A stretch of DNA of 64,000 nt. Source: Zobellia uliginosa. GTDB lineage: Bacteria > Bacteroidota > Bacteroidia > Flavobacteriales > Flavobacteriaceae. Location of the stretch: positions 434,001-498,000 of the forward strand of contig NZ_JAHKPY010000003.1 of assembly GCF_018860745.1 (NCBI RefSeq). The letters run 5' to 3'. The notes beneath the pieces are model-generated. The model made no database searches. It was given only the letters and a program-made list of their open reading frames with translations, and was not told where the DNA came from. How positions within the stretch are numbered: the first letter of the stretch is position 1; each line of letters opens with the position of its first letter. Below are positions 1 through 64,000 of the stretch, in pieces. Made by a program: the position numbers and the translations under genes.

Positions 1-1
1 G

Positions 2-646
2 TTTAATCTTCCTGATCCACATACGATTGGTGTCTATACGCAAGAACAAGAATATTTGCCTACGGAGACCGCTATAGGTCCAAATGGGGATATTTACGTA
101 GCGGATGGTTACGGCTCTGACTTTATTCTTCAGTTTAGCGGTAAAGGTGAATTCATCCGCAAATGGGGTGGTCATGATAATAGCGATAAAAATTATAATC
201 TTCATAACGCTCACGGTGTTGCCATAGATTATAGGGACAAGCAAAATCCAGTGCTTGTGGTTACTTCTCGCTCTGATAAAAGTTTTAAGTTTTTCACTTT
301 AGAAGGAAAATTTATTAAAACAGTTGAGTTACCGGGAGCGTATGTCTGTCGTCCCGTTCTTGATGATGAAAATATCTACGCTGGCGTATGTTGGTCCGAA
401 AATAAGCAAGGGCATAGGTTTAGCAATTCTGGCTTTGTAACCATTATGGATGGTGAAAACAAGGTAGTTTCCAATCCTGGAGGCGATGCACCTGAATATA
501 AAAATGGCAAACTGCAACAAATGTATCAATCGGAAAAAGCGGTTTTTAATCATGGACACGATGTTTTTGTAGATGAAGACAAGAACCTTTACGTATGTCA
601 ATGGAACGCCAACAGAACGCCTCCGGTTAAATTAGAACGGGTATAG
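2..646 (+). CDS. NHL-repeat six-bladed beta-propeller protein (5' end outside window)
   Basis: The reading frame is open from base 2, so the true start lies to the left of the window; the TTG at 56 is only an internal codon. About 214 C-terminal residues are visible. They contain NHL-type blade sequences: GDIYVADGYGSDFILQF followed by a FIRKWGG strand, a second blade with HAHGVAID, and a last blade with DEDKNLYVCQWN. Proteins of this type in Bacteroidetes are secreted or surface propellers, some resembling peptidylglycine alpha-amidating lyase, and several lie in polysaccharide loci. No catalytic assignment is possible from this fragment. It is followed by 163 bases without a recognisable gene and then a sulfatase on the same strand. 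Family certain enough; function unknown. Confidence 0.75.
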   Translation, partial: FNLPDPHTIGVYTQEQEYLPTETAIGPNGDIYVADGYGSDFILQFSGKGEFIRKWGGHDNSDKNYNLHNAHGVAIDYRDKQNPVLVVTSRSDKSFKFFTLEGKFIKTVELPGAYVCRPVLDDENIYAGVCWSENKQGHRFSNSGFVTIMDGENKVVSNPGGDAPEYKNGKLQQMYQSEKAVFNHGHDVFVDEDKNLYVCQWNANRTPPVKLERV

Positions 647-809
647 GGTCTGTCAGCTTACTTACGTTTAATTACAAATAAGTTACACAAAGACATTTGT
701 GGCTAATAATTGATCATTTCTTTTATAGCTCTGTCTCAAATATGCGTAATTTTCGGGTTAAGGTCTCAAGACTTTAATCAAACTCATATTAACAAAATTT
801 CAAATTTAA

Positions 810-2489
810 ATGCGCTGCAAAAAGAACAATCTACTGTATGCTCTTTTGTTGCTTATTGTATTTTCTTCTTGTAAAGAAGAAAAGGCTGTAATCACAGAAA
901 AAAAACCGAATATTATCTACATTATGGCTGATGACCATACTACCCAGGGTTTTGGGATTTATGGTAGCCGGTTGGCAAAATTAAACCCTACACCAACATT
1001 GGATAAGATTGCCAAGGAAGGTATCATCTTTGACAATTGCTTCGTAAGTAATTCAATCTGTACGCCAAGTCGTGCAGCCATTATTACGGGTCAGAACTCT
1101 CAGTTAAACGGAGTTTTAGATTTGGATGGTCGTATTGAACCAGCTCGCCAGTTTCTTCCAATTGAAATGAAAAAATTAGGTTACCAAACCGCTGTTGTTG
1201 GTAAATGGCACTTAAAAGAAGAGCCTGCAGCGTTTGACTATTATAAGGTTTTACCTGGTCAAGGTAAATATTTTGATCCTGAGTTCAGGGTTCGTGGTGA
1301 TAAGCCGTGGCCTAAAAATACTGTTCAGACTAAGGGGCATTCTTCTGACATGGTTACCGATATTTCTTTGGATTGGTTAAAGAACGAAAGAGACCCTAAC
1401 AAACCTTTCTTTTTAGTGCATCAGTTTAAAGCACCTCATGATGATTTTGAAAATGCTCCTCGTTACGAAGAGTATTTGGCGGATACCTTTATTCCAGAGC
1501 CTGAAAGCCTGTACGAAAGAGGAAATAACGGTTCTATTGCTACACGTGGTAAGAATGATTCGTTGACTAGAATTATTGGATCTTCTGTATCGCACAGAAA
1601 CTTGATTCGTAACCAGGCTATGAACATTTATGTAGATAGCTCTATTCACCGTTCATATCGTGATGCGGATAAAATCCGTCCAGAAGAATATGTAAAATGG
1701 GAAATGGATGATGAAGAGAAGAAATATACGAGTAAGGTTTATCAGGACTACGTAAAAAAGTATTTGCGTTGCGTAAAAGGAGTTGATGATAACGTAAAAC
1801 GTTTAATGGATTATTTAGAGGCTGAAGGTCTTATGGACAATACTATAATCGTTTATACCGGAGATCAAGGTTTTATGCTTGGTGAACATGATTTTATTGA
1901 TAAAAGATGGATGTATGAAGAATCTATGCGAATGCCTTTCTTTGTGCGTTACCCTGAAAAAATAAAAGCAGGAACTCGCACGGATGCAATTATCAATAAT
2001 ACAGATTTTGCACCTACGATTATTGAATTGGCTGGCGGAAGCACACCTGATTACATGCAAGGAAAAAGCTTTAAAACAATTTTGGAAACAGGGGAGGAGC
2101 CTGAAGATTGGCAAAAGTCTACCTATTACAGGTATTGGATGCATATGGCACACCGTCACCAAAACCCCGCACATTTTGGCGTTCGTACCAAGGATCATAA
2201 ATTGATATTTTTCTACGGAAAATATTATGTGGATACCAGCGACCCAAATGCAGAATGGGACAAAGAGAATTGGGGTAACGATTTTTCTACGGATACACCT
2301 GCAGCGTGGGAGTTTTATGATTTAAAGGAAGACCCTAAGGAAATGAACAATGCCTATGCCGACCCTGCGTATGCAGAAACTATAGCAGATTTAAAGAAAG
2401 AATTGTTGAGGCTTCGTAAAGACTTGAATGAAACCGATGAGAAATATCCCCAGATTCAAAAAGTTATAGACGAGCATTGGGATGATTAA
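810..2489 (+). CDS. S1-family sulfatase, lipoprotein
   Basis: A 559-residue formylglycine-dependent sulfatase. The N-terminus is a lipoprotein signal with lipobox cysteine at residue 21, so it is probably anchored in the outer membrane or periplasm. The metal-site start NIIYIMADD (Asp41, Asp42), the modification motif CTPSR with Cys84, GKWH (Lys132, His134) and a later GDQGFMLGEH metal motif are all present, so the enzyme appears intact. The stretch DYYKVLPGQGKYFDPEF resembles the N-acetylglucosamine-6-sulfatase-like S1 branch, which suggests a 6-sulfate on a hexose. Given the neighbouring L-galactose-type operon, L-galactose-6-sulfate of porphyran is a possible substrate, but that is inference. 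The Cys-type site needs a maturing enzyme that is not encoded in this window. It converges on the mutarotase gene across a shared terminator. Confidence 0.93.
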   Translation: MRCKKNNLLYALLLLIVFSSCKEEKAVITEKKPNIIYIMADDHTTQGFGIYGSRLAKLNPTPTLDKIAKEGIIFDNCFVSNSICTPSRAAIITGQNSQLNGVLDLDGRIEPARQFLPIEMKKLGYQTAVVGKWHLKEEPAAFDYYKVLPGQGKYFDPEFRVRGDKPWPKNTVQTKGHSSDMVTDISLDWLKNERDPNKPFFLVHQFKAPHDDFENAPRYEEYLADTFIPEPESLYERGNNGSIATRGKNDSLTRIIGSSVSHRNLIRNQAMNIYVDSSIHRSYRDADKIRPEEYVKWEMDDEEKKYTSKVYQDYVKKYLRCVKGVDDNVKRLMDYLEAEGLMDNTIIVYTGDQGFMLGEHDFIDKRWMYEESMRMPFFVRYPEKIKAGTRTDAIINNTDFAPTIIELAGGSTPDYMQGKSFKTILETGEEPEDWQKSTYYRYWMHMAHRHQNPAHFGVRTKDHKLIFFYGKYYVDTSDPNAEWDKENWGNDFSTDTPAAWEFYDLKEDPKEMNNAYADPAYAETIADLKKELLRLRKDLNETDEKYPQIQKVIDEHWDD

Positions 2490-2509
2490 GTAATTAACGT
2501 AACCAAAAA

Positions 2510-2546
2510 AAAAGAGCCTAGTTAAAAACTTTAATTAGGCTCTTTT
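2510..2546. terminator. Bidirectional intrinsic terminator
   Basis: A 16-bp stem (2510-2525 and 2531-2546, with one G-T pair) has a 5-base loop, an A-run on its left flank and a T-run at its right end. It sits between the converging sulfatase and mutarotase genes and can serve both strands. Confidence 0.85.
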
Positions 2547-2565
2547 CAATTATATAAGAATGGTA

Positions 2566-2907
2566 TTAGAGTTTAAAAATCCGCTCTAATTTAATCCATT
2601 TTTCACCATTTTTGGCCCAAGGCAAGCCTTGTTGATATTTCCACATCAATTGTTCCCATTCCTGTACGGCAGGGTTATTGGCATCCATTTCAGCCTTTCT
2701 CTTGGCATCAAAAGTTTCATCGACCTCCATAATCATAAACATGCGGTTTCCGGTTAGGAAAATCTGCATGTCTAAAATACCCGCATCTTTAATACTTTTT
2801 GTTATTGCGGGACGGGCGTTACCAGGAGCATGATATTCTTTGTATTCTGCAATGAGTTTTGGGTCATCTTTAAGATCACAGGAATAGCAGTATCTTTTCG
2901 TTTTCAT
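2566..2907 (-). CDS. L-rhamnose/L-fucose mutarotase family protein (DUF718)
   Basis: A 113-residue small dimeric ferredoxin-like protein of the RhaM (DUF718) family, which interconverts alpha and beta anomers of 6-deoxy-L-sugars. The family signature is partly visible: an early YKEYHAPGN segment holding the expected histidine, a central MQIFLTGNRMFMIMEV strand, and the C-terminal WEQLMWKYQQGLPWAKNGEKW block. The usual VWPE after the histidine is replaced by GNARPA. It is the last gene of the seven-gene minus-strand operon, separated from fucP by one base, so it is very likely translationally linked. In that context it would speed anomer exchange of L-galactose or L-fucose before oxidation by the SDR. 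The exact sugar is inferred from neighbours. Confidence 0.85.
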   Translation of the reverse strand: MKTKRYCYSCDLKDDPKLIAEYKEYHAPGNARPAITKSIKDAGILDMQIFLTGNRMFMIMEVDETFDAKRKAEMDANNPAVQEWEQLMWKYQQGLPWAKNGEKWIKLERIFKL

Positions 2908-2908
2908 G

Positions 2909-4252
2909 TTAAGCTGTTTTCAATTTGGTTACTTTATAGGCGTACATACCGTAGAATGCAACAAATAAAAGACAAATCATAGGTAATAGGAAAGAAAAGT
3001 GAATTTCAGTTATGTTTCCAGCTATCTTATCACCAAATACTTCTTGTCCGTTTACGGTATCGCCAAAATCCATTATACTTGCTTGCAACTTCGGTAAAAA
3101 TGCACCACCTACAATCGCCATAATAAGTCCAGATGAAGCCAGTTTTGCTTCTTCACCCATATCTTTAAGAGCGAGGCCATAAATGGTCGGGAACATAATA
3201 GACATAAATACGGAAACAAATACCAAAAATACCAGGCTTAGAATGCCTGAGGTCATTATGATACCAGCACACATGAGTGCAGCCGCTAAACCAAAATAAG
3301 CTAACATTTTAGCAGGATTTATTTTTTTCATCAATGCCGTTCCAATAAAGCGGGTGACAACAAATGATACCATGGCGGTAATATTCCACCATGTAGCATC
3401 AACACCTAAGTTTTGAGATTCGTTTAAATATTCTACCAACTGAAAAATAGCTGTCCAGCACATAATCTGGGCACCTACGTAGAACATTTGGGCAACAACA
3501 CCCAAGAGAAAGGTCTTACTCTTAAAAATACGGTCAACAGATTCTTTTATAGATAGATGATCACCCATTACCATTGCAGGAATTTTTGTCCTCCAAATTA
3601 CCAGAAAAACCAAAGCGACAAATATGCCAACAGCAATGTACGGACCACTGATAATATTCAGGTCAAAAGCTTTGATTTCAGCAGCTTTTTCAGCTCCTTG
3701 GGCTATAATTTCAGAGCTATCTGCATAATCGGCAGATAGAATTCTATCTAATACCACAAACTTGGCAATCAACATACCTGTTAGCGAACCAATAGGGTTA
3801 AAGGATTGTGCCAAGTTCAATCTTTGCGTAGCCGTTTCTTTATCCCCCATGGAAAGAATCAATGGGTTAGAGGTGGTTTCCAAGAATCCTAATCCGCAAG
3901 TAATTACAAAGAGCGAAATCAAGAAATAGGTATAAGAACCATTTTCGGCTGCAGGATAAAAGAGAATGGCACCTAAAGCATAAAGCGCCAAACCGAGTAA
4001 TAACCCTGATTTATAACTGAATTTACGTATGAATAAAGCGGCAGGAATAGCCATAACACCATAACCAAAATAGAATGCAAATTGCACATTGTATGCTTCT
4101 TCATTAGAAAGAATCATTACTTTTTTAAAGGCAGCAACCATAGGGTTTGTCAAATCGTTGGCAAATCCCCAAAGGGCAAAAATAGACGTCGCCGCAATAA
4201 ATGGAACGAGCAAATGCTTAGGTACTACAGGTATTTTGGTGTTTTTTGTCAT
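2909..4252 (-). CDS. fucP: FucP-type sugar:proton symporter (MFS)
   Basis: A 447-residue MFS permease with about 12 hydrophobic segments. It belongs to the FucP subfamily (fucose/glucose/galactose:H+ symporters), recognisable from FALWGFANDLTNPMV near residue 28, the LGFLETTSNPLIL segment, and the NLAQSFNPIGSLTG segment. It would move a monosaccharide across the inner membrane. The known E. coli FucP takes L-fucose and also L-galactose, which differs only by the 6-OH. Because the operon also encodes UxaA, UxaB and a C5-type Zn-dehydrogenase, L-galactose is the better candidate here, with L-fucose as the alternative. It starts 25 bases after the SDR stop and is followed after one base by the mutarotase. 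Confidence 0.9.
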   Translation of the reverse strand: MTKNTKIPVVPKHLLVPFIAATSIFALWGFANDLTNPMVAAFKKVMILSNEEAYNVQFAFYFGYGVMAIPAALFIRKFSYKSGLLLGLALYALGAILFYPAAENGSYTYFLISLFVITCGLGFLETTSNPLILSMGDKETATQRLNLAQSFNPIGSLTGMLIAKFVVLDRILSADYADSSEIIAQGAEKAAEIKAFDLNIISGPYIAVGIFVALVFLVIWRTKIPAMVMGDHLSIKESVDRIFKSKTFLLGVVAQMFYVGAQIMCWTAIFQLVEYLNESQNLGVDATWWNITAMVSFVVTRFIGTALMKKINPAKMLAYFGLAAALMCAGIIMTSGILSLVFLVFVSVFMSIMFPTIYGLALKDMGEEAKLASSGLIMAIVGGAFLPKLQASIMDFGDTVNGQEVFGDKIAGNITEIHFSFLLPMICLLFVAFYGMYAYKVTKLKTA

Positions 4253-4277
4253 GGGTTTGAATTTAAGTTGGTTGCGA

Positions 4278-5072
4278 TTAATCTTCGGTCAGTAACGAAC
4301 GGTCTAAATGTACATAGCCGCCGTCCACAAAAATAAATTGTCCTGTAGTGTGCGATGATCTATTTGAGATTGTAAATAAGCAAGTGTCTGCTATCTCATT
4401 AGTGCTGGTCATTCTATTTTCTAAAGGAATTTTCTTTACAATGGATTTTAATTTTTGTTCCCCATCAGGTAATGTTCTGATCCAAGTATCATATGATGGC
4501 GTCCAGCTTTCTGCAATAATAATCGCATTGGAACGGATGTCGTGCTTTATTAAATCTACAGCCCATTCACGCGTAAGGCCTAAAACACCTCCTTTGGAAG
4601 CAGCATAGCCCGAAGTTCTTCCTTGCCCTGTCAAAGCCACTTTAGAACCAATGTTCAAAATGTTGCCCTTTGATTCAATGAGAAAGGGAAGCGCATGTTT
4701 TACGATAAGAAAATAGCTCACCATGTTCAGCTTAAGCGAATCCATAAACTCTTCATAACTGGCATCTAGACCAACTCCGTCATTTACACCAACGTTATTG
4801 ATGACCACATCAATACGACCGTATTTTTTGGTAATTTTATTTACGGCATTTTCAATCTGAACGGGGTCAGTTACATCAGTTTGACAGAAAATAGCATCTA
4901 TTCCTTTCTCTTGAATTTTCTCAACATACCCAAAACCCCGGGCATTACGATCAATGACAGCAGGTATTGCACCTTCTTCCGCCAAACGCTGTAAAATAGT
5001 TTCTCCAATACTACCTTCTTTTCCAGCAGCTCCGCTAATAACGACTACTTTTCCTTTTAAGTTTAAATCCAT
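4278..5072 (-). CDS. SDR oxidoreductase, probable L-galactose/L-fucose 1-dehydrogenase
   Basis: A 264-residue classical short-chain dehydrogenase. The dinucleotide-binding loop is SGAAGKEGSIG (residues 13-23), followed by NNVG (92-95) and the catalytic triad Ser143, Tyr156 and Lys160 (YAASK). The C-terminus has the usual QFIFVDGGY. SDRs placed next to FucP and a fuconolactonase-type amidohydrolase are typically L-fucose dehydrogenases that oxidise the C1 hydroxyl to the lactone. L-galactose is the same sugar with a 6-OH and would be accepted by an enzyme of this type. It lies 74 bases downstream of the lactonase gene and 25 bases before fucP. The family is certain. The sugar is inferred from the pathway logic of the operon. 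Confidence 0.88.
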   Translation of the reverse strand: MDLNLKGKVVVISGAAGKEGSIGETILQRLAEEGAIPAVIDRNARGFGYVEKIQEKGIDAIFCQTDVTDPVQIENAVNKITKKYGRIDVVINNVGVNDGVGLDASYEEFMDSLKLNMVSYFLIVKHALPFLIESKGNILNIGSKVALTGQGRTSGYAASKGGVLGLTREWAVDLIKHDIRSNAIIIAESWTPSYDTWIRTLPDGEQKLKSIVKKIPLENRMTSTNEIADTCLFTISNRSSHTTGQFIFVDGGYVHLDRSLLTED

Positions 5073-5146
5073 TGCGTTCTGTTATTTTGGTGTTGTCCTT
5101 TTTTCCAGGAGAGCAACTATTGCTCAAATGAGATAGACAATCGTAA

Positions 5147-5974
5147 TTATAAATTATAGAATTCTTGTGCGTTTCCGCCCATGATCATCTCTTGGTCTTG
5201 ACTACTAAGCGTTGCAATAAAATGGGTTACAATGCTTTTAACCTGGCCGTAATTGCCTGCTACGAGACAAACGGGCCAATCAGAACCGAACATAATCCGT
5301 TCACTGCCAAAAGCTTCTAGAACCAAGTGCATGTACGGTTGTAGTTGCTCTGCTGTCCATGTATTGTAATCCGCTTCGGTAATCATACCGGAGAGCTTAC
5401 AATACACATTTTCATGTTTGCCTATTTCTTTCATCAATGCGGCCCAGCCTTCATAAAAACCATCTTTTATATAAGGTTTTGCGATATGGTCTATGACAAA
5501 TTTTTGATTAGGAAACTTCTTGATAAACTCCAAAACAGCTCCCAGCTGATGCGGGAAAACTAAAATATCATAGGTGTGATTGTATTTTTCAAGTAAACCT
5601 ATGCCCCTTAAAAAGTTAGGGCGGAGTAAAAAGTTATGATCATCCTCGCCTTGCACCACATGACGCCAGCCTTTTAAGTTTTTATCCGTGCTGTACTTTT
5701 CTAAAACCGATTCAATATTTTCAGCTCTTAAATCGGCCCAGCCCACAACGCCTTTTATGAAATTGTGCTCCTTTGCCAAATTCAATAAAAAATCGGTTTC
5801 CTTTAGAGTTTGGTCTGCTTGCACGGCAATACAACCATCAACTTGATTTTCTTGATAGACCTTCTTCAAATCTTGGGGAAGAAAATCTCTCCGGATAACT
5901 GACATGTCATCATCGATCCAAGAATGTTTAACCGGTTCGTATTTCCAAAAATGTTGGTGACTATCTATCGTCAT
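5147..5974 (-). CDS. Amidohydrolase-2 family lactonase (L-fuconolactonase type)
   Basis: A 275-residue TIM-barrel metal-dependent hydrolase. The first strand carries HQHFW with metal ligands His6 and His8; later IDHIAKP supplies a His and GSDWPVC supplies the conserved Asp. This is the pattern of L-fuconolactonase and related sugar lactonases (COG3618). Position supports the role: it lies in the same operon between uxaB and the SDR and would open the lactone made by the SDR, giving L-galactonate (or L-fuconate). No signal peptide is present, so it acts in the cytoplasm. The start at ATG 5974 gives the canonical N-terminus MTIDSHQHFW. Substrate specificity cannot be read from sequence alone. 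Confidence 0.9.
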   Translation of the reverse strand: MTIDSHQHFWKYEPVKHSWIDDDMSVIRRDFLPQDLKKVYQENQVDGCIAVQADQTLKETDFLLNLAKEHNFIKGVVGWADLRAENIESVLEKYSTDKNLKGWRHVVQGEDDHNFLLRPNFLRGIGLLEKYNHTYDILVFPHQLGAVLEFIKKFPNQKFVIDHIAKPYIKDGFYEGWAALMKEIGKHENVYCKLSGMITEADYNTWTAEQLQPYMHLVLEAFGSERIMFGSDWPVCLVAGNYGQVKSIVTHFIATLSSQDQEMIMGGNAQEFYNL

Positions 5975-6002
5975 TTTTCAATTTTTAAAGATTGAATATG
6001 GA

Positions 6003-7448
6003 TTATAAGTTTTTTAAACAGGAATTGATTCCGTTGGCTTCAATGTTTTCGATATTCTTAGCTACGGTTTCCGAAAGACCTTCTATTTGAGTTAAATCTT
6101 CGCCCCAAATAGCAGTGTTACTCAATACATTTTTTGTAAAATCCTGTAAGCTTGAACCATTGTCTACTTTCTCCCATTCCGATTTAAAGAAACTTAAAAC
6201 AGCCTTATCATCATTAAGAGCAATGTTCTCACCGTTAAACTCGCCCTTATAAAACCGGAGCATAGCTGAAAGTCCAAAAACAATGCGTTTTGGTAACTTG
6301 TCTTGAGCATTGTAATAATCTTTTAGGGTAGGCAATAAACGAGCAACGAACTTAGAAGTACTATTTAAGGAGATGCTTATAAGTTGATGTTTTAAAAGTG
6401 GGTTGCGAAAACGGTCAAGAACGTCTGCAACGAATTTGTTTTTTACATCATCCGGAAAATCAAGTGTAGTTGCGGATTCCTCCAAAAGAAGACTTTCTAC
6501 AAAGTTGCTTACCGTTTCATTTTCCATAGCTTCTTTTACAAAGCGGATGCCGGCCAAATAACCAACGGGAACCATAGAGGTATGTGCGCCGTTCAGAATG
6601 CGGACTTTCATTTCGCGATAGGGGGCAAGATCATTTACGAATTCTACGTTTAGGTCAGTTTCTGAAAAAGGAAGTTCTTTTTGAACTGTTTCATTCGCTT
6701 GGATTACCCAGCTGTGGTAATATTCACCAGCAACTAAAAGTTCATCTTTGTACTCTAATTTTTGTTCTATTTCTTCCGCACGGTCGGATGGGTAACCAGA
6801 AACGATACGATCTACCAAGGTGCTGCAAAAGTGATTTGCAGTATCTACCCAATCTTTAAATTCAGCCTCTAAGCTCCAGTGATCGGCGTATTGCAAAACC
6901 GTTTTTTTGAGAGCGTCGCCATTATCCTCGATCAATTCGCAGGGAAGTAAAATACATCCTTTTGAAGCATCTGCATTAAAGTGTTTAAAACGGTGGTACA
7001 GCCAAATCGTTAATTTAGCGGGGAATTCTTTTGGAGGTACTCCATTAAATTCATCTTTCTCATTAAATTTAATTCCGGCCTCAGTTGTATTTGAAACGAT
7101 AAAACGTAGGTCTTCATTTTCGGCCAGTTTTAGATAAGCAGCCCATTCATTATAGGAGTGAATTATTTGCTGAACCTCGGTAACCAATGTTTTTTCGGCA
7201 ACCAGTTCTCCGTTTTTAATTCCGTCAAGAACAACCGTAAAAAGTCCGTCTTGAGCTTTCAATTCCGCATAATCTCCTCCCGCAGTGGGTTTGATTATGG
7301 CAATATCTCCATTAAAATCGGTTTTCTGGTTGAGTACGTGAACCATCCAGTCCACAAAAGCGCGTAAAAAATTCCCGCCACCAAACTGCATTACCTTTAT
7401 TGGTCGTTGTGTTATATTGGCTACGTTAGTATGATTTAAAATTTGCAT
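6003..7448 (-). CDS. uxaB: Tagaturonate reductase (altronate oxidoreductase)
   Basis: A 481-residue member of the long-chain mannitol dehydrogenase family. The N-terminal Rossmann part begins with VMQFGGGNFLRAFVDWM, and the C-terminal domain has KVRILNGAHTSMVPVGYLAG with the catalytic-type Asn-Gly-Ala-His segment. Length and motifs match UxaB, which reduces D-tagaturonate to D-altronate with NADH. It is third in the operon, 39 bases after uxaA and 28 bases before the lactonase gene. No uronate isomerase (UxaC) is present, so the tagaturonate probably does not come from galacturonate. It more likely comes from C5 oxidation of L-galactonate by the Zn-dehydrogenase of the same operon. Function well supported by family; route inferred. 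Confidence 0.92.
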   Translation of the reverse strand: MQILNHTNVANITQRPIKVMQFGGGNFLRAFVDWMVHVLNQKTDFNGDIAIIKPTAGGDYAELKAQDGLFTVVLDGIKNGELVAEKTLVTEVQQIIHSYNEWAAYLKLAENEDLRFIVSNTTEAGIKFNEKDEFNGVPPKEFPAKLTIWLYHRFKHFNADASKGCILLPCELIEDNGDALKKTVLQYADHWSLEAEFKDWVDTANHFCSTLVDRIVSGYPSDRAEEIEQKLEYKDELLVAGEYYHSWVIQANETVQKELPFSETDLNVEFVNDLAPYREMKVRILNGAHTSMVPVGYLAGIRFVKEAMENETVSNFVESLLLEESATTLDFPDDVKNKFVADVLDRFRNPLLKHQLISISLNSTSKFVARLLPTLKDYYNAQDKLPKRIVFGLSAMLRFYKGEFNGENIALNDDKAVLSFFKSEWEKVDNGSSLQDFTKNVLSNTAIWGEDLTQIEGLSETVAKNIENIEANGINSCLKNL

Positions 7449-7487
7449 TAATTAGCTGTTTGTCAAGTTAAAATTCAGTTGAGATAC

Positions 7488-9140
7488 TTAAAGCGATATG
7501 CCTCTTTTCCAAGGAATAAAGTCTTCTTGCCCTAAGCGTACTGCTGCGGGAATCACCTCACCACTGGCGACTTTAATAATATATTCCAATAGCTCTTCAC
7601 CTTTTGTTTCAATGGTATCTTCTCCCGTAATTACCGTTCCGGTATTAAAATCTATAATGTCTTTCATACGAGAACTAAGCGCGTTGTTACTTGATAATTT
7701 TATGACCGGAGCAATAGGGTTTCCCGTAGGTGTACCTAATCCAGTAGTAAAACAGATTACGTTACAACCGGATCCTGCAAGACCTGTAGTGCTTTCTACA
7801 TCATTACCAGGTGTACACAAAAGATTCAGGCCTTTTTTTCTAATGGGCTCCGTGTAATCCAGTACATCGGTAACGGGACTTGTTCCCCCTTTTTTGGCTG
7901 CACCGGCAGACTTCATGGCGTCTGTAATGAGCCCGTCTTTTATGTTTCCCGGGGATGGATTATTCTCAAACCCAGACCCCACGGATACGGCCTTATCCGA
8001 ATAAGCACGCATCAGTTTTGCAAATTTTTCGGCATTTTCTTCTGTTTCACAACGGTTGATGAGTTCTTGTTCCACACCGTTCAATTCAGGGAATTCCGAA
8101 AGAACAGTTGTGGCTCCTAAGCCTACCAATAGATCCGAGGCATAACCCAAAGAAGGGTTTGCAGATATTCCTGAAAAACCATCAGAACCTCCGCATTCCA
8201 AACCTAAAACGAGTTTGGTTAGCGGTGCTGGTTTTCTTTCCGTTTTATTGGCTTCAATTAAACCTAAGAATGTTTTTTTGACCGCTTCTTCTATAAATTG
8301 ACGCTCTCCGGCACTTTTCTGTTGTTCTAGAACATACAGTGGTTTTTCAAAACTGGGATCGAGTTTAGCAATGGCTGCCTCCAACAATTTGAATTGCGCA
8401 TTCTGACAACCTAAACTTAGAATGGTAGCACCTGCCGTATTGGGGTGGGTAATGTATCCCGCTAAAAGGTTACATAGTGTTTCCGAATCTTGGCGAATAC
8501 CCCCACAACCGCCGTCATGGTTCAAGAACTTAATCCCGTCTACATTCGGAAAGGTCCTATTTTGCTTTATGTCTTCTGGAGTTTTAATGATATCCGAAGA
8601 AAGAAGGTCGTTCTCAGACGCTCCATTTTTATATTGGTTCACAAGCACCTCGGTGTCCACTACAAAATCAGTAGTGGTATGGTAGCCCAATGATTTTAGT
8701 AATGCCGATTTCATTACATCAACATTTCTATTCTCACAGAATACCAAAGGAATCACTAGCCAATGATTGGCCGTACCTACTTTACCGTCTGCTCTGTGAT
8801 ATCCATTGAAAGTAATATCTTTCCATTTACTGACATCAGGAGCGGTCCAGCTCAGTTTTTCTTGACCAACGGCATATTCAGAAGAAGCATGCACAACATT
8901 TTCAGTGGTTATGGTCTCACCTTTGGCAATAGGTTTTGTAGCCTTGCCTACTAGAGAACCGTACATGATAATGGAATCACCAATATTAAGATTTGTGATT
9001 GTAAACTTATGCTTGGCTTTCACGTCTGCCGTTAACTGAAAACGGTCGTTGTTATGAAAAATCTCAGAACCTTTAGAAATATCTGTAAGGGCTGCCAGAA
9101 CATTATCTTCAGGATGTATTTGTAAAAATTGCTTTGACAT
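7488..9140 (-). CDS. uxaA: Altronate dehydratase (UxaA family)
   Basis: A 550-residue UxaA-type dehydratase. The N-terminal SAF domain (about residues 8-95) is followed by the large catalytic domain with NHDGGCGG, SLGCQNAQ, LGLECGGSDGFSGI and GGTSPVTDVLDY, which are hallmark segments of altronate/galactarate dehydratases. Several conserved cysteines and histidines in these segments are consistent with metal binding. The known reaction is D-altronate to 2-keto-3-deoxy-D-gluconate (KDG). It lies 51 bases after the Zn-dehydrogenase and 39 bases before uxaB. At 550 residues it is longer than E. coli UxaA (about 495), as many Bacteroidetes versions are. A role on L-fuconate instead of altronate is possible but less economical given uxaB beside it. 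Confidence 0.92.
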   Translation of the reverse strand: MSKQFLQIHPEDNVLAALTDISKGSEIFHNNDRFQLTADVKAKHKFTITNLNIGDSIIMYGSLVGKATKPIAKGETITTENVVHASSEYAVGQEKLSWTAPDVSKWKDITFNGYHRADGKVGTANHWLVIPLVFCENRNVDVMKSALLKSLGYHTTTDFVVDTEVLVNQYKNGASENDLLSSDIIKTPEDIKQNRTFPNVDGIKFLNHDGGCGGIRQDSETLCNLLAGYITHPNTAGATILSLGCQNAQFKLLEAAIAKLDPSFEKPLYVLEQQKSAGERQFIEEAVKKTFLGLIEANKTERKPAPLTKLVLGLECGGSDGFSGISANPSLGYASDLLVGLGATTVLSEFPELNGVEQELINRCETEENAEKFAKLMRAYSDKAVSVGSGFENNPSPGNIKDGLITDAMKSAGAAKKGGTSPVTDVLDYTEPIRKKGLNLLCTPGNDVESTTGLAGSGCNVICFTTGLGTPTGNPIAPVIKLSSNNALSSRMKDIIDFNTGTVITGEDTIETKGEELLEYIIKVASGEVIPAAVRLGQEDFIPWKRGISL

Positions 9141-9191
9141 AGTGTTCTTTACTTTTGTCTGTGCTTAATTGTAGGGTTGATGAACGCTTAT

Positions 9192-10217
9192 TTACTCAAA
9201 ATCAACAGTAGCCTTAATAACTCCGTTTGCTGGATCTAACCAACCATCAAAATTGGCTATCATTTCAGTATAGGGAACATTATGTGTGATGAAAGAATCT
9301 ATTGGAAAACCGCCTTTTTCCAAAACGGAAATCACATGTTCAAAATCTTCCAAGGTCGCATTTCTACTGCACATAATAGTTGTTTCCTTAGCGTGAATTT
9401 TTGGATGTGTAAATACCAATTCTCCTTTGGAAAGACCAACCAATACGTATCTTCCACCATGTGACATATAATCAGGACCTGCTTCAAGTGCTCCTTTGTG
9501 ACCTGTGGCATCAAAAACAGCTGTAGCTAAATCTCCATTGGTAATTTTTTCAACTTGTTCTACGGCATCTTTTCCACCTAAAACCACATAGTCCACACCG
9601 ATATCATTTTTGGCATAATCCAAACGCTGTTGGTTCATATCAATAGCTATTACTTTAGCTCCTGCAATCTGGGCCAATTTCATAATGCCAATTCCAATGG
9701 GGCCACAGCCAACTACAACAATAGTTTCACCCGGTTTTATATCTGCACGGCGAATAGCGTGTGCACCAATGGCCAAAGGTTCAACAACCGCCATTTGGTC
9801 ATCCGTTAATTGTTGTGCTGGGATAAGTAAATTGGTCGGAACCGTAATTTTTTCTTGCATTCCACCATCTGTGTGAACACCTAAAACTTTAATGTTCGTA
9901 CAACAGTTGGTTTTCCCATTTCTACAGGCTATACAAGTACCACAGCTTACATAAGGCATAACTACCACATTATCTCCTGGTTTAATACCTTGAGGATTCT
10001 CGTCTATTTCAACTACTTGGGTAGCTAATTCGTGACCGAGAATTCTAGGGTAGGTAAAAAAAGCCTGGTTACCCGCATAAGCGTGTAAATCCGTACCGCA
10101 AATACCTACTTTTTTTACTTTTAATATGGCTTCGCCGGATTTTCTTGTGGGTTCTTCCCTTTCTTTAAGAATGAACTCTCCCGGTTTTTCGCATACAATA
10201 TATTTCATGTGTTTCAT
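9192..10217 (-). CDS. Zn-dependent medium-chain dehydrogenase, LgoD-like (probable L-galactonate 5-dehydrogenase)
   Basis: A 341-residue MDR enzyme. Catalytic zinc ligands Cys40 (GICGTD), His62 and Glu63 (GHE) and a structural-zinc lobe with Cys92, Cys95, Cys98 and Cys105/106 are present, then a Rossmann motif VVGCGPIGIG. From memory its segments GNQAFFTYPRILGHE, GVHTDGG, and KETT followed by SRNAT-EDF closely resemble E. coli LgoD (YjjN), which oxidises L-galactonate to D-tagaturonate. LgoD works with UxaB and UxaA, and exactly these two genes follow here. It is the promoter-proximal gene of the operon. An alternative start at the fourth codon (Met4) is possible. The enzyme class is certain; L-galactonate specificity is inference, and a threonine or sorbitol dehydrogenase role is less likely in this context. 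Confidence 0.87.
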   Translation of the reverse strand: MKHMKYIVCEKPGEFILKEREEPTRKSGEAILKVKKVGICGTDLHAYAGNQAFFTYPRILGHELATQVVEIDENPQGIKPGDNVVVMPYVSCGTCIACRNGKTNCCTNIKVLGVHTDGGMQEKITVPTNLLIPAQQLTDDQMAVVEPLAIGAHAIRRADIKPGETIVVVGCGPIGIGIMKLAQIAGAKVIAIDMNQQRLDYAKNDIGVDYVVLGGKDAVEQVEKITNGDLATAVFDATGHKGALEAGPDYMSHGGRYVLVGLSKGELVFTHPKIHAKETTIMCSRNATLEDFEHVISVLEKGGFPIDSFITHNVPYTEMIANFDGWLDPANGVIKATVDFE

Positions 10218-10257
10218 CTGTTTTTAGTCACATTCATATTAAAACGAGCTGTTTCTT

Positions 10258-10286
10258 TTAACACTATCAGGGACTGAGTTAACACT
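10258..10286 (-). promoter_or_regulatory. Direct repeat upstream of the uxaA/uxaB/fucP operon (candidate AraC-type operator)
   Basis: On the plus strand TTAACACT occurs at 10258-10265 and again at 10279-10286. The copies are exactly 21 bp apart, two helical turns, in the 5' region of the Zn-dehydrogenase gene. Direct half-sites at this spacing are typical of AraC-family regulators, and one is encoded at 12093-12932. Binding is inferred only. Confidence 0.35.
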
Positions 10287-10310
10287 CCTATAGCTAGTAG
10301 TGCAGTACTG

Positions 10311-10338
10311 AAAAAGAGCGCACCTTAACGGTGCGCTC
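10311..10338 (-). terminator. Intrinsic terminator of the GH29 transcript
   Basis: A perfect 9-bp GC-rich stem (10316-10324 with 10330-10338) has a 5-base loop. On the minus strand it is followed by a run of five T (10315-10311). It lies between GH29 and the start region of the Zn-dehydrogenase, separating the two transcripts. Confidence 0.88.
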
Positions 10339-10351
10339 CTAAATTAAAAAA

Positions 10352-10362
10352 AACTAACTCAA
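10352..10362 (-). other. TTGAGTTAGTT 3'-UTR element, GH29 copy
   Basis: Read on the minus strand this is TTGAGTTAGTT, located after the GH29 stop and just before its terminator. The same 11-mer follows all three susD genes in the window, each time ahead of a hairpin terminator. Confidence 0.6.
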
Positions 10363-10382
10363 CTAACTTCTTTAATAGGGTT

Positions 10383-11930
10383 CTATAATGATATCTCAAG
10401 CACATGTGCAAAATCTCCAGACTTGTTGCCCAAGTCAGAAATTGAAAGCGCATCGTCTTTTACATCAAATGTAATTTTAGCATTGCTGCCTAATAATGTT
10501 ACACTTTTGATATTTAGGTCTTTACCATATTCACTGGCTTTTCCTAAAGATTTAATATCTACTTTGTTTCCTTCTGGCCATTCCATCATAATAGCATAAA
10601 GTTTATCGCCTTTTTTAGTAAAGCGAATATCTTGACCGGTAAAGCCTTTGTTCTGACCTTCACTATGATGTCCTTTTTTAACTTCTGTAGGGCCTTCGCC
10701 AAAAGTGCTCCAGTATTCGGTATCATAAATAGCTTCACCATTGGTGTTAAGCCAATCACCGATTTGAAATAAAATTTCTTTTTGGTCTTCTGGAATTGTT
10801 CCATCTGCCTTTGGACCTACATTTAGTAAAAGGTTTCCGTTTTTAGATACAATATCAACTAAATCATCAACCAAACTATTAGCAGTTCTGGATTCCCAGT
10901 TCATAACATAGCACCATGAATTTTTTCCGATAGAAGTATCCGTTTGCCAAGGCAGTTTGCGAATTCCAGGAAGCTTACCACGTTCCAAATCATAAATAAC
11001 AGTGCCTTCTGGGAAAGCTTCGTGGTCAAAATTCTTATCGTTTATAACCACTTCTTTACCCCATTCTATACCTTTATTATAGTAGTAAGCGGCAATTTTA
11101 GGACGGTATTCTTTGTAATCAGGGATATCTAAATAGAAATCAAACCAAAGAATATCCGGCTGGTAATTATCAATAAGGTCTACCGTTCTATCCCACCACA
11201 TTTTTTTAAACTCTTCGGAAACAGGTTCCGTTAGGTCTTTTCCTTTTGGAGAGTATAAATCTGCATACTCAGGGTCTGTGGTGTCAAATTTTTCTTTTTT
11301 ATTGTAGAAAGACCAGTTAAAAGCATAGTGGGAGGACGCCCCCATAATCATACCTTGTGCGCGACCTTCTTTAAAAAGTTCACCTAAAACATCACGTTTA
11401 GGCCCCATATCTACAGAGTTCCAACGTGTGGTGTTGGACTTGTACATGGCAAAACCATCATGGTGATCCGCAACGGGAATTACATATTTTGCACCTGATT
11501 TCTTAAAAATGTCTATCCATTCTTTGGCATCAAATTTTTCGGCCTTGAACATAGGAATGAAATCTTTGTATCCAAATTTCTTTTGGTCTCCATATGTTTT
11601 TTTATGATGAAGGTACGTGGCGTTCGGCCCTTTTTGACCTGATTTTAGCTGAGCGCTAAAAGTGGCCGTATCCATATACATTTGGCGTGGATACCACTCA
11701 GAACCAAAAGCAGGAACAGCATATGCACCCCAATGAATGAAAATACCAAACTTACTATCGTTAAACCATTCTGGATCTTTATAATTTTCTTTTATGGATT
11801 CCCAATTCGCCTCGTATTTCACTACAGTTTCTTTGACGGTAGTTTCTTCTTTTTTATCCGTTTTTGAGCCGCAAGAAGCAAGGACTGCACCGGTCAGTAA
11901 AAGTGTTAAAACTCTATTAGTTAAAATCAT
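10383..11930 (-). CDS. GH29 family glycosidase, lipoprotein (alpha-L-fucosidase or exo-alpha-L-galactosidase)
   Basis: A 515-residue GH29 enzyme. It has a lipoprotein signal (LTGAVLASC, lipobox Cys20), FGIFIHWGAYAVPAFGSEWY at about residues 61-80, HHDGF at 156-160 and the nucleophile motif PDILWFD with Asp264. The core is complete, followed by a beta-sandwich domain. GH29 enzymes remove terminal alpha-L-fucose, and a porphyran-linked member from Bacteroides plebeius is known to remove alpha-L-galactose. Here the flanking operon appears to catabolise L-galactose and no fucose-specific aldolase or kinase is present, so an exo-alpha-L-galactosidase role is plausible. It has its own terminator and lies downstream of the AraC gene on the same strand with a 162-base gap. 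Family certain; sugar uncertain. Confidence 0.93.
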   Translation of the reverse strand: MILTNRVLTLLLTGAVLASCGSKTDKKEETTVKETVVKYEANWESIKENYKDPEWFNDSKFGIFIHWGAYAVPAFGSEWYPRQMYMDTATFSAQLKSGQKGPNATYLHHKKTYGDQKKFGYKDFIPMFKAEKFDAKEWIDIFKKSGAKYVIPVADHHDGFAMYKSNTTRWNSVDMGPKRDVLGELFKEGRAQGMIMGASSHYAFNWSFYNKKEKFDTTDPEYADLYSPKGKDLTEPVSEEFKKMWWDRTVDLIDNYQPDILWFDFYLDIPDYKEYRPKIAAYYYNKGIEWGKEVVINDKNFDHEAFPEGTVIYDLERGKLPGIRKLPWQTDTSIGKNSWCYVMNWESRTANSLVDDLVDIVSKNGNLLLNVGPKADGTIPEDQKEILFQIGDWLNTNGEAIYDTEYWSTFGEGPTEVKKGHHSEGQNKGFTGQDIRFTKKGDKLYAIMMEWPEGNKVDIKSLGKASEYGKDLNIKSVTLLGSNAKITFDVKDDALSISDLGNKSGDFAHVLEISL

Positions 11931-12092
11931 TTAAAAAGGATTGGTTAGTAAGGCCAATAAGAGGCGCTATTAATGAGTTGCTAAGATGCAATATAATAAG
12001 ACAAGCGAAAGTGTGAATTGTTCAAATAACTATAACAAATGGTTAATTATTTGCTTTGTACAGTTTTTGAGGAGTTTGTAAAGTGCAGTTTT

Positions 12093-12932
12093 TTAGGCTT
12101 TTGCGTATTTTTTTTGATAAGTAAGAGGAGAAGAACCCATGAATTTCTTGAATTGCCTGTGAAAAAAAGGGAGCGATTCATAACCACAAGAAAATGCAAT
12201 ATGAGAGACGGAATCATGTGTATCAAGAAGCATTCTTGCCGAGATATTTATACGGAATTCATTCAAAAAAGTAAAGAAAGGACGACCCATCATTTTGGTA
12301 AAAAACCTTGAAAAGGATTGCTCGGACATATTAACCAAATCGGCTACTTCTTTAAGGTAAATTTTACGACCATAATTCAATCCTACAAAATCATGAATTT
12401 GCGCCATTCTACTCCCATATTCAGAAGGTAGGTCTTCCGTAAAGCTAGCTCCGGATAGCGTTTTACAACTACAACTGGATAATTTCACTAAAATGGTAAG
12501 TAATTCAATATATAAGTCGTGCGCTTCTAATTCCGGGCATTTTTTTAAACGTAACAAAAGAGGAGTGGTTTCTTCTTTATTGAATAAGAGCCCTCTAGAA
12601 GAGGTCCTTAGCATGTGAAATAAAGAAGCTAGTTCTGGTACTTTAGGGAAGATACCAATATTCCATTGAATCACAATGGATTTTGATAGCCCTTCTTGGT
12701 TAGTGTTGTTTTTCCAACAATGTGGAAGATTTGAACGTAACAAAACCAATTCGCCCGGTTGGTAGGGCCCTACATAATCACCCACGAATTTAGTTCCCAC
12801 GCTTTCTTCTATATAAGTAAGCTCATGTTGAGGATGAAAATGCCAAGGCGTTTCAAAATCTTTTTTAGAATGATAAAAGCTTGTAATCGTACGTTGCTCG
12901 TCTAAGTGTATGGGCTCTAATACAGGTTTCAT
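12093..12932 (-). CDS. AraC-family transcriptional regulator with N-terminal cupin
   Basis: A 279-residue one-component regulator. The N-terminal half has a cupin-like sensor (PWHFHPQHELTYIEES, then a GELVLLRSNLPHCW segment). The C-terminal 100 residues form a double helix-turn-helix of the AraC/XylS type, with YLKEVADLVNMSEQSFSRFF and IAFSCGYESLPFFHRQFKKFMGSSP. It lies upstream of GH29 and is divergent from the P450 operon across a 184-base gap, so it is well placed to control GH29, the L-galactose-type operon and possibly the P450 genes. The sensor probably binds a monosaccharide or sugar acid. The ligand is not visible from sequence. Confidence 0.92.
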   Translation of the reverse strand: MKPVLEPIHLDEQRTITSFYHSKKDFETPWHFHPQHELTYIEESVGTKFVGDYVGPYQPGELVLLRSNLPHCWKNNTNQEGLSKSIVIQWNIGIFPKVPELASLFHMLRTSSRGLLFNKEETTPLLLRLKKCPELEAHDLYIELLTILVKLSSCSCKTLSGASFTEDLPSEYGSRMAQIHDFVGLNYGRKIYLKEVADLVNMSEQSFSRFFTKMMGRPFFTFLNEFRINISARMLLDTHDSVSHIAFSCGYESLPFFHRQFKKFMGSSPLTYQKKYAKA

Positions 12933-13116
12933 TCTAATACTAAGTTGAAAAATAAGAATATTAGGTAATAATTTATTTTGTTGTAAAATACGATAAAATT
13001 GACATGAGGGAACAGAATAAGGTACTTATTTGTTAAAAAAGGCTACTGATAGTGATTTTGAAATATTGATTTTTGTATTTCCACAGAAAGTCTATCCTAT
13101 AATACATATCGCTTAT

Positions 13117-14280
13117 ATGAAAAAAAGTGAATTTCCAGATCCGTTCGAAAAAACAAGAGAAGCAAAAGGTTACGGAGAAATGAACGATCAAGATGATCCG
13201 GTAACTATGCTTTTGCGTCATAAAGACGTTCGTAAAACAGCGCATAATTATAAAACTTTTCAGTCTGGTGCAGCTCCGGGACGTATAGTTATTCCTTCAG
13301 AGGTAAATATTCGTGATACGCGTCAAATTCCTTTTGAAGTAGATCCTCCAGTTCATAAAGAGTATAGGTCAATAGTAGAGCCCTGGTTTAAAAGACCGCT
13401 ACAACCGGAGTATCAAGAGAAATTATCAAAACAAATAGCAAACATAATAGAAGAAGTACTTCAGGAAGATTCAGTTGAAGTAGTAACGGGTTTGGCGCTT
13501 AAGTTACAGTCTAGAGCACTAACGTTATTGTTAAACACTCCTTTTGATGAATCTGAAAAGTGGATTTCCTGGGGAACACACGTCTTTAGAAGTGAAGGTG
13601 AAGCTCTTGATGGGGACAAGGCGAATATCCTATATGATTATATAGATGCACAAATAGACCGTGCAGCCAAAAGCCCAACGGACGATATGTACTCCGTGCT
13701 TTTGGACTCTGAATTTGAAGGTAGAAAGTTAACCAAAGAAGAAGTAAAAGGTGTCATGGTACTGACTTTTGCAGGAGGAAGAGATACGGTAATAAATGCG
13801 GTTACAAATGCCATAGCGTATTTGGCGGAAAACCCCGAGTCTTTGGAGCGCTTGCGTAATGAACCAGAAATTACAGGAAAGACCGTAGAAGAGATGATTC
13901 GGTATTTTTCTCCGCTTACCCAAATGGGGCGTGTAGTTACAGAAGATACTTTTGTTTGTGAGCATGCTGCCAAGGCAGATACTAGGGTATCCTTATGTTG
14001 GGCCTCTGCCAATAGGGATGCCGCTGTTTTTGAAAATCCCAATGAGATTGTAATGGATCGTAAAATCAACCCGCATGTTGGTTTTGGTTTTAGTCACCAT
14101 AACTGTTTGGGTGCTACTCATGCAAGACAGATCATGAAAATATTACTTCAGACTTTAGCTGAAAAAATAGGCTCGTTTGAAATACTCGATTACGAAGAAA
14201 ATATAGAAGATTTACATCACTTTAAACGTAAAGTGGGTTTCCACAGTATTAATATGAAATTCAATCCTTTAACAAAATAG
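13117..14280 (+). CDS. Cytochrome P450, probable 6-O-methyl-D-galactose demethylase
   Basis: A 387-residue soluble class I P450, counted from ATG 13117. The frame is open from TTG 13030, but the extra 29 residues are hydrophobic and not P450-like, so the ATG is preferred. The oxygen-binding I-helix motif is AGGRDT (219-224), the ExxR motif is EMIR (259-262), and the heme loop FGFSHHNCLG has Cys330 as thiolate ligand. The ferredoxin and reductase genes follow at spacings of 5 and 6 bases, giving a complete three-component system. In marine Flavobacteriia such clusters (Reisky et al. 2018) oxidatively demethylate 6-O-methyl-D-galactose from porphyran, releasing D-galactose and formaldehyde. The substrate is taken from that precedent and the galactan context. 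The enzyme class is certain. Confidence 0.92.
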   Translation: MKKSEFPDPFEKTREAKGYGEMNDQDDPVTMLLRHKDVRKTAHNYKTFQSGAAPGRIVIPSEVNIRDTRQIPFEVDPPVHKEYRSIVEPWFKRPLQPEYQEKLSKQIANIIEEVLQEDSVEVVTGLALKLQSRALTLLLNTPFDESEKWISWGTHVFRSEGEALDGDKANILYDYIDAQIDRAAKSPTDDMYSVLLDSEFEGRKLTKEEVKGVMVLTFAGGRDTVINAVTNAIAYLAENPESLERLRNEPEITGKTVEEMIRYFSPLTQMGRVVTEDTFVCEHAAKADTRVSLCWASANRDAAVFENPNEIVMDRKINPHVGFGFSHHNCLGATHARQIMKILLQTLAEKIGSFEILDYEENIEDLHHFKRKVGFHSINMKFNPLTK

Positions 14281-14285
14281 AAGCC

Positions 14286-14594
14286 ATGGCAAAAATCACT
14301 TTTATAACCAACGACGAAGAAACTATAACATTAGAAGGTACATCCGGTTCTGTAATGGCATTGGCTGTAGATAATGGTGTGCCCGGAATTGATGGCGATT
14401 GTGGGGGAGTTTGCTCTTGTGCTACTTGCCACGTTCATGTAGCTCCAGAAGACATGGAGAAAACAGGAAGTGCAAGCGAAATTGAGACAGATATGCTAGA
14501 GTTGGATGATAATGCAGATGAATATAGCCGTTTATGCTGCCAAATAGATATTACCGATGCTATTGATGGTGTTGTGTTGAAAGTCGCCAAATAA
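14286..14594 (+). CDS. [2Fe-2S] ferredoxin, putidaredoxin/adrenodoxin type
   Basis: A 102-residue electron carrier for the adjacent P450. The cluster ligands are Cys39, Cys45 and Cys48 (CGGVCSCATC) and Cys84/85 in SRLCCQI, the spacing seen in putidaredoxin. The SRLCCQI and DGVVLKV segments near the C-terminus are typical of the adrenodoxin subclass, not plant-type ferredoxins. It starts 5 bases after the P450 stop and ends 6 bases before the reductase, so the three are co-translated. It passes single electrons from the FAD reductase to the heme. Confidence 0.95.
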   Translation: MAKITFITNDEETITLEGTSGSVMALAVDNGVPGIDGDCGGVCSCATCHVHVAPEDMEKTGSASEIETDMLELDDNADEYSRLCCQIDITDAIDGVVLKVAK

Positions 14595-14600
14595 AACATA

Positions 14601-15857
14601 ATGTCCGAAAGTACAACAAACAATAAAAATTGTGTAGTAATAGGTGCCAGCCATGCAGGGGTGAACTTTGCGTTTGCTTTACGCCGAGAAGGTTGGCAAG
14701 GTTCAATTACCATGGTGGATATTGATCCTACTTTGCCTTACCACAGGCCACCTTTGTCCAAGGCCTATTTAACCAGTTCCGATAGCATTGAGAAAAACCT
14801 TCTGAAGTCAGAAGAGAGTTATGTAAAAGAGAATATAAATCTTAAACTGGGTGTTTGGGTAGACGCTTTTAACCGCGAAAATAAGAAGGTTGTTTTAGCT
14901 GATGGAACATCGCTAGGATATGATAAACTCGTAATTGCCACTGGTGCTCGACCAATTATGCCTCCTATTCCGGGGTTGGATACGGCAAAGAATTCATTTG
15001 CGTTACGATCAGCTGCAGATGTGGCCAATATCCGAAAGACCGTTGTAGAAAATGTAGGTCTTAAGGTAGTAGTTATTGGAGGAGGATATATTGGACTAGA
15101 AACTGCTGCATCCCTAAAAAAAATGGGAGCAGAAGTAGTCGTTTTAGAACGAGAGTCTAGGACACTCGCCAGGGTAACAGCACCGGAAATGTCCCTATTT
15201 TTTCAAAAACTTCATGCTGAGCATGGTGTAGCCGTACTCACCGAAAAAAATGTAGTTTCTATAGAGAGTAATGGGAATAGGAATATCGTGGTCTGTTCGG
15301 ATGGAACGAATTATGAGGCCGATATGATTGTGGTTGGCGTTGGTATTCATGTAAACAAAGAACTGGCAGAAAAAGCCGGTTTGACCATAGAAAATGGTAT
15401 TCAGGTGAATGAAATGGCACAAACCAGTGATAAAGATATTTATGCCATTGGGGATTGTACTTTTCATCATAATCCGCATTACAAGCGTCATATCCGCTTA
15501 GAATCGGTACAAAATGCGGTGGATCAAGCAAAGATTGCCGCTGCGGCCATTATAGGTAAAGATTGCGCATATGATGCATTACCCTGGTTTTGGTCTGATC
15601 AGTATGATGTAAAATTACAGATGGTGGGACTTTCTCAAGGCTATGATGAAGTGCTGGTCAGGAAAGAAGCTGATAAAGAAAACTGTTTTTCCGTATGGTA
15701 TTTTAAAGGTGATACACTTTTAGCTGTTGATGCAGTAAACAATGCAAAAGCCTATGTCTACGGAACAAAATTTATAAAAGGCGGAGAGAAGTTGGATAAA
15801 TCTAAGTTGAGCGACCCTATGGCGGAGTTCAAACCAGTTAATCTAATCGCTCAATAA
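14601..15857 (+). CDS. FAD-dependent ferredoxin reductase (putidaredoxin reductase type)
   Basis: A 418-residue flavoprotein of the pyridine-nucleotide-disulphide oxidoreductase family. The FAD-binding start is CVVIGASHAGVNFA, followed by ATGARP. The NAD(P)H Rossmann motif VVVIGGGYIGLETAA lies in the middle and DIYAIGDC near residue 285. The C-terminal domain has PWFWSDQYDVKLQMVG, a signature of rubredoxin/putidaredoxin reductases. It would move electrons from NAD(P)H to the [2Fe-2S] ferredoxin for the P450. It is third in the operon and lies 21 bases before the Zn-ADH. No disulphide redox motif is needed in this subclass and none is seen. Confidence 0.94.
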   Translation: MSESTTNNKNCVVIGASHAGVNFAFALRREGWQGSITMVDIDPTLPYHRPPLSKAYLTSSDSIEKNLLKSEESYVKENINLKLGVWVDAFNRENKKVVLADGTSLGYDKLVIATGARPIMPPIPGLDTAKNSFALRSAADVANIRKTVVENVGLKVVVIGGGYIGLETAASLKKMGAEVVVLERESRTLARVTAPEMSLFFQKLHAEHGVAVLTEKNVVSIESNGNRNIVVCSDGTNYEADMIVVGVGIHVNKELAEKAGLTIENGIQVNEMAQTSDKDIYAIGDCTFHHNPHYKRHIRLESVQNAVDQAKIAAAAIIGKDCAYDALPWFWSDQYDVKLQMVGLSQGYDEVLVRKEADKENCFSVWYFKGDTLLAVDAVNNAKAYVYGTKFIKGGEKLDKSKLSDPMAEFKPVNLIAQ

Positions 15858-15878
15858 CAATATATAAAAGCACAAATA

Positions 15879-16997
15879 ATGTCAATTCAATCAAAAAGTG
15901 CAGTAGCAAAAGGTGACGGTACTTTTATCATTACTCACGTAACCGTTGCAGAACCAAAGGCGGACGAGCTACTTGTAAAAATAAAAGCTGCCGGTCTTTG
16001 TCATACAGATTATGATTCTCTTACTTGGGGCAAGCCTATTGTAATGGGGCATGAAGGTGCTGGAATTATTGAAAAAGTAGGCTCGGAAATCAAAGATTTG
16101 AAAGTAGGGGACCAAGTTCTTTTGAACTGGGCCACACCTTGTTTAAGCTGTTTTCAATGTCAAGAAGGAAATCAGCATATATGTGAAAACAATTCCCCGG
16201 TTGTCGCTGGTGGAAATGGGCATACTCCTGGTCATGCGCATTTGAAAGGTAGCCAATGGGAAGGTAAACCTATTGAACGTTCTTTTAATCTAGGTACGCT
16301 TAGCGAATACGCTTTGGTAAAAGAATCTGCCGTGGTTAAGGTAGAAGAGGAAAATTTAAACTTCTCTGCCGCTAGTATTATCAGTTGTGGCGTAATGACA
16401 GGCTATGGTTCGGTAGTGAATTCAGCAAAATTAGCTGCCAGTAGTTCTGCTGTAATTTTGGGATGTGGTGGTGTTGGACTCAATGTTATAAATGCCTGTG
16501 AAATTTCTGGCGCAGGTAAAATAATCGCTGTAGACATCAATCCTAATAAACTAGAGCTGGCTAAGCAATTTGGTGCTACAGATGTTATTCTTGCCGATAA
16601 GGGGGATAAGGGATTGGCAAACGTTGCAGAGCAGGTAAAAACTATGCTTGGAGGTAGAGGAGCAGATTATGCTTTTGAGTGTACCGCTATTCCTGCATTG
16701 GGAGCTGCTCCATTAGCAATGATTCGCAATGCAGGTACAGCCGTTCAGGTAAGTGGTATTGAGGAAGATATTACGATAGATATGCGTCTTTTTGAATGGG
16801 ATAAAATTTACATCAATCCGCTGTATGGTAAATGCCGACCACAAATCGATTTTCCAAAACTAGTACGATTGTACAAAAAAGGAGATTTGAAATTAGACGA
16901 AATGATTACCAAAGAATACAAACTAGACGATTTACAATTGGCCTTAGATGATATGTTGGCCGGTAAAAATGCAAAAGGGGTAATAGTTTTTGATTAA
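15879..16997 (+). CDS. Zn-dependent alcohol dehydrogenase, class III-like
   Basis: A 372-residue MDR alcohol dehydrogenase of the length and layout of class III (formaldehyde dehydrogenase-like) enzymes. The catalytic zinc site has Cys41 (GLCHTDYD), His58 and Glu59. The structural zinc lobe has Cys88, Cys91, Cys94 and Cys102. The Rossmann motif is GCGGVGLNV. It follows the P450 electron-transfer genes by 21 bases and precedes an esterase by 6 bases. Demethylation by the P450 releases formaldehyde, so oxidation of formaldehyde or a thiol adduct is an obvious role, but an alcohol or aldehyde derived from the sugar is equally possible. The substrate cannot be read from the sequence. Confidence 0.9.
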   Translation: MSIQSKSAVAKGDGTFIITHVTVAEPKADELLVKIKAAGLCHTDYDSLTWGKPIVMGHEGAGIIEKVGSEIKDLKVGDQVLLNWATPCLSCFQCQEGNQHICENNSPVVAGGNGHTPGHAHLKGSQWEGKPIERSFNLGTLSEYALVKESAVVKVEEENLNFSAASIISCGVMTGYGSVVNSAKLAASSSAVILGCGGVGLNVINACEISGAGKIIAVDINPNKLELAKQFGATDVILADKGDKGLANVAEQVKTMLGGRGADYAFECTAIPALGAAPLAMIRNAGTAVQVSGIEEDITIDMRLFEWDKIYINPLYGKCRPQIDFPKLVRLYKKGDLKLDEMITKEYKLDDLQLALDDMLAGKNAKGVIVFD

Positions 16998-17003
16998 ATA
17001 AAC

Positions 17004-17795
17004 ATGTTCAGAACCACCGAAATTTCAGATGCCGCATACGAGAGTGCAAACCTTAGGTTCATCACCGTAAAGACTAATAAGCTAAACGGAAGAGGAGATA
17101 TTTGTGTATTTGTTCCGCCAATGGCAAATCTAGAGGCTTTACCGCTTGTTATTTTGTTACACGGCGTTTATGGCAGTGCTTGGGTGTGGTCTCAAAAGGC
17201 GGGAGTTCACATTTCTGCCCTTGAGATGATGGAGAACGGGGAAATTCCGCCGATGGTGATAGCTATGCCTTCAGACGGACTTTGGGGAGATGGTTCCGGT
17301 TATCTTCCGCATAATCAAAAAGATTTTGAAAGTTGGATTGTTGATGATGTACCTAATGCCGTAATAGAGAATATTTCATCCGTTAGTAGAAAATCAGAAC
17401 TGTTTATATCCGGATTGTCCATGGGTGGTTTTGGTGCTTTACGTTTAGGCGTGAAATATCATAATCGATTTAAAGCAATTTCTGGTCACTCGTCCATTAC
17501 AGATGTAGAGCAGATGCACCTTTTTGTAGAAGAATCCTTGGATAATTATAAGCAGGAAGATGCTTGGGAAAATTCCGTTTGGGGATTAATAAAAAGGAAT
17601 AAGAATCATTTACCCCACTTGCGTTTTGATTGTGGTAGCGAAGATCAGCTTATAGCATATAACCGGAAGCTTCACGAACAGTTAGAGGAGCATGAAATTC
17701 CTCACGTTTATGAGGAGTTTAATGGAGCTCATGAATGGACGTACTGGAGCGAACATATCAAAGATACATTACGATTTTTTGCTTCTCATAGTTAA
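17004..17795 (+). CDS. Esterase D-like alpha/beta hydrolase
   Basis: A 263-residue serine esterase. The nucleophile elbow is GLSMGG with Ser139, and the likely acid and base are Asp214 (GSEDQL) and His243 (GAHEW), so the triad is complete. The oxyanion segment LLHGVYGSAWVW and the overall length fit the esterase D/S-formylglutathione hydrolase family. There is no signal peptide, so it is cytoplasmic. It starts 6 bases after the class III-like ADH. A dehydrogenase and an esterase of these families form the classical thiol-dependent formaldehyde oxidation pair, so a role in removing the methyl carbon released by the P450 is an attractive inference. An O-acyl sugar esterase is the alternative. 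Confidence 0.88.
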   Translation: MFRTTEISDAAYESANLRFITVKTNKLNGRGDICVFVPPMANLEALPLVILLHGVYGSAWVWSQKAGVHISALEMMENGEIPPMVIAMPSDGLWGDGSGYLPHNQKDFESWIVDDVPNAVIENISSVSRKSELFISGLSMGGFGALRLGVKYHNRFKAISGHSSITDVEQMHLFVEESLDNYKQEDAWENSVWGLIKRNKNHLPHLRFDCGSEDQLIAYNRKLHEQLEEHEIPHVYEEFNGAHEWTYWSEHIKDTLRFFASHS

Positions 17796-17863
17796 GGCGT
17801 TTTTGACTTGGTATATATAAGGCTTACATAAATAATCAACCATAAATAAAAGAATCAAAAACC

Positions 17864-18748
17864 ATGCAGTTAGTAAAAGATTTGGCCGACCGCCACGAAT
17901 TGATTTCGGACCTTTTTAAGCAGCCAAAATCACCAGAGGAATGGGAACAGTATAAATTGAGTGATGAGCAAGTAGCCCATTTTCATGAGTATGGTTATGT
18001 TTCTGGAATAAAATTGTTGGATGAAAGTCAGATCAATGTTCTCCGAAAAGAATTGGAAGAAATACGTGACCCGAAACACCCGGCACACGAGCTTTTTTAT
18101 GAATTTCATGGCAATCAATCAACGGACCCTAATACTGTGCTTTTTCATTCTCTTGGGCACTGGCGAATTACAGAAGGGTTTCATGATTTGTTATGGAATC
18201 CCGCTTTTACAATGGCCGCAAGTCAATTGTTGGGCAACAATAATGTTAGGTTTTGGCATGATCAGTTGTTCTGTAAACCCTCAAATCATGGAGGCGTAGT
18301 AGCTTGGCATCAAGATTATTCATTTTGGATAAGAACAGTGCCCATGCAACATTTAACCTGCTGGACAGGTTTGGATGATGCCACTACAGAAAATGGTTGT
18401 CTGTATTATGTGCCTGGAAGTCATAAATGGGGACTCCTACAAAAGCCGGAACTTGCAGGTAAAATGGAAGGACTTATGGAATTTATGACCGATGAACAAA
18501 AGGCGAATTTTAATCCCGTACCTATTGAGCTTAAAAAGGGGTATGGTTCTTTTCACCATCCTTTAATGATCCATGGTTCTTATGAGAATAAGTCAGAATT
18601 TAGCAGAAGGGCAATTGTTCTAAATGCTTTTTCAGATGGAACTGTAAGTGATACTGATGGAGAGATGCTTAGAGGTACACCCATTAGGGTTCCGAAAGGT
18701 GAAAAAATGGACGGTAAATTTTTCCCTCTTCTTTTTGACCGGAAATAA
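17864..18748 (+). CDS. Phytanoyl-CoA dioxygenase (PhyH) family Fe(II)/2-oxoglutarate oxygenase
   Basis: A 294-residue non-heme iron oxygenase of the PhyH family. The facial triad is visible as His149-x-Asp151 (AWHQD) and distal His237 (MIHGSYEN). Arg248 or Arg249 is a likely 2-oxoglutarate anchor, and DDATTENGCLYYVPGSHKWG is a typical family block. It has no signal peptide. It lies 68 bases after the esterase and ends at a strong terminator, so it may share the P450 transcript. Members hydroxylate or demethylate diverse small molecules. A second oxidative demethylation or hydroxylation of an algal sugar is possible here, but the substrate is unknown. Confidence 0.87.
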   Translation: MQLVKDLADRHELISDLFKQPKSPEEWEQYKLSDEQVAHFHEYGYVSGIKLLDESQINVLRKELEEIRDPKHPAHELFYEFHGNQSTDPNTVLFHSLGHWRITEGFHDLLWNPAFTMAASQLLGNNNVRFWHDQLFCKPSNHGGVVAWHQDYSFWIRTVPMQHLTCWTGLDDATTENGCLYYVPGSHKWGLLQKPELAGKMEGLMEFMTDEQKANFNPVPIELKKGYGSFHHPLMIHGSYENKSEFSRRAIVLNAFSDGTVSDTDGEMLRGTPIRVPKGEKMDGKFFPLLFDRK

Positions 18749-18763
18749 AATTTATGAAGTAGT

Positions 18764-18797
18764 ACACTGCCTCTTTTAAAGAGGCAGTGTTGTTTTT
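18764..18797 (+). terminator. Intrinsic terminator after the P450/PhyH operon
   Basis: A perfect 12-bp stem (18764-18775 with 18779-18790) has a very short loop and is followed by TTGTTTTTT. It closes the plus-strand operon that begins at the P450. Confidence 0.9.
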
Positions 18798-18929
18798 TAA
18801 CCTTACTGTTCTGGTTTTTGTAACCTGTTACTGAGAAGATGAAATAGTAAGAAGTGAGATTCTGGCAACACTATTATTTAGTATCTTTCCTATCGAAAAA
18901 AAATATCCATCCTAAAAAATAAGAAAGGT

Positions 18930-20534
18930 ATGAAGCATTTTCTCTGTTCGATTTTGGCAGTAACTTGTTTGGTTCTCACCAGTTGTAAAAACGATGAAAA
19001 AAAAGTACAAGAAAAGGCCGTTAGGCCAAATGTTTTGTTCATTCTAGCGGATGATTATGGGTACCATGATTTAAGTGTCAGTGGCAGTAAATTTTACGAA
19101 ACCCCAAATATTGATAGGATAGCCAATGAGGGAATGAATTTTACCAATGGGTATGCAGCCAGTAGGGTCTGTAGTCCTTCTAGGGCCAGTATTATGTTAG
19201 GTACATTCACGGCAAGGCACGGAATTACAGATTGGATTGGAGCAAAAGTAGGCGAGGACTGGCGGAAAGTTGGTCGTTTTAATAAGTTACTTCCCCCAGA
19301 ATACGAACATAATCTTCCTGCCCAAGCTACTACTTTACCAGAAGCTATGAAAACCGCAGGTTATAAAACCTTTTTTGCAGGAAAATGGCATTTAGGGGAA
19401 AAAGGGTCGTGGCCCGAAGACCATGGTTTTGATATTAATAAAGGAGGGTGGGATGCTGGTAGCCCCAATGGAGGTTATTTTGCGCCTTATACCAATCCCA
19501 ATCTGGAGAATCATGAGGATGGTGAGAATCTAACCATGCGTTTGGCAGAAGAAACCATTAACTTTTTAAAGAAAAATAATCCAAAAGAAACGGGTCAGCC
19601 TGTCTTTGCCTATCTTTCTTTTTATGCGGTGCACGGACCTATTCAGACCACCAAAGGCAAATGGGCCAAGTATCAGAAAAAGGCAGAGAAAAACGGAATT
19701 GCGGCCACAGGCTATAAGATGGCAAAATTCCTCCCGATACGCCAAGTGCAGGATAATCCCGTTTATGCTGGTTTGGTAGAAACTATGGATGATGCCGTGG
19801 GTAGAGTTTTGCAAACACTAGATTCTTTGGGGCTCGATAAAAATACATTGGTAGTTTTTACGTCTGATAATGGTGGTGTTTCTGCAGGAGATTCTTTTTC
19901 TACTTCAAACTTTCCGTTAAGAGGAGGGAAGGGATATCAATTTGAAGGAGGTATTCGCGAACCGTATTTTATAAGAGCACCTTGGTTGGTTAGAAGCGGG
20001 ACATCTACTTCGGAGCCAGTAACTGGTGCAGATTTTTATCCAACAATTCTTGATATAGCCGGTATTGATTTAAAACCGGAACAACATTTAGATGGAAAAA
20101 GTCTACTACCAATTCTTAAGGGAGGAAATTTTGAAGAGCGTCCGTTGTTTTGGCATTATCCACATTATGGTAACCAAGGAGGAGAACCATCTTCGGTTGT
20201 TAGAAAAGGGGATTGGAAATTGATTCATTACTATGAGGATGATAGGGAAGAGCTTTATAATTTAAAAGATGATTTAGAGGAGTTGAACAATGTTGCATCG
20301 GAACATACAGATTTGCAAAAACAACTGAGCGAACAACTGTTTGCTTATTTAGATGAAGTTGGGGCTAGATATCCATCAAAAGACCCAGAGTATAGTTTAC
20401 AAAAAGAGGAGGCATACCTCAAGAAGATTGTAGATAAGAAACTACCATCCCTAGAGAAAGAGAGACTCAACTTTTTGTCTCCTGATTTTGATCCTAAAAA
20501 TGATTGGTGGGGGAGTAATGTGACTGTGGATTGA
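18930..20534 (+). CDS. S1-family sulfatase, lipoprotein
   Basis: A 534-residue formylglycine-type sulfatase. It has a lipoprotein signal with lipobox Cys19 (VLTSC), metal ligands Asp41 and Asp42 (FILADD), CSPSR with Cys81 as the residue to be modified, GKWHLGEKGSWPEDHGFD, and the second metal motif FTSDNGG. The C-terminus ends in a short basic/acidic tail. It belongs to a different S1 branch from the sulfatase at 810, since the substrate-loop sequences do not align. It stands alone between two terminators, upstream of the tandem SusCD genes, and presumably removes sulfate from the imported or surface-bound galactan. The position of the sulfate attacked is not known. Confidence 0.93.
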   Translation: MKHFLCSILAVTCLVLTSCKNDEKKVQEKAVRPNVLFILADDYGYHDLSVSGSKFYETPNIDRIANEGMNFTNGYAASRVCSPSRASIMLGTFTARHGITDWIGAKVGEDWRKVGRFNKLLPPEYEHNLPAQATTLPEAMKTAGYKTFFAGKWHLGEKGSWPEDHGFDINKGGWDAGSPNGGYFAPYTNPNLENHEDGENLTMRLAEETINFLKKNNPKETGQPVFAYLSFYAVHGPIQTTKGKWAKYQKKAEKNGIAATGYKMAKFLPIRQVQDNPVYAGLVETMDDAVGRVLQTLDSLGLDKNTLVVFTSDNGGVSAGDSFSTSNFPLRGGKGYQFEGGIREPYFIRAPWLVRSGTSTSEPVTGADFYPTILDIAGIDLKPEQHLDGKSLLPILKGGNFEERPLFWHYPHYGNQGGEPSSVVRKGDWKLIHYYEDDREELYNLKDDLEELNNVASEHTDLQKQLSEQLFAYLDEVGARYPSKDPEYSLQKEEAYLKKIVDKKLPSLEKERLNFLSPDFDPKNDWWGSNVTVD

Positions 20535-20580
20535 AGCTGTCTAAAAAGAAGGTGTAAAGACTTTAAATAGAGTGTTTTAG

Positions 20581-20609
20581 AAAAAGAGGGCGATTTTCGT
20601 CCTCTTTTT
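20581..20609 (+). terminator. Intrinsic terminator after sulfatase
   Basis: A 13-bp stem (20581-20593 with 20597-20609, one G-T pair) has A-rich and T-rich arms. It lies 46 bases after the sulfatase stop and can act on both strands. Confidence 0.8.
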
Positions 20610-20636
20610 GTGTTTCATAAACAATTGATTCAGTTT

Positions 20637-21179
20637 TTAACATAAGTTTTAGATATAATAAATGTTAATATTTGTAAAACATATGTTCAAAAGTTAAAAT
20701 AATGTCAGCATATGTTAATCCTAGCCTATAAGTGGTACTTGTCTAGTAGTAGATTTAAAAAGTGCAAATTTTAGGGATAATCTCAGTGCTAAAATTCCAG
20801 CGACATTCTAATATTTTTCTTTCAATATAAAGATATTCAATCATTTAATTTCATTTTTAAATAATTGAATTTCAATAATTTATAATATAAATACAGCTTT
20901 TGAAAGTAGATGCAAATTTTATAATCACAAAGTTTTTTTCTTAAAATATAATCGCTTAAAAATTGAGAGTTTACATAGTTATCTCGCTTTTGTCTAGGAA
21001 AACTTCAGTAATTCATATTAAGATATTAATAATTTTAGCACTGTATTAGTAAGGTGTTCTCAATAATTATGATAAAAAAATGCTAACTTTATTTTAAGAA
21101 ATATTTAAGAATAAACCACTTTTTGATTAACTAAATAGCCAAATAATTAAACTAAACTCTTAAATTAAATCGGACCATT
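20637..21179 (+). promoter_or_regulatory. Conserved upstream region of the first susC gene
   Basis: No gene is seen in this 543-base stretch. It shares four islands, in the same order and at nearly identical spacing, with the region before the second susC. They are a 24-bp block at 20637-20660 (two mismatches), TGTCTAG at 20740-20746, TTTTGTCTAGG at 20988-20998, and a 20-bp identical block at 21092-21111 with core AAGAAATATTTAAGAA. The last block ends 68 bases before the ATG. These are likely promoter, regulator-binding or leader-RNA elements. Their actual roles are not determined. Confidence 0.6.
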
Positions 21180-24100
21180 ATGAAAAAAGAATTCAATGAA
21201 TTATTAAGGAAATGTTTCGTTTCGGGACTTTTTCTTATTCTTATGGGAATACAATATTCCCATGCTCAACAAACTATTACAGGTACTATAATTGACGAAA
21301 ATAACCAGCCTATACCCGGGGCAAATATTGTAGTTAAAGGAACTACAAACGGAACGCAGTCAGATTTTGACGGTAATTTCAGTATAACCGCCTCTCCAAA
21401 CGATGTTTTATCTATTTCATATTTAGGTTATGCTGCGGAAACTATTACAGTTGGTAGCCAATCTGCTATAACAATTTCATTACGGGAAGATGCTAGCCTG
21501 TTGGAAGAGGTTGTTGTTATAGGGTATGGTACTGCTAAAAAAAGTGATGTAACAGGGGCTGTCGCACAGGTAACGGCAAAATCTTTTGAGGATCAACCGC
21601 TTACTAGGGTTCAAGATGCACTACAGGGTAGAGCAGCAGGTGTTACCGTAGCTGGTTCGGGACAACCGGGTGCTCCAACAAAGGTAAGAATTAGAGGTGT
21701 AAATTCTATTACAGGTAATAATGACCCTTTGGTTGTTATCGACGGAGTTTTTGGTGGTGATTTAAGTACGATTAACCCAAACAACATTCAATCTATGGAG
21801 GTCTTAAAAGATGCTTCGGCACTTGCTATTTATGGATCAAGGGGTTCCAATGGTGTAATTTTGGTTACAACTAAAAAGGGATCTGGTAAAGCGAAAGTAT
21901 CGATTGATCACTTTGTATCCTTTAGCACTGTAGAAAAAAGGTTAACAACATTAAGTTCTGCACAGTTCGCACAGCTCGAAAACGATGACTTTATAGCCGA
22001 CCCGGTCAATGACCCTGCCGATGTGCCTTATTCTTCAGGACAAATTGCGGCTTTTGAGGCTAACCCGATTAAATATCAGGATTTACTATTTCAGACTGGA
22101 GTCACCAATAACACCCAACTATCAATATCCGGGGCTAGTGATAATGGCTTACGTTATTTTCTTTCAGGTAATTATATAGACCAAACAGGTACACAAATAA
22201 CCTCAAAATATAATCGATACTCTTTTAGGTCAAACTTAAGTAAAGAATTCAACGATAGATTTAGTCTTGCAGCAAATATAACAGCTAGTAGAGAGATCAC
22301 TAAGAATGATCAAGATGCTTTTAGCAGTGGAGATGGGAGCGGAATTTTAAGATCTATTACATGGGACCCAACAGCTCCAGTACGTGACGCTAATGGTGAT
22401 TATATATTAAGATCGCCTAGAGAGGTTGCCAATAATAATTATAACCCGATCAGACGTTTAGAATTGAGTGATCACGAATTGACTTCCGATCGTTTAAATT
22501 TCACCTTAAATGGCAAGTACAAGTTTACCGATAATTTCAGCTATACTTTAATTGGAGCCGTATCAACCGTTCATGATAATACAGAATCGTATCGTGTGGA
22601 AGGTGATTTTGAAGCAACTGGATTTTTGAATATTGGTTATAGAAATTTCAGAAACACATCACATCAGATAAGTAACATTTTAAATTGGAATAAGGAATTC
22701 GGTAAAAATAGTTTGGATATTACTGGGGTTTATGAATTTCAAGGAGCTCGTGGGCTAACCAATGGCTACAATGTTTCAGATTTAAATGTACCAACACTTT
22801 ATTTGGCAGATGAGAGTAATTCTGAAGACTTCTTCAACTCCGGTAATCAATCAGCTATTGAATCCTACTTGGGTCGTCTGCAATATAATTATGATGGATT
22901 TGTTTATTTAACAGGTTCTATGAGGGTGGATGAGTCTTCTAGGTTTTCCGATGGAAATAGAACTGGTTATTTCCCCTCTGGAGCCATAGCCTTGAACTTT
23001 GAGAATAAATCTTTCATACAGGATAGTGGTACTTTCTCCGCGTTAAAGCTTAGAGCAGGTTGGGGTAAAGTTGGTAATCAGAACATAAATGCCTCGGCTA
23101 GATTTTCACAGAACAGTGGTACTGGGCTTTATACTTTTGATGGCGTTACATCAAATACGGGCGAAATTCAGGTTCAAGAGGGCAACCCTGATTTAACCTG
23201 GGAGACCACAACACAAACCAATGTTGGATTAGATTTCGGTTTTTTTAATAACCGCTTATCAGGTTCTATTGATTGGTTTAATAAGGATACCGAAGACTTG
23301 TTGCTACAAACCATTATACCTGGCACATCTATTAGAAATTTTATCAATGCCGGTGAAGTTAACAATACGGGTATTGATCTTTCTTTATCAGCTGCTATCG
23401 TGCAAACAGATAATTTTAGTTGGGACGCTACATTCGCTCTTTCAAAGCTTAAAAATGAAGTAACGAGCTTGTATGATGATAATGAATTTATAGTAGGTAA
23501 TGCCGCTGGTATTGGTGGAGGTGGTATTAGACTTAATGTAATTAAAGTTGGTGAGCCGTTAGGCACCTTCTGGGGGTACGAATATCAAGGAACCTGGAAA
23601 ACCACAGATAACATTCCAGTAGATGGCGACGGTAACCCGTTATTCCAACCGGGTGATCAGAAATTCGCTTTAGATGAAAACAACGAATTAGAATTTAGAA
23701 CAATAGGCAGTGGTCTTCCAGATGTAACTTTTGGATTCAACAATACCTTTAGATATAAGAATTGGGACTTGAATATGTTCTGGAACGGGTCATTCGGCTT
23801 TGAAGTTTACAATCAAGTAACTGGTACAATTACCGGAAATGGTGGTAATAGAAGTAACCTCTCTCCAACAGTTTATGATAGTTGGACTGAAGCGAACGAA
23901 ACCGATATACCTAAAAGATTTACTGCAAATACATTAAATACTTCACGCTGGGTTGAAAAAGGTGATTTTGTAAGATTAAGTAATCTTAAACTAGGGTACA
24001 CCTTTGATGATGATATTATAAAAGGGGTGAGTAACCTTCAATTATATATAAGTGCTTCAAACTTAATATTGATTACTGATTATAGCGGTTATGATCCAGA

Positions 24101-24224
24101 AGTATCCAGTCAGGTAAGAACATATACTGGTGAGACTGCTAATGCAGATGCCGGTGCGGGTATCGATGTGGGTGCAATGCCAAACCCTAGAACGGGGACT
24201 TTAGGTATAAAGTTGACATTTTAA
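21180..24224 (+). CDS. SusC-type TonB-dependent oligosaccharide transporter (pair 1)
   Basis: A 1014-residue outer-membrane TonB-dependent receptor. The signal peptide ends near residue 30 (SHAQ). A carboxypeptidase D regulatory-like domain starts at TITGTIIDE (about 32-105). The plug begins at EEVVVIGYGTAKKSDVTGAV (about 108) and includes the SusC-type DGVFGGDLSTINP and AIYGSRGSNGVILVTTKKG segments. The beta-barrel ends with a C-terminal phenylalanine (KLTF). It imports oligosaccharides with its SusD partner, 41 bases downstream. It is a clear paralogue of the SusC at 26658, including the upstream DNA, so the two pairs probably arose by tandem duplication. The substrate is presumably an agar- or porphyran-derived oligosaccharide, inferred from neighbours. 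Confidence 0.96.
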   Translation: MKKEFNELLRKCFVSGLFLILMGIQYSHAQQTITGTIIDENNQPIPGANIVVKGTTNGTQSDFDGNFSITASPNDVLSISYLGYAAETITVGSQSAITISLREDASLLEEVVVIGYGTAKKSDVTGAVAQVTAKSFEDQPLTRVQDALQGRAAGVTVAGSGQPGAPTKVRIRGVNSITGNNDPLVVIDGVFGGDLSTINPNNIQSMEVLKDASALAIYGSRGSNGVILVTTKKGSGKAKVSIDHFVSFSTVEKRLTTLSSAQFAQLENDDFIADPVNDPADVPYSSGQIAAFEANPIKYQDLLFQTGVTNNTQLSISGASDNGLRYFLSGNYIDQTGTQITSKYNRYSFRSNLSKEFNDRFSLAANITASREITKNDQDAFSSGDGSGILRSITWDPTAPVRDANGDYILRSPREVANNNYNPIRRLELSDHELTSDRLNFTLNGKYKFTDNFSYTLIGAVSTVHDNTESYRVEGDFEATGFLNIGYRNFRNTSHQISNILNWNKEFGKNSLDITGVYEFQGARGLTNGYNVSDLNVPTLYLADESNSEDFFNSGNQSAIESYLGRLQYNYDGFVYLTGSMRVDESSRFSDGNRTGYFPSGAIALNFENKSFIQDSGTFSALKLRAGWGKVGNQNINASARFSQNSGTGLYTFDGVTSNTGEIQVQEGNPDLTWETTTQTNVGLDFGFFNNRLSGSIDWFNKDTEDLLLQTIIPGTSIRNFINAGEVNNTGIDLSLSAAIVQTDNFSWDATFALSKLKNEVTSLYDDNEFIVGNAAGIGGGGIRLNVIKVGEPLGTFWGYEYQGTWKTTDNIPVDGDGNPLFQPGDQKFALDENNELEFRTIGSGLPDVTFGFNNTFRYKNWDLNMFWNGSFGFEVYNQVTGTITGNGGNRSNLSPTVYDSWTEANETDIPKRFTANTLNTSRWVEKGDFVRLSNLKLGYTFDDDIIKGVSNLQLYISASNLILITDYSGYDPEVSSQVRTYTGETANADAGAGIDVGAMPNPRTGTLGIKLTF

Positions 24225-24265
24225 TAATTTAAGAATAGTAGTTATCTTATTTAAAAAAAATAAAC

Positions 24266-25792
24266 ATGAAAACAATAAATAATAAAGTAAGTGTAAAAAG
24301 GACATCGCTGTTTGCTTTGTGCTTTCTATGTGTCCTAGGCTTAGTTGTTCAAGGTTGTGCAGATTTGGATCCGGACTTAAGTGAGTTCGATACCCCACCT
24401 GAATCCTTCGCAAGTTTAGATGATATGGATAAAGGCATCGGTGGTGTATATAGCCAAGTTACATTGGCTGCGCGTATGACAACTTTTTATGCTCCGGCAT
24501 GGGCTGGCGATGATATGACAACACACCGCGCTTTGAATAAAGCTGATTTTAGAGAGTTTGATCAAAGAACAGTTTTATCTTCTAATAATAGATTATTGCG
24601 TAATTGGAATGCAATCTACGATGCAGTAAATGCCATTAACGGTGTATTGGATCGCTCTCAAGGTTTAATTGGATTGGATAATATAGATCAAGAGGTATTG
24701 GAGCGCCAAATTGGGGAAGCTTATTTCTTAAGAGGTCTTTTGTTTTATCAGTTAGCACGAGTCCATGGTAGAATTCCATTACCATTGACGAAGTTTCCTG
24801 ATCCTGATATTTCAAGATCTTCTCTAACCGAGGTGTACAGTCAAATTGAATTAGATTTTCAAGCTGCTGTTGAAAGATTACCTGATATGTACCCCGGAGT
24901 ACTGTCTGGTGCACCTAGACCTAATAAAGGTTCGGCAAAGGCTTTTTTAGCACGATTGTATATGGATTGGGCTGGTTTTCCTAATAATGATACCAGTAAG
25001 TATGCTTTAGCAGCCAGTACCGCAAAGGATGTTATTGACAATGCCGGTTCTTATGGATTTGGTTTGGTTGATGATTTAGAAACATTATGGACAGTAGCTG
25101 GGCGTTTTAGTCCAGAGTCGTTATTTACGATAGTGTATTGTAAAGGTTGTCCGAACAATAGTCTTGCCAATAGAAAATTTTCGAGATTGGGCTTACCGGC
25201 CGATTTAGGGGGGTGGAACGAGACATTCGCGGAAATCAAGTTTTTCGAAGATTTTCCTGAAGGACCAAGAAAAGAAGCTACCTATAGAACAGATTTGGAT
25301 TGGACACAATTTGACGCGCAGAAAAGCCCGGTTTTCAAAAAGATCACAGGACCTGAAGGAGATTTAAATCCTGGCGATTTCTTAACCATAAGAAACGACT
25401 TTTTAATGCGCTACGCTGAGATTTTATTGATTTACGCAGAAGCATCTGGACTTTCAGGCAATGTAACCCCAGAAGCTTGGGAGGCTATGAATAAAATTAG
25501 ACGTAGAGCTGCGGGCTTACCTTATGCAACTCCAGATCCTAGTGTAGACCTTTCTACAGGGGATATTGCCGATTTGGCATTTACGGAAAGTAAATGGGAA
25601 TTTGCCGGGGAATATAAGAGATGGTTCGACTTAATGCGAAGAGAAAAGGTAGCAGAAGTACTTAGTGATAGAGACAACGTTAGTGGTGCTATCCCTGAAC
25701 ACAATCCTATAATAGGAAGTCTTGAAACAAGTACATATTTGGCGCCTATTCCGGCTGATGCAGTTGCAAGAAATCCAAATTTGGCGAATTAA
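24266..25792 (+). CDS. SusD-type surface glycan-binding lipoprotein (pair 1)
   Basis: A 508-residue SusD/RagB protein with a lipoprotein signal (LGLVVQGC, Cys31). It has the TPR-rich SusD fold, recognisable from AGDDMTTHRALNKADFREFD, the LRGLLFYQLARVHGRIPLP helix segment and the C-terminal KWEFAGEYKRWFDLMRREK and NPNLAN. It caps the SusC barrel and presents the glycan. The C-terminal RNPNLAN is shared with the second SusD. It starts 41 bases after susC and is followed by TTGAGTTAGTT and a terminator. Confidence 0.96.
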   Translation: MKTINNKVSVKRTSLFALCFLCVLGLVVQGCADLDPDLSEFDTPPESFASLDDMDKGIGGVYSQVTLAARMTTFYAPAWAGDDMTTHRALNKADFREFDQRTVLSSNNRLLRNWNAIYDAVNAINGVLDRSQGLIGLDNIDQEVLERQIGEAYFLRGLLFYQLARVHGRIPLPLTKFPDPDISRSSLTEVYSQIELDFQAAVERLPDMYPGVLSGAPRPNKGSAKAFLARLYMDWAGFPNNDTSKYALAASTAKDVIDNAGSYGFGLVDDLETLWTVAGRFSPESLFTIVYCKGCPNNSLANRKFSRLGLPADLGGWNETFAEIKFFEDFPEGPRKEATYRTDLDWTQFDAQKSPVFKKITGPEGDLNPGDFLTIRNDFLMRYAEILLIYAEASGLSGNVTPEAWEAMNKIRRRAAGLPYATPDPSVDLSTGDIADLAFTESKWEFAGEYKRWFDLMRREKVAEVLSDRDNVSGAIPEHNPIIGSLETSTYLAPIPADAVARNPNLAN

Positions 25793-25796
25793 AAAA

Positions 25797-25850
25797 TTGA
25801 GTTAGTTGGTTTTTTTAAAGCGGTAAGATTTTTAAAATCTTACCGCTTTT
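25797..25850 (+). terminator. TTGAGTTAGTT element plus intrinsic terminator after susD pair 1
   Basis: TTGAGTTAGTT lies at 25797-25807, directly after the stop. It is followed by a perfect 16-bp stem (25817-25832 with 25834-25849) ending in a short T-run. Confidence 0.85.
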
Positions 25851-26112
25851 ACTGTTGTAATAGTGAATCAGCAATCATCTTTTGGACTATTCTAAAGTTG
25901 CAATTAACTAGTTCATAACCTTTCTAACAATTAGTATTGGCCGCAATTTTCTACTGCAGACTTACACACTTTTCATATATAGTTTTACAGCTGTTACTTT
26001 AATTGACGAACCGTAAAAACTAGGGAATATATTGGTTATAGAAATTAGGGATTTAAGCAAAATCACGCAAGATACTTCTACTCTTTTATTACAATCCCAT
26101 TGATTTAACTCA

Positions 26113-26657
26113 TTAACATAAAATTTAGATATAATATTTCCCAGATATGTGATTACATATGATAAAAAGATGAAATAAAGATAAGATAGTTTTATCTCTT
26201 TTTGATAAAAAGCTGTCTAGTCTTTGATATGAATAATGGAAGATAAAAATGAAAAGGAGAGTTGTTTCAATTGTCCGAATTTCTCAAGAATCAACTGGTT
26301 AACTATCTATTTATAAAATTTTATTGGTATATAGTAATGTGTTTAAATATTTGATAATTAAGAATTTGTAAATGGTAAAAGGATAATTTTATAGATTGTA
26401 ATTATAATTTTTTTACAGTATAAAATTTTAAAATTGACTTGTAACATTACAGGTTTTGTCTAGTTTTTGTCTAGGTAATTTGCAATAATCTACAATGAAT
26501 TATTCATAATATTACACTCTCAATATTAAGACATCTTTAATTTTTATTATAAAAAATTACGAACTTCCTTTTAAGAAATATTTAAGAAAATTTCAAGTCT
26601 CTACATTTTTTAATAACCAATTTTAAACATAAACTATTTAAACTTAAACACACAATT
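26113..26657 (+). promoter_or_regulatory. Conserved upstream region of the second susC gene
   Basis: The non-coding gap 25851-26657 holds no gene. From 26113 it parallels the region before the first susC: a 24-bp block at 26113-26136, TGTCTAG at 26214-26220, TTTTGTCTAGG at 26465-26475 and the identical 20-bp block at 26569-26588. An extra TTTTGTCTAG sits at 26454-26463, exactly 11 bp (one helical turn) before the main copy. The last block ends 69 bases before the ATG. This is a likely regulator-binding and promoter/leader region. The bases from 25851 to 26112 show nothing recognisable. Confidence 0.6.
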
Positions 26658-29600
26658 ATGAAAGAACACATTAAAAAATTATTTAGAAAAAGTTGCCTTT
26701 TGGCACTCTTTCTTACAACAATGGGTATGCAGGGGTTGTATGCTCAAAAAACCGTAACAGGAACGGTTTTGGATGAGGTCAATCAACCCATTCCTGGGGC
26801 TAACGTTGTAGTCCAAGGAACAAGTAATGGTGTTGTAACGGATTTTGATGGTAACTTTAGCATCGAAGCTTCAGGTGAAAATACACTAAGCATATCTTAT
26901 ATAGGTTATGCTACGCAAACTGTAACTGTAGGGGATAAAACCACTATTACGGTTACAATGGAACCTGATGTACAACAGTTAGAAGATGTTGTTGTTATTG
27001 GATATGGTACGGTAAAAAAATCAGATGTAACGGGATCTGTATCACGTATAGATTCTAAATCTTTTGAAGATCAACCCTTAACAAGGGTGGAAGAAGCTTT
27101 ACAAGGTAGAGCGGCAGGTGTTACGGTAGCAAAAGCGGGTGGTCAACCTGGCGGTGCGGTTAAGGTTCGTATTAGAGGTGTGAACTCAGTAACTGGAAAT
27201 AACAGTCCATTAGTTGTAGTTGATGGTGTATTGGGTGGAGATCTGAGTACGATTAACCCAAATGATATTGCTGCTATGGATGTTCTAAAGGATGCATCTG
27301 CAACAGCTATTTACGGAGTTAGAGGGTCAAACGGGGTTATAATCATAACCACAAAGAAAGGATCGGGAAAGGGTAAAATAAATGTTGACTATTTTACCAC
27401 AGTATCATCAAGTCCTAACTCAGTACCAAGATTATCTGCTTCCGATTTTGCAACTATTGAAAACCTAAGAAGAACAAACTCTGGTGGAGCAGCGGTCTAC
27501 ACTCCTGCTCAAATAGCAGCGCTAGAGGCAAGTGGAGGTACGGATTACGAGCAAGCGATATTAAGAACTGGTTTTAGCGAAAATTTGGCTATTTCGGCAA
27601 GCGGTTCCGAAGGTAAAATCAGATACTATTTATCCGGTAATTATAGAGATGAAGAGGGGGTTGTAATTAATACTGGCTACCAACAAATATCTGCAAGAGC
27701 TAATATAGATGCTCAAATAAATGATAAGTTTAAGATTGGTTTCAACTTGTACGGAAGTACAAGCGAGAACCAAAACAATACAGATAGATTTGGTAATGGT
27801 CAAGGAAGCTTTATTTATAAGGCTTTAACATGGGATCCAACAACGCCAATTTTCAATTCCAATGGAGAATATAATATTAGGTCTGCAGTTGCATCTTTAA
27901 ACGATAACCCTGTTCGTACACTTAATGAAACAGATATTAAAGATATTGAAGAAAGATTGAATGCCACCGTAAATGCGACGTATAGCTTTACAGATAATTT
28001 CAGTTACTCCCTTATTATGGGGTCACAGACTTCTAATTTGAACATTGAACGTTATGCTGTGGAAGTTGGGGATGATCAACTGCCTCATACGTCTTTTGCA
28101 AACAATAAAAATGTGAGCTATCAGATAAGTAATATTCTTACATGGCAGAAAATTTTTAAGGAAAAGCACAATATAAAGTTAACGGGGGTTCAAGAATATT
28201 CAAATTCTAAATTCCGAGGAAATGGATGGAATTCCAATGATTTGTCCTTAAATGGCAGAGGGTTTTATTTTGCAGAGCTAGCTCCAAATTCAGGACAAAC
28301 TGTGAATAATGATTTTAATGAGAGAGAGTTGTCTTCGTTTATGTTGCGCGCTGAATATATTTTCAATGACAATTTGTTTTTAACGGCAACGGGGAGGTAT
28401 GATGCAAGTTCTGTTTTTAGAGAAAAAGAAAGATGGGGTATTTTTCCTTCCGTAGCTTTAGCGTATAATATGACAGATTTAATAGATCAGTCTGGAGACA
28501 CAAGTTTAAAACTTAGAGCGGGTTGGGGACAAGTAGGTAATCAAAACATTGGTCCGTATTCAACTTTTAGCACATTGGGCTTTAACAGTTATGCAGCAGA
28601 TGGGTCAGCGGCAACCACTGGTACTTTCATCAACAGAATAGGAAACCCTTTCGCAACATGGGAAACAACCACACAAGGAAATGTTGGTATTGATTTTGGA
28701 TTTGCACAAGGTCGTGGTAGTATTAGTCTTGATGGTTATAAAAAGGTAACTGAAGACTTGTTGTTAGATGCTGCTATTCCGGATTATGATGGGGGAGAGC
28801 TTGGAGATAGAACAATTGTTAAAAATGTGGGTGAAGTTGAAAATGTAGGTGTTGATCTTACTATTGGCTATGACATTATCAATACGGAGAACTTAAACTG
28901 GAATGCCAACTTATCATTGTCTTATGTTAAAAATGAAGTAACTCAATTAAATGATGGCCTAACCGAAATTTTAGGTCAGTTTCAAGCTCCTGGTGGCCAA
29001 GGAAATATTCTTAACTTTATTGAGGTAGGTGAACCATTAGGCCAGTTTAGAGGAGCCACTTTCTTAGGAACTTGGAAAACTACAGATAATATTCCAACAA
29101 ATGATGAGGGAACACCAATAGCAAAACCAGGAGAGGCTAGATATCTTCTTGATGACAATAATGAAATTCTATACGGGGCTATAGGAAATGGTACGCCAAC
29201 AACGACATGGGGGTTCAATAATTCAATAAATTATAAGAATTGGGATATAAATATCTTCTTGCAAGGAGTACACGGTTTTGATGTTTATAATATTCAACAA
29301 GCAGCAATTGTTGGTGGAGCAGGAGATTCAAGAAGTTTTCTTTCTCCGGATCAAGTTAACCAGTGGACACCAACCAATGAAACAGATATACCGGCTTTCG
29401 CAGGTTTGTATGAGTCTAGCCGTTATGTAGAAAAAGGTGATTTTATTAGATTGAGCAACCTAACTATTGGGTATACCATAAAAGATATTAAAGGTTTAGG
29501 AGACACTACCATTAAGCTTTATGGCGGTGGTCAGAATTTATTTTTAATTACAGATTACTCTGGTTATGATCCAGAAGGAACTTCTAGAAGAAGTGCTCAA

Positions 29601-29687
29601 GGTAATGAAGATGTTGCTTCAGGTATAAATATAGGAGCGTATCCAAACCCTAGAACATACACCTTGGGGGTTAAAATCGGATTTTAA
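26658..29687 (+). CDS. SusC-type TonB-dependent oligosaccharide transporter (pair 2)
   Basis: A 1009-residue SusC homologue. The signal peptide ends near LYAQ (about residue 30). A carboxypeptidase-regulatory-like domain begins at TVTGTVLDE. The plug starts at LEDVVVIGYGTVKKSDVTGSV and contains DGVLGGDLSTINPND and AIYGVRGSNGVIIITTKKG. The barrel ends in KIGF. N-terminal domain, plug and many barrel segments match the first SusC closely, while the middle loops differ. That suggests duplication followed by divergence of ligand specificity. The SusD partner follows at 30 bases. Import of a related galactan oligosaccharide is inferred. Confidence 0.96.
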   Translation: MKEHIKKLFRKSCLLALFLTTMGMQGLYAQKTVTGTVLDEVNQPIPGANVVVQGTSNGVVTDFDGNFSIEASGENTLSISYIGYATQTVTVGDKTTITVTMEPDVQQLEDVVVIGYGTVKKSDVTGSVSRIDSKSFEDQPLTRVEEALQGRAAGVTVAKAGGQPGGAVKVRIRGVNSVTGNNSPLVVVDGVLGGDLSTINPNDIAAMDVLKDASATAIYGVRGSNGVIIITTKKGSGKGKINVDYFTTVSSSPNSVPRLSASDFATIENLRRTNSGGAAVYTPAQIAALEASGGTDYEQAILRTGFSENLAISASGSEGKIRYYLSGNYRDEEGVVINTGYQQISARANIDAQINDKFKIGFNLYGSTSENQNNTDRFGNGQGSFIYKALTWDPTTPIFNSNGEYNIRSAVASLNDNPVRTLNETDIKDIEERLNATVNATYSFTDNFSYSLIMGSQTSNLNIERYAVEVGDDQLPHTSFANNKNVSYQISNILTWQKIFKEKHNIKLTGVQEYSNSKFRGNGWNSNDLSLNGRGFYFAELAPNSGQTVNNDFNERELSSFMLRAEYIFNDNLFLTATGRYDASSVFREKERWGIFPSVALAYNMTDLIDQSGDTSLKLRAGWGQVGNQNIGPYSTFSTLGFNSYAADGSAATTGTFINRIGNPFATWETTTQGNVGIDFGFAQGRGSISLDGYKKVTEDLLLDAAIPDYDGGELGDRTIVKNVGEVENVGVDLTIGYDIINTENLNWNANLSLSYVKNEVTQLNDGLTEILGQFQAPGGQGNILNFIEVGEPLGQFRGATFLGTWKTTDNIPTNDEGTPIAKPGEARYLLDDNNEILYGAIGNGTPTTTWGFNNSINYKNWDINIFLQGVHGFDVYNIQQAAIVGGAGDSRSFLSPDQVNQWTPTNETDIPAFAGLYESSRYVEKGDFIRLSNLTIGYTIKDIKGLGDTTIKLYGGGQNLFLITDYSGYDPEGTSRRSAQGNEDVASGINIGAYPNPRTYTLGVKIGF

Positions 29688-29717
29688 TTAAAAATTGCAA
29701 ATCGAAATAATAAAAAA

Positions 29718-31322
29718 ATGAAAATATATATTAGAAATAAATCGGTAAAGACGCTAGTGGCAATTTGTGCCATGGCGGTCTGCGCAATGACTTTTCATAG
29801 TTGCGAACAATTTGAGCTGGATGAAGTTCCGGGTAGAGCAAACTTGGCTGTGGAGCCATACAATAGCATAGATGAGCTAGAACTTGCTGTGAACGGAATT
29901 TTCGGAAAGTTGAATAAAGCAGCTTGGATGACTACATTCTACGTAAATGGTTGGGCTGGTGATGATATGACTACCCATAGAGAAAGTAACAAGGCAGATT
30001 TTAGGGAGTACGACCAAAGAAATGTTGCCGCTACCAATGGTAGGTCTGCTACAAACTGGGCAGGTGTTTATGCCATGGTAAAAGCAGCAAATACGGTTAT
30101 TATCAATTCGGAAGGAGTTGATTTTCCATCTGCTGCTGCTCGTCAGAAAGAATTGTTAGGACAAACCTATTTTCTAAGGGGGTTAATGTTTTATCATCTG
30201 GCTCGTGTTCATGGTAGAATTGTACTTCCATTAGATTTAGAGATTGATTTTGAAAGAGAATTAGCGACTCAAGAAGAAGTTTATCAGCAGATTGAAAGTG
30301 ATATGTTAACTGCAGAAACTATGCTTCCTGCAAAAACAAATGTAGGGGCTTCTGACCCTAATTCAGGTTCGGCACGAGCAATTCTTGCCAGATTATATTT
30401 GGATTGGGCGGGTTACCCTGTTAAAGATGCGTCTAAATATGCTATGGCCGCCGCAAGTGCAAAACAAGTAATGAACAATGCGGGTACACATGGTTTTGCC
30501 TTGGTCCCTGATATGGCTACCCTATATACTGTTGAGGGAAGATTTAATACGGAATCTATTTTTACAATAGCATATTGTGCCTCTTGTGGACTTCCTAATC
30601 GTAAAAATGGAAAACTAGGTTTACCTAGTGATTATACGACTCAAGGATGGCAAGAGACTTTTGCAGAAATCAGATATTTTGAAGATATGCCTGAAGGCCC
30701 TAGAAAAGATGCCACATATCATACAGAAATTCCTTTGGATGGTCCTTTACCTGGACCTGCTGACCCAGACCAGAAGTCACGAGCTACATCTGATGTGGCA
30801 GAAGCAGTTAGCTTTTTACCATGGACAAGTTTTGTTGATCAAGCTCAACCGGTTTTCAGAAAAATTGTTGGTCCTTTTGAAGAAGGAACCTTCAGTGGTT
30901 TCCAAAGTGATCGAAATGATTACTACATGAGATATGCAGAACTACTTCTAATATATGCTGAAGCTTCTGGTGAAGCGGGAACTGCTGGGGCTGATGCATG
31001 GCAAGCGCTTAACGATGTACGTAATAGAGCTGGCCTTGCTGATGTAAGCGCTGCCGATGGAACCATCCAGGATTTAGCATATCTAGAGAGAAAATGGGAA
31101 TTGGCAGGTGAGTATTTAAGATATAATGATTTGGTGCGGAAGGAGCAAGTTGAAGCTGCACTTGGCGGTACGGCAAGAGACCCAAGAGTTTCAATCAATA
31201 CATTGACCGATCAGCCAATAACGAAAGAAACAAATGCAATAATAGGATCTACGGCACCTTCAAATTATTTTGCACCCAGACCACAGCCAGAGGTAGATAG
31301 AAATCCAAATTTGGCAAACTAA
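29718..31322 (+). CDS. SusD-type surface glycan-binding lipoprotein (pair 2)
   Basis: A 534-residue SusD/RagB lipoprotein (lipobox TFHSC, Cys29). It shares AGDDMTTHRESNKADFREYDQR, the LRGLMFYHLARVHGRI segment, KWELAGEYLRYNDLVRKEQ and the C-terminal NPNLAN with the first SusD, so the two are paralogues. Compared with pair 1 it has an insertion around PLPGPADPDQKSRATSD (about residue 345) that may change the binding surface. It is the partner of the SusC 30 bases upstream and ends at its own terminator. Confidence 0.96.
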   Translation: MKIYIRNKSVKTLVAICAMAVCAMTFHSCEQFELDEVPGRANLAVEPYNSIDELELAVNGIFGKLNKAAWMTTFYVNGWAGDDMTTHRESNKADFREYDQRNVAATNGRSATNWAGVYAMVKAANTVIINSEGVDFPSAAARQKELLGQTYFLRGLMFYHLARVHGRIVLPLDLEIDFERELATQEEVYQQIESDMLTAETMLPAKTNVGASDPNSGSARAILARLYLDWAGYPVKDASKYAMAAASAKQVMNNAGTHGFALVPDMATLYTVEGRFNTESIFTIAYCASCGLPNRKNGKLGLPSDYTTQGWQETFAEIRYFEDMPEGPRKDATYHTEIPLDGPLPGPADPDQKSRATSDVAEAVSFLPWTSFVDQAQPVFRKIVGPFEEGTFSGFQSDRNDYYMRYAELLLIYAEASGEAGTAGADAWQALNDVRNRAGLADVSAADGTIQDLAYLERKWELAGEYLRYNDLVRKEQVEAALGGTARDPRVSINTLTDQPITKETNAIIGSTAPSNYFAPRPQPEVDRNPNLAN

Positions 31323-31326
31323 GAAG

Positions 31327-31382
31327 TTGAGTTAGTTTTAAGCATGACGGTAAGGTTTCTTTGTAAACCTTGCCGTTTTTTC
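31327..31382 (+). terminator. TTGAGTTAGTT element plus intrinsic terminator after susD pair 2
   Basis: TTGAGTTAGTT is at 31327-31337, again five bases after the stop codon. A 12-bp stem (31347-31358 with 31365-31376, one G-T pair) follows and ends in a T-run. Confidence 0.85.
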
Positions 31383-31420
31383 TGGAATATGCATTACTAC
31401 TTGATAACTATATTGACCTA

Positions 31421-31450
31421 TTTGTACAGGTCTTACGCTAAAAATCTTTG
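31421..31450 (+). promoter_or_regulatory. Candidate Bacteroidetes promoter before the ASPIC lipoprotein gene
   Basis: TTTG at 31421-31424 and AATCTTTG at 31443-31450 are 18 bases apart. They match the Bacteroidetes -33 TTTG and -7 TAnnTTTG pattern with one mismatch. The ATG lies 46 bases downstream. Confidence 0.4.
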
Positions 31451-31496
31451 TATTTTTAGGATGTCTATTCATTTTTTTATCATATATAGGTAACTT

Positions 31497-34400
31497 ATGA
31501 GATATTATCTTACTGCTTTTGCCTTGTCTTTTCTATTTATTGTAAGTTCATGTAATAAATCTAAAAATGACAATAAAGTAAATCAATCATCCGAAGAAAA
31601 ATCACCTAAACTCTTCAGTGAAGTTTCATCTGATCTTTCGGGAATTGATTTTGTAAACACCTTAGAAGAATCGTTAGAGTCTAATTATTATCAATATATG
31701 TACACGTATATTGGTGGAGGTGTAGCTGTTGGGGATTTGAACGATGATGGTTTTGATGATATTTATTTCACCTCCAATTCATCCGAGGATAAATTATACC
31801 TCAATACGGGAAACCTTCATTTTAAAGACATTACTAAAGCCGCCGGTATAGAGCAGCGACCTGGTTTTAACACAGGCGTCACCGTGGCCGATGTAAATGG
31901 AGATGGATTTTTGGATATCTATGTGTCAAGAGGAGGTTGGCAAGATGAGGATGGGAAATTCAAAAATTTACTATATATAAACAATGGTCCCATAGGAGAA
32001 GCTGGAGTAAGCTTTACGGAACGTGCAGAAGAAATGGGCCTTGCTGATCCCAACAGAACAATTCAGGCTACCTTTTTTGACTATGATAAAGACAATGATT
32101 TGGACGTGTATGTTTCAAACACACCGGATATCACCAGCAGATCGGAAATAATAGATTTGAACAAAACTCAAAAAGACCCTAAAAGTGAAAAGTTAAAAGG
32201 GAGTGATAAATTATATGAGAATGATGGCACTGGTCATTTTACGGATGTATCCCAAAAAGCAGGATTACTTTATGATATAGGCTTTGGGCTTAATCCGCAA
32301 GTTGGAGATTTGAATAACGACGGTTGGGATGATATCTATATCTGTAATGATTTCAACGTCCCGGATTTGGCCTATGTGAATAATGGCGATGGTACCTTTA
32401 CAGAATCTTGGGACAAGCTTTTTAAGCACATGTCATTCAATAGTATGGGTAGTGATATGGCGGATATTGATAATGATGGCCTTCTGGATTTAATGACTTT
32501 GGACATGAATCCGCAAGATTATGTGCGGTCTAAAACCACTATGGCCATGACTTCCATAGCAGATTTTGAAAGCATGGTAGAGAAAGGGTATCACCATCAA
32601 TACATGCACAACATGCTCCAGACTAATAATGGTAACGGAACTTTTAGTGAAATTGGGAATATGGCAGGTATAGCCAATACGGACTGGAGTTGGTCTTTAC
32701 TTTCTGCAGATTTTGATTTGGATGGTTTTAATGATGTTTACGTTACGAATGGTGTGTATAGGGATGTAATTGATCGCGATAAGAATAATGAAATTCTTGA
32801 GATACTAAGAGAGAATAAGAGGAAGCCTACAGCCGAAGATTTTCTAAAGTTTGCACAGATGCTTCCACAGCAAAAACTAAAAAATTTCTTTTATAGAAAT
32901 AATGGGGATTTAACTTTTGAGGACATGAGTGACTCATGGGTAGATGGTGAGCCTTCTTTTTCAAACGGAGCTGCGTATGGCGATTTTGATAATGATGGCG
33001 ATTTGGATATCGTGGTGAATAATATAAATGACAAGGCCACTTTTCTAGAAAATAAAGCTATTGACAACCAGCGTAAATACTATTTAGAGCTGGATTTAAT
33101 TGCTGCCGGAAAAAATACTTTTGGAGTAGGCGCAACAGTGAATTTGTACTTTGATGATGGTACAAAACAAACGCGCCAGGTAACACCAACTAGAGGCTTT
33201 TTGTCTTCAGTTCCAAATTCCCTTTATTTCGGTTTGGGAAAACATTTGTCCGTAAAACGGATGGAAATTATTTGGCCCGATGGAAAAATCCAGGAATTGG
33301 AAGATGTAGATGCCAATCAATCTTTACAATTAAATTATCGCTTTGCGGAAACCAAAGTAAAAGAAGAGAACAAGGCAGATTTACTTTTTACTAAAGTCGC
33401 TTTTGACAACCGTCACTCAGACCCTTACTTTAATGATTTTGATTTACAGATTCTACTGCCTCATAAGTTGTCACAGTTAGGGCCTTCCTTGGCAAAAGCC
33501 GATATTAATGGAGACGGGAAAGAAGATGTGTTTATAGGGGGAGGAAAAGACCAACCTGGACAATTATTAATTAGTCAGTCAAATACATTTAAAAAGATGA
33601 GCTCTTCTGTTCTGGTAGAAGATAAATCTTATGAAGATGTTGGGGCTGTCTTTTTTGATGCGGATGATGACGGAGATAATGACCTTTACGTAGTAAGCGG
33701 AAGCTATGAATTTAAGGATAACCCAAGAATGTTGGTAGATAGGTTATATCTAAACGATGGTAAGGGAAATTTTAAAAAAGCCGAAAATGCTATTCCAGAA
33801 GTAGGTATTTCAGGTTCAGTAGTAGTGCCAGCGGACTATGATGGTGATGGTGACATAGATTTATTTATTGGCGGAAGACTAATTACCGGTAAATATCCAC
33901 ATCCAGCAAGTAGTTTACTGCTAGTGAATGATGCAGGTAAATTTACTATCCAAAATGATAATTTAGCTCCCGAACTTGGAGGGTTGGGATTAGTAACCGA
34001 TGCCAAATGGGTAGACATGAATAATGACCAAAAAGTGGATTTGGTTGTAACCGGGGAGTGGATGGGTATTTTGGTTTTTCTAAATAAAAACAATAAACTA
34101 GTACGTAGTGATTCATATCCGGAATTAGCAAATGCGGTAGGTTGGTGGAATGAACTTTTAATTGAAGACATAGATGGCGATGGTGATAAGGATATTATTG
34201 CTGGGAACATGGGGCTGAACTCTAAATTCCATGCTTCCTATGAGAAACCTTTTGACATATATACGTCAGATTTTGATATGAACGGGTCAGAAGATGTTAT
34301 TCTCGCAAAAGAGTACCATGGCAAACAAGTACCCGTCAGGGGTAAAAGTTGTATGACTCAGCAATTACCGCATCTGGCACAAACTATACCAACATATACT

Positions 34401-34850
34401 GATTTTGCCAGCAAGGATTTAAAAGGTATTGTTGGCGAAGGACTTCAAACGGCACTTCATTACAAAGCAACAGAATTTAGGTCAGGAATATTTTTGAACA
34501 ATGGTGATAAATTCAATTTTCAACCTTTTGAAAATAGAGTTCAAATTGCACCGATTAATAGTGTGCTATACCAAGATTTTGATGGGGATGGTTTTAGGGA
34601 TTTGGTATTAGCGGGCAACAACTATCAGTCTGAGGTTGAGACCACACGTTCGGATGCTGGTATTGGTAATTTCCTTAAAGGAAATGGTAAAGGGGGTTTT
34701 GAGTCGATTTCTAGTTTGCAATCGGGTTTTTTTGCGGATAAAGATGTTAGAGATATGATTACGTTAAATACAAAATCGGGAAGCTTTATACTGGTTGTCA
34801 ATAATAATGATGAACATGATTTATTTAAAATAAAAACAACTACCAATTAA
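31497..34850 (+). CDS. FG-GAP/VCBS-repeat lipoprotein with ASPIC/UnbV domain
   Basis: A 1117-residue surface or periplasmic protein with a lipoprotein signal (FIVSSC, Cys19). It contains many FG-GAP/VCBS calcium-binding repeats of the form GDLNDDGFDDIYF, ADVNGDGFLDIYV and GDFDNDGDLDIVV in the first half. An ASPIC/UnbV (CRTAC1-like) segment with FGVGATVNLYF and MEIIWPDGKIQELEDVDANQ follows near residues 540-615. A second propeller-like block follows to the C-terminus. It is probably a double beta-propeller. No catalytic residues are recognised. Such proteins often sit beside SusCD in marine Bacteroidetes and may bind glycan at the surface, but no function is established. It follows SusCD pair 2 and is only 3 bases from the TPR-HTH regulator gene. 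Confidence 0.88.
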   Translation: MRYYLTAFALSFLFIVSSCNKSKNDNKVNQSSEEKSPKLFSEVSSDLSGIDFVNTLEESLESNYYQYMYTYIGGGVAVGDLNDDGFDDIYFTSNSSEDKLYLNTGNLHFKDITKAAGIEQRPGFNTGVTVADVNGDGFLDIYVSRGGWQDEDGKFKNLLYINNGPIGEAGVSFTERAEEMGLADPNRTIQATFFDYDKDNDLDVYVSNTPDITSRSEIIDLNKTQKDPKSEKLKGSDKLYENDGTGHFTDVSQKAGLLYDIGFGLNPQVGDLNNDGWDDIYICNDFNVPDLAYVNNGDGTFTESWDKLFKHMSFNSMGSDMADIDNDGLLDLMTLDMNPQDYVRSKTTMAMTSIADFESMVEKGYHHQYMHNMLQTNNGNGTFSEIGNMAGIANTDWSWSLLSADFDLDGFNDVYVTNGVYRDVIDRDKNNEILEILRENKRKPTAEDFLKFAQMLPQQKLKNFFYRNNGDLTFEDMSDSWVDGEPSFSNGAAYGDFDNDGDLDIVVNNINDKATFLENKAIDNQRKYYLELDLIAAGKNTFGVGATVNLYFDDGTKQTRQVTPTRGFLSSVPNSLYFGLGKHLSVKRMEIIWPDGKIQELEDVDANQSLQLNYRFAETKVKEENKADLLFTKVAFDNRHSDPYFNDFDLQILLPHKLSQLGPSLAKADINGDGKEDVFIGGGKDQPGQLLISQSNTFKKMSSSVLVEDKSYEDVGAVFFDADDDGDNDLYVVSGSYEFKDNPRMLVDRLYLNDGKGNFKKAENAIPEVGISGSVVVPADYDGDGDIDLFIGGRLITGKYPHPASSLLLVNDAGKFTIQNDNLAPELGGLGLVTDAKWVDMNNDQKVDLVVTGEWMGILVFLNKNNKLVRSDSYPELANAVGWWNELLIEDIDGDGDKDIIAGNMGLNSKFHASYEKPFDIYTSDFDMNGSEDVILAKEYHGKQVPVRGKSCMTQQLPHLAQTIPTYTDFASKDLKGIVGEGLQTALHYKATEFRSGIFLNNGDKFNFQPFENRVQIAPINSVLYQDFDGDGFRDLVLAGNNYQSEVETTRSDAGIGNFLKGNGKGGFESISSLQSGFFADKDVRDMITLNTKSGSFILVVNNNDEHDLFKIKTTTN

Positions 34851-34853
34851 AGA

Positions 34854-36497
34854 ATGAAATTTCCAATGAGAAATATATTACTTTTTGGATTTGTTTTTTT
34901 GCTTTGTACGGCAATGAGCCAGTTAAGTGCGCAGCAAAACTCCGAAAACCAACACGATTCTTTAGCTAAACTATTCTTTAAAGAAACTAAAGAATTAAGG
35001 CGAGATAACCCGGATAGTGCTCTAGTTCTTTTACAGCGTAAACATGAGGAATTTTTAAAAAAAGGAGATACGGTAAATGCGGTTAAAGCCTTGCTGGAGA
35101 TGCCGTACATTTATGGACAACACGTAGATTACAACAAATCTTATGACACGCTTTGGTTTGCATTATTTTTGGCAGACAAGGCTAATAATGATGAGCTAAA
35201 AGCCTCTGTGTACAATTGGTTGGGAAGATTGTATAGTTTTTTTAAGCGGAAGGACGAAGCCTTAAAATATTTGCAGACCTCTCTTGAGATTAATCGCAAA
35301 TTAGTGGAAAAAGGTCAGTTGCAAAAAGCTGATTTAGTACGAAACTATTACCTACTGAGTGCAACACATAGAGTGCTGAATCAGCCAGAAATAGCAAAAA
35401 TTTATCTAGATAGTTGTTTCCTTAATTATGCTCCTACCAATGGTCAATTACCCATGGCTTATCTTCATTTTGAAAAAGCGTTTCAATTATCGGTAAATGA
35501 AAAAGACGAAGAAGCATTACAATTATTAGAGGAATTAGAGCCTTGGTTTATAGAGCAAAGACCCTCCTATTTAGTTTTGGTCTATTCCGATATGGGTGAC
35601 GTATATGCAAATTTATCCAACTATAAACAGAGTAAAACCTACTATAAAAAAGCTCTAGATATATCAAGAAAATATAATAGCCATGTTGATTTTTCTTCAT
35701 TAGTCCATGAAAAATTAGCCAATCTATTTGAAGCCCATGGCGAGTTTGAGAAAGCTTTTGAAAATCAAAAAAAAGCAAAAGAGATCGACGCACAATTTTT
35801 TGATAGTAGAACAGCACTAAATCAAAGTCTGTTAGAGATCAAAGACGAATTTAGAATTGAAAAAGAAAATCAAGAACGGCTAGTTCGGAAACAGCGCTTG
35901 GAAAAATTAGAGCAGGCAGATGAAATCTATTTCCTTCAACGTATTATTTTGCTTGGCTCCCTTATTTTTCTGATACTCATAGGAATTGGTTTTTTTCAAT
36001 ACATACGGGCCAAACATCTAGCGGAAAAACAACTTTTGAATAAGAACAAGCAATTGGAAATTAAAAAGGGAAAAGAACTTTTAGCATTAAAAAATAAAGA
36101 GTTAGCGGTTACTGCTTTGCAAATGGTTGAAAAAGATGAATTTTTAAAGGATATTGCAGACAGGTTAAAAGAGTTGGAAAGCACCACAGAAAAACCGGAA
36201 ATAAAGCAAGTGCTCAAATCTATTTCTCATAATAGATCCGATAATTGGAAGGAGTTTAGGCTTCGGTTTACAGCAGTAAATGAAACTTTTTATCATAAGA
36301 TTACCACCATGTATCCAAAACTCAGCCAAGCTGATCAGAAAATATGCGCTCTGATAAAATTAAATTTTTCCAGTAAGGAGATGTCCAGGCTCCTTGGTAT
36401 TTCTGTAGAATCTGTTCATACAACGAGGTATAGAGTACGAAAAAAGATGAAATTAGATAGAGGTGTAAATTTGGAGGAATATATTTCATCGCTCTAG
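34854..36497 (+). CDS. Membrane TPR protein with C-terminal LuxR-type helix-turn-helix
   Basis: A 547-residue regulator unusual in layout. A signal peptide (about 1-27, ending LSAQQ) exports an N-terminal TPR domain of several helical repeats (about 40-320). One membrane helix follows (about 363-384, IILLGSLIFLILIGIGFF), then a charged coiled coil (385-440) and a cytoplasmic C-terminal DNA-binding domain. The helix-turn-helix part is SQADQKICALIKLNFSSKEMSRLLGI followed by VESVHTTRYRVRKKMKL. This arrangement would couple a periplasmic signal directly to transcription. It starts 3 bases after the ASPIC lipoprotein gene, so the two are co-translated and the lipoprotein could be part of the sensing path. 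Target genes are unknown; the susCD pairs are likely candidates. Confidence 0.87.
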   Translation: MKFPMRNILLFGFVFLLCTAMSQLSAQQNSENQHDSLAKLFFKETKELRRDNPDSALVLLQRKHEEFLKKGDTVNAVKALLEMPYIYGQHVDYNKSYDTLWFALFLADKANNDELKASVYNWLGRLYSFFKRKDEALKYLQTSLEINRKLVEKGQLQKADLVRNYYLLSATHRVLNQPEIAKIYLDSCFLNYAPTNGQLPMAYLHFEKAFQLSVNEKDEEALQLLEELEPWFIEQRPSYLVLVYSDMGDVYANLSNYKQSKTYYKKALDISRKYNSHVDFSSLVHEKLANLFEAHGEFEKAFENQKKAKEIDAQFFDSRTALNQSLLEIKDEFRIEKENQERLVRKQRLEKLEQADEIYFLQRIILLGSLIFLILIGIGFFQYIRAKHLAEKQLLNKNKQLEIKKGKELLALKNKELAVTALQMVEKDEFLKDIADRLKELESTTEKPEIKQVLKSISHNRSDNWKEFRLRFTAVNETFYHKITTMYPKLSQADQKICALIKLNFSSKEMSRLLGISVESVHTTRYRVRKKMKLDRGVNLEEYISSL

Positions 36498-36506
36498 CAA
36501 TTAGCT

Positions 36507-36541
36507 AATTGTAAGTCAAATTGAAAGAACTACTTACAATT
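36507..36541. repeat. 10-bp inverted repeat between TPR-HTH and IclR genes
   Basis: AATTGTAAGT (36507-36516) and its exact reverse complement (36532-36541) are separated by 15 bases and lie 50 bases before the IclR-type ATG. It may be an operator or a weak terminator. The T-run is poor, so an operator is slightly favoured. Confidence 0.45.
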
Positions 36542-36590
36542 TTAGGAAAAACACTAGTAAAGGTGTTAAATTGCGGCAATATTCTGTGTA

Positions 36591-37388
36591 ATGAAGAAAG
36601 AGAAGGTAGAGTTAAAATCAACTTATAATGTCCCAAATTTAGAAAGAGGACTATCTATTATTGAGCTATTGGCCACTCAGCCAAAAGGCCTTACTCTGGC
36701 AGAAATTATTGAAAAACTGTCCATTGCAAAGTCAAGCGCTTTTCGTATTGTCAGTACTTTGATATTTAAAAATTATCTTCAAAAGAACGAGACCACAAAA
36801 AAAATAACCCTTTCTAGAAAGATGTTAACGCTAGGCATTTCTTCTATGAACGAACAAAGTTTGGTAGAGCATTCTATAGATGTAATGCGTGCTGTACGAG
36901 ACGAGCTTAAAGAATCCGTTATGCTTGGTGTGCTATTAGGCTCTACAGGAACTATTTTGGAACAAGTACCATCTTCATATCCCGTAAAACTTTTTGTTGA
37001 ACCAGGTACTCAGTTTGATCTTCACAGCTCTGTTGGGGGTAAATGTATATTGGCCAATATTCCTAGTGAAGAAGCAGATGAAGCCTTAAGAGGCAAAACA
37101 CTGACCAAGTATACGGAGAATACCATCACTTCTAAAAAGGAGTTTAAGGTAATGTTAAAAGAAGTCAAAAGTAAAGGCTATGCTATTGATAATAGCGAAG
37201 ATATTCAGGGAATTAATTGCGTAGGGGCACCAATTTTTAATGAACACGGTTACCCCGTTGCAGCACTTTGGATTACGGCCCCTTATGGTAGATTACCAGC
37301 TTCTCAATTTGAGACTAAAGGGAAGATTATTCAGAAATATGCTATGAAAATTTCTGCAAAATTAGGGTACCTGACCCAATCGGTATAG
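36591..37388 (+). CDS. IclR-family transcriptional regulator
   Basis: A 265-residue regulator. The N-terminal winged helix-turn-helix spans about residues 14-75 (VPNLERGLSIIELLA, then GLTLAEIIEKLSIAKSSAFRIVSTL). The C-terminal IclR effector domain follows, with LHSSVGGKCILAN, GYAIDNSEDIQGINCVGAPIF and the expected effector-pocket segment PVAALWITAPYGRL. IclR proteins in galactan loci often respond to sugar acids such as KDG or galactonate. It sits between the TPR-HTH regulator and the AraC regulator, immediately ahead of the AHG-type operon, whose product is KDG. The ligand is inferred only. Confidence 0.93.
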   Translation: MKKEKVELKSTYNVPNLERGLSIIELLATQPKGLTLAEIIEKLSIAKSSAFRIVSTLIFKNYLQKNETTKKITLSRKMLTLGISSMNEQSLVEHSIDVMRAVRDELKESVMLGVLLGSTGTILEQVPSSYPVKLFVEPGTQFDLHSSVGGKCILANIPSEEADEALRGKTLTKYTENTITSKKEFKVMLKEVKSKGYAIDNSEDIQGINCVGAPIFNEHGYPVAALWITAPYGRLPASQFETKGKIIQKYAMKISAKLGYLTQSV

Positions 37389-37412
37389 TCATTTCATCAA
37401 TTTTACAAAGTA

Positions 37413-37442
37413 AGTTCACTCACCCAAAGGCGTAAGTGAACT
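37413..37442. repeat. Inverted repeat after IclR gene
   Basis: AGTTCACT (37413-37420) pairs with AGTGAACT (37435-37442) across a 14-base spacer, 25 bases after the iclR-type stop. It is a possible weak terminator or an operator for the downstream AraC gene. The rest of the 283-base gap to 37672 holds only the candidate promoter. Confidence 0.4.
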
Positions 37443-37621
37443 AGTTTATCATGGCCGTATTTACGTCATGAAACCGCCTATTTTAATAGGTCTACGTCCA
37501 TATGAGCTCTTTTACTGGTTTGTAGGCGAAATCTCCATTTTGATTTTTTTAAGGGTGCTTGTGAAAGAAATCTTAAAAAAACACATATAAATAATATCGA
37601 TATATCAATTTTTTATATATT

Positions 37622-37654
37622 TTTGGTTCAAATAAGAAACTAGTTTCATATTTG
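37622..37654 (+). promoter_or_regulatory. Candidate Bacteroidetes promoter of the AraC/GH117 operon
   Basis: TTTG at 37622-37625 and CATATTTG at 37647-37654 are 21 bases apart, with one mismatch to TAnnTTTG. The ATG lies 17 bases beyond the -7 element. This would drive the regulator gene and the AHG operon behind it. Confidence 0.35.
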
Positions 37655-37671
37655 AATAAAAAGAACACCTT

Positions 37672-38361
37672 ATGGAAGCAACTATTTTTAAAGAAGAGAA
37701 TGCTCTTGGTACTGCGCAAAATGGCGTAGGAGTGTTTGAAAATGGAGAACTACGTATAAAAGTTGATTTTATTGATAATGGCGGAACCGATGTTTCAGTT
37801 TATAATGAAGTCTTTAGCAAAGGATTAAATATGCCCGCTATTCTATTAGGGGCGTTAAATTCATTAGGATTGAAAATTAAAGTTTTAGAAACGGAGACGG
37901 ATAATAGCTTGACCAACCGTTTCAAAATTTTTAAAGACCAAGCCGAAAATAAAATGGTTTTAAAGAACGCCACGAAGAGAAAAATTTTATTTGAAAAAAA
38001 GGTTACGGAATTTTCATCACTGCATGCAAGAGATAAGGATTTTTTAAATAGAATAACTATGTACATGGAGGAAAACATGTCTGATGATACGTACTGGGTT
38101 GATGATCTTTCTTTTGATATGAATACCAGTAGATCTACCTTTTTTAGAAAATTAAAAAAGCTTACAGGACATGCTCCAAAAGATTACATGAGAAATATAC
38201 GGTTACTTAGAGCGGGTGAATTGCTGGAAAAAGGGCAACTGCGCATAGCAGAGGTTAGTTATCAAGTAGGCTTTAGTGACCCTAATTATTTTAGCAAATG
38301 TTTCAGAAGGTTTTATGGTACCTCGCCATCTGATTACAGTGTGTTGAGTAGTGCTAGTTAG
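37672..38361 (+). CDS. AraC-family transcriptional regulator, short form
   Basis: A 229-residue protein. The C-terminal ~100 residues form an AraC double helix-turn-helix (DKDFLNRITMYMEENM, then STFFRKLKKLTGHAPKDYM, then IAEVSYQVGFSDPNYFSKCFRRFYGTSPSDY). This resembles the output domain of Bacteroidetes hybrid two-component regulators. The N-terminal ~115 residues are not a recognised cupin sensor; no receiver, kinase or membrane segment is present, so it is not a complete HTCS. It is 46 bases upstream of the GH117 gene and likely the first gene of that operon, acting as its local regulator. Confidence 0.88.
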   Translation: MEATIFKEENALGTAQNGVGVFENGELRIKVDFIDNGGTDVSVYNEVFSKGLNMPAILLGALNSLGLKIKVLETETDNSLTNRFKIFKDQAENKMVLKNATKRKILFEKKVTEFSSLHARDKDFLNRITMYMEENMSDDTYWVDDLSFDMNTSRSTFFRKLKKLTGHAPKDYMRNIRLLRAGELLEKGQLRIAEVSYQVGFSDPNYFSKCFRRFYGTSPSDYSVLSSAS

Positions 38362-38407
38362 TAGAGAAAATATGTATATTTAATTTTAGATCAAGTAACT
38401 GATAATC

Positions 38408-39631
38408 ATGAACAAATACTCACAATTTTTAATTCTCGCTGCGGTCCTGGTTTCGGCCTGTAACTCTCCCAAAACTACTAATGAAATGAAATCTACTTCA
38501 GATAATGATGAGAAGGTGACATTTACCCCAGAACAAATTGATCACCTTGGTATAACCGATACGAATCATTTAAGTGCTGCATCAAAAAGAGCATTGAAAT
38601 GGCCAACGGATTTAGGTAATGAATGGTTTATTCAGTTTAATGAACTAGAACCTTTAAAGGGTGATTTGGCATATGAAGAAGGAGTTGTTCGTCGTGATCC
38701 CAGTGCAATTATCAAAGAGAATGGAAAGTACTATGTATGGTATACAAGAAGTACTGGCCCCACTCAAGGGTTTGGAGGAGATATAGAAACCGAAAAGGTA
38801 TTTCCTTGGGACCGTTGTGATATTTGGTATGCTACTTCAGAAGATGGCTGGACGTGGAAAGAAGAAGGACCAGCTGTTACTCGTGGTGAGAAAGGTGCCT
38901 ATGATGATCGTTCTGTTTTTACGGTTGAAATCATGAAATGGGAAGACAAATACTACCTGTGCTACCAAACTGTAAAATCTCCATATAACGTTCGTGTAAA
39001 AAATCAGGTTGGTTTAGCTTGGGCTGACTCTCCCAACGGACCTTGGACGAAGAGTGAAGAGCCAATTTTGAGTCCTGCGGACAATGGAATATGGAAGGGC
39101 GAAGAACAAAACCGTCACTTAGTTGAAAAGAAAGGCGACTTTGATAGTCATAAAGTACACGATCCTTGTATTCTTCCTTATAAGGGTAAGTTTTACTTGT
39201 ACTACAAAGGGGAGCAAATGGGTGAGGAAATTACTTTTGGAGGCAGACAGATTCGTCATGGTGTTGCCATTGCGGACAATCCTAAAGGACCTTATGTGAA
39301 ATCGCCTTATAACCCAATAAGTAATAGTGGTCATGAGATTTGTGTTTGGCCTTACGATGGCGGTATAGCCGCTTTAATTACTACAGATGGTCCTGAGAAA
39401 AATACGATTCAATGGGCTCCGGATGGTATCAATTTCGAAATTAAGTCGGTTATTCCGGGAGTTAATGCCCACGCCATTGGTTTAAATAGAACAGCGGATG
39501 CAGAAAAGGAACCAACAGAAATTTTAAGATGGGGCTTGACACACGTTTACAACAGTGGGGATTACCAAAGTATTATGAGATTTACTTCTCAGCGAAAAAC
39601 ATCACACACCGCAAAAGGTGAAAAAAAATAA
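38408..39631 (+). CDS. ahgA: GH117 alpha-1,3-(3,6-anhydro)-L-galactosidase, lipoprotein
   Basis: A 407-residue GH117 five-bladed beta-propeller with an N-terminal lipoprotein signal (VSAC, Cys18). The catalytic set is visible: Asp97 in VRRDPS, Asp252 in VHDPC, and His309-Glu310 in SGHEICVWP. Asp97, Asp252 and Glu310 carry the same numbers I recall for Zobellia AhgA, so this may be that gene or a near orthologue. The N-terminal helical segment [11 protein letters not shown] fits the dimer-swapped HTH-like region of the family. The enzyme removes terminal 3,6-anhydro-L-galactose from neoagaro-oligosaccharides, producing D-galactose-ended sugars. It leads an operon whose other enzymes fit L-AHG catabolism. 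Zobellia is reported to have three GH117 paralogues, so the exact paralogue is not certain. Confidence 0.93.
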
Positions 39632-39647
39632 TAGAGAAACAAAGTTA

Positions 39648-40664
39648 ATGAAAGCAACGGTTTACAAAGGAGACAAAACGTTTTCTGTAATAGAGAAGGA
39701 GATTGAACAGCCTGTAAAAGGCGATGTTAGAATTAAAGTAGCGTACTCTGGCGTATGTGGTACGGATGTACACATTTATCATGGTATGATGGATAAAAGG
39801 GTGGACATGCCCCAAACTATCGGCCATGAGATGTCAGGTGTAATTGACGCTATTGGTGAAGGCGTTGAAGGTTACAATGTTGGAGATAAGGTTGTGGTTC
39901 GTCCTTTGGATGATCGCAAAGTTAAAGCCTCTGACAAGGGATTCAACCATATCTGTGAAGAATTAAAATTCATTGGTATAGATAGTCCTGGTTCCATGCA
40001 ACAATATTGGAATGTACCTTCATTCGTTCTTCATAAATTAAAAGCAGAGACTGATTTAAAATTGGCAGCTTTAATAGAACCATTATCAGTTGCAACGCAT
40101 GATGTTCGCAGAAGTGGATTAGTTGCCGGTGAAACTGCCGTTGTTCTTGGTGGTGGGCCAATTGGTCTTTTGGTAGCTATGGTTGCCAAAGACGTGGGGG
40201 CAAATGTTATTATTTCAGAAGTAAATGAAAAAAGAATAGCAAAGGCAGAATCAATGGGGTTACATGCAGTGAATCCTATGAAAGTTGATTTGGTTGAATA
40301 CGTAAAAGAAAAAACGGATAACCGTCGTGCGGATGTGGTATTTGAAGTGGCCGGTGTACAGCCCGCTTTGGATATTATGTGTGAGGTAGCTGGTATTCGT
40401 GGTAGAATATTAATGGTGGCCATACATGGAGAGAAAAAACCTGTTGACCTCTTTAAGTTTTTCTGGAAAGAACTGAGCTTAATTGGAGCTCGTGTATATG
40501 AGAAGGAAGATTATGAGAAGTCAATTGAGCTAATTACTGCCAACAATCTTCCATTTGAGGATATGATTACGGATGTGCAGCCATTAACCAATATTCAACA
40601 AGTATTTGAGAACATAGATAACAACCCTGATGGTATGAAAGTACTTATGGATTGTCAACAATAA
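39648..40664 (+). CDS. Zn-dependent medium-chain dehydrogenase, probable 2-keto-3-deoxy-L-galactonate 5-dehydrogenase
   Basis: A 338-residue MDR dehydrogenase. The chosen start is ATG 39648, giving the canonical N-terminus MKATVYKGD; the frame extends further upstream but overlaps the GH117 gene. Catalytic zinc ligands Cys37 (GVCGTD), His60 and Glu61 are present, and the Rossmann motif is VLGGGPIGLLV. The usual four-cysteine structural-zinc lobe is missing; only Cys103 remains there (NHICEELKFIGID). In the published L-AHG pathway a dehydrogenase oxidises 2-keto-3-deoxy-L-galactonate at C5 to 2,5-diketo-3-deoxygluconate, which a KduD-like SDR then reduces. This gene directly precedes such an SDR, which supports the assignment. 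Substrate inferred. Confidence 0.85.
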   Translation: MKATVYKGDKTFSVIEKEIEQPVKGDVRIKVAYSGVCGTDVHIYHGMMDKRVDMPQTIGHEMSGVIDAIGEGVEGYNVGDKVVVRPLDDRKVKASDKGFNHICEELKFIGIDSPGSMQQYWNVPSFVLHKLKAETDLKLAALIEPLSVATHDVRRSGLVAGETAVVLGGGPIGLLVAMVAKDVGANVIISEVNEKRIAKAESMGLHAVNPMKVDLVEYVKEKTDNRRADVVFEVAGVQPALDIMCEVAGIRGRILMVAIHGEKKPVDLFKFFWKELSLIGARVYEKEDYEKSIELITANNLPFEDMITDVQPLTNIQQVFENIDNNPDGMKVLMDCQQ

Positions 40665-40688
40665 TAAAGAGAAACAACGCATAAGAAA

Positions 40689-41459
40689 ATGAGTATATTA
40701 AATCAATTTAGCCTAAAAGGTAAAACAGCCTTAGTAACCGGTTGTAAAAGAGGAATTGGTAAAGCTATGGCAGTAGCTTTGGCAGAAGCAGGTGCAGACA
40801 TAATAGGTGTTAGTGCTTCTTTGGAGAAGCACGGGAGTATGGTAGAGCAGGAAGTTGAAGCTACCGGCAGAAAATTTAAGGCGTACACGTGCGATTTTGG
40901 GAATAGGGAAGCGCTTTATGAATTCATCAAAGAAGTGAAAAACGACTTTCCAAAAATCGATATTTTGGTGAATAATGCAGGTACTATATTGAGGGCTCCT
41001 GCAGTAGAGCATTCGGATGAGTATTGGGATAAGGTTATTGAAATAAACCAAACAGCACAGTTTGTGTTGACTCGTGAAATTGGAAAGGAAATGGTAGCTC
41101 GTGGTGAAGGTAAAATTATTTTTACGGCTTCATTATTAACCTTCCAAGGTGGTATTACAGTACCTGGTTACGCAGCTAGTAAAGGTGCTATTGGACAAAT
41201 GACTATGGCATTTGCTAATGAATGGGCTGGTAAGGGTGTAAATGTAAATGCAATTGCTCCAGGTTATATCAGCACGGACAACACTGAAGCTTTAAGAAAT
41301 GACCCAGATAGATCGGCATCTATTTTATCTAGAATACCGGCCGGTAGATGGGGTAAACCTGAAGATTTTGCAGGTCCTATTGTGTTTTTGAGTTCAGAGG
41401 CGGCAGCTTACATGAGCGGCGTTACTATGTTGGTAGACGGCGGTTGGATGGGTAGATAA
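40689..41459 (+). CDS. kduD: KduD-type SDR, probable 2,5-diketo-3-deoxygluconate reductase
   Basis: A 256-residue classical SDR. The cofactor loop is TGCKRGIG (residues 17-24), NNAG lies at 95-98, and the triad is Ser148, Tyr161 and Lys165 (YAASK). NVNAIAPGYISTDNTEALR and the C-terminal MLVDGGWMGR are characteristic of KduD (2-dehydro-3-deoxy-D-gluconate 5-dehydrogenase). In the L-AHG route it would work in the reductive direction, converting 2,5-diketo-3-deoxygluconate to KDG. Together with the Zn-dehydrogenase 24 bases upstream it inverts the C5 configuration of 2-keto-3-deoxy-L-galactonate. KDG kinase and KDPG aldolase are not encoded nearby. Confidence 0.88.
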   Translation: MSILNQFSLKGKTALVTGCKRGIGKAMAVALAEAGADIIGVSASLEKHGSMVEQEVEATGRKFKAYTCDFGNREALYEFIKEVKNDFPKIDILVNNAGTILRAPAVEHSDEYWDKVIEINQTAQFVLTREIGKEMVARGEGKIIFTASLLTFQGGITVPGYAASKGAIGQMTMAFANEWAGKGVNVNAIAPGYISTDNTEALRNDPDRSASILSRIPAGRWGKPEDFAGPIVFLSSEAAAYMSGVTMLVDGGWMGR

Positions 41460-41505
41460 TAACCTTAAACAGAGGAGTAAAAATTCCAATAAAAAATACT
41501 GAAAA

Positions 41506-42897
41506 ATGAAATTGCCAAGACAGGTTTTCTTGTTCTTAGTGTCCTTTTTTGCGCTTATAAATGGCTGGGCACAAGACAAACCGAACATTGTTTTTATACT
41601 ATCGGATGATGCAGGCTATGCAGATTTTGGGTTTCAAGGAAGCAAAGAATTCAAGACTCCTGAACTGGATAAATTCGCCAAAAACTCAGTGATTTTTACT
41701 CAGGCTTATGTTTCCGCAGCGGTTTGTGGCCCATCACGTGCTGGACTTTTAACTGGAAAGTATCAGCAAAAATTCGGTTTTGAAGAGAACAACGTACCTG
41801 GTCTGATGAGTAAAAACGGAATTACCGGAGATGATATGGGGCTTCCGCTGGACCAGAAGACAATGGCCGATTATCTCAAAGAACAAGGTTATAAAACGGC
41901 GATATTCGGAAAATGGCATCAAGGTAATGCGGACCGTTTTCATCCTACTAAAAGAGGTTTTGATGAGTTTTATGGTTTTCGTGGTGGAGCAAGAAGTTAT
42001 ATGCCTTATGGAACCAATAATGAACTCAAAAGGGATGAGGATAGGTTGGAGAGGGGCTTTGGGGATTTCAAAGAACACGATGGATATCTAACAGATGATT
42101 TGGCAGAAGAGGCCAACTCGTTTATGGAAAGAAACCAAAAGAATCCATTTTTCATTTATCTGGCTTTTAATGCGGTACATACTCCAATGGAAGCAACGGA
42201 AGAAGATTTGAAAAAAGTGCAAGGGCTTACCGGTAAAAGGAAAACCTTGGCGGCAATGGCCATCGCAATGGATAGAGCTTGTGGGAAAGTTTTTGATCAT
42301 ATTAAGGAACTAGGTCTGGATAAAAACACGCTTATAGTTTTTACCAATGATAATGGTGGACCGTCTGATGCAAACGAATCGTTGAACGACCCATTGAGCG
42401 GTACCAAGGCAAATCATTTAGAGGGTGGCATTCGCGTTCCGTTTTTAATGTCGTGGCCAGGAAAGTTAAAACCGAACACGGTTTATGATAATCCTATAAG
42501 CACATTAGACCTTTTACCAACTTTCTTGAACGCAGCAGGTGGTGATGTAAACGCTGTTGAAGGTTTGGATGGGGTAGACTTAATTCCATATGTACAAGGA
42601 AAAAATAATGGAAAGCCTCACGAGGTACTTTATTGGAAAAAGGAAAATAGAGGAGCCATCAGGCAAAATGATTGGAAACTGGTACGCTTTCCTGATCGGC
42701 CAGCAGAACTTTATAATATTAAGGAGGATATAGCCGAAACAAATGATTTGGCTTCCAAATACCCTGAAAAAGTACGTGAGCTTTATAAGAAGCTATTTGA
42801 TTGGGAACTTACATTAGAAAGACCGCTTTGGCAATTAGAAAGAAGATTCGAAGGCAAAGCAGCTACAAGAATGGATACATATAGAAATCATAATTAA
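41506..42897 (+). CDS. S1-family sulfatase, secreted
   Basis: A 463-residue formylglycine-type sulfatase with a cleavable signal peptide (about 1-23, NGWAQ) and not a lipobox, unlike the other two sulfatases of the window. Metal ligands Asp34 and Asp35 (ILSDD), the CGPSR motif with Cys74, [24 protein letters not shown] and [13 protein letters not shown] are all present. It lies inside the AHG operon between the KduD-type SDR and the aldehyde dehydrogenase, so it probably removes sulfate from an agar- or porphyran-derived oligosaccharide in the periplasm. The attacked position is not known. A maturing enzyme must be supplied from elsewhere. Confidence 0.93.
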
Positions 42898-42907
42898 AAA
42901 AAGGAAC

Positions 42908-44362
42908 ATGTCAGCAATTAAAGAATACCAACTATTTATTGACGGAGAATGGGTGACATCTACGTCAGGAGAGACCATAGACATTGTAAATCCAACTACT
43001 GAAGAAATAGTAGCAAGAGTTCAGAATGGAACTGTCGAAGAGGCAAATCAGGCGTTGAATGCTGCTGATAGGGCTCAAAAAGAATGGAAAAAACTACCTG
43101 CTCGCTCACGTGCCGATCTTCTGTATAAACTAGCAGATGAAATAAAAGCAAACTCAGATTTCTTAGCTGAGCTTTTGGTTAAGGAGCAAGGTAAATTGCT
43201 TAAAGTTGCCAAAGGCGAAGTAGCAGTAACTGCCTCATTTATAGAATACGCATGTGAAGGTGCTAGAAGAATTGAAGGAGATATCATTCCGTCTGACAAC
43301 CCGAACGAGCAAATCTGGATTCAAAAAATACCTCGTGGGGTTGTAGTTGCTATTACCGCTTGGAACTTTCCGTTGGCACTGGCCGGTCGTAAATTAGGAC
43401 CTGCTTTGATTGCTGGAAATACTATCGTTATAAAACCGACTTCAGAAACGCCTTTAGCAACCTTAGAGTTGGGTAATTTGGCCAAGAAAGTAGGTATTCC
43501 AGATGGGGTTATCAATATTCTGACAGGTCCTGGTAGAGCTATGGGTAATGCACTTGTTGAGAGTCCTATTACCAAAATGGTGACCATGACAGGTTCTACG
43601 CCAGTTGGTCAATCAATTGCTAGGGCTGCGGCGCAAAATCTTACCCATGTGCAGTTAGAACTTGGAGGTAAGGCTCCTTTCATTGTTTTTGAAGACGCAG
43701 ATATTGATGCCGCTGTAGACTCGGCTTTACACTCACGTTTTGATAATTGTGGACAGGTTTGTACCTGTAATGAAAGAATGTATGTACACGAAGGTATTTA
43801 CGATACTTTCATGGAAAAATTCATTGCTAAAACAAAGGCTATTAAAGTAGGTGACCCAATGTTGGAAGATACAGACATGGGACCAAAAGTAAATGCAGCT
43901 GAATTAAAGCATATGGAACATTTGGTAGCTGTAAGTCTTGAAGAAGGTGCTACGTTGGCTACAGGTGGTAAAAAACCAGAAGGGAGTGCTTTTGAAAAAG
44001 GGTATTGGTTTGAACCAACGGTTTTGACCAATGTAACGCAAAACATGACTATCGTTCACGAAGAGTCTTTTGGACCTATTCTTCCAGTTTTAAAATTCAA
44101 AACTTTTGAAGAAGTGGTTGGGTATGCCAATGACTGTGAATACGGACTTGCCGCTATGATATTTACCAACGATATGAGCACTATTATGAAGTGTAACGAT
44201 GAGCTGGAGTACGGAGAAATCTACGTAAACCGTGGTCATGGAGAGCAACACCAAGGTTTCCACAATGGGTATAAACTAAGTGGTTCTGGTGGTGAAGATG
44301 GTAAGTATGGTTTTGAGCAGTACATGGAGAAAAAGACGTTTTACATTAGACACAAAGCATAA
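42908..44362 (+). CDS. Aldehyde dehydrogenase, probable 3,6-anhydro-L-galactose dehydrogenase
   Basis: A 484-residue ALDH superfamily enzyme. General base Glu251 (LELGGK) and nucleophile Cys285 (CGQVC) are in place, with AWNFP (151-155) for the oxyanion/Asn site and KPTSETP in the cofactor pocket. It resembles the lactaldehyde/glycolaldehyde dehydrogenase branch. In agar degraders an NAD(P)-dependent member of this family oxidises 3,6-anhydro-L-galactose to 3,6-anhydro-L-galactonate. The next gene, abutting directly, is an enolase-superfamily protein that fits the following cycloisomerase, which makes this pairing the best evidence. It is cytoplasmic. A lactaldehyde role is the alternative. 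Confidence 0.9.
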   Translation: MSAIKEYQLFIDGEWVTSTSGETIDIVNPTTEEIVARVQNGTVEEANQALNAADRAQKEWKKLPARSRADLLYKLADEIKANSDFLAELLVKEQGKLLKVAKGEVAVTASFIEYACEGARRIEGDIIPSDNPNEQIWIQKIPRGVVVAITAWNFPLALAGRKLGPALIAGNTIVIKPTSETPLATLELGNLAKKVGIPDGVINILTGPGRAMGNALVESPITKMVTMTGSTPVGQSIARAAAQNLTHVQLELGGKAPFIVFEDADIDAAVDSALHSRFDNCGQVCTCNERMYVHEGIYDTFMEKFIAKTKAIKVGDPMLEDTDMGPKVNAAELKHMEHLVAVSLEEGATLATGGKKPEGSAFEKGYWFEPTVLTNVTQNMTIVHEESFGPILPVLKFKTFEEVVGYANDCEYGLAAMIFTNDMSTIMKCNDELEYGEIYVNRGHGEQHQGFHNGYKLSGSGGEDGKYGFEQYMEKKTFYIRHKA

Positions 44363-45457
44363 ATGAGTACACGTATAAAATCGGTTGATTGTAAGTTGTT
44401 CAGAGTTCCGTTGCCGGAAGTCATGAACGATGCCAAACATGGAGACCATACGCATTTTGAGCTAATTACTTCCACCATTACTTTAGAAGACGGAAGCACA
44501 GGAACAGGATATACCTATACCGGTGGCAAAGGTGGGAATTCCATTAAGGCCATGGTGGATTATGATATAGCACCCGCTTTAATTGGTAAAGATGGAACTG
44601 ATGTAGAAGGTATCTATAATTTCATGGAATGGCACATGCATTATGTGGGCCGTGGTGGTATAGTTTCATTTGCCGTCTCTACTATTGATATTGCTTTGTG
44701 GGACATCCGTTGTAAAAAAGCAGAAAAGCCACTTTGGCAAATGGCCGGAGGAGCGGGTAATACCTGTAAAGCATATTGCGGTGGAATAGATTTACAATTC
44801 CCAATTCCAAAACTTTTAAAGAATATGGAAGGGTATTTAGCAGCTGGTTTTAACGCTGTGAAAATAAAAATTGGTCGTGAAAATTTAGATGAGGACATAG
44901 AGCGAATAAAAGCGGTTCGCGAATTCATTGGTCCCGATGTAACCTTCATGGTCGATGCCAACTATTCCATGACTGTTGATAAAGCCATAAAGGCGATTAA
45001 CAAGTTTCGGGAGTACGATATAACTTGGTTTGAGGAACCTATCATACCGGATAATTACATGGGTTTTGCTCAAATTTCAGATGCTACGGATTTCCCGTTG
45101 GCCATGGGTGAAAACCTGCATACGATTCATGAATTTGAATATGCTATGGATCAGGCAAAATTGTCTTTTGTACAACCGGACGCTTCAAATTGTGGCGGTA
45201 TTACAGGCTGGTTGGCAGCTGCGAGATTGGCAGATAAACATAACATTCCAGCTTGTTCGCACGGTATGCAGGAGCTACATGTAAGTTTAGTGTCTGCGCA
45301 ACCTAATTCAGGTTGGTTAGAAGTACATAGTTTTCCTATTGACCAGTATACTACCAGACCCTTGGTTGTTGAGAACCACCTTGCTGTGGCACCAGATTCG
45401 CCAGGAGTGGGAGTGGAGTTTGATTGGGAGAAATTAGCTCCTTATCAATCCAAATAA
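44363..45457 (+). CDS. Enolase-superfamily enzyme, probable 3,6-anhydro-L-galactonate cycloisomerase
   Basis: A 364-residue mandelate racemase/muconate lactonizing enzyme-like protein. The KxK general base is Lys167-Ile-Lys169. Metal ligands are Asp198 (MVDAN), Glu224/225 (WFEEP) and Glu250 (MGEN), and a late His300 (CSHGMQ) is suitable as the second acid/base. The capping domain occupies the first ~130 residues. The ATG follows the dehydrogenase stop with no gap. In the L-AHG pathway this family converts 3,6-anhydro-L-galactonate to 2-keto-3-deoxy-L-galactonate by ring opening, and all flanking genes fit. A sugar-acid dehydratase such as an L-fuconate dehydratase is the alternative reading. 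Confidence 0.9.
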
Positions 45458-45493
45458 AACATCGAATTAAAATATTTCAAAACGCTTACGATA

Positions 45494-46537
45494 ATGAAAA
45501 CAACGCAAACGGATTTCGGTGTACTTGATGGAGAAGCTATTTACCAATATACTTTGGAAAATGATAATGGGGTTAGCATAAAAATCTCAACTTTTGGAGC
45601 TACCATAACTTCAATTCTCCTACCGAATAAAAATGGGAAAATAGAAGAAATCGTTTGTGGTTTTGATACATTCGAAAGTTATTTTTCTGATGCCTACAAA
45701 GCAAATGCGCCATATTTTGGAGGGACTGTAGGCCGTTATTGTTCGCAAATAAAAGATGCTAAATTTTCTTTGAACGGAAAGGATTATGAACTGGCTAAAA
45801 TTGTTGGTGAGAATAATCTTCACGGAGGGAAAGTAGGCTTTGATAAGAAAATATGGGAAGTAAGTTCGTTTTCAAAAGAAATGGCCAACATTCAAATGGA
45901 ACTTAAAAGTGTTCATTTAGAAGAAGGCTTCCCGGGGAATATTACGGTTCAAGTGACCTTTACATTGACAAATGACAATGAACTTAAAATTCAATATGGT
46001 GCAATAACCGACCAAGACACACCTTTCACCATTACCAATCACTCGTATTTTAATCTTTCTGGTTTTGCTGAAAATGTTGAGGGTCACTCCGTAATGGTAA
46101 ACTCGGATACCAAACAAATTTGGGATGAGACCGGGGCAGCTACAGGAGAGAATATTTCTGTTGCTGGCAAAGCCGATGATTTACGAACGGCAAAGACTAT
46201 AAAAGAAGTCCATGAAGCTATGGGAGATGGTTTTGAGCATTTTTACTTATTTGAAGACAAAGGTTTTGATCTGGGTAAAGTGGCAGAAATAACAGAACCT
46301 AAAAGTGGCCGTTCACTGAAAATTTTTACCACAGAGCCTGGCATGTTATTGTATACGGGTAAATACACGTCTGACGAACTAAAACGCGAATCTGGATTGC
46401 AATACGGAAAGTACCGTGGCTTCTGTTGTGAAACTCATCGCTACCCTAACGGAATGAATATAAAGAACGCTCCTAAGAGTATTTTAAAAGCGGGAGAATC
46501 TTATGACAGTACTACTATTTTTAAATTCAACTGGTAA
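45494..46537 (+). CDS. galM: Aldose 1-epimerase (galactose mutarotase)
   Basis: A 347-residue GalM. The galactose mutarotase fold is recognisable from GGTVGRYCSQI, the NLHGGKVGFDKK segment, TNHSYFNLSG holding the catalytic acid histidine, and the C-terminal FCCETHRYPNGMN with the catalytic-type glutamate. There is no signal peptide, so it is cytoplasmic. It interconverts alpha and beta anomers of D-galactose released when agarobiose units are cleaved. It lies 36 bases after the enolase-superfamily gene and 60 bases before the permease, as part of the AHG operon. Confidence 0.94.
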   Translation: MKTTQTDFGVLDGEAIYQYTLENDNGVSIKISTFGATITSILLPNKNGKIEEIVCGFDTFESYFSDAYKANAPYFGGTVGRYCSQIKDAKFSLNGKDYELAKIVGENNLHGGKVGFDKKIWEVSSFSKEMANIQMELKSVHLEEGFPGNITVQVTFTLTNDNELKIQYGAITDQDTPFTITNHSYFNLSGFAENVEGHSVMVNSDTKQIWDETGAATGENISVAGKADDLRTAKTIKEVHEAMGDGFEHFYLFEDKGFDLGKVAEITEPKSGRSLKIFTTEPGMLLYTGKYTSDELKRESGLQYGKYRGFCCETHRYPNGMNIKNAPKSILKAGESYDSTTIFKFNW

Positions 46538-46597
46538 ATCAAATAAAGTCGGGTAAACCAGTAGTGGTAAACTTGACTTCAATTAAATATTCAAGTT

Positions 46598-47617
46598 ATG
46601 ACCGAAGGAGTTTTATGGGCGATTTTCGCTGGATTGATGTTGGGACTCTATGCCCTCCCTGAAAAATTTACAAAAGGATTCAAGTATGAAAATACGTGGA
46701 GTCTCTTTTTTCTCCTGACTATGTTCGTGGTGCCCATTATAGCATCAGTGACCCTTATTCAGGGTTTTGGAGAGATTTTCGGTAACATGCCAACAGATAT
46801 TTGGATTAAAATGGGTCTAACCAGTTTCCTTTGGGGAATTGGTGTAATGATGTGGAGTAAGGCAATTAACCATATAGGGCTCTCACTTGGTTTTTCAATC
46901 TTCATAGGCACCATTATTTTGGTAGGTTCGCTTTTACCGTTTATAGAAGACGGTTTGCCACCTTCCAATGTATTGACCTTTATTCTAATAGGAATCCTAG
47001 TGGTTTTATTAGGTGTTATCCTAAATGGTAAAGCTGGTCTTACCCGTGAAAAAGATGAAGCAAAAATAGCATCTGCCGAAGGTAAATCTACCAAGGGCTC
47101 TATGGTAACCGGTATTATGATTGCCGTAGTAGGAGGACTTTTAGCTACAGGTTTTAGTTATGCGAATGCAGCAGGAAGACCTTATTTACATAAGGCAAGT
47201 ATTGCACAGGGAAATGCAGATTGGATAACTGCTGTAGCTGTAATGTTTCCTATATTTCTAAGTGGTGGTATTGTAATGACTGCTTATTTCTTATGGCAGC
47301 TAAATGCTAAAAAGGCTTGGGGAGATTTTAAAACGCCCGCTTTTGGCAAGAACCTATTTCTTATATTGATTATGGCAGTTTTTCATTATGCTGCCTCGGC
47401 TCTTTTTGCGTATGCTGCGTTTAAACTTGGAAAATCAGGAAATACAGTTGGTTATGCGATCTTTAATACGGCTTGTGTTGCTACGGCAATTGTGAGTGGT
47501 CTAATTACCAAAGAATGGGTAAGCGCTTCGCCAAAAGCTAGGAACTTTTTGTATGGCGGACTTAGTTGTATGATTGCAGGTATCGTAATTGTGGCCTATG
47601 CTAACGGTTTGGGGTAA
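46598..47617 (+). CDS. RhaT-like sugar permease (DMT superfamily)
   Basis: A 339-residue inner-membrane protein with about 10 hydrophobic helices. It starts with GVLWAIFAGLMLGLYALPEKFTKGFKYEN and contains GIGVMMWSKAINHIGLSLGFSI, both typical of the L-rhamnose:proton symporter (RhaT) family. It has no fusion or ATPase domain. As the last gene of the AHG operon it probably imports a monosaccharide across the inner membrane, with 3,6-anhydro-L-galactose or galactose as candidates. The sugar is not determined. A strong terminator follows within 35 bases. Confidence 0.87.
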   Translation: MTEGVLWAIFAGLMLGLYALPEKFTKGFKYENTWSLFFLLTMFVVPIIASVTLIQGFGEIFGNMPTDIWIKMGLTSFLWGIGVMMWSKAINHIGLSLGFSIFIGTIILVGSLLPFIEDGLPPSNVLTFILIGILVVLLGVILNGKAGLTREKDEAKIASAEGKSTKGSMVTGIMIAVVGGLLATGFSYANAAGRPYLHKASIAQGNADWITAVAVMFPIFLSGGIVMTAYFLWQLNAKKAWGDFKTPAFGKNLFLILIMAVFHYAASALFAYAAFKLGKSGNTVGYAIFNTACVATAIVSGLITKEWVSASPKARNFLYGGLSCMIAGIVIVAYANGLG

Positions 47618-47651
47618 AATAACTTTTTTTTAATTTTTTTTTTTAGTAGTT

Positions 47652-47688
47652 AGCCCAGTTGTTATTAGCTTTTCAATTGGGCTTTTTT
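47652..47688 (+). terminator. Intrinsic terminator of the AHG operon
   Basis: A 10-bp stem (47652-47661 with 47674-47683, one G-T pair) is followed by a run of six T. It separates the operon from GH2. Confidence 0.88.
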
Positions 47689-47713
47689 GATTCATAAAGT
47701 AAACACTTAGCTT

Positions 47714-50254
47714 ATGAAAAATTATCTATTATATTTCACGTTGATTGGTGCTTTGTTAACATCTTGTAATACCAAGAATCAATCTAAAACAGAATTAGCG
47801 CAAATAAAAAGAGATTTCAATTTTGATTGGCAGTTTAAGTTGATGGATACCACCGGAAAAACTGCGGAATGGAAAAATGTAAGACTCCCACATGATTGGA
47901 GCGTAGAAGCTTCTTTTGATTCTATAAATGGAGAAGGGGCCACAGGATACCTTCCGGGTGGTACAGGTTTGTATAAGAAAACATTCCCACTTCAATTAAA
48001 ACCGGATGAGAAAGCATATGTTTTGTTTGATGGGGTTTATAACAACTCAGAAGTAATCTTAAACGGAGAAAAAGTAGGTTTTCATCCGTATGGATATTCT
48101 CCTTTTTACTTCGATATATCATCTTACTTAAAATCAGAAAAAGATTCCAATTTAATAGAAATAAAAGTAGATAGAACTCGCTATGCTGATAGTCGTTGGT
48201 ATACGGGTTCCGGTATATATCGCGATATAAAACTTTTGGTCAAAAATAAACTACATATTCCTATTTGGGGCGTATTCGTTACCACACCTAAAATTGATGA
48301 TAATAGGGCAGAGGTTTCAGTTTCCGTTGAAATTGAAAACGATTTTCCAAAGGATAAAAAAGTTGATGTACGGACTGAAATTTATAACGCTGATGGAAAA
48401 AAAGTCAGTGATAAAACAATCAATTTGGCAATTGCGGGAAATAAAAATTCCAAAGAACAACTTTCCTTAACAATTGAAAAACCTAATTTATGGAAGGTAG
48501 ATAATCCATATCTGTACAAAGCCTTTACTTCTGTAGTTGAAGATGGTAAAATAATAGATCAAGAGGAAACTATTTTTGGAGTACGATCTATCCGTTTTGA
48601 TGCTAACGAAGGTTTTTTTCTTAACGGGGAAAATATGAAAATAAAGGGGGTCTGTCTTCATCATGATGGTGGTTTGGTAGGAGCTGCTGTTCCCGATGAT
48701 GTATGGAGAAGACGATTGACCAAGCTAAAAGTAGCGGGCTGTAATGCCATTAGAATGTCTCACAACCCCGGTTCTGAAGCGTTTTTGAACTTATGTGACG
48801 AGATGGGCTTCTTGGTACAAGATGAGTTTTTTGACGAATGGGACAATCCAAAGGACAAAAGAAAAAACATGAATGAGCAAAGTGTAGATTATGTTACTCG
48901 TGGTTATACGGAGCACTTTCAAGAATGGGCCGAAAAAGATTTGAAGAATACCATATTGGCGCATAGAAACCATCCCAGTATTATACAGTGGAGTATTGGT
49001 AATGAGATTGAATGGACTTACCCTAGAAATGCCGATGCTACGGGATTTTTCAATAATATGGGCTGGCAAGGCAATTACTTTTTCTCCGAACCACCATTTA
49101 CTCCAGAACAAATTAAAGAAGAACTTAAGACCTTGCCCAAAGAAAAGTACGATATAGGGAAAACTGCGCAAAAATTGGCAAAGTGGACGAAGGAATTGGA
49201 TACCACGCGTTATGTAACAGCTAATTGCATTTTACCGTCGGCTAGTCATTTGTCAGGTTACACGGATGCATTAGATGTTGTAGGTTATAGTTACCGCCGG
49301 GTAATTTATGATTACGGACACAAAAATTATCCGAACAAGGTAATCATGGGAACTGAAAATCTTCCGCAGTGGCATGAATGGAAAGCGGTTATGGAGCGCC
49401 CTTTTATTTCCGGTCTTTTTCTTTGGACGGGAATTGATTATATGGGAGAGTCTAATGGAGGATGGCCTAAAAAAGGCACGAATAGTGGATTGTTGAATTC
49501 CGCAGGTTTTGAAAAAACCTCGTATCATATGATGAAAACCCTTTGGAATGACTCTCCACATTTATATATTACCACGCAATCTTTAGATAAATCTATTTTT
49601 AAGTTGAATAGTTTGGGAGAACCTGTCGAAAAGAAGAAAGATGCTTGGAAAGAAGCATTATGGTTTTGGCATGATACCAATGAATATTGGAATTACGATG
49701 CAAATGAGCCAACCGTGGTAGAGGTATATTCTAATTGTGATGAAGTAGAACTTTTTTTAAACGATACTTCTTTAGGTCGAAAAAAGCTTGATGATTTTGC
49801 AGACCGTATTTACAAATGGTCCGTTTCATTTGCAGCTGGTGAATTACGGGCTGAAGGTTATATTGATGGCAAAAAAGTGGATGCAGCTGCGCAAATCAAA
49901 ACGGCGAAAGATCCTCATGCTGTTCAGCTTTCCGTAGACAAGACTGAATTAAGGGCCAACGCCTATGATGCAGCTCACATAATTGCCCAAATTGTAGATA
50001 TAGACGGTACTCCTGTGAAGCATCTAAATTCCGAAATTACTTTCACAATTGACGGCGATGTACAATTGCTAGGTGTGGATAATGGCTCGGAAAGAAATGT
50101 ACAAGATTTTCAGTCCAATAAAATTGTAACCGATCAGGGTAGGGCGTTACTCATTTTACAATCAAATCTAAAAGCAGACATTGTAACGATTTCCGCGACG
50201 TCCGAAGGTTTGAAAACAGGGGAGGTGATATTGAGGGTCAATTCAAATGATTAA
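47714..50254 (+). CDS. GH2 beta-galactosidase-type enzyme, lipoprotein
   Basis: An 846-residue GH2 glycosidase with a lipoprotein signal (ALLTSC, Cys18). Domain order is a sugar-binding jelly roll (about 30-190, [24 protein letters not shown]), an immunoglobulin-like domain, the TIM barrel with [10 protein letters not shown] and SHNPGS, and C-terminal Ig-like domains. The acid/base motif is [10 protein letters not shown] and the nucleophile is the Glu in IMGTENLPQ. In this context it likely removes beta-linked D-galactose or 6-O-methyl-D-galactose from agaro- or porphyran-oligosaccharides in the periplasm. It has its own terminator downstream and only 25 bases after the preceding terminator. 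Specificity between galactosidase and related activities is not certain. Confidence 0.9.
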
Positions 50255-50273
50255 AGTACTAAAGTGAAATCGC

Positions 50274-50306
50274 AAGCCCAATTCCGTATATGGTATTGGG
50301 CTTTTT
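50274..50306 (+). terminator. Intrinsic terminator after GH2
   Basis: A perfect 9-bp stem (50274-50282 with 50295-50303) is followed by T-rich sequence. It lies between GH2 and the converging ASPIC gene and may also act on the minus strand. Confidence 0.8.
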
Positions 50307-50350
50307 ACTTAGTTTAAGTAAGGTTAGGTCAAAACTAACTTATGATCTTA

Positions 50351-52192
50351 TTAATCTATAAGCATTTTACCATGCCAAGAGCTTTTTTCAAGATCAATAC
50401 TATAGATATATACTCCAGAGGGGAGTTTTTGTCCTTGTTGAGAATGACCTGTCCATTCTAAAATATAATCTTGATCGGTTACCGTTTTTGCTTTTAAAGA
50501 ATAGATGGATTTGCCTAATAATGAATATATGTTTAGAGATAAAACTCCCTCAATAGGTTTCTTTATTTCAAATGTTATAGCTCTATTTTGAATATTGTAA
50601 TAGGCTTTCATGTCCATAGATTTTTTAATTTCGGGTAGAGCGTCCTTAATGGCTACAGGTTGAATATCTTCATCATTGAAAATGTTTCCTTTAACCATTC
50701 CATTTTCTTCTAAAACTTTGATTTTTTGATTTGTTGAAATGTTATAAATTGTCTCTTTGTTTCCACTGGGCCATAGAACTTCTAAACTGTCTATTTTTTG
50801 GGTTTCTCCAAGTCCAAAGTGCAGAGGTTTTATACTTTGGCCCATAACACCTACGGCAAATTTTAATCTGTGTATGGCATTGTTTTGGGTATAAGCAATG
50901 GCCGTTGCGCCCAGTGCATCCCTATTGGAAATAGTACCTTCTAGCTCTACTTGCAGCCATTTATTAGGGTTAGCGGTATTGTTTTGGTATAGATAGGGAG
51001 CATCATCTACGTTTGACACTAGGATATCTAGAAATCCATTATTATCAAAATCAAATACTTCTACCGCCATGCCATTGCCGTGACCATCTGTGGCAGATGG
51101 TGAAGACCAGTCAGTAAATTTATCAGTACCGTTGGCCTTTAAGTTTTTAAAAAATTTGTTGTCATATTTTAAATCGGCCATACCATTTACTGCATATAGG
51201 TCTTGGTCACCATCATTATCTGCATCAAAAAACCGATTTCCCCATCCAAAATGTGCGTTGCCAACTCCTTGTGTTTGCCCCACATTTTTGAAAGGACCTT
51301 CTGATGAACCGGCAAATAAAGGGTTGCTTTGTATTTCTGAAATATTGGTCACATAAATATCAAAAAAACCATCATTGTTAAAATCTCCAATGGAAGATCC
51401 CATACCATCTCCTGTATTTTTTAGATTGTATTCTTCTGTGGCATCAATAAATGACACTCCTTTTTCGCTAATGTAAAAATTACTCAACCCAAAATCGTTA
51501 ATAACATATAGGTCCATCCAGCCATCTCTATTGACATCCAAGGGCTGACAGGACCACGTTCTGCCAGAGTCATTTAATCCTAGAGCATTAACTGATTCCT
51601 TAAATTTACCATTACCTAAATTAGTATAAAGACGGTTTGGCTCTCCTAAATAGGCCATATACAAATCTAGATGCCCATCATTGTTGTAATCCCACCAGAC
51701 CCCACCTGTATTGTTACATGGGGCACAAGAGGTTATTCCGGCCTCAGTGGTAACTTCGGTAAAAGTTTTGTCACCGTTGTTCTTGTACAATTGTGATTTG
51801 TTTTGATGTCCTAGAAACAAGTCCGGAAACCCATCATTATTGTAATCTCCCCATGAAGCAGAAAGTTTTACTCCTCCCGTAACTTTGCCGGTATATTGTT
51901 TTGAAAAGCCAGAGGATTCCGTTACATCAATAAAAAAACCTCCTCTATTTTCCAAAAGTCTGCTCCATGAACTTTTATTTCCTGCATTAAAGGAACCCTG
52001 TGCAACCATAAAAACATCTAAATCCCCATCTTGATCAAAATCCGCGACTGCATTACCACCAGTGCCGGTCATCTCTGAAAAAAGACGAATATCTTTCTCC
52101 TGAAATGTTTGGGAATACAGGTGTCTGCTCACTAAAAGAAAAAGTAGTAGTAAAAATGATGTTCTGTACGTATTAAAATCTGTAATTATCAT
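50351..52192 (-). CDS. FG-GAP/ASPIC protein with T9SS C-terminal sorting domain
   Basis: A 613-residue secreted protein. The start at ATG 52192 gives a clear signal peptide (FLLLLFLLVSRHLYSQ); the longer frame from 52249 overlaps the upstream gene and lacks a signal. It holds a single FG-GAP/VCBS propeller with repeats such as ADFDQDGDLDVFMV and GDFNNDGFFDIYV. An ASPIC/UnbV segment (LGATAIAYTQN followed by LEVLWPSGNKE) comes next, and the tail is a type A Por/T9SS sorting domain (SLLGKSIYSL, LPSGVYIYSI). It should be exported by type IX secretion to the surface, unlike its two lipoprotein relatives here. It lies 13 bases after the larger ASPIC gene. Function unknown. Confidence 0.88.
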   Translation of the reverse strand: MIITDFNTYRTSFLLLLFLLVSRHLYSQTFQEKDIRLFSEMTGTGGNAVADFDQDGDLDVFMVAQGSFNAGNKSSWSRLLENRGGFFIDVTESSGFSKQYTGKVTGGVKLSASWGDYNNDGFPDLFLGHQNKSQLYKNNGDKTFTEVTTEAGITSCAPCNNTGGVWWDYNNDGHLDLYMAYLGEPNRLYTNLGNGKFKESVNALGLNDSGRTWSCQPLDVNRDGWMDLYVINDFGLSNFYISEKGVSFIDATEEYNLKNTGDGMGSSIGDFNNDGFFDIYVTNISEIQSNPLFAGSSEGPFKNVGQTQGVGNAHFGWGNRFFDADNDGDQDLYAVNGMADLKYDNKFFKNLKANGTDKFTDWSSPSATDGHGNGMAVEVFDFDNNGFLDILVSNVDDAPYLYQNNTANPNKWLQVELEGTISNRDALGATAIAYTQNNAIHRLKFAVGVMGQSIKPLHFGLGETQKIDSLEVLWPSGNKETIYNISTNQKIKVLEENGMVKGNIFNDEDIQPVAIKDALPEIKKSMDMKAYYNIQNRAITFEIKKPIEGVLSLNIYSLLGKSIYSLKAKTVTDQDYILEWTGHSQQGQKLPSGVYIYSIDLEKSSWHGKMLID

Positions 52193-52205
52193 GTGTTCTA
52201 ATGTT

Positions 52206-55200
52206 CTAATTGAATTCAATGAGCTGTAGGTGATGATTATTATTACCAATTAAGATGTTAGACTTATTCCCATTTTTAATAATCTTCATGTCCTTGACAT
52301 CAAAAGGGGCATAGAATCCACTTTTGGCGGGCATAGTAGTGGTAAATTCCCCTTTACCGTTACCTTCTAGAAAAAGACCAATGCCCGCATCGTTTCTAGG
52401 GGTTTCAATCTCTGAAGTGAATAGGTTACCGGCAATAAGTAAATCTTTATTTCCGTCCTGATTGAAATCTTGGGCAAGTATTGTATTTATACTCGATACT
52501 TGTGCTAGCTGGGGAAGCTTGTGCATCTTAAATGATTTTCCATTTATATTTTCTACGTAGTAAGAAGCAAAGGTGTAAGCAGATAAATGGAGTGCGTTAT
52601 TTAATTTATCGCCATAAATAGTTTTTAAATCAGAATCTCCAAAAGACTCAAAAGTTGGAAATTTAGTATCTAATTCTGGTATTTGATCAATGGAACAAGA
52701 TCTACCTCTAAGGGGATATACCTGGCCTTCCTCAAAGTAGCTTAAAACTATATCTTGTGAACCGTTTTCATCAAAATCCGCACTATGCACCTGAAATGGT
52801 TGTTCCTTAGATGCTTTGTATTTATAATTCAGCCCTAAATTCCCCACTATGAAATCATCATCTCCATCATTATCCATATCTGCTGGGGTAACACTGTAAT
52901 ACCAACCTTCGGAATTTTCCAAACCTTGGAAAGAAAACCGTTCAAATGTTCCGCTTTTGGTTTGGAGAAAAGTTGTGATCGGCATCCACTCACCTACTAC
53001 AACAAGATCTAATCTATCATCATTGTTTAGGTGTATCCATTGCGCAGAAGTTACCATTCCCAAGCTATGAAAGTCCTCAGCTTTTATTGCAGTGACGTCT
53101 TTTAAATATCCATTTTCATTTTTCAACAATGTGCTGTTGGCAGGAGAAGGGTACTTACCTGGTAATTGTCTACCACTGACAAATAGGTCTATATAACCAT
53201 CCATATCATAATCGGCAGCTACCACCTTTGACCCACTATTTAAGTAGTTAGGTATTCTACTGTTATCTTTTTTAAAATTCCCTTTTCCATCGTTTAAATA
53301 AAGACGGTCTTGAAGATTTTTACTGTTTATTGAAAATTCATATCCACCGCTGACCACGAATAGGTCTTTATCACCGTCATTGTCAATATCAAAAAATACA
53401 CTACCTAGGTCTTCAGAGATTTTATCTTTCTTAAATGCATTTTGAGAAACGGAATCATATTTTCCGGAGGTATTCTGTATGAATAACGTGCCACTGCTAC
53501 CAGAAGCACCGCCAATATAAAAATCTTCCATTCCATCATTATTTACATCTGCAACAGCTATAGTTGGTCCAAATTGAGACATTTTGTGAGGAAGTAACAC
53601 TTGCTTTTTATAATCATCAAATTCATTTTCTTTATGCTTGTACTGTAGGTTACTTGTAAGTGTAACATCTTTAAATATAGGATTGGTATTTGTACCGGAC
53701 TTAGCTAAAAACCTTTCATTTTTTTGATAAATATCCAGAGTTTGGTTTGCGTCAATATCTTCTAGTTCGCTAATCTGCCCATTGGGCCATTGAATTTTAA
53801 TTTTTTTGATACTTTCTAATGAACCAATCCCAAAATGCGCTGTGTTCTCGCTTTTGGACATATAGCCCCTAACATTTGTTATTTCAATAGTCTGCCATGG
53901 TATAGCCCCTTTAAACAGTAAAATTTTACTACCTAGACTTTCTGACATTGTAGAAGGGTAAAGATTTACTCTCAGGTAGTTCCCTTTATCTTTTTCAATC
54001 GTATGATTTTTATAAATAAATGCTTCTTCATCAATATTACTTACCACAATATCCAAATCACCGTCCTGGTCTAAATCTGCATATGCTGCACCGTTTGAAA
54101 GTGTTTCTAGTTCAAAACCCCAGTTTTTGTTTTCTTTGTTAAAAGTCAGGTCTCCATTATTTTTATAGATATAATTCTGAAGCCTATCTTCAGGAGCAAT
54201 TTTTGCTAAAGCCAAAACATCTACAACATCTTGAAACTTCTTGTTTTCCTTTTTTGCGACCTTGCCAATACTATCTAATATTTGCTCATATCTTTTATTT
54301 ACGTCACTATTGCGCATGTTTCGCTTAATGCCATTAGTAACAAATAGGTCTTTTAACCCGTCATTGTCAAAGTCCGCAATTAACGGTCCCCAACTCCAAT
54401 CTGTATTGGATACACCTGCCATTTGTGCAATCTCACTAAAAGACCCGTTACCGTTATTGCGTTGCAAGGTGTTGAACATATACTGATAGTGCCCGCCTTC
54501 ATTAACGATGTTCCAGAAGTTTTCCGGGTTCATACCGCCCATATTGGTTTTTATGCGTTTATGGTCTTCAGCAACCATATCCAGTACCATAATATCCAAA
54601 TTGCCATCATTATCAATGTCAGCAATATCAGTACCCATACTAAAATTGGATATATGCCTAAAGTGATTTTCTAAGTCTTCTTTAAAACCTCCCTTTTTAT
54701 TGTTTATGTAAAAAAAGTCCGGCTCATTATAGTCATTGGCAACATACATATCTTGCCATCCGTCATTGTTAATATCCCCAATTGCCACAGAAAGGCCAAA
54801 AGCCAAATTCTCAGTTTTGGTCATGGGAGAAACTTCAATAAAACCAATGTCTTTCCCGAGGTTCCTATAAAGTTTGTCACTGTATGCGGGATTGGAGCCT
54901 TTCACTCTTTTTTTTCCTCCTTGTCTATTACCGTAACCAGGAGGTTGATTTACAACATATAGGTCAATAAGTCCGTTTTTATCATAGTCCAAGAAACTGG
55001 CCTGAATAGAAAATCCATTGTCATCTAAACCATATTCTTTTGCCATCTCTTCAAAAGTGTCATGGCCTGAATTGATGTATAGTAAATTTACACTTTTACT
55101 CTTGTCCTGCTGTTCGTTCTTGCATACATAAATATCTTGAAAGCCATCATTATTAACATCGGCAAAAGTCACACCTGTAGACCAGCTATCCAGGTTTAAG

Positions 55201-55532
55201 ATACCTGCCTTTTCAGTAATATCTTCAAATGTCATATCACCTTTATTAAGGTAAAGCCTGTCGTTTACTTGATTCCCGGAAAAATAAATATCAGGTAATC
55301 CATCATTATTAATATCTCCTATGGCAACTCCTGCTCCAGTAACAAAATTTTCATTTAACAGGTGGTTGTCTTCAGGCGTCTCGGTTAGGGTGTTTGAAAA
55401 TAGTATCCCGGAATTTGTGGGCTCTACACGTGTAAATAGTGTTTTTGAATCATCAATTGGTTTTTGATTCTCTTTTTTACAAGAGAAGGTGAGAATGAAT
55501 AGTAAAGCAATTAATATAAGGCGTATACCCAT
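52206..55532 (-). CDS. FG-GAP/VCBS-repeat lipoprotein with ASPIC/UnbV domain
   Basis: An 1108-residue lipoprotein (LFILTFSC, Cys18) with the same architecture as the one at 31497. It begins with LFTRVEPTNSGILFSNTLTETPEDN, then many FG-GAP repeats (GDINNDGLPDIYF, ADVNNDGFQDIYV, ADLDQDGDLDIVV). A central ASPIC segment (IKIQWPNGQISELEDIDANQ) follows, then a second propeller half ending with NDAGIGLFLEGNGKG. The two are clear paralogues, each near a SusCD pair. No catalytic motif is recognised. It is divergent from the third susC across a 332-base gap that contains a large inverted repeat. It may be a surface glycan-binding or scaffold protein; this is inference. Confidence 0.88.
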   Translation of the reverse strand: MGIRLILIALLFILTFSCKKENQKPIDDSKTLFTRVEPTNSGILFSNTLTETPEDNHLLNENFVTGAGVAIGDINNDGLPDIYFSGNQVNDRLYLNKGDMTFEDITEKAGILNLDSWSTGVTFADVNNDGFQDIYVCKNEQQDKSKSVNLLYINSGHDTFEEMAKEYGLDDNGFSIQASFLDYDKNGLIDLYVVNQPPGYGNRQGGKKRVKGSNPAYSDKLYRNLGKDIGFIEVSPMTKTENLAFGLSVAIGDINNDGWQDMYVANDYNEPDFFYINNKKGGFKEDLENHFRHISNFSMGTDIADIDNDGNLDIMVLDMVAEDHKRIKTNMGGMNPENFWNIVNEGGHYQYMFNTLQRNNGNGSFSEIAQMAGVSNTDWSWGPLIADFDNDGLKDLFVTNGIKRNMRNSDVNKRYEQILDSIGKVAKKENKKFQDVVDVLALAKIAPEDRLQNYIYKNNGDLTFNKENKNWGFELETLSNGAAYADLDQDGDLDIVVSNIDEEAFIYKNHTIEKDKGNYLRVNLYPSTMSESLGSKILLFKGAIPWQTIEITNVRGYMSKSENTAHFGIGSLESIKKIKIQWPNGQISELEDIDANQTLDIYQKNERFLAKSGTNTNPIFKDVTLTSNLQYKHKENEFDDYKKQVLLPHKMSQFGPTIAVADVNNDGMEDFYIGGASGSSGTLFIQNTSGKYDSVSQNAFKKDKISEDLGSVFFDIDNDGDKDLFVVSGGYEFSINSKNLQDRLYLNDGKGNFKKDNSRIPNYLNSGSKVVAADYDMDGYIDLFVSGRQLPGKYPSPANSTLLKNENGYLKDVTAIKAEDFHSLGMVTSAQWIHLNNDDRLDLVVVGEWMPITTFLQTKSGTFERFSFQGLENSEGWYYSVTPADMDNDGDDDFIVGNLGLNYKYKASKEQPFQVHSADFDENGSQDIVLSYFEEGQVYPLRGRSCSIDQIPELDTKFPTFESFGDSDLKTIYGDKLNNALHLSAYTFASYYVENINGKSFKMHKLPQLAQVSSINTILAQDFNQDGNKDLLIAGNLFTSEIETPRNDAGIGLFLEGNGKGEFTTTMPAKSGFYAPFDVKDMKIIKNGNKSNILIGNNNHHLQLIEFN

Positions 55533-55655
55533 AGTTGTTAAAGAATGAATAGTTAAATAGAACCCTTAATGAAGAAATGAAACATAACAAGTAAAATAAT
55601 TAGCTCAAAATACGGAAACACGAGTGATAGAACGGGTAAAATAGGTTCATGCTCA

Positions 55656-55696
55656 GGTAATTATAGGTCAAAAGGCATGCTTGACCTATAATTACC
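55656..55696. repeat. 16-bp perfect inverted repeat between divergent ASPIC and susC genes
   Basis: Bases 55656-55671 (GGTAATTATAGGTCAA) are the exact reverse complement of 55681-55696, with a 9-base spacer. The element sits in the 332-base gap between divergently transcribed genes, where no terminator is needed, so it is a likely operator for a dimeric regulator. The remainder of the gap shows no gene. Confidence 0.6.
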
Positions 55697-55864
55697 CGAT
55701 TTTGACCATTTATTGCCGACTGCTAATCAATTCAAAACAGTTTCTTTGGTGAAATGATTACTGATTACTCAATAAATACAGGTTTTTAAAGTGAAAATCC
55801 TAATTATTTAAACTTTTTTTTATTGTTTGGTCAAAATACTAACTAACAAAAAACAGGCATTATT

Positions 55865-58800
55865 ATGAAAGAATGTTTATTTAAACAACTCACAAAACGC
55901 AAACATTGGTTATTGTTTGCGCTTATGTTGTCTTGTGCATCCATGGGATTTGCACAAGATTCCAATGTAAGTGGTACAATAACCGATGAATTTAATCAAC
56001 CCATGTTCGGGGCCAATGTTCTGGTGAAGGGGACCACAAATGGGGTAGTCACTGATTTTGACGGTAATTTTACCTTATCTGCAAATACTGGTGATATACT
56101 GGTTATTTCCTATACAGGTTATACCACACAAGAAATAGCTGCAGAAACAGGTACATCAATTAACGTACAATTACAGCCAGATTCTCAACTTCTGGACGAA
56201 GTTGTGGTTATTGGTTATGGTTCTAGAAAAAAGGCAGATGTTACTGGTGCTGTTAGTACCGTAAAAACGGCTTACATAGAGCAACAAGCTTCATCCGATG
56301 CAACGAGAGCGCTTCAAGGTAGTGCTGCCGGTGTTACGGTAAATGCTTCGGCCAGACCAGGACAAAGTGCACAGGTTAGAATTCGTGGTTTAGGTACGAT
56401 TAATGGAAATGGCCCTTTATATGTTGTGGATGGGGTTTTTGGTGCTACGCCACCACCTACTAATCAAATTCAATCCATGCAAGTTCTTAAAGATGCTTCT
56501 TCAACAGCTATTTATGGCTCAAGAGGTGCAAATGGTGTAATTTTGATTACTACTACAACAGGTAGAAAAGCCCAACCGGCCAAAATTGATATAAATCTGA
56601 GAACAGGTATGGGTACTGCCAATTCCAGATATGATCTTGTAACTGATCCTAATTTGGTTGGTCAACAAATCTGGTTAGAACAAACAAATGATGGAATTAC
56701 TCCTAATCATAAGCATTTTCAATTTGATCCAAACAATATTCGTGCAACTCAAGTAAATGATTATCTGTATCCTAATGGAGCGTCTTTTGGCGATGCATCA
56801 ACTAATCCGGCATTGTACGACCAAGTAAATTACCCGATTACTAAAACCAACCAAGAGGGTACGGACTGGATGGAAGAGCTTTATCAACCAGCGCTTTTAC
56901 AGGACTTTGTTATTTCGGTTTCCGGTGGTTCTGATAATACGACCTATGCATTGAGTGCTAATTATTTTAAGGAAGAAGGGGTCTTAAGAGACAATTCCTA
57001 TAACCGTTATGCGATTAGATCCAATATTGATTCCGACGTAAAAGATTGGTTGAAAATTGGAGAACGTCTAGGTGTTACTTTAAATGAATCAAAAGGAAAT
57101 ACGGTTGGTTTCAATAGTATTGTAGAAACCAGCCCGTTAATTCCCGTAAGAGATGTTGCTGGTAATTTTGCCGGTGGTGTAGTTGGTGGAGGATTGAATG
57201 ATGGCCCAAACCCCGTAGGTAATAATTTCAGAGAACGCAAGGATAAGAGAACTACTTTAAATGTAACTGGTAATGTTTTTGTAGAGATTAAACCTGCTAA
57301 CAACCTAACGTTCAAATCGCTTTTAGGGTATAATATGAATTGGTATTCAAATTATGACCCTAGGTTTGCAGATTTAGAGAATACCAATGGAAACCCAGGA
57401 CATACATTAACAGAGACTAGAGGAGATAACTTAACGTGGAATTTCACGAATACATTAAGTTATAATAAAACATTTAATGAGGTACATAAATTAGATGTAC
57501 TATTAGGAACGGAATCAACTAGATTTAGGTATGATCAAATCTCTGCAGGAAGGGAAAGCTTTTTCTCTACTGATGATGATTTTTTTATTCTTAGCTCAGG
57601 ATCAGAAAATCTAACCAATGATGCGGAAGCTGCAGTATGGGCGTTAAATTCTTATTTTGCCCGTCTTTATTATTCTTACGATGATAAATATATGGTTGAA
57701 GCAACGGTTAGACGTGATGGTTCTTCAAGATTTGGAGCTAACAATAGATGGGGTAATTTCCCAGCACTGTCCGGTGGATGGGTGGTGTCAAAAGAAAATT
57801 TTCTGGCCAACAGTAGTTGGTTGAATTACTTGAAACTTCGCGCAGGATGGGGTCAGTCAGGTAATGATCAAATAGGTAATTACAACGGATTCAAAACGTT
57901 TGGCTCAGATTTAGGTAGTTCATTCTACGGACTTGGAGGCGCAGATGGTATAATACAACAAGGTTTTCAATCTACGGCAATAGGTAATCCTGATGCTAAA
58001 TGGGAAACAACTACTTCTACTAATTTTGCTGTTGATGCTACGTTGTTCAACAGGGTAAACCTTACTGTGGATTTTTGGAGAAAGGACACAAAAGACATGT
58101 TATTCCCAATTACCATACCTGCTGTAGAAGGAATTGCTAATGCTCCAAGTGTTAACATAGGTGATATGAATAACAAAGGTGTTGATATTGAATTGAGCTA
58201 CAATGGAGGTGGATCTGATGAAGGAGATTTTAGATACAATGTTGGATTAGTATTTTCTACGTATAAAAACACTGTAGAAAAACTAACAGGAAATGAAGAC
58301 GAAATCATTACAGGAAGAAGTCAAAGAGCTCAGACGTATTCAAGAGTTGAGCAAGGAAGAGCATTTCCTGAATTTTACGGATACGTGGTAGATGGTATTT
58401 TTCAAACTACAGCACAGGCAGAGGCACATCCTAACCACAACGAAGATGAAGCAGCGGATTATAATAAACCTGGTAACCTTATTATAAGGGATGTAAATAA
58501 TGATGGAAAAATTGATGCTGATGATAGAACTTTTATTGGTAATCCTAATCCGGATTTTACAGCTGGTCTTAATATAGGTTTTGAATATAAGAGTTTTGAT
58601 TTTAGAGCTAGCTTCTATACGAGCCAAGGAAATGACGCTATCAATTACTATAATCGTTTTACTAGATACGGATTGTTCCAAGGACCTAAAAGTTCTGATA
58701 GATTGTTTAAATCATGGGGCAGCCCTTATTTAGATAATAATGCAGATGCTGTTTTACCCAAAGCATCTTCTCAAACTAGTTTTGAACAGAATACACATTC

Positions 58801-59080
58801 AGATTTGGTTGAGGATGCATCATACTTTCGTTTACAGAATGCGCAATTAGGATTTAACGTACCTCAAAGAATTTTGGATAAGATTAATCTTTCTCAAATG
58901 AGAATCTATGTTATGGGAACAAATTTATTTACTATAACGGATTACTCTGGTCTTGATCCAGAAATTGCATTATATAATGACCCAGATTCTGGATTTTCAT
59001 CAGATATTGATAGAGGTTTAGATTTGGGTACGTGGCCTTCTCCAAGACAAATCATATTTGGTCTTAATATCTCATTGTAA
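55865..59080 (+). CDS. SusC-type TonB-dependent oligosaccharide transporter (pair 3)
   Basis: A 1071-residue SusC homologue. The signal peptide ends near GFAQ (about residue 31). A carboxypeptidase-regulatory-like domain begins at NVSGTITDE. The plug starts at LDEVVVIGYGSRKKADVTGAV and includes DGVFGATPPPTNQ and AIYGSRGANGVILITTTTG. The barrel ends in LNISL. Its upstream DNA lacks the islands shared by the first two susC genes, and its barrel differs clearly from them, so it serves a separate uptake system. A calcium-type DVNNDGKIDADD loop lies near residue 880. The SusD partner follows after 9 bases. The substrate is not known; the nearby ASPIC genes and galactonate-type enolase suggest a galactan. 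Confidence 0.96.
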   Translation: MKECLFKQLTKRKHWLLFALMLSCASMGFAQDSNVSGTITDEFNQPMFGANVLVKGTTNGVVTDFDGNFTLSANTGDILVISYTGYTTQEIAAETGTSINVQLQPDSQLLDEVVVIGYGSRKKADVTGAVSTVKTAYIEQQASSDATRALQGSAAGVTVNASARPGQSAQVRIRGLGTINGNGPLYVVDGVFGATPPPTNQIQSMQVLKDASSTAIYGSRGANGVILITTTTGRKAQPAKIDINLRTGMGTANSRYDLVTDPNLVGQQIWLEQTNDGITPNHKHFQFDPNNIRATQVNDYLYPNGASFGDASTNPALYDQVNYPITKTNQEGTDWMEELYQPALLQDFVISVSGGSDNTTYALSANYFKEEGVLRDNSYNRYAIRSNIDSDVKDWLKIGERLGVTLNESKGNTVGFNSIVETSPLIPVRDVAGNFAGGVVGGGLNDGPNPVGNNFRERKDKRTTLNVTGNVFVEIKPANNLTFKSLLGYNMNWYSNYDPRFADLENTNGNPGHTLTETRGDNLTWNFTNTLSYNKTFNEVHKLDVLLGTESTRFRYDQISAGRESFFSTDDDFFILSSGSENLTNDAEAAVWALNSYFARLYYSYDDKYMVEATVRRDGSSRFGANNRWGNFPALSGGWVVSKENFLANSSWLNYLKLRAGWGQSGNDQIGNYNGFKTFGSDLGSSFYGLGGADGIIQQGFQSTAIGNPDAKWETTTSTNFAVDATLFNRVNLTVDFWRKDTKDMLFPITIPAVEGIANAPSVNIGDMNNKGVDIELSYNGGGSDEGDFRYNVGLVFSTYKNTVEKLTGNEDEIITGRSQRAQTYSRVEQGRAFPEFYGYVVDGIFQTTAQAEAHPNHNEDEAADYNKPGNLIIRDVNNDGKIDADDRTFIGNPNPDFTAGLNIGFEYKSFDFRASFYTSQGNDAINYYNRFTRYGLFQGPKSSDRLFKSWGSPYLDNNADAVLPKASSQTSFEQNTHSDLVEDASYFRLQNAQLGFNVPQRILDKINLSQMRIYVMGTNLFTITDYSGLDPEIALYNDPDSGFSSDIDRGLDLGTWPSPRQIIFGLNISL

Positions 59081-59089
59081 AATAAAAAA

Positions 59090-60850
59090 TTGAAAAAGAT
59101 GAAAAATAATTTAATTATAAAAACCGGATTGTTTGCTACGGTCATAGCCCTTTCTTGGTCATGTGGTGAGGAATTCCTGGAGGAAAAACCTAAAGGAGCG
59201 GTAAGTGAGGAAATTTTAACTACCGAAGCAGGTGTAGACCTTCTTCTTGTTGGTGCGTACTCAAGACTAGATGGCTATTCAAATGGTGAAGTTGGAGGAC
59301 AGGGAGAAGCATCTGCCACGAATTGGGTATGGGGTGATGTTCCTTCGGATGACATGCACCGTGGAGACCAAACTGGTGGATGGAGTCCTATTAATCTTAT
59401 AGAGAGATACGAAACAGATGCTACCAACCCATGGGTAGAAGGTCTTTGGGCTGCTAATTATGATGGAGTGGCTAGAGCAAATGATGCTATCCGAGTGTTG
59501 AAAAAAGCGGGAGAGAATGTAGAGCCTGCCGTTGCTGTTCAACTTGAAGCAGAGGCACGTTGGTTAAGAGCTTGGTACCATTTTCAACTTCGTACTAAGA
59601 TTGAAAAAATCTCATATATAACTGATGATGTAGTTGCAAGTGAAGTGACTAATGATACTGAGGTTTGGGACAAGATCGAGGCAGATATAAAATGGGGGAT
59701 TGATAACGGTATGGCAGAAGAAGTTGAGATAGGCCGTGCATCTCGTTGGGCTGCTAAAGCACTTTTAGCTCGTGTACATATGTTTCAGCAGGAATTTACT
59801 GAAGCTAAACCTTATTTAGATGATATTATAGATAATGGGCCTTTTCAGTTAATGGATCACTACTATGATAACTTTGATGAAGAAAAGCAGAATAATGCAG
59901 AAAGTATCTTAGAAGTACAATATACTGTTAATGATGGTGCTGGTGACGCCAATAGCGGTGCAGATCACAGGACTTTATTTCCTAGAGGAGCAGACGTTGG
60001 TTCTTGTTGTGCATATAGCGCCCCTAGTTTTGATTTATTCAATGCATTTAAAACAGATGCAGATGGTCTGCCTTTGTTCGATACCTTCCAAGACGATTTA
60101 TTGTTAGAAGATTATGGAGTTTTGGATACCGAACCTTTTACGCCTACTGCTGAGTCACTTGACCCTAGAGTTGATTGGACTATTGGTAGAAGAGGTATTC
60201 CATTTTTGGATTGGGGTCCAATGTCCGGTAGTGACTGGATGTTAGATCAAGCGGGTATGGGACCTTTCTTGAACAAAAAAATTATGTTCTATAAAAGAAA
60301 TAAAGGAGTTATATCTATTTCTAGCCCAACATGGTCAAATGGTCTTAACGGTAATAACTGGCGTATATTTAGACTTAGCCATATAATTCTGTGGAGAGCG
60401 GAAGTTGCCATGGAGGAAAACGATTTAGGTACAGCAGTGGATTTGGTAAATGAAATTCGTGAGCGTGCTCAAGATGATTTGGTAATGGGTAAAGTAAATA
60501 ACACCACTTTTGAAAGTGGGTATGAGTTAGACATAGATGAAGATCAGCCTGCTGCTAATTATAACTTAGGGCTGTATACATCATTTCCTAATCAGGACTA
60601 CGCTAGAAAAGCAATTTACCATGAAATGCGCCTAGAGTTTGCCTTAGAGGGAATGCGATTTCAAGATTTGGTACGTTGGGGAATTGATGAGCCAACTATT
60701 ACCAAATATTTGGCATCCGAATTAAGTGATGAGAAGCTTCCTTGGCTTCAAGGAGCAAATTATACGGGAGGTCAAGATGATCACTGGCCCGTTCCACAAA
60801 CCCAGGTTGATTTGCAACCAGAAGTGTTAACACAAGATCCAGCCTATTAA
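59090..60850 (+). CDS. SusD-type surface glycan-binding lipoprotein (pair 3)
   Basis: A 586-residue SusD/RagB lipoprotein (VIALSWSC, Cys25). SusD features are the EEFLEEKPKGAVSEE start, EARWLRAWYHFQLRTKI, the RWAAKALLARVHMFQ helix and the C-terminal MRLEFALEGMRFQDLVRWG. It is longer than the other two SusD proteins and not closely related to them. A second possible start at 59099 (MKNNLII) also leaves an intact signal. It lies 9 bases after susC and ends before the TTGAGTTAGTT element and terminator. Confidence 0.95.
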   Translation: MKKMKNNLIIKTGLFATVIALSWSCGEEFLEEKPKGAVSEEILTTEAGVDLLLVGAYSRLDGYSNGEVGGQGEASATNWVWGDVPSDDMHRGDQTGGWSPINLIERYETDATNPWVEGLWAANYDGVARANDAIRVLKKAGENVEPAVAVQLEAEARWLRAWYHFQLRTKIEKISYITDDVVASEVTNDTEVWDKIEADIKWGIDNGMAEEVEIGRASRWAAKALLARVHMFQQEFTEAKPYLDDIIDNGPFQLMDHYYDNFDEEKQNNAESILEVQYTVNDGAGDANSGADHRTLFPRGADVGSCCAYSAPSFDLFNAFKTDADGLPLFDTFQDDLLLEDYGVLDTEPFTPTAESLDPRVDWTIGRRGIPFLDWGPMSGSDWMLDQAGMGPFLNKKIMFYKRNKGVISISSPTWSNGLNGNNWRIFRLSHIILWRAEVAMEENDLGTAVDLVNEIRERAQDDLVMGKVNNTTFESGYELDIDEDQPAANYNLGLYTSFPNQDYARKAIYHEMRLEFALEGMRFQDLVRWGIDEPTITKYLASELSDEKLPWLQGANYTGGQDDHWPVPQTQVDLQPEVLTQDPAY

Positions 60851-60868
60851 AGGTTAAAACTTAACTAG

Positions 60869-60923
60869 TTGAGTTAGTTGTTTGTAAGCGGCAGCAGGTT
60901 ATTTATTCCTGTTGCCGTTTCTT
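60869..60923 (+). terminator. TTGAGTTAGTT element plus intrinsic terminator after susD pair 3
   Basis: TTGAGTTAGTT is at 60869-60879. A 10-bp stem (60889-60898 with 60908-60917, one G-T pair) follows and ends in a T-rich run. The next 170 bases show no gene. Confidence 0.85.
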
Positions 60924-61097
60924 TTTATCACTAATTGCCAGAAGAATGTATTTTTAAGGACACATCCTTTACTCCAAACAATAATAATTGTTATATTGAC
61001 ACTTTTTAAAATTTAGAATGGTATTTTCACCCTCAATTTTATTGAAAATAGCAGAATAATAAATCGCTTTTAATTAGAAAATAATACTACTAAATAA

Positions 61098-62399
61098 ATG
61101 ACCAACTTAAATACAACTGCAAATTCTACGCGTAAACGTTATAATATATTGGCCATGGTCTTTATTACCGTGGTAATTAATTATCTAGATAGAAGTAACA
61201 TTTCAGTGGCGGCTTTTGCCATGAAAGAAGATATTGGCTTAAGCAATGTACAGATGGGCTACGTATTTTCTGCCTTTGCATGGACCTATGCTTGCTTACA
61301 GATTCCTGGTGGAATAGTTGCGGACAAACTTCCTACCCGGATTCTATATTCTGTTATGATGGCCCTATGGTCCGTAGCCACACTTATACAAGGTATGGTC
61401 AGTTCCTTTGGAGCTTTATTGGGTTTAAGAGCTAGTATCGGAATATTTGAGGCCCCTTCTTATCCTATAAATAATTTAGTGGTAACTAAATGGTTTCCAG
61501 ACAATGAACGTGCATCGGCAATTGCCATATACACTTCTGGACAGTTTTTAGGGCTTGCTTTTTTAACACCGGTCCTCGTAACTATTCAAACTTATTTTGG
61601 CTGGAGAGGCCTATTTATTATCTCTGGTATAATAGGTCTTCTCTGGGCGGCAATCTGGTACCTTTTCTATAGGAATCCGCAAGACCATAAATCTATAAAT
61701 AAAGCCGAGCTAGAACATATTGAAAAAGGTGGAGGACTTGTTGGTAAAAACGATGTAAAGAAAGAGGACAAGAAAAAATTTGATTGGAACGACTTCAAGC
61801 AAGCTTTTATCTACAGAAAACTCTGGGGGCTTTATATAGGTCAATTCTGCTTGGGAGCTACAACTATATTTTTCCTCACCTGGTTTCCCACATATCTAGT
61901 GGAGTTTAGAGGATTAGATTTCTTGAAATCAGGTTTCTTGGCGTCCATTCCTTTCTTAGCAGCCTTTTTTGGGGTGCTTTTATCCGGTTTTACATCTGAT
62001 TATTTGATAAAAAAAGGCTATTCCGTAGAAATTTCTAGAAAGACACCTATTATCGTTGGTATGTTATTATCTACATGTATTATTGGGGCAAACTATACAG
62101 ATGATACATTCTTTGTAATACTATTTTTGGCCCTGGCCTTTTTTGGTAACGGGTTAGCAAGTATTGCTTGGATATTTATTTCACTTATGGCACCTAAGAA
62201 ATTAATAGGACTTACTGGTGGGGCTTTTAATTTTATTGGTGGTCTAGCAGGGGTTGTTGTTCCAATCGTAATAGGTTATTTGGTAGAAGATGGAGACTTT
62301 AGTCCTGCACTTTTCTTTATTGGAGGAATTGCATTGCTGGGTTTTATATCATACACTTTTATCGTAGGTAAGGTTGAACGTATTGTTCCAAAAAATTAG
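61098..62399 (+). CDS. MFS transporter, anion:cation symporter (ACS) type, probable sugar-acid permease
   Basis: A 433-residue MFS permease with about 12 membrane helices. The first helix and loop, NYLDRSNISVAAFAMKEDIGLSN and WTYACLQIPGGIVADKLPTR, are typical of the ACS family that moves hexonates, hexuronates and glucarate (DgoT, ExuT, GudP). The central cytoplasmic loop is long and lysine-rich. It is followed after 31 bases by a galactonate-dehydratase-like gene, a pairing like DgoT-DgoD, so galactonate or a related sugar acid is the likely cargo. This is inference from family and neighbour. Confidence 0.9.
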   Translation: MTNLNTTANSTRKRYNILAMVFITVVINYLDRSNISVAAFAMKEDIGLSNVQMGYVFSAFAWTYACLQIPGGIVADKLPTRILYSVMMALWSVATLIQGMVSSFGALLGLRASIGIFEAPSYPINNLVVTKWFPDNERASAIAIYTSGQFLGLAFLTPVLVTIQTYFGWRGLFIISGIIGLLWAAIWYLFYRNPQDHKSINKAELEHIEKGGGLVGKNDVKKEDKKKFDWNDFKQAFIYRKLWGLYIGQFCLGATTIFFLTWFPTYLVEFRGLDFLKSGFLASIPFLAAFFGVLLSGFTSDYLIKKGYSVEISRKTPIIVGMLLSTCIIGANYTDDTFFVILFLALAFFGNGLASIAWIFISLMAPKKLIGLTGGAFNFIGGLAGVVVPIVIGYLVEDGDFSPALFFIGGIALLGFISYTFIVGKVERIVPKN

Positions 62400-62430
62400 T
62401 AAAACACGAAACATAGTAAATAGACATTTT

Positions 62431-63591
62431 ATGAAAATATCAGCTATTAAAACCTTTCCTATAAATGTAGGCTTTGGAAGTCAATTAGTAGTAAAGGTCG
62501 AAACCGATTCAGGAATACATGGATGGGGTACTTCAGGTCTTTCAGGAAGGGAATTGGCAGTTATAGGTGCAATTGAGCATTTTAAAGGATTTCTAATAGG
62601 CAAAGATGCTCGGAACATAGGTGCGCTTTGGCAAGAAATGTACAGAGGGCAATATTTTGAAGGCGGCCGTGTACTTACTGCAGCCATTTCGGCCATAGAT
62701 ATTGCTCTTTATGATATTAAGGGAAAAGCCCTGGGAGTTCCTGTATATGAGCTTTTAGGAGGTAAACATAGGGATTACGTAGATTGCTTTGCTTCGGTAC
62801 GCTTTAGGACTAAAGAAGAACTTTTTGAATATTCTAAAACCTGTATTAAAGAAGGTTGGACAATGTTGCGTTTGGCTCCTGCGGAATTTGAAGCAGAAGG
62901 AGATAAAGAACTTTTTGAACCCAGACAATCCATTGCTACGATTGCCGAGTGGTGTACAGACCTACGTAAAGAAGTGGGTACGGCCATTACCATAGGCATT
63001 GATTACCATACAAGACTTACTCCGGCACAGACGTATTCGTTTATAAAACGTATGCCTCCGGGAACATTGGATTATATTGAAGAACCTATCCGCGATGAAA
63101 ATCCGGAAGCATATGAGAACCTTCGTAAAATGGTAGATATTCCTTTTACAATAGGGGAGGAGTTCTCTAGTAAATGGCAGTTTTTACCTTTTTTGGAGCG
63201 AAATTTGACTCAATATGCACGTATAGATATTTGTAATGTAGGTGGAATTACCGAGGCAATGAAGGTGGCCAGTTTGGCGGAAGCACATTATATAGATTTG
63301 ATGCCCCATAACCCGTTAGGTCCTATTTGTACAGCGGCTTCCATTCATATGGCAGCAGCTTGTCCTAATTTTGGCTGGTTGGAAGAAATGAACACCCCTG
63401 CACAATATATGGGAACCGATGCTCCGGAATTCTATCCTATACGTCCTATGTTGAATGGACCTACGTATCCGGTGTTGGATACTCCTGGACTTGGTGTTGA
63501 GTTTAATGAGGAATTGGCTCTAAAACAAACGTTTAAACCAATTGAAATACCAAGATTACGACGTAAAGACGGTTCATTTACCAATTGGTAA
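62431..63591 (+). CDS. Enolase-superfamily sugar-acid dehydratase, galactonate dehydratase-like
   Basis: A 386-residue protein. The chosen start is ATG 62431 (MKISAIKTF, the usual family start); the frame extends upstream into the MFS gene but that part is not conserved. It shows the GalD subgroup pattern: Asp191 and His193 (IDYH), Glu217/218 (IEEP), Glu243/244 (GEE) and His293 (MPHNPLGP), plus the capping domain in the first ~115 residues. GalD-type enzymes dehydrate D-galactonate or related acids to 2-keto-3-deoxy acids. It follows the sugar-acid permease by 31 bases and is distinct from the cycloisomerase-like protein at 44363. It converges with the CBM9-like gene at a 10-base gap. Confidence 0.9.
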   Translation: MKISAIKTFPINVGFGSQLVVKVETDSGIHGWGTSGLSGRELAVIGAIEHFKGFLIGKDARNIGALWQEMYRGQYFEGGRVLTAAISAIDIALYDIKGKALGVPVYELLGGKHRDYVDCFASVRFRTKEELFEYSKTCIKEGWTMLRLAPAEFEAEGDKELFEPRQSIATIAEWCTDLRKEVGTAITIGIDYHTRLTPAQTYSFIKRMPPGTLDYIEEPIRDENPEAYENLRKMVDIPFTIGEEFSSKWQFLPFLERNLTQYARIDICNVGGITEAMKVASLAEAHYIDLMPHNPLGPICTAASIHMAAACPNFGWLEEMNTPAQYMGTDAPEFYPIRPMLNGPTYPVLDTPGLGVEFNEELALKQTFKPIEIPRLRRKDGSFTNW

Positions 63592-63601
63592 TCAAAACGT
63601 A

Positions 63602-64000
63602 TTATTCAACAAATTCCATTAGTCCAAAACGGTTGGCTTGATGTACGTTTTTAGAAATATCATAAATAGGAAATAGCGTTGAAGTAGATCGTCGGTTGCC
63701 GTCTGCATCGTTTCGGTCTTGTCTAATAGCAAGGAAAGCCCATTTATTTCCGGGTTTAATTGCAACTACTTTACCAAGCTCACCAAAGTTAGAATAGGGG
63801 ATGGCCATTTCCATGGTCCATCCCTTATCTATATCGGAATTATCATTTATTGTTCCTTCAAATGTTACCTCTACCTCAAAACTAGGATTGAAAGATTTGT
63901 AAACTACATCTTTCCCCATTGTATAATTATTGAAATAAATAAAGTCGTTTGAAGCTTTGTTTAAATTCAATTCATATCCAAAATGAGTGTCTAGGCTATC
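63602..64000 (-). CDS. CBM9-like carbohydrate-binding protein (5' end outside window)
   Basis: The frame is open to base 64000 on the minus strand, so the start lies beyond the window. The TTG at 63970 is only an internal codon. About 132 C-terminal residues are visible. They include WTMEMAIPYSNFGELG, GNKWAFLAIRQDRND and the final HQANRFGLMEF, the pattern of family 9 carbohydrate-binding (DOMON-like) domains found in secreted Bacteroidetes proteins. Any further domains are outside the window. It converges tightly on the galactonate dehydratase-like gene. A glycan-binding role is likely; the ligand is unknown. Confidence 0.75.
   Translation of the reverse strand, partial: DSLDTHFGYELNLNKASNDFIYFNNYTMGKDVVYKSFNPSFEVEVTFEGTINDNSDIDKGWTMEMAIPYSNFGELGKVVAIKPGNKWAFLAIRQDRNDADGNRRSTSTLFPIYDISKNVHQANRFGLMEFVE

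What the first reader, a model, noticed from the sequence alone, without database searches (positions are those of the whole stretch)
2566..10217. Seven-gene operon that reads as a complete L-galactose to KDG pathway
The order FucP, mutarotase, SDR, lactonase, LgoD-like Zn-dehydrogenase, UxaB and UxaA matches a full oxidative route. The SDR gives L-galactonolactone, the lactonase gives L-galactonate, C5 oxidation gives D-tagaturonate, UxaB gives D-altronate and UxaA gives KDG. E. coli uses the last three steps for L-galactonate. The FucP/SDR/lactonase part alone would suggest L-fucose, but UxaA and UxaB plus the C5 dehydrogenase only make simple sense with a 6-OH. No UxaC is present, so galacturonate is unlikely. 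L-galactose-6-sulfate is a main unit of porphyran.
Basis: partly seen in the sequence, partly recalled or inferred. Interest (0 to 1): 0.8.

Follow-up and report, generated by a model that had tools for sequence, protein, structure and literature searches.

The report
L-galactose breakdown operon in Zobellia
A seaweed-associated bacterium, apparently a Zobellia, carries one gene set that appears to free the rare sugar L-galactose from red-algal polysaccharide and burn it to ordinary metabolites; the chemistry is known from other bacteria, but this version uses a different first enzyme and sits beside polysaccharide-degrading genes.

Summary
All seven genes are present at 2566-10217, tightly packed on the minus strand. 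The genome has a separate L-fucose operon (L-fuconate dehydratase, FAH hydrolase, its own dehydrogenase and FucP; no lactonase seen in it). In some relatives an aldo-keto reductase resembling L-galactose dehydrogenases takes the SDR slot; the two were never seen together. All 83 sampled genomes with the Zn-dehydrogenase have a tagaturonate reductase, against 36 of 314 without it. L-galactose to KDG is thus well supported by sequence; no activity was measured. The pathway itself is known (Phocaeicola vulgatus, Luteolibacter; E. coli for the acid). What differs is the SDR entry enzyme and its place beside galactan-degrading genes, in an operon common in Flavobacteriaceae.

The parts
2566..2907 (-). 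RhaM-type mutarotase (anomer conversion of the L-sugar), last gene of the operon
   Evidence: PF05336, 102.6 bits; same end position in many sister operons
2909..4252 (-). FucP-type L-sugar:H+ symporter
   Evidence: TIGR00885, 459 bits, cut-off 280.4; 51% to the second FucP in the genome's L-fucose operon
4278..5072 (-). SDR, L-fucose-dehydrogenase family; inferred L-galactose 1-dehydrogenase giving L-galactonolactone
   Evidence: NF052481 352 bits, cut-off 300; PDB 4gkb group 255 bits; YAASK motif; slot held by an AKR in 6 of 80 loci, never together
5147..5974 (-). Amidohydrolase-2 lactonase; inferred L-galactono-lactonase
   Evidence: PF04909; NF052480 277 bits, below cut-off 400; only PDB match at E <= 1e-5 is the 4dlf group, 187 bits
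6003..7448 (-). UxaB, D-tagaturonate reductase to D-altronate
   Evidence: NF002969 667 bits, cut-off 359; only match in this genome at E <= 1e-40
7488..9140 (-). UxaA/GarD-superfamily dehydratase; inferred D-altronate dehydratase to KDG
   Evidence: SAF + GD_AH_second + GD_AH_C; only match in this genome at E <= 0.001
9192..10217 (-). Zn-dependent MDR dehydrogenase; inferred L-galactonate 5-dehydrogenase giving D-tagaturonate
   Evidence: 41.5% to E. coli LgoD over full length; zinc-ligand residues present; co-occurs with UxaB in 83 of 83 genomes
10383..11930 (-). GH29, lipoprotein-like N-terminus by eye, closest to exo-alpha-L-galactosidases; possible first structural gene
   Evidence: PDB 7snk/7ljj/7lnp 439-447 bits against 294 for the next GH29
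12093..12932 (-). Cupin-AraC regulator, same direction, probable operon regulator
   Evidence: PF12833, PF07883; ortholog upstream of the Zn-dehydrogenase in 7 of 80 loci (cluster c19)
810..2489 (+). S1 sulfatase convergent with the operon, closest to exo-L-galactose-6-sulfatase
   Evidence: PDB 7lha/7lj2 639 bits, 7snj/7sno 606-609; next 368 bits; CTPSR motif
13030..16997 (+). Divergent P450, ferredoxin reductase and Zn-ADH genes, matching the described 6-O-methyl-D-galactose demethylation genes of porphyran degraders (a ferredoxin gene was not looked for)
   Evidence: Pfam; gene set described in PMC10033563 (passages)

Best explanation
It is an operon for complete use of L-galactose from porphyran- or agar-type red-algal galactan. 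The sulfatase removes 6-sulfate from terminal L-galactose and the GH29 cuts off the L-galactose. FucP imports it and the mutarotase supplies the right anomer. The SDR oxidises C1 to L-galactonolactone, and the amidohydrolase opens this to L-galactonate. The Zn-dehydrogenase oxidises C5 to D-tagaturonate, UxaB reduces it to D-altronate and UxaA dehydrates it to KDG. KDG kinase and KDPG aldolase, encoded elsewhere in the genome, finish the route. Shown here: gene content, order, family membership, neighbourhood and co-occurrence. Inferred: every individual activity and the order of the steps.
For: GH29 closest to exo-alpha-L-galactosidases and sulfatase closest to exo-L-galactose-6-sulfatases lie on either side of the operon. 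The GH29 ortholog lies within 10 kb of the Zn-dehydrogenase in 12 of 80 loci (three of them of the window's genus), and all 12 have UxaB there. In 6 of 80 loci an AKR whose best PDB hits are L-galactose dehydrogenases replaces the SDR, never together with it; in the overlapping named set it is 4 of 80, again never together. The genome has a separate L-fucose operon with FucD, SDR, FAH, L-fucose dehydrogenase and FucP. The Zn-dehydrogenase co-occurs with UxaB in 83 of 83 genomes against 36 of 314 without it. KdgK and Eda genes are present and a KdgK lies near the Zn-dehydrogenase in 17 of 80 loci. A Burkholderia L-fucose dehydrogenase is reported to oxidise L-galactose too (PMC10746189, passage); that it is the 4gkb protein is recalled.
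Against: No activity or expression data for these genes were seen. The SDR, FucP and lactonase carry L-fucose names. The AKR's lead is small: best L-galactose dehydrogenase 84 bits, IolS 75. The genome's L-fucose operon shows no lactonase or mutarotase of its own among the ORFs I called, so the window's could serve both sugars; I did not search the rest of the genome for another. The Zn-dehydrogenase also sits in fucose-type loci: 10 of 80 have the FAH + SDR pair within 10 kb; none of the 10 has both UxaA and UxaB, two (L059, L079) have UxaB. Three of 16 named loci with the GH29 ortholog lack UxaB nearby (L140, L171, L192). A species named for fucoidan use carries the operon twice (Tamlana fucoidanivorans, L159, L168). 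No GH16 porphyranase was recognised.
Confidence: 0.82

Rival explanations
1. The operon uses L-fucose (or D-arabinose): FucP, mutarotase, SDR and lactonase make L-fuconate, and the Zn-dehydrogenase, UxaB and UxaA act on 6-deoxy analogues.
For: FucP, L-fucose dehydrogenase and fuconolactonase family names. UxaA-family L-fuconate dehydratases are inferred by others (PMC6336799, passages). The Zn-dehydrogenase occurs in fucose-type loci. The genome's other L-fucose operon shows no lactonase of its own.
Against: The same genome has a separate L-fucose operon with FucD, SDR, FAH, L-fucose dehydrogenase (407 bits to NF052481 against 352 here) and FucP. GH29 and sulfatase neighbours point to L-galactose. 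An AKR resembling L-galactose dehydrogenases can replace the SDR.
Confidence: 0.06
2. Same enzymes, different order: UxaA dehydrates L-galactonate first to 2-keto-3-deoxy-L-galactonate, then the Zn-dehydrogenase and UxaB invert C5 through a 2,5-diketo acid, as in the 3,6-anhydro-L-galactose route.
For: A UxaA-family member is proposed, from unpublished data, as an L-galactonate dehydratase (PMC6336799, passages). The L-AHG route runs KDGal, DDGal, KDG (PMC5943477, passages). A likely L-AHG cluster lies in the same window at 38408-45457.
Against: UxaB scores far above the tagaturonate-reductase cut-off. Luteolibacter LguB converted D-altronate to KDG and the lgu route runs oxidation, reduction, dehydration (PMC12632266). 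The Zn-dehydrogenase is only 32% identical to the Zn-dehydrogenase of the likely L-AHG cluster.
Confidence: 0.08
3. UxaB and UxaA here mainly serve D-galacturonate, with UxaC encoded elsewhere.
For: UxaC is present at C8:466768, and no other UxaA (E <= 0.001) or UxaB (E <= 1e-40) match was found in the genome.
Against: UxaC lies on another contig beside TRAP-transporter genes; the operon holds an L-aldose transporter, dehydrogenase and lactonase that galacturonate would not need. A secondary role stays possible.
Confidence: 0.02

Closest known systems
L-galactose pathway of Phocaeicola (Bacteroides) vulgatus, BVU_0219 and BVU_0222 (Hobbs et al. 2014; seen only as cited in PMC12632266; the paper is not held)
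   Same: L-galactose dehydrogenase, L-galactonate dehydrogenase and D-tagaturonate as intermediate (as cited); a lactonase is also part of it (recalled)
   Different: First enzyme there clusters with plant GALDH and LguA; here it is an SDR. The operon here also has FucP, mutarotase, UxaB, UxaA and a GH29 neighbour.
lguABCDEF of Luteolibacter sp. LG18 (PMC12632266)
   Same: L-galactose to L-galactonate, D-tagaturonate, D-altronate, KDG, with the KDG kinase encoded elsewhere; there shown with purified enzymes and gene disruptions
   Different: LguA clusters with L-galactose dehydrogenases such as plant GALDH and also acts on L-glucose; the word lactonase does not occur in the text; no GH29, sulfatase or FucP in the gene list seen; Verrucomicrobiota
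E. coli LgoD with UxaB and UxaA for L-galactonate
   Same: Zn-dehydrogenase 41.5% identical to LgoD; same three reactions from L-galactonate to KDG (as cited in PMC12632266)
   Different: In K-12 lgoD lies beside lgoT and lgoR, without aldose-oxidation genes
[quoted passage not shown]
   Same: lgoD, uxaA and uxaB or uxaF placed together with L-fuconate genes; parallels the mixed loci seen here in relatives
   Different: TRAP transporter for the acids; predicted from genomes; no GH29 or sulfatase mentioned in the passages
Exo-acting porphyran steps of Bacteroides plebeius, BpS1_11 and BpGH29 (PMC12316285, passages)
   Same: GH29 and sulfatase of the window are closest to solved enzymes of these kinds
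   Different: The passages seen do not say how the freed L-galactose is used

Membership tests
Oxidative L-galactose pathway (P. vulgatus / Luteolibacter type) | L-galactose 1-dehydrogenase of the AKR / GALDH cluster | tested here: not met
   The operon has an SDR; AKRs occupy this slot only in relatives, 6 of 80 loci. Hence filed as a variant that works like it.
Oxidative L-galactose pathway (P. vulgatus / Luteolibacter type) | L-galactonate 5-dehydrogenase of the Zn-dependent type | tested here: met
   41.5% full-length identity to E. coli LgoD, zinc-ligand residues present; by family only, activity untested, and not compared with BVU_0222 or LguD
Oxidative L-galactose pathway (P. vulgatus / Luteolibacter type) | Tagaturonate reductase and altronate dehydratase | tested here: met
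   NF002969 above cut-off; UxaA-type domains. Substrate of UxaA is not fixed by family.
Oxidative L-galactose pathway (P. vulgatus / Luteolibacter type) | Catalytic activity on L-galactose | not testable with these tools
   needs assay
Oxidative L-fucose pathway (Xanthomonas type) | L-fuconate dehydratase, 2-keto-3-deoxy-L-fuconate dehydrogenase and FAH hydrolase in the locus | tested here: not met
   None among the ORFs of the operon; such genes lie in a separate operon on contig C10
D-galacturonate isomerase pathway (UxaCBA) | UxaC with UxaB and UxaA in one locus | tested here: not met
   The only UxaC match is at C8:466768, another contig
GH29 exo-alpha-L-galactosidase (BpGH29) | Closer to characterised alpha-L-galactosidases than to alpha-L-fucosidases | tested here: met
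   439-447 bits against 294 or less among PDB chains
GH29 exo-alpha-L-galactosidase (BpGH29) | Activity on desulfated porphyran oligosaccharide | not testable with these tools
   needs assay
L-galactose-6-sulfate exo-sulfatase (BpS1_11) | Closer to 7lha/7snj than to other solved S1 sulfatases, with C-x-P-x-R motif | tested here: met
   606-639 bits against 368 or less; CTPSR

The most novel reading that the evidence does not exclude
Flavobacteria share a modular L-sugar core (SDR or AKR, lactonase, FucP, mutarotase, Zn-dehydrogenase) that is switched between L-galactose and L-fucose by which lower arm is attached (UxaB+UxaA, or SDR+FAH). In mixed operons the same core would feed both arms, so one operon would burn both sugars, with a UxaA-type enzyme dehydrating L-fuconate.
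Probability: 0.3. Interest if true: 0.6.

Novelty: new variant of a known kind. Interest (0 to 1): 0.45.

Why it matters
L-galactose-6-sulfate is a main unit of porphyran. The porphyran papers consulted describe how L-galactose is released; in the passages I saw none says how marine bacteria use it. This operon supplies the missing steps as ordinary testable enzymes, apparently in a genus with published gene deletions. It seems to lie in the same region as the Z. galactanivorans P450 and 3,6-anhydro-L-galactose genes (inferred), so a knock-out test is direct. The Zn-dehydrogenase is common (83 of 397 sampled genomes of the family). Many copies of the operon probably carry L-fucose names and would be misread as fucose utilisation.

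Tried and rejected
L-fucose as substrate: rejected as the main role because the genome has a separate L-fucose operon, though that operon shows no lactonase or mutarotase of its own. Fucose isomerase: no match to PF07881. Galacturonate: UxaC is elsewhere, not in the operon. UxaA as proof of a 6-hydroxyl sugar: rejected (UxaA-like gene directly before the fucose-type operons in L104 and L106, and in L098 upstream beyond three opposite-strand genes).

Led nowhere: sigma-70 and terminator scan little or no better than shuffles (31 promoter-like sites, mean 30.0; 12 terminator-like, mean 8.8, sd 2.7). Rfam: none at gathering score in 1-16000. Porphyranase domain search PF18206 was silent in the controls too, so uninformative. 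The tree of the Zn-dehydrogenase leaves many forks unresolved and puts E. coli LgoD on a very long branch; it shows that seven rows, six of them fucose-type, form a supported group, while the other four fucose-type rows (L071, L078, L059, L079) lie elsewhere. The SDR tree puts the window SDR with its genus and near SDRs from both UxaAB and non-UxaAB loci. Hobbs 2014 is not held. No structure prediction was run. No paper linking this operon to L-galactose in marine flavobacteria turned up in the ten paper searches; that covers only the open-licence library and their listed results.

Limits of the counts: loci are related, so p-values are not literal. 80 of 87 Zn-dehydrogenase matches were fetched; the window's own and the six weakest (G317, G127, G144, G329, G154, G183) were left out. 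Some loci are cut by contig ends (for example L102, 3.1 kb). ORFs were called by my own script and label thresholds were set by me.
Full report
WHAT IS THERE. The window has seven minus-strand ORFs from 2566 to 10217 with gaps of 1-74 bases. By rising coordinate they are mutarotase, FucP, SDR, lactonase, UxaB, UxaA and Zn-dehydrogenase; transcription runs the other way. UxaB (667 bits, cut-off 359), FucP (459, cut-off 280) and SDR (352 to L-fucose dehydrogenase, cut-off 300) pass curated cut-offs. The lactonase is a clear relative of fuconolactonase but below its cut-off (277 of 400). UxaA is named from its SAF, GD_AH_second and GD_AH_C domains. The Zn-dehydrogenase has no NCBIfam match above cut-off (best PRK10083, 206 of 376) and its best PDB match is RspB (4ilk), but it aligns with E. 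coli LgoD over 340 residues at 41.5% identity. Zinc-ligand residues and an aspartate after the second Rossmann strand, usual for NAD enzymes (recalled), are present.

A GH29 (10383-11930) lies 165 bases upstream in the same direction, and a cupin-AraC regulator (12093-12932) lies 162 bases before that. The best solved relatives of the GH29 are 7snk, 7ljj and 7lnp at 439-447 bits; the last two are deposited as exo-alpha-L-galactosidase, the first as alpha-L-fucosidase, and the next GH29 scores 294. PMC12316285 (passages) identifies 7SNK and 7LJJ as BpGH29, the exo-alpha-L-galactosidase of Bacteroides plebeius porphyran use. Converging on the operon's 3' end is a sulfatase (810-2489) with 639 bits to exo-L-galactose-6-sulfatase 7lha/7lj2 and 606-609 to 7snj/7sno (deposited as arylsulfatase); the next match is 368. 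Divergent from the regulator are P450, ferredoxin reductase and Zn-ADH genes, like the set reported for 6-O-methyl-D-galactose demethylation in porphyran users including Z. galactanivorans (PMC10033563, passages). These two flanking enzymes are the strongest pointer to L-galactose.

HOST. The window is G000:C9:434001-498000, in a 4.86 Mb genome. The nearest named homologs of the Zn-dehydrogenase are Zobellia barbeyronii (98%) and Z. russellii (96%), so a Zobellia is likely. PMC5613140 (passages and part 2 of section 12) reports ZGAL_4657-4669, an L-anhydrogalactose cluster induced by agar and less by porphyran, and an agar-responsive unit ZGAL_4688-4690. zgal_4674 is the ADH. I infer that the window is the equivalent region; the expression of the operon itself is not given in the passages I saw.

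SPREAD AND GENE ORDER. 83 of 397 sampled genomes of the family hold the Zn-dehydrogenase at E <= 1e-90, in 57 of 237 genera. I fetched 80 of the 87 matches and labelled genes by similarity to the window and by clusters. UxaA and UxaB both lie within 10 kb on the same strand in 42 of 80; UxaB in 52 of 80. The recurrent order is Zn-DH, [KdgK, Eda], UxaA, UxaB, [GH29-like], lactonase, SDR, FucP, mutarotase, with bracketed genes present only in some. Outside Flavobacteriaceae, parts of the set occur for example in Neolewinella, Agaribacillus and a Cyclobacteriaceae MAG.

NATURAL REPLACEMENT OF THE SDR. In 6 of 80 loci (L052, L055, L064, L070, L080, L086) an AKR sits in the SDR slot, and no locus has both. 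Of the 11 PDB matches of one such AKR at E <= 1e-10, five are named L-galactose dehydrogenase, including the best two (84 and 79 bits); IolS follows at 75, so the lead is small. Among 80 named loci there are 4 such cases (L149, L160 Lutibacter agarilyticus, L167, L174), again never with the SDR. The two sets overlap in genomes, so they are not independent. This suggests that the SDR oxidises L-galactose too.

GH29 ASSOCIATION. The GH29 ortholog (71-95% identity) lies near the Zn-dehydrogenase in 12 of 80 loci, three of them of the window's genus, and all 12 have UxaB there, against 0 of the 28 loci without UxaB. In the named set it is in 16 of 80, 13 of which have UxaB; the exceptions are L140 (Arenibacter aquaticus), L171 (A. 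palladensis) and L192 (Flavobacterium flevense). A. palladensis has another locus with Zn-DH, UxaA and lactonase (L164), so its parts look split; UxaB was not seen in either stretch.

ZN-DEHYDROGENASE AND UxaB. All 83 genomes with the Zn-dehydrogenase have UxaB at E <= 1e-40, against 36 of the other 314. Kinship, and the general wealth of sugar genes in such genomes, inflate the p-value of 3e-57, but the absence of exceptions fits tagaturonate as a shared intermediate.

L-FUCOSE IS LARGELY HANDLED ELSEWHERE. Contig C10 (L131) holds an operon of an enolase-family protein with 590-594 bits to L-fuconate dehydratase 1yey/2hxt/2hne/2hxu, an SDR, a FAH hydrolase, an L-fucose dehydrogenase (407 bits, higher than the window SDR's 352), a second FucP and an L-lactate dehydrogenase-like protein. 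I saw no lactonase or mutarotase among its ORFs and did not search for one elsewhere, so the window's lactonase may serve both. The two SDRs are 53% identical and the two FucPs 51%. No fucose isomerase match was found.

EVIDENCE AGAINST OR UNRESOLVED. Ten of 80 loci have the FAH + SDR pair near the Zn-dehydrogenase. In L104 and L106 a UxaA-like gene (62-63%) comes directly before it; in L098 (54%) three opposite-strand genes lie between. [quoted passage not shown] it also puts lgoD and uxaA inside L-fuconate loci of Halomonas (PMC5507952, passages). So mixed L-fucose/L-galactose operons probably exist and UxaA alone proves nothing. The three GH16 matches of this genome over the cut-off are a beta-agarase B-like protein and two laminarinase-like proteins; a fourth, below the cut-off, was not examined. 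No porphyranase was recognised, so the strain may live on oligosaccharides or agar-type galactan. UxaC occurs on contig C8 beside TRAP genes, so UxaB and UxaA may also serve galacturonate.

LOWER PATHWAY.

PRIOR ART AND NOVELTY. The reactions are known. Luteolibacter LG18 runs L-galactose, L-galactonate, D-tagaturonate, D-altronate, KDG, with purified enzymes and gene disruptions (PMC12632266, abstract and sections 3, 16, 18, 20, 26). That paper cites the P. vulgatus L-galactose pathway (Hobbs et al. 2014; not held). E. coli does the last steps from L-galactonate (as cited there). What I did not find in print, in ten searches of an open-licence library, is this SDR-based operon, joined to alpha-L-galactosidase and L-galactose-6-sulfatase genes in marine flavobacteria. 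I rate it a new variant of a known kind: it works like the P. vulgatus route, with a non-homologous first enzyme.

Noticed in passing
L132:6234-7457 (+), host contig C1: A phosphofructokinase-family protein (closest to diphosphate-dependent PFK, below cut-off) sits between KdgK and Eda; its cluster also occurs in L070 and L073. Since Luteolibacter LguH is a PPi-using KDG kinase, this could be a PPi-dependent kinase of the same pathway.
   Followed up: partly
window 38408-47617 (+): Likely 3,6-anhydro-L-galactose cluster: GH43-like (probably GH117) enzyme, Zn-dehydrogenase, SDR, sulfatase, aldehyde dehydrogenase, enolase-family protein, aldose epimerase, RhaT-like transporter. A GH2 follows at 47714-50254.
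   Followed up: partly
L046, L047, L049, L067, L092: Loci with Zn-DH, lactonase, SDR, FucP and mutarotase but no UxaA/UxaB nearby; four of the five (not L046) lie beside UxuA, D-mannonate oxidoreductase, KdgK and Eda genes, identified on the L047 copies.
   Followed up: partly
L076, L077, L094, L097, L099, L101: Zn-dehydrogenase directly followed by UxaB without the aldose genes, as if for an L-galactonate-type acid alone.
   Followed up: no
L043, L045, L048, L053, L056, L063, L096, L100: A second GH29 group, about 40% identical to the window GH29, is inserted just after UxaB in these eight loci; its substrate is unknown.
   Followed up: no
window 31497-36497 and 50351-55532: Large FG-GAP / ASPIC-UnbV repeat proteins, one followed by a TPR protein, beside SusC/SusD-like genes.
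   Followed up: no
window 17004-18748 (+): An esterase and a PhyH-family dioxygenase follow the P450 / ADH genes; clusters c17 and c11 in relatives look like the same genes by length and order.
   Followed up: no
window 62374-63591 (+): A second enolase-superfamily protein next to an MFS transporter, near a further SusC/SusD pair.
   Followed up: no
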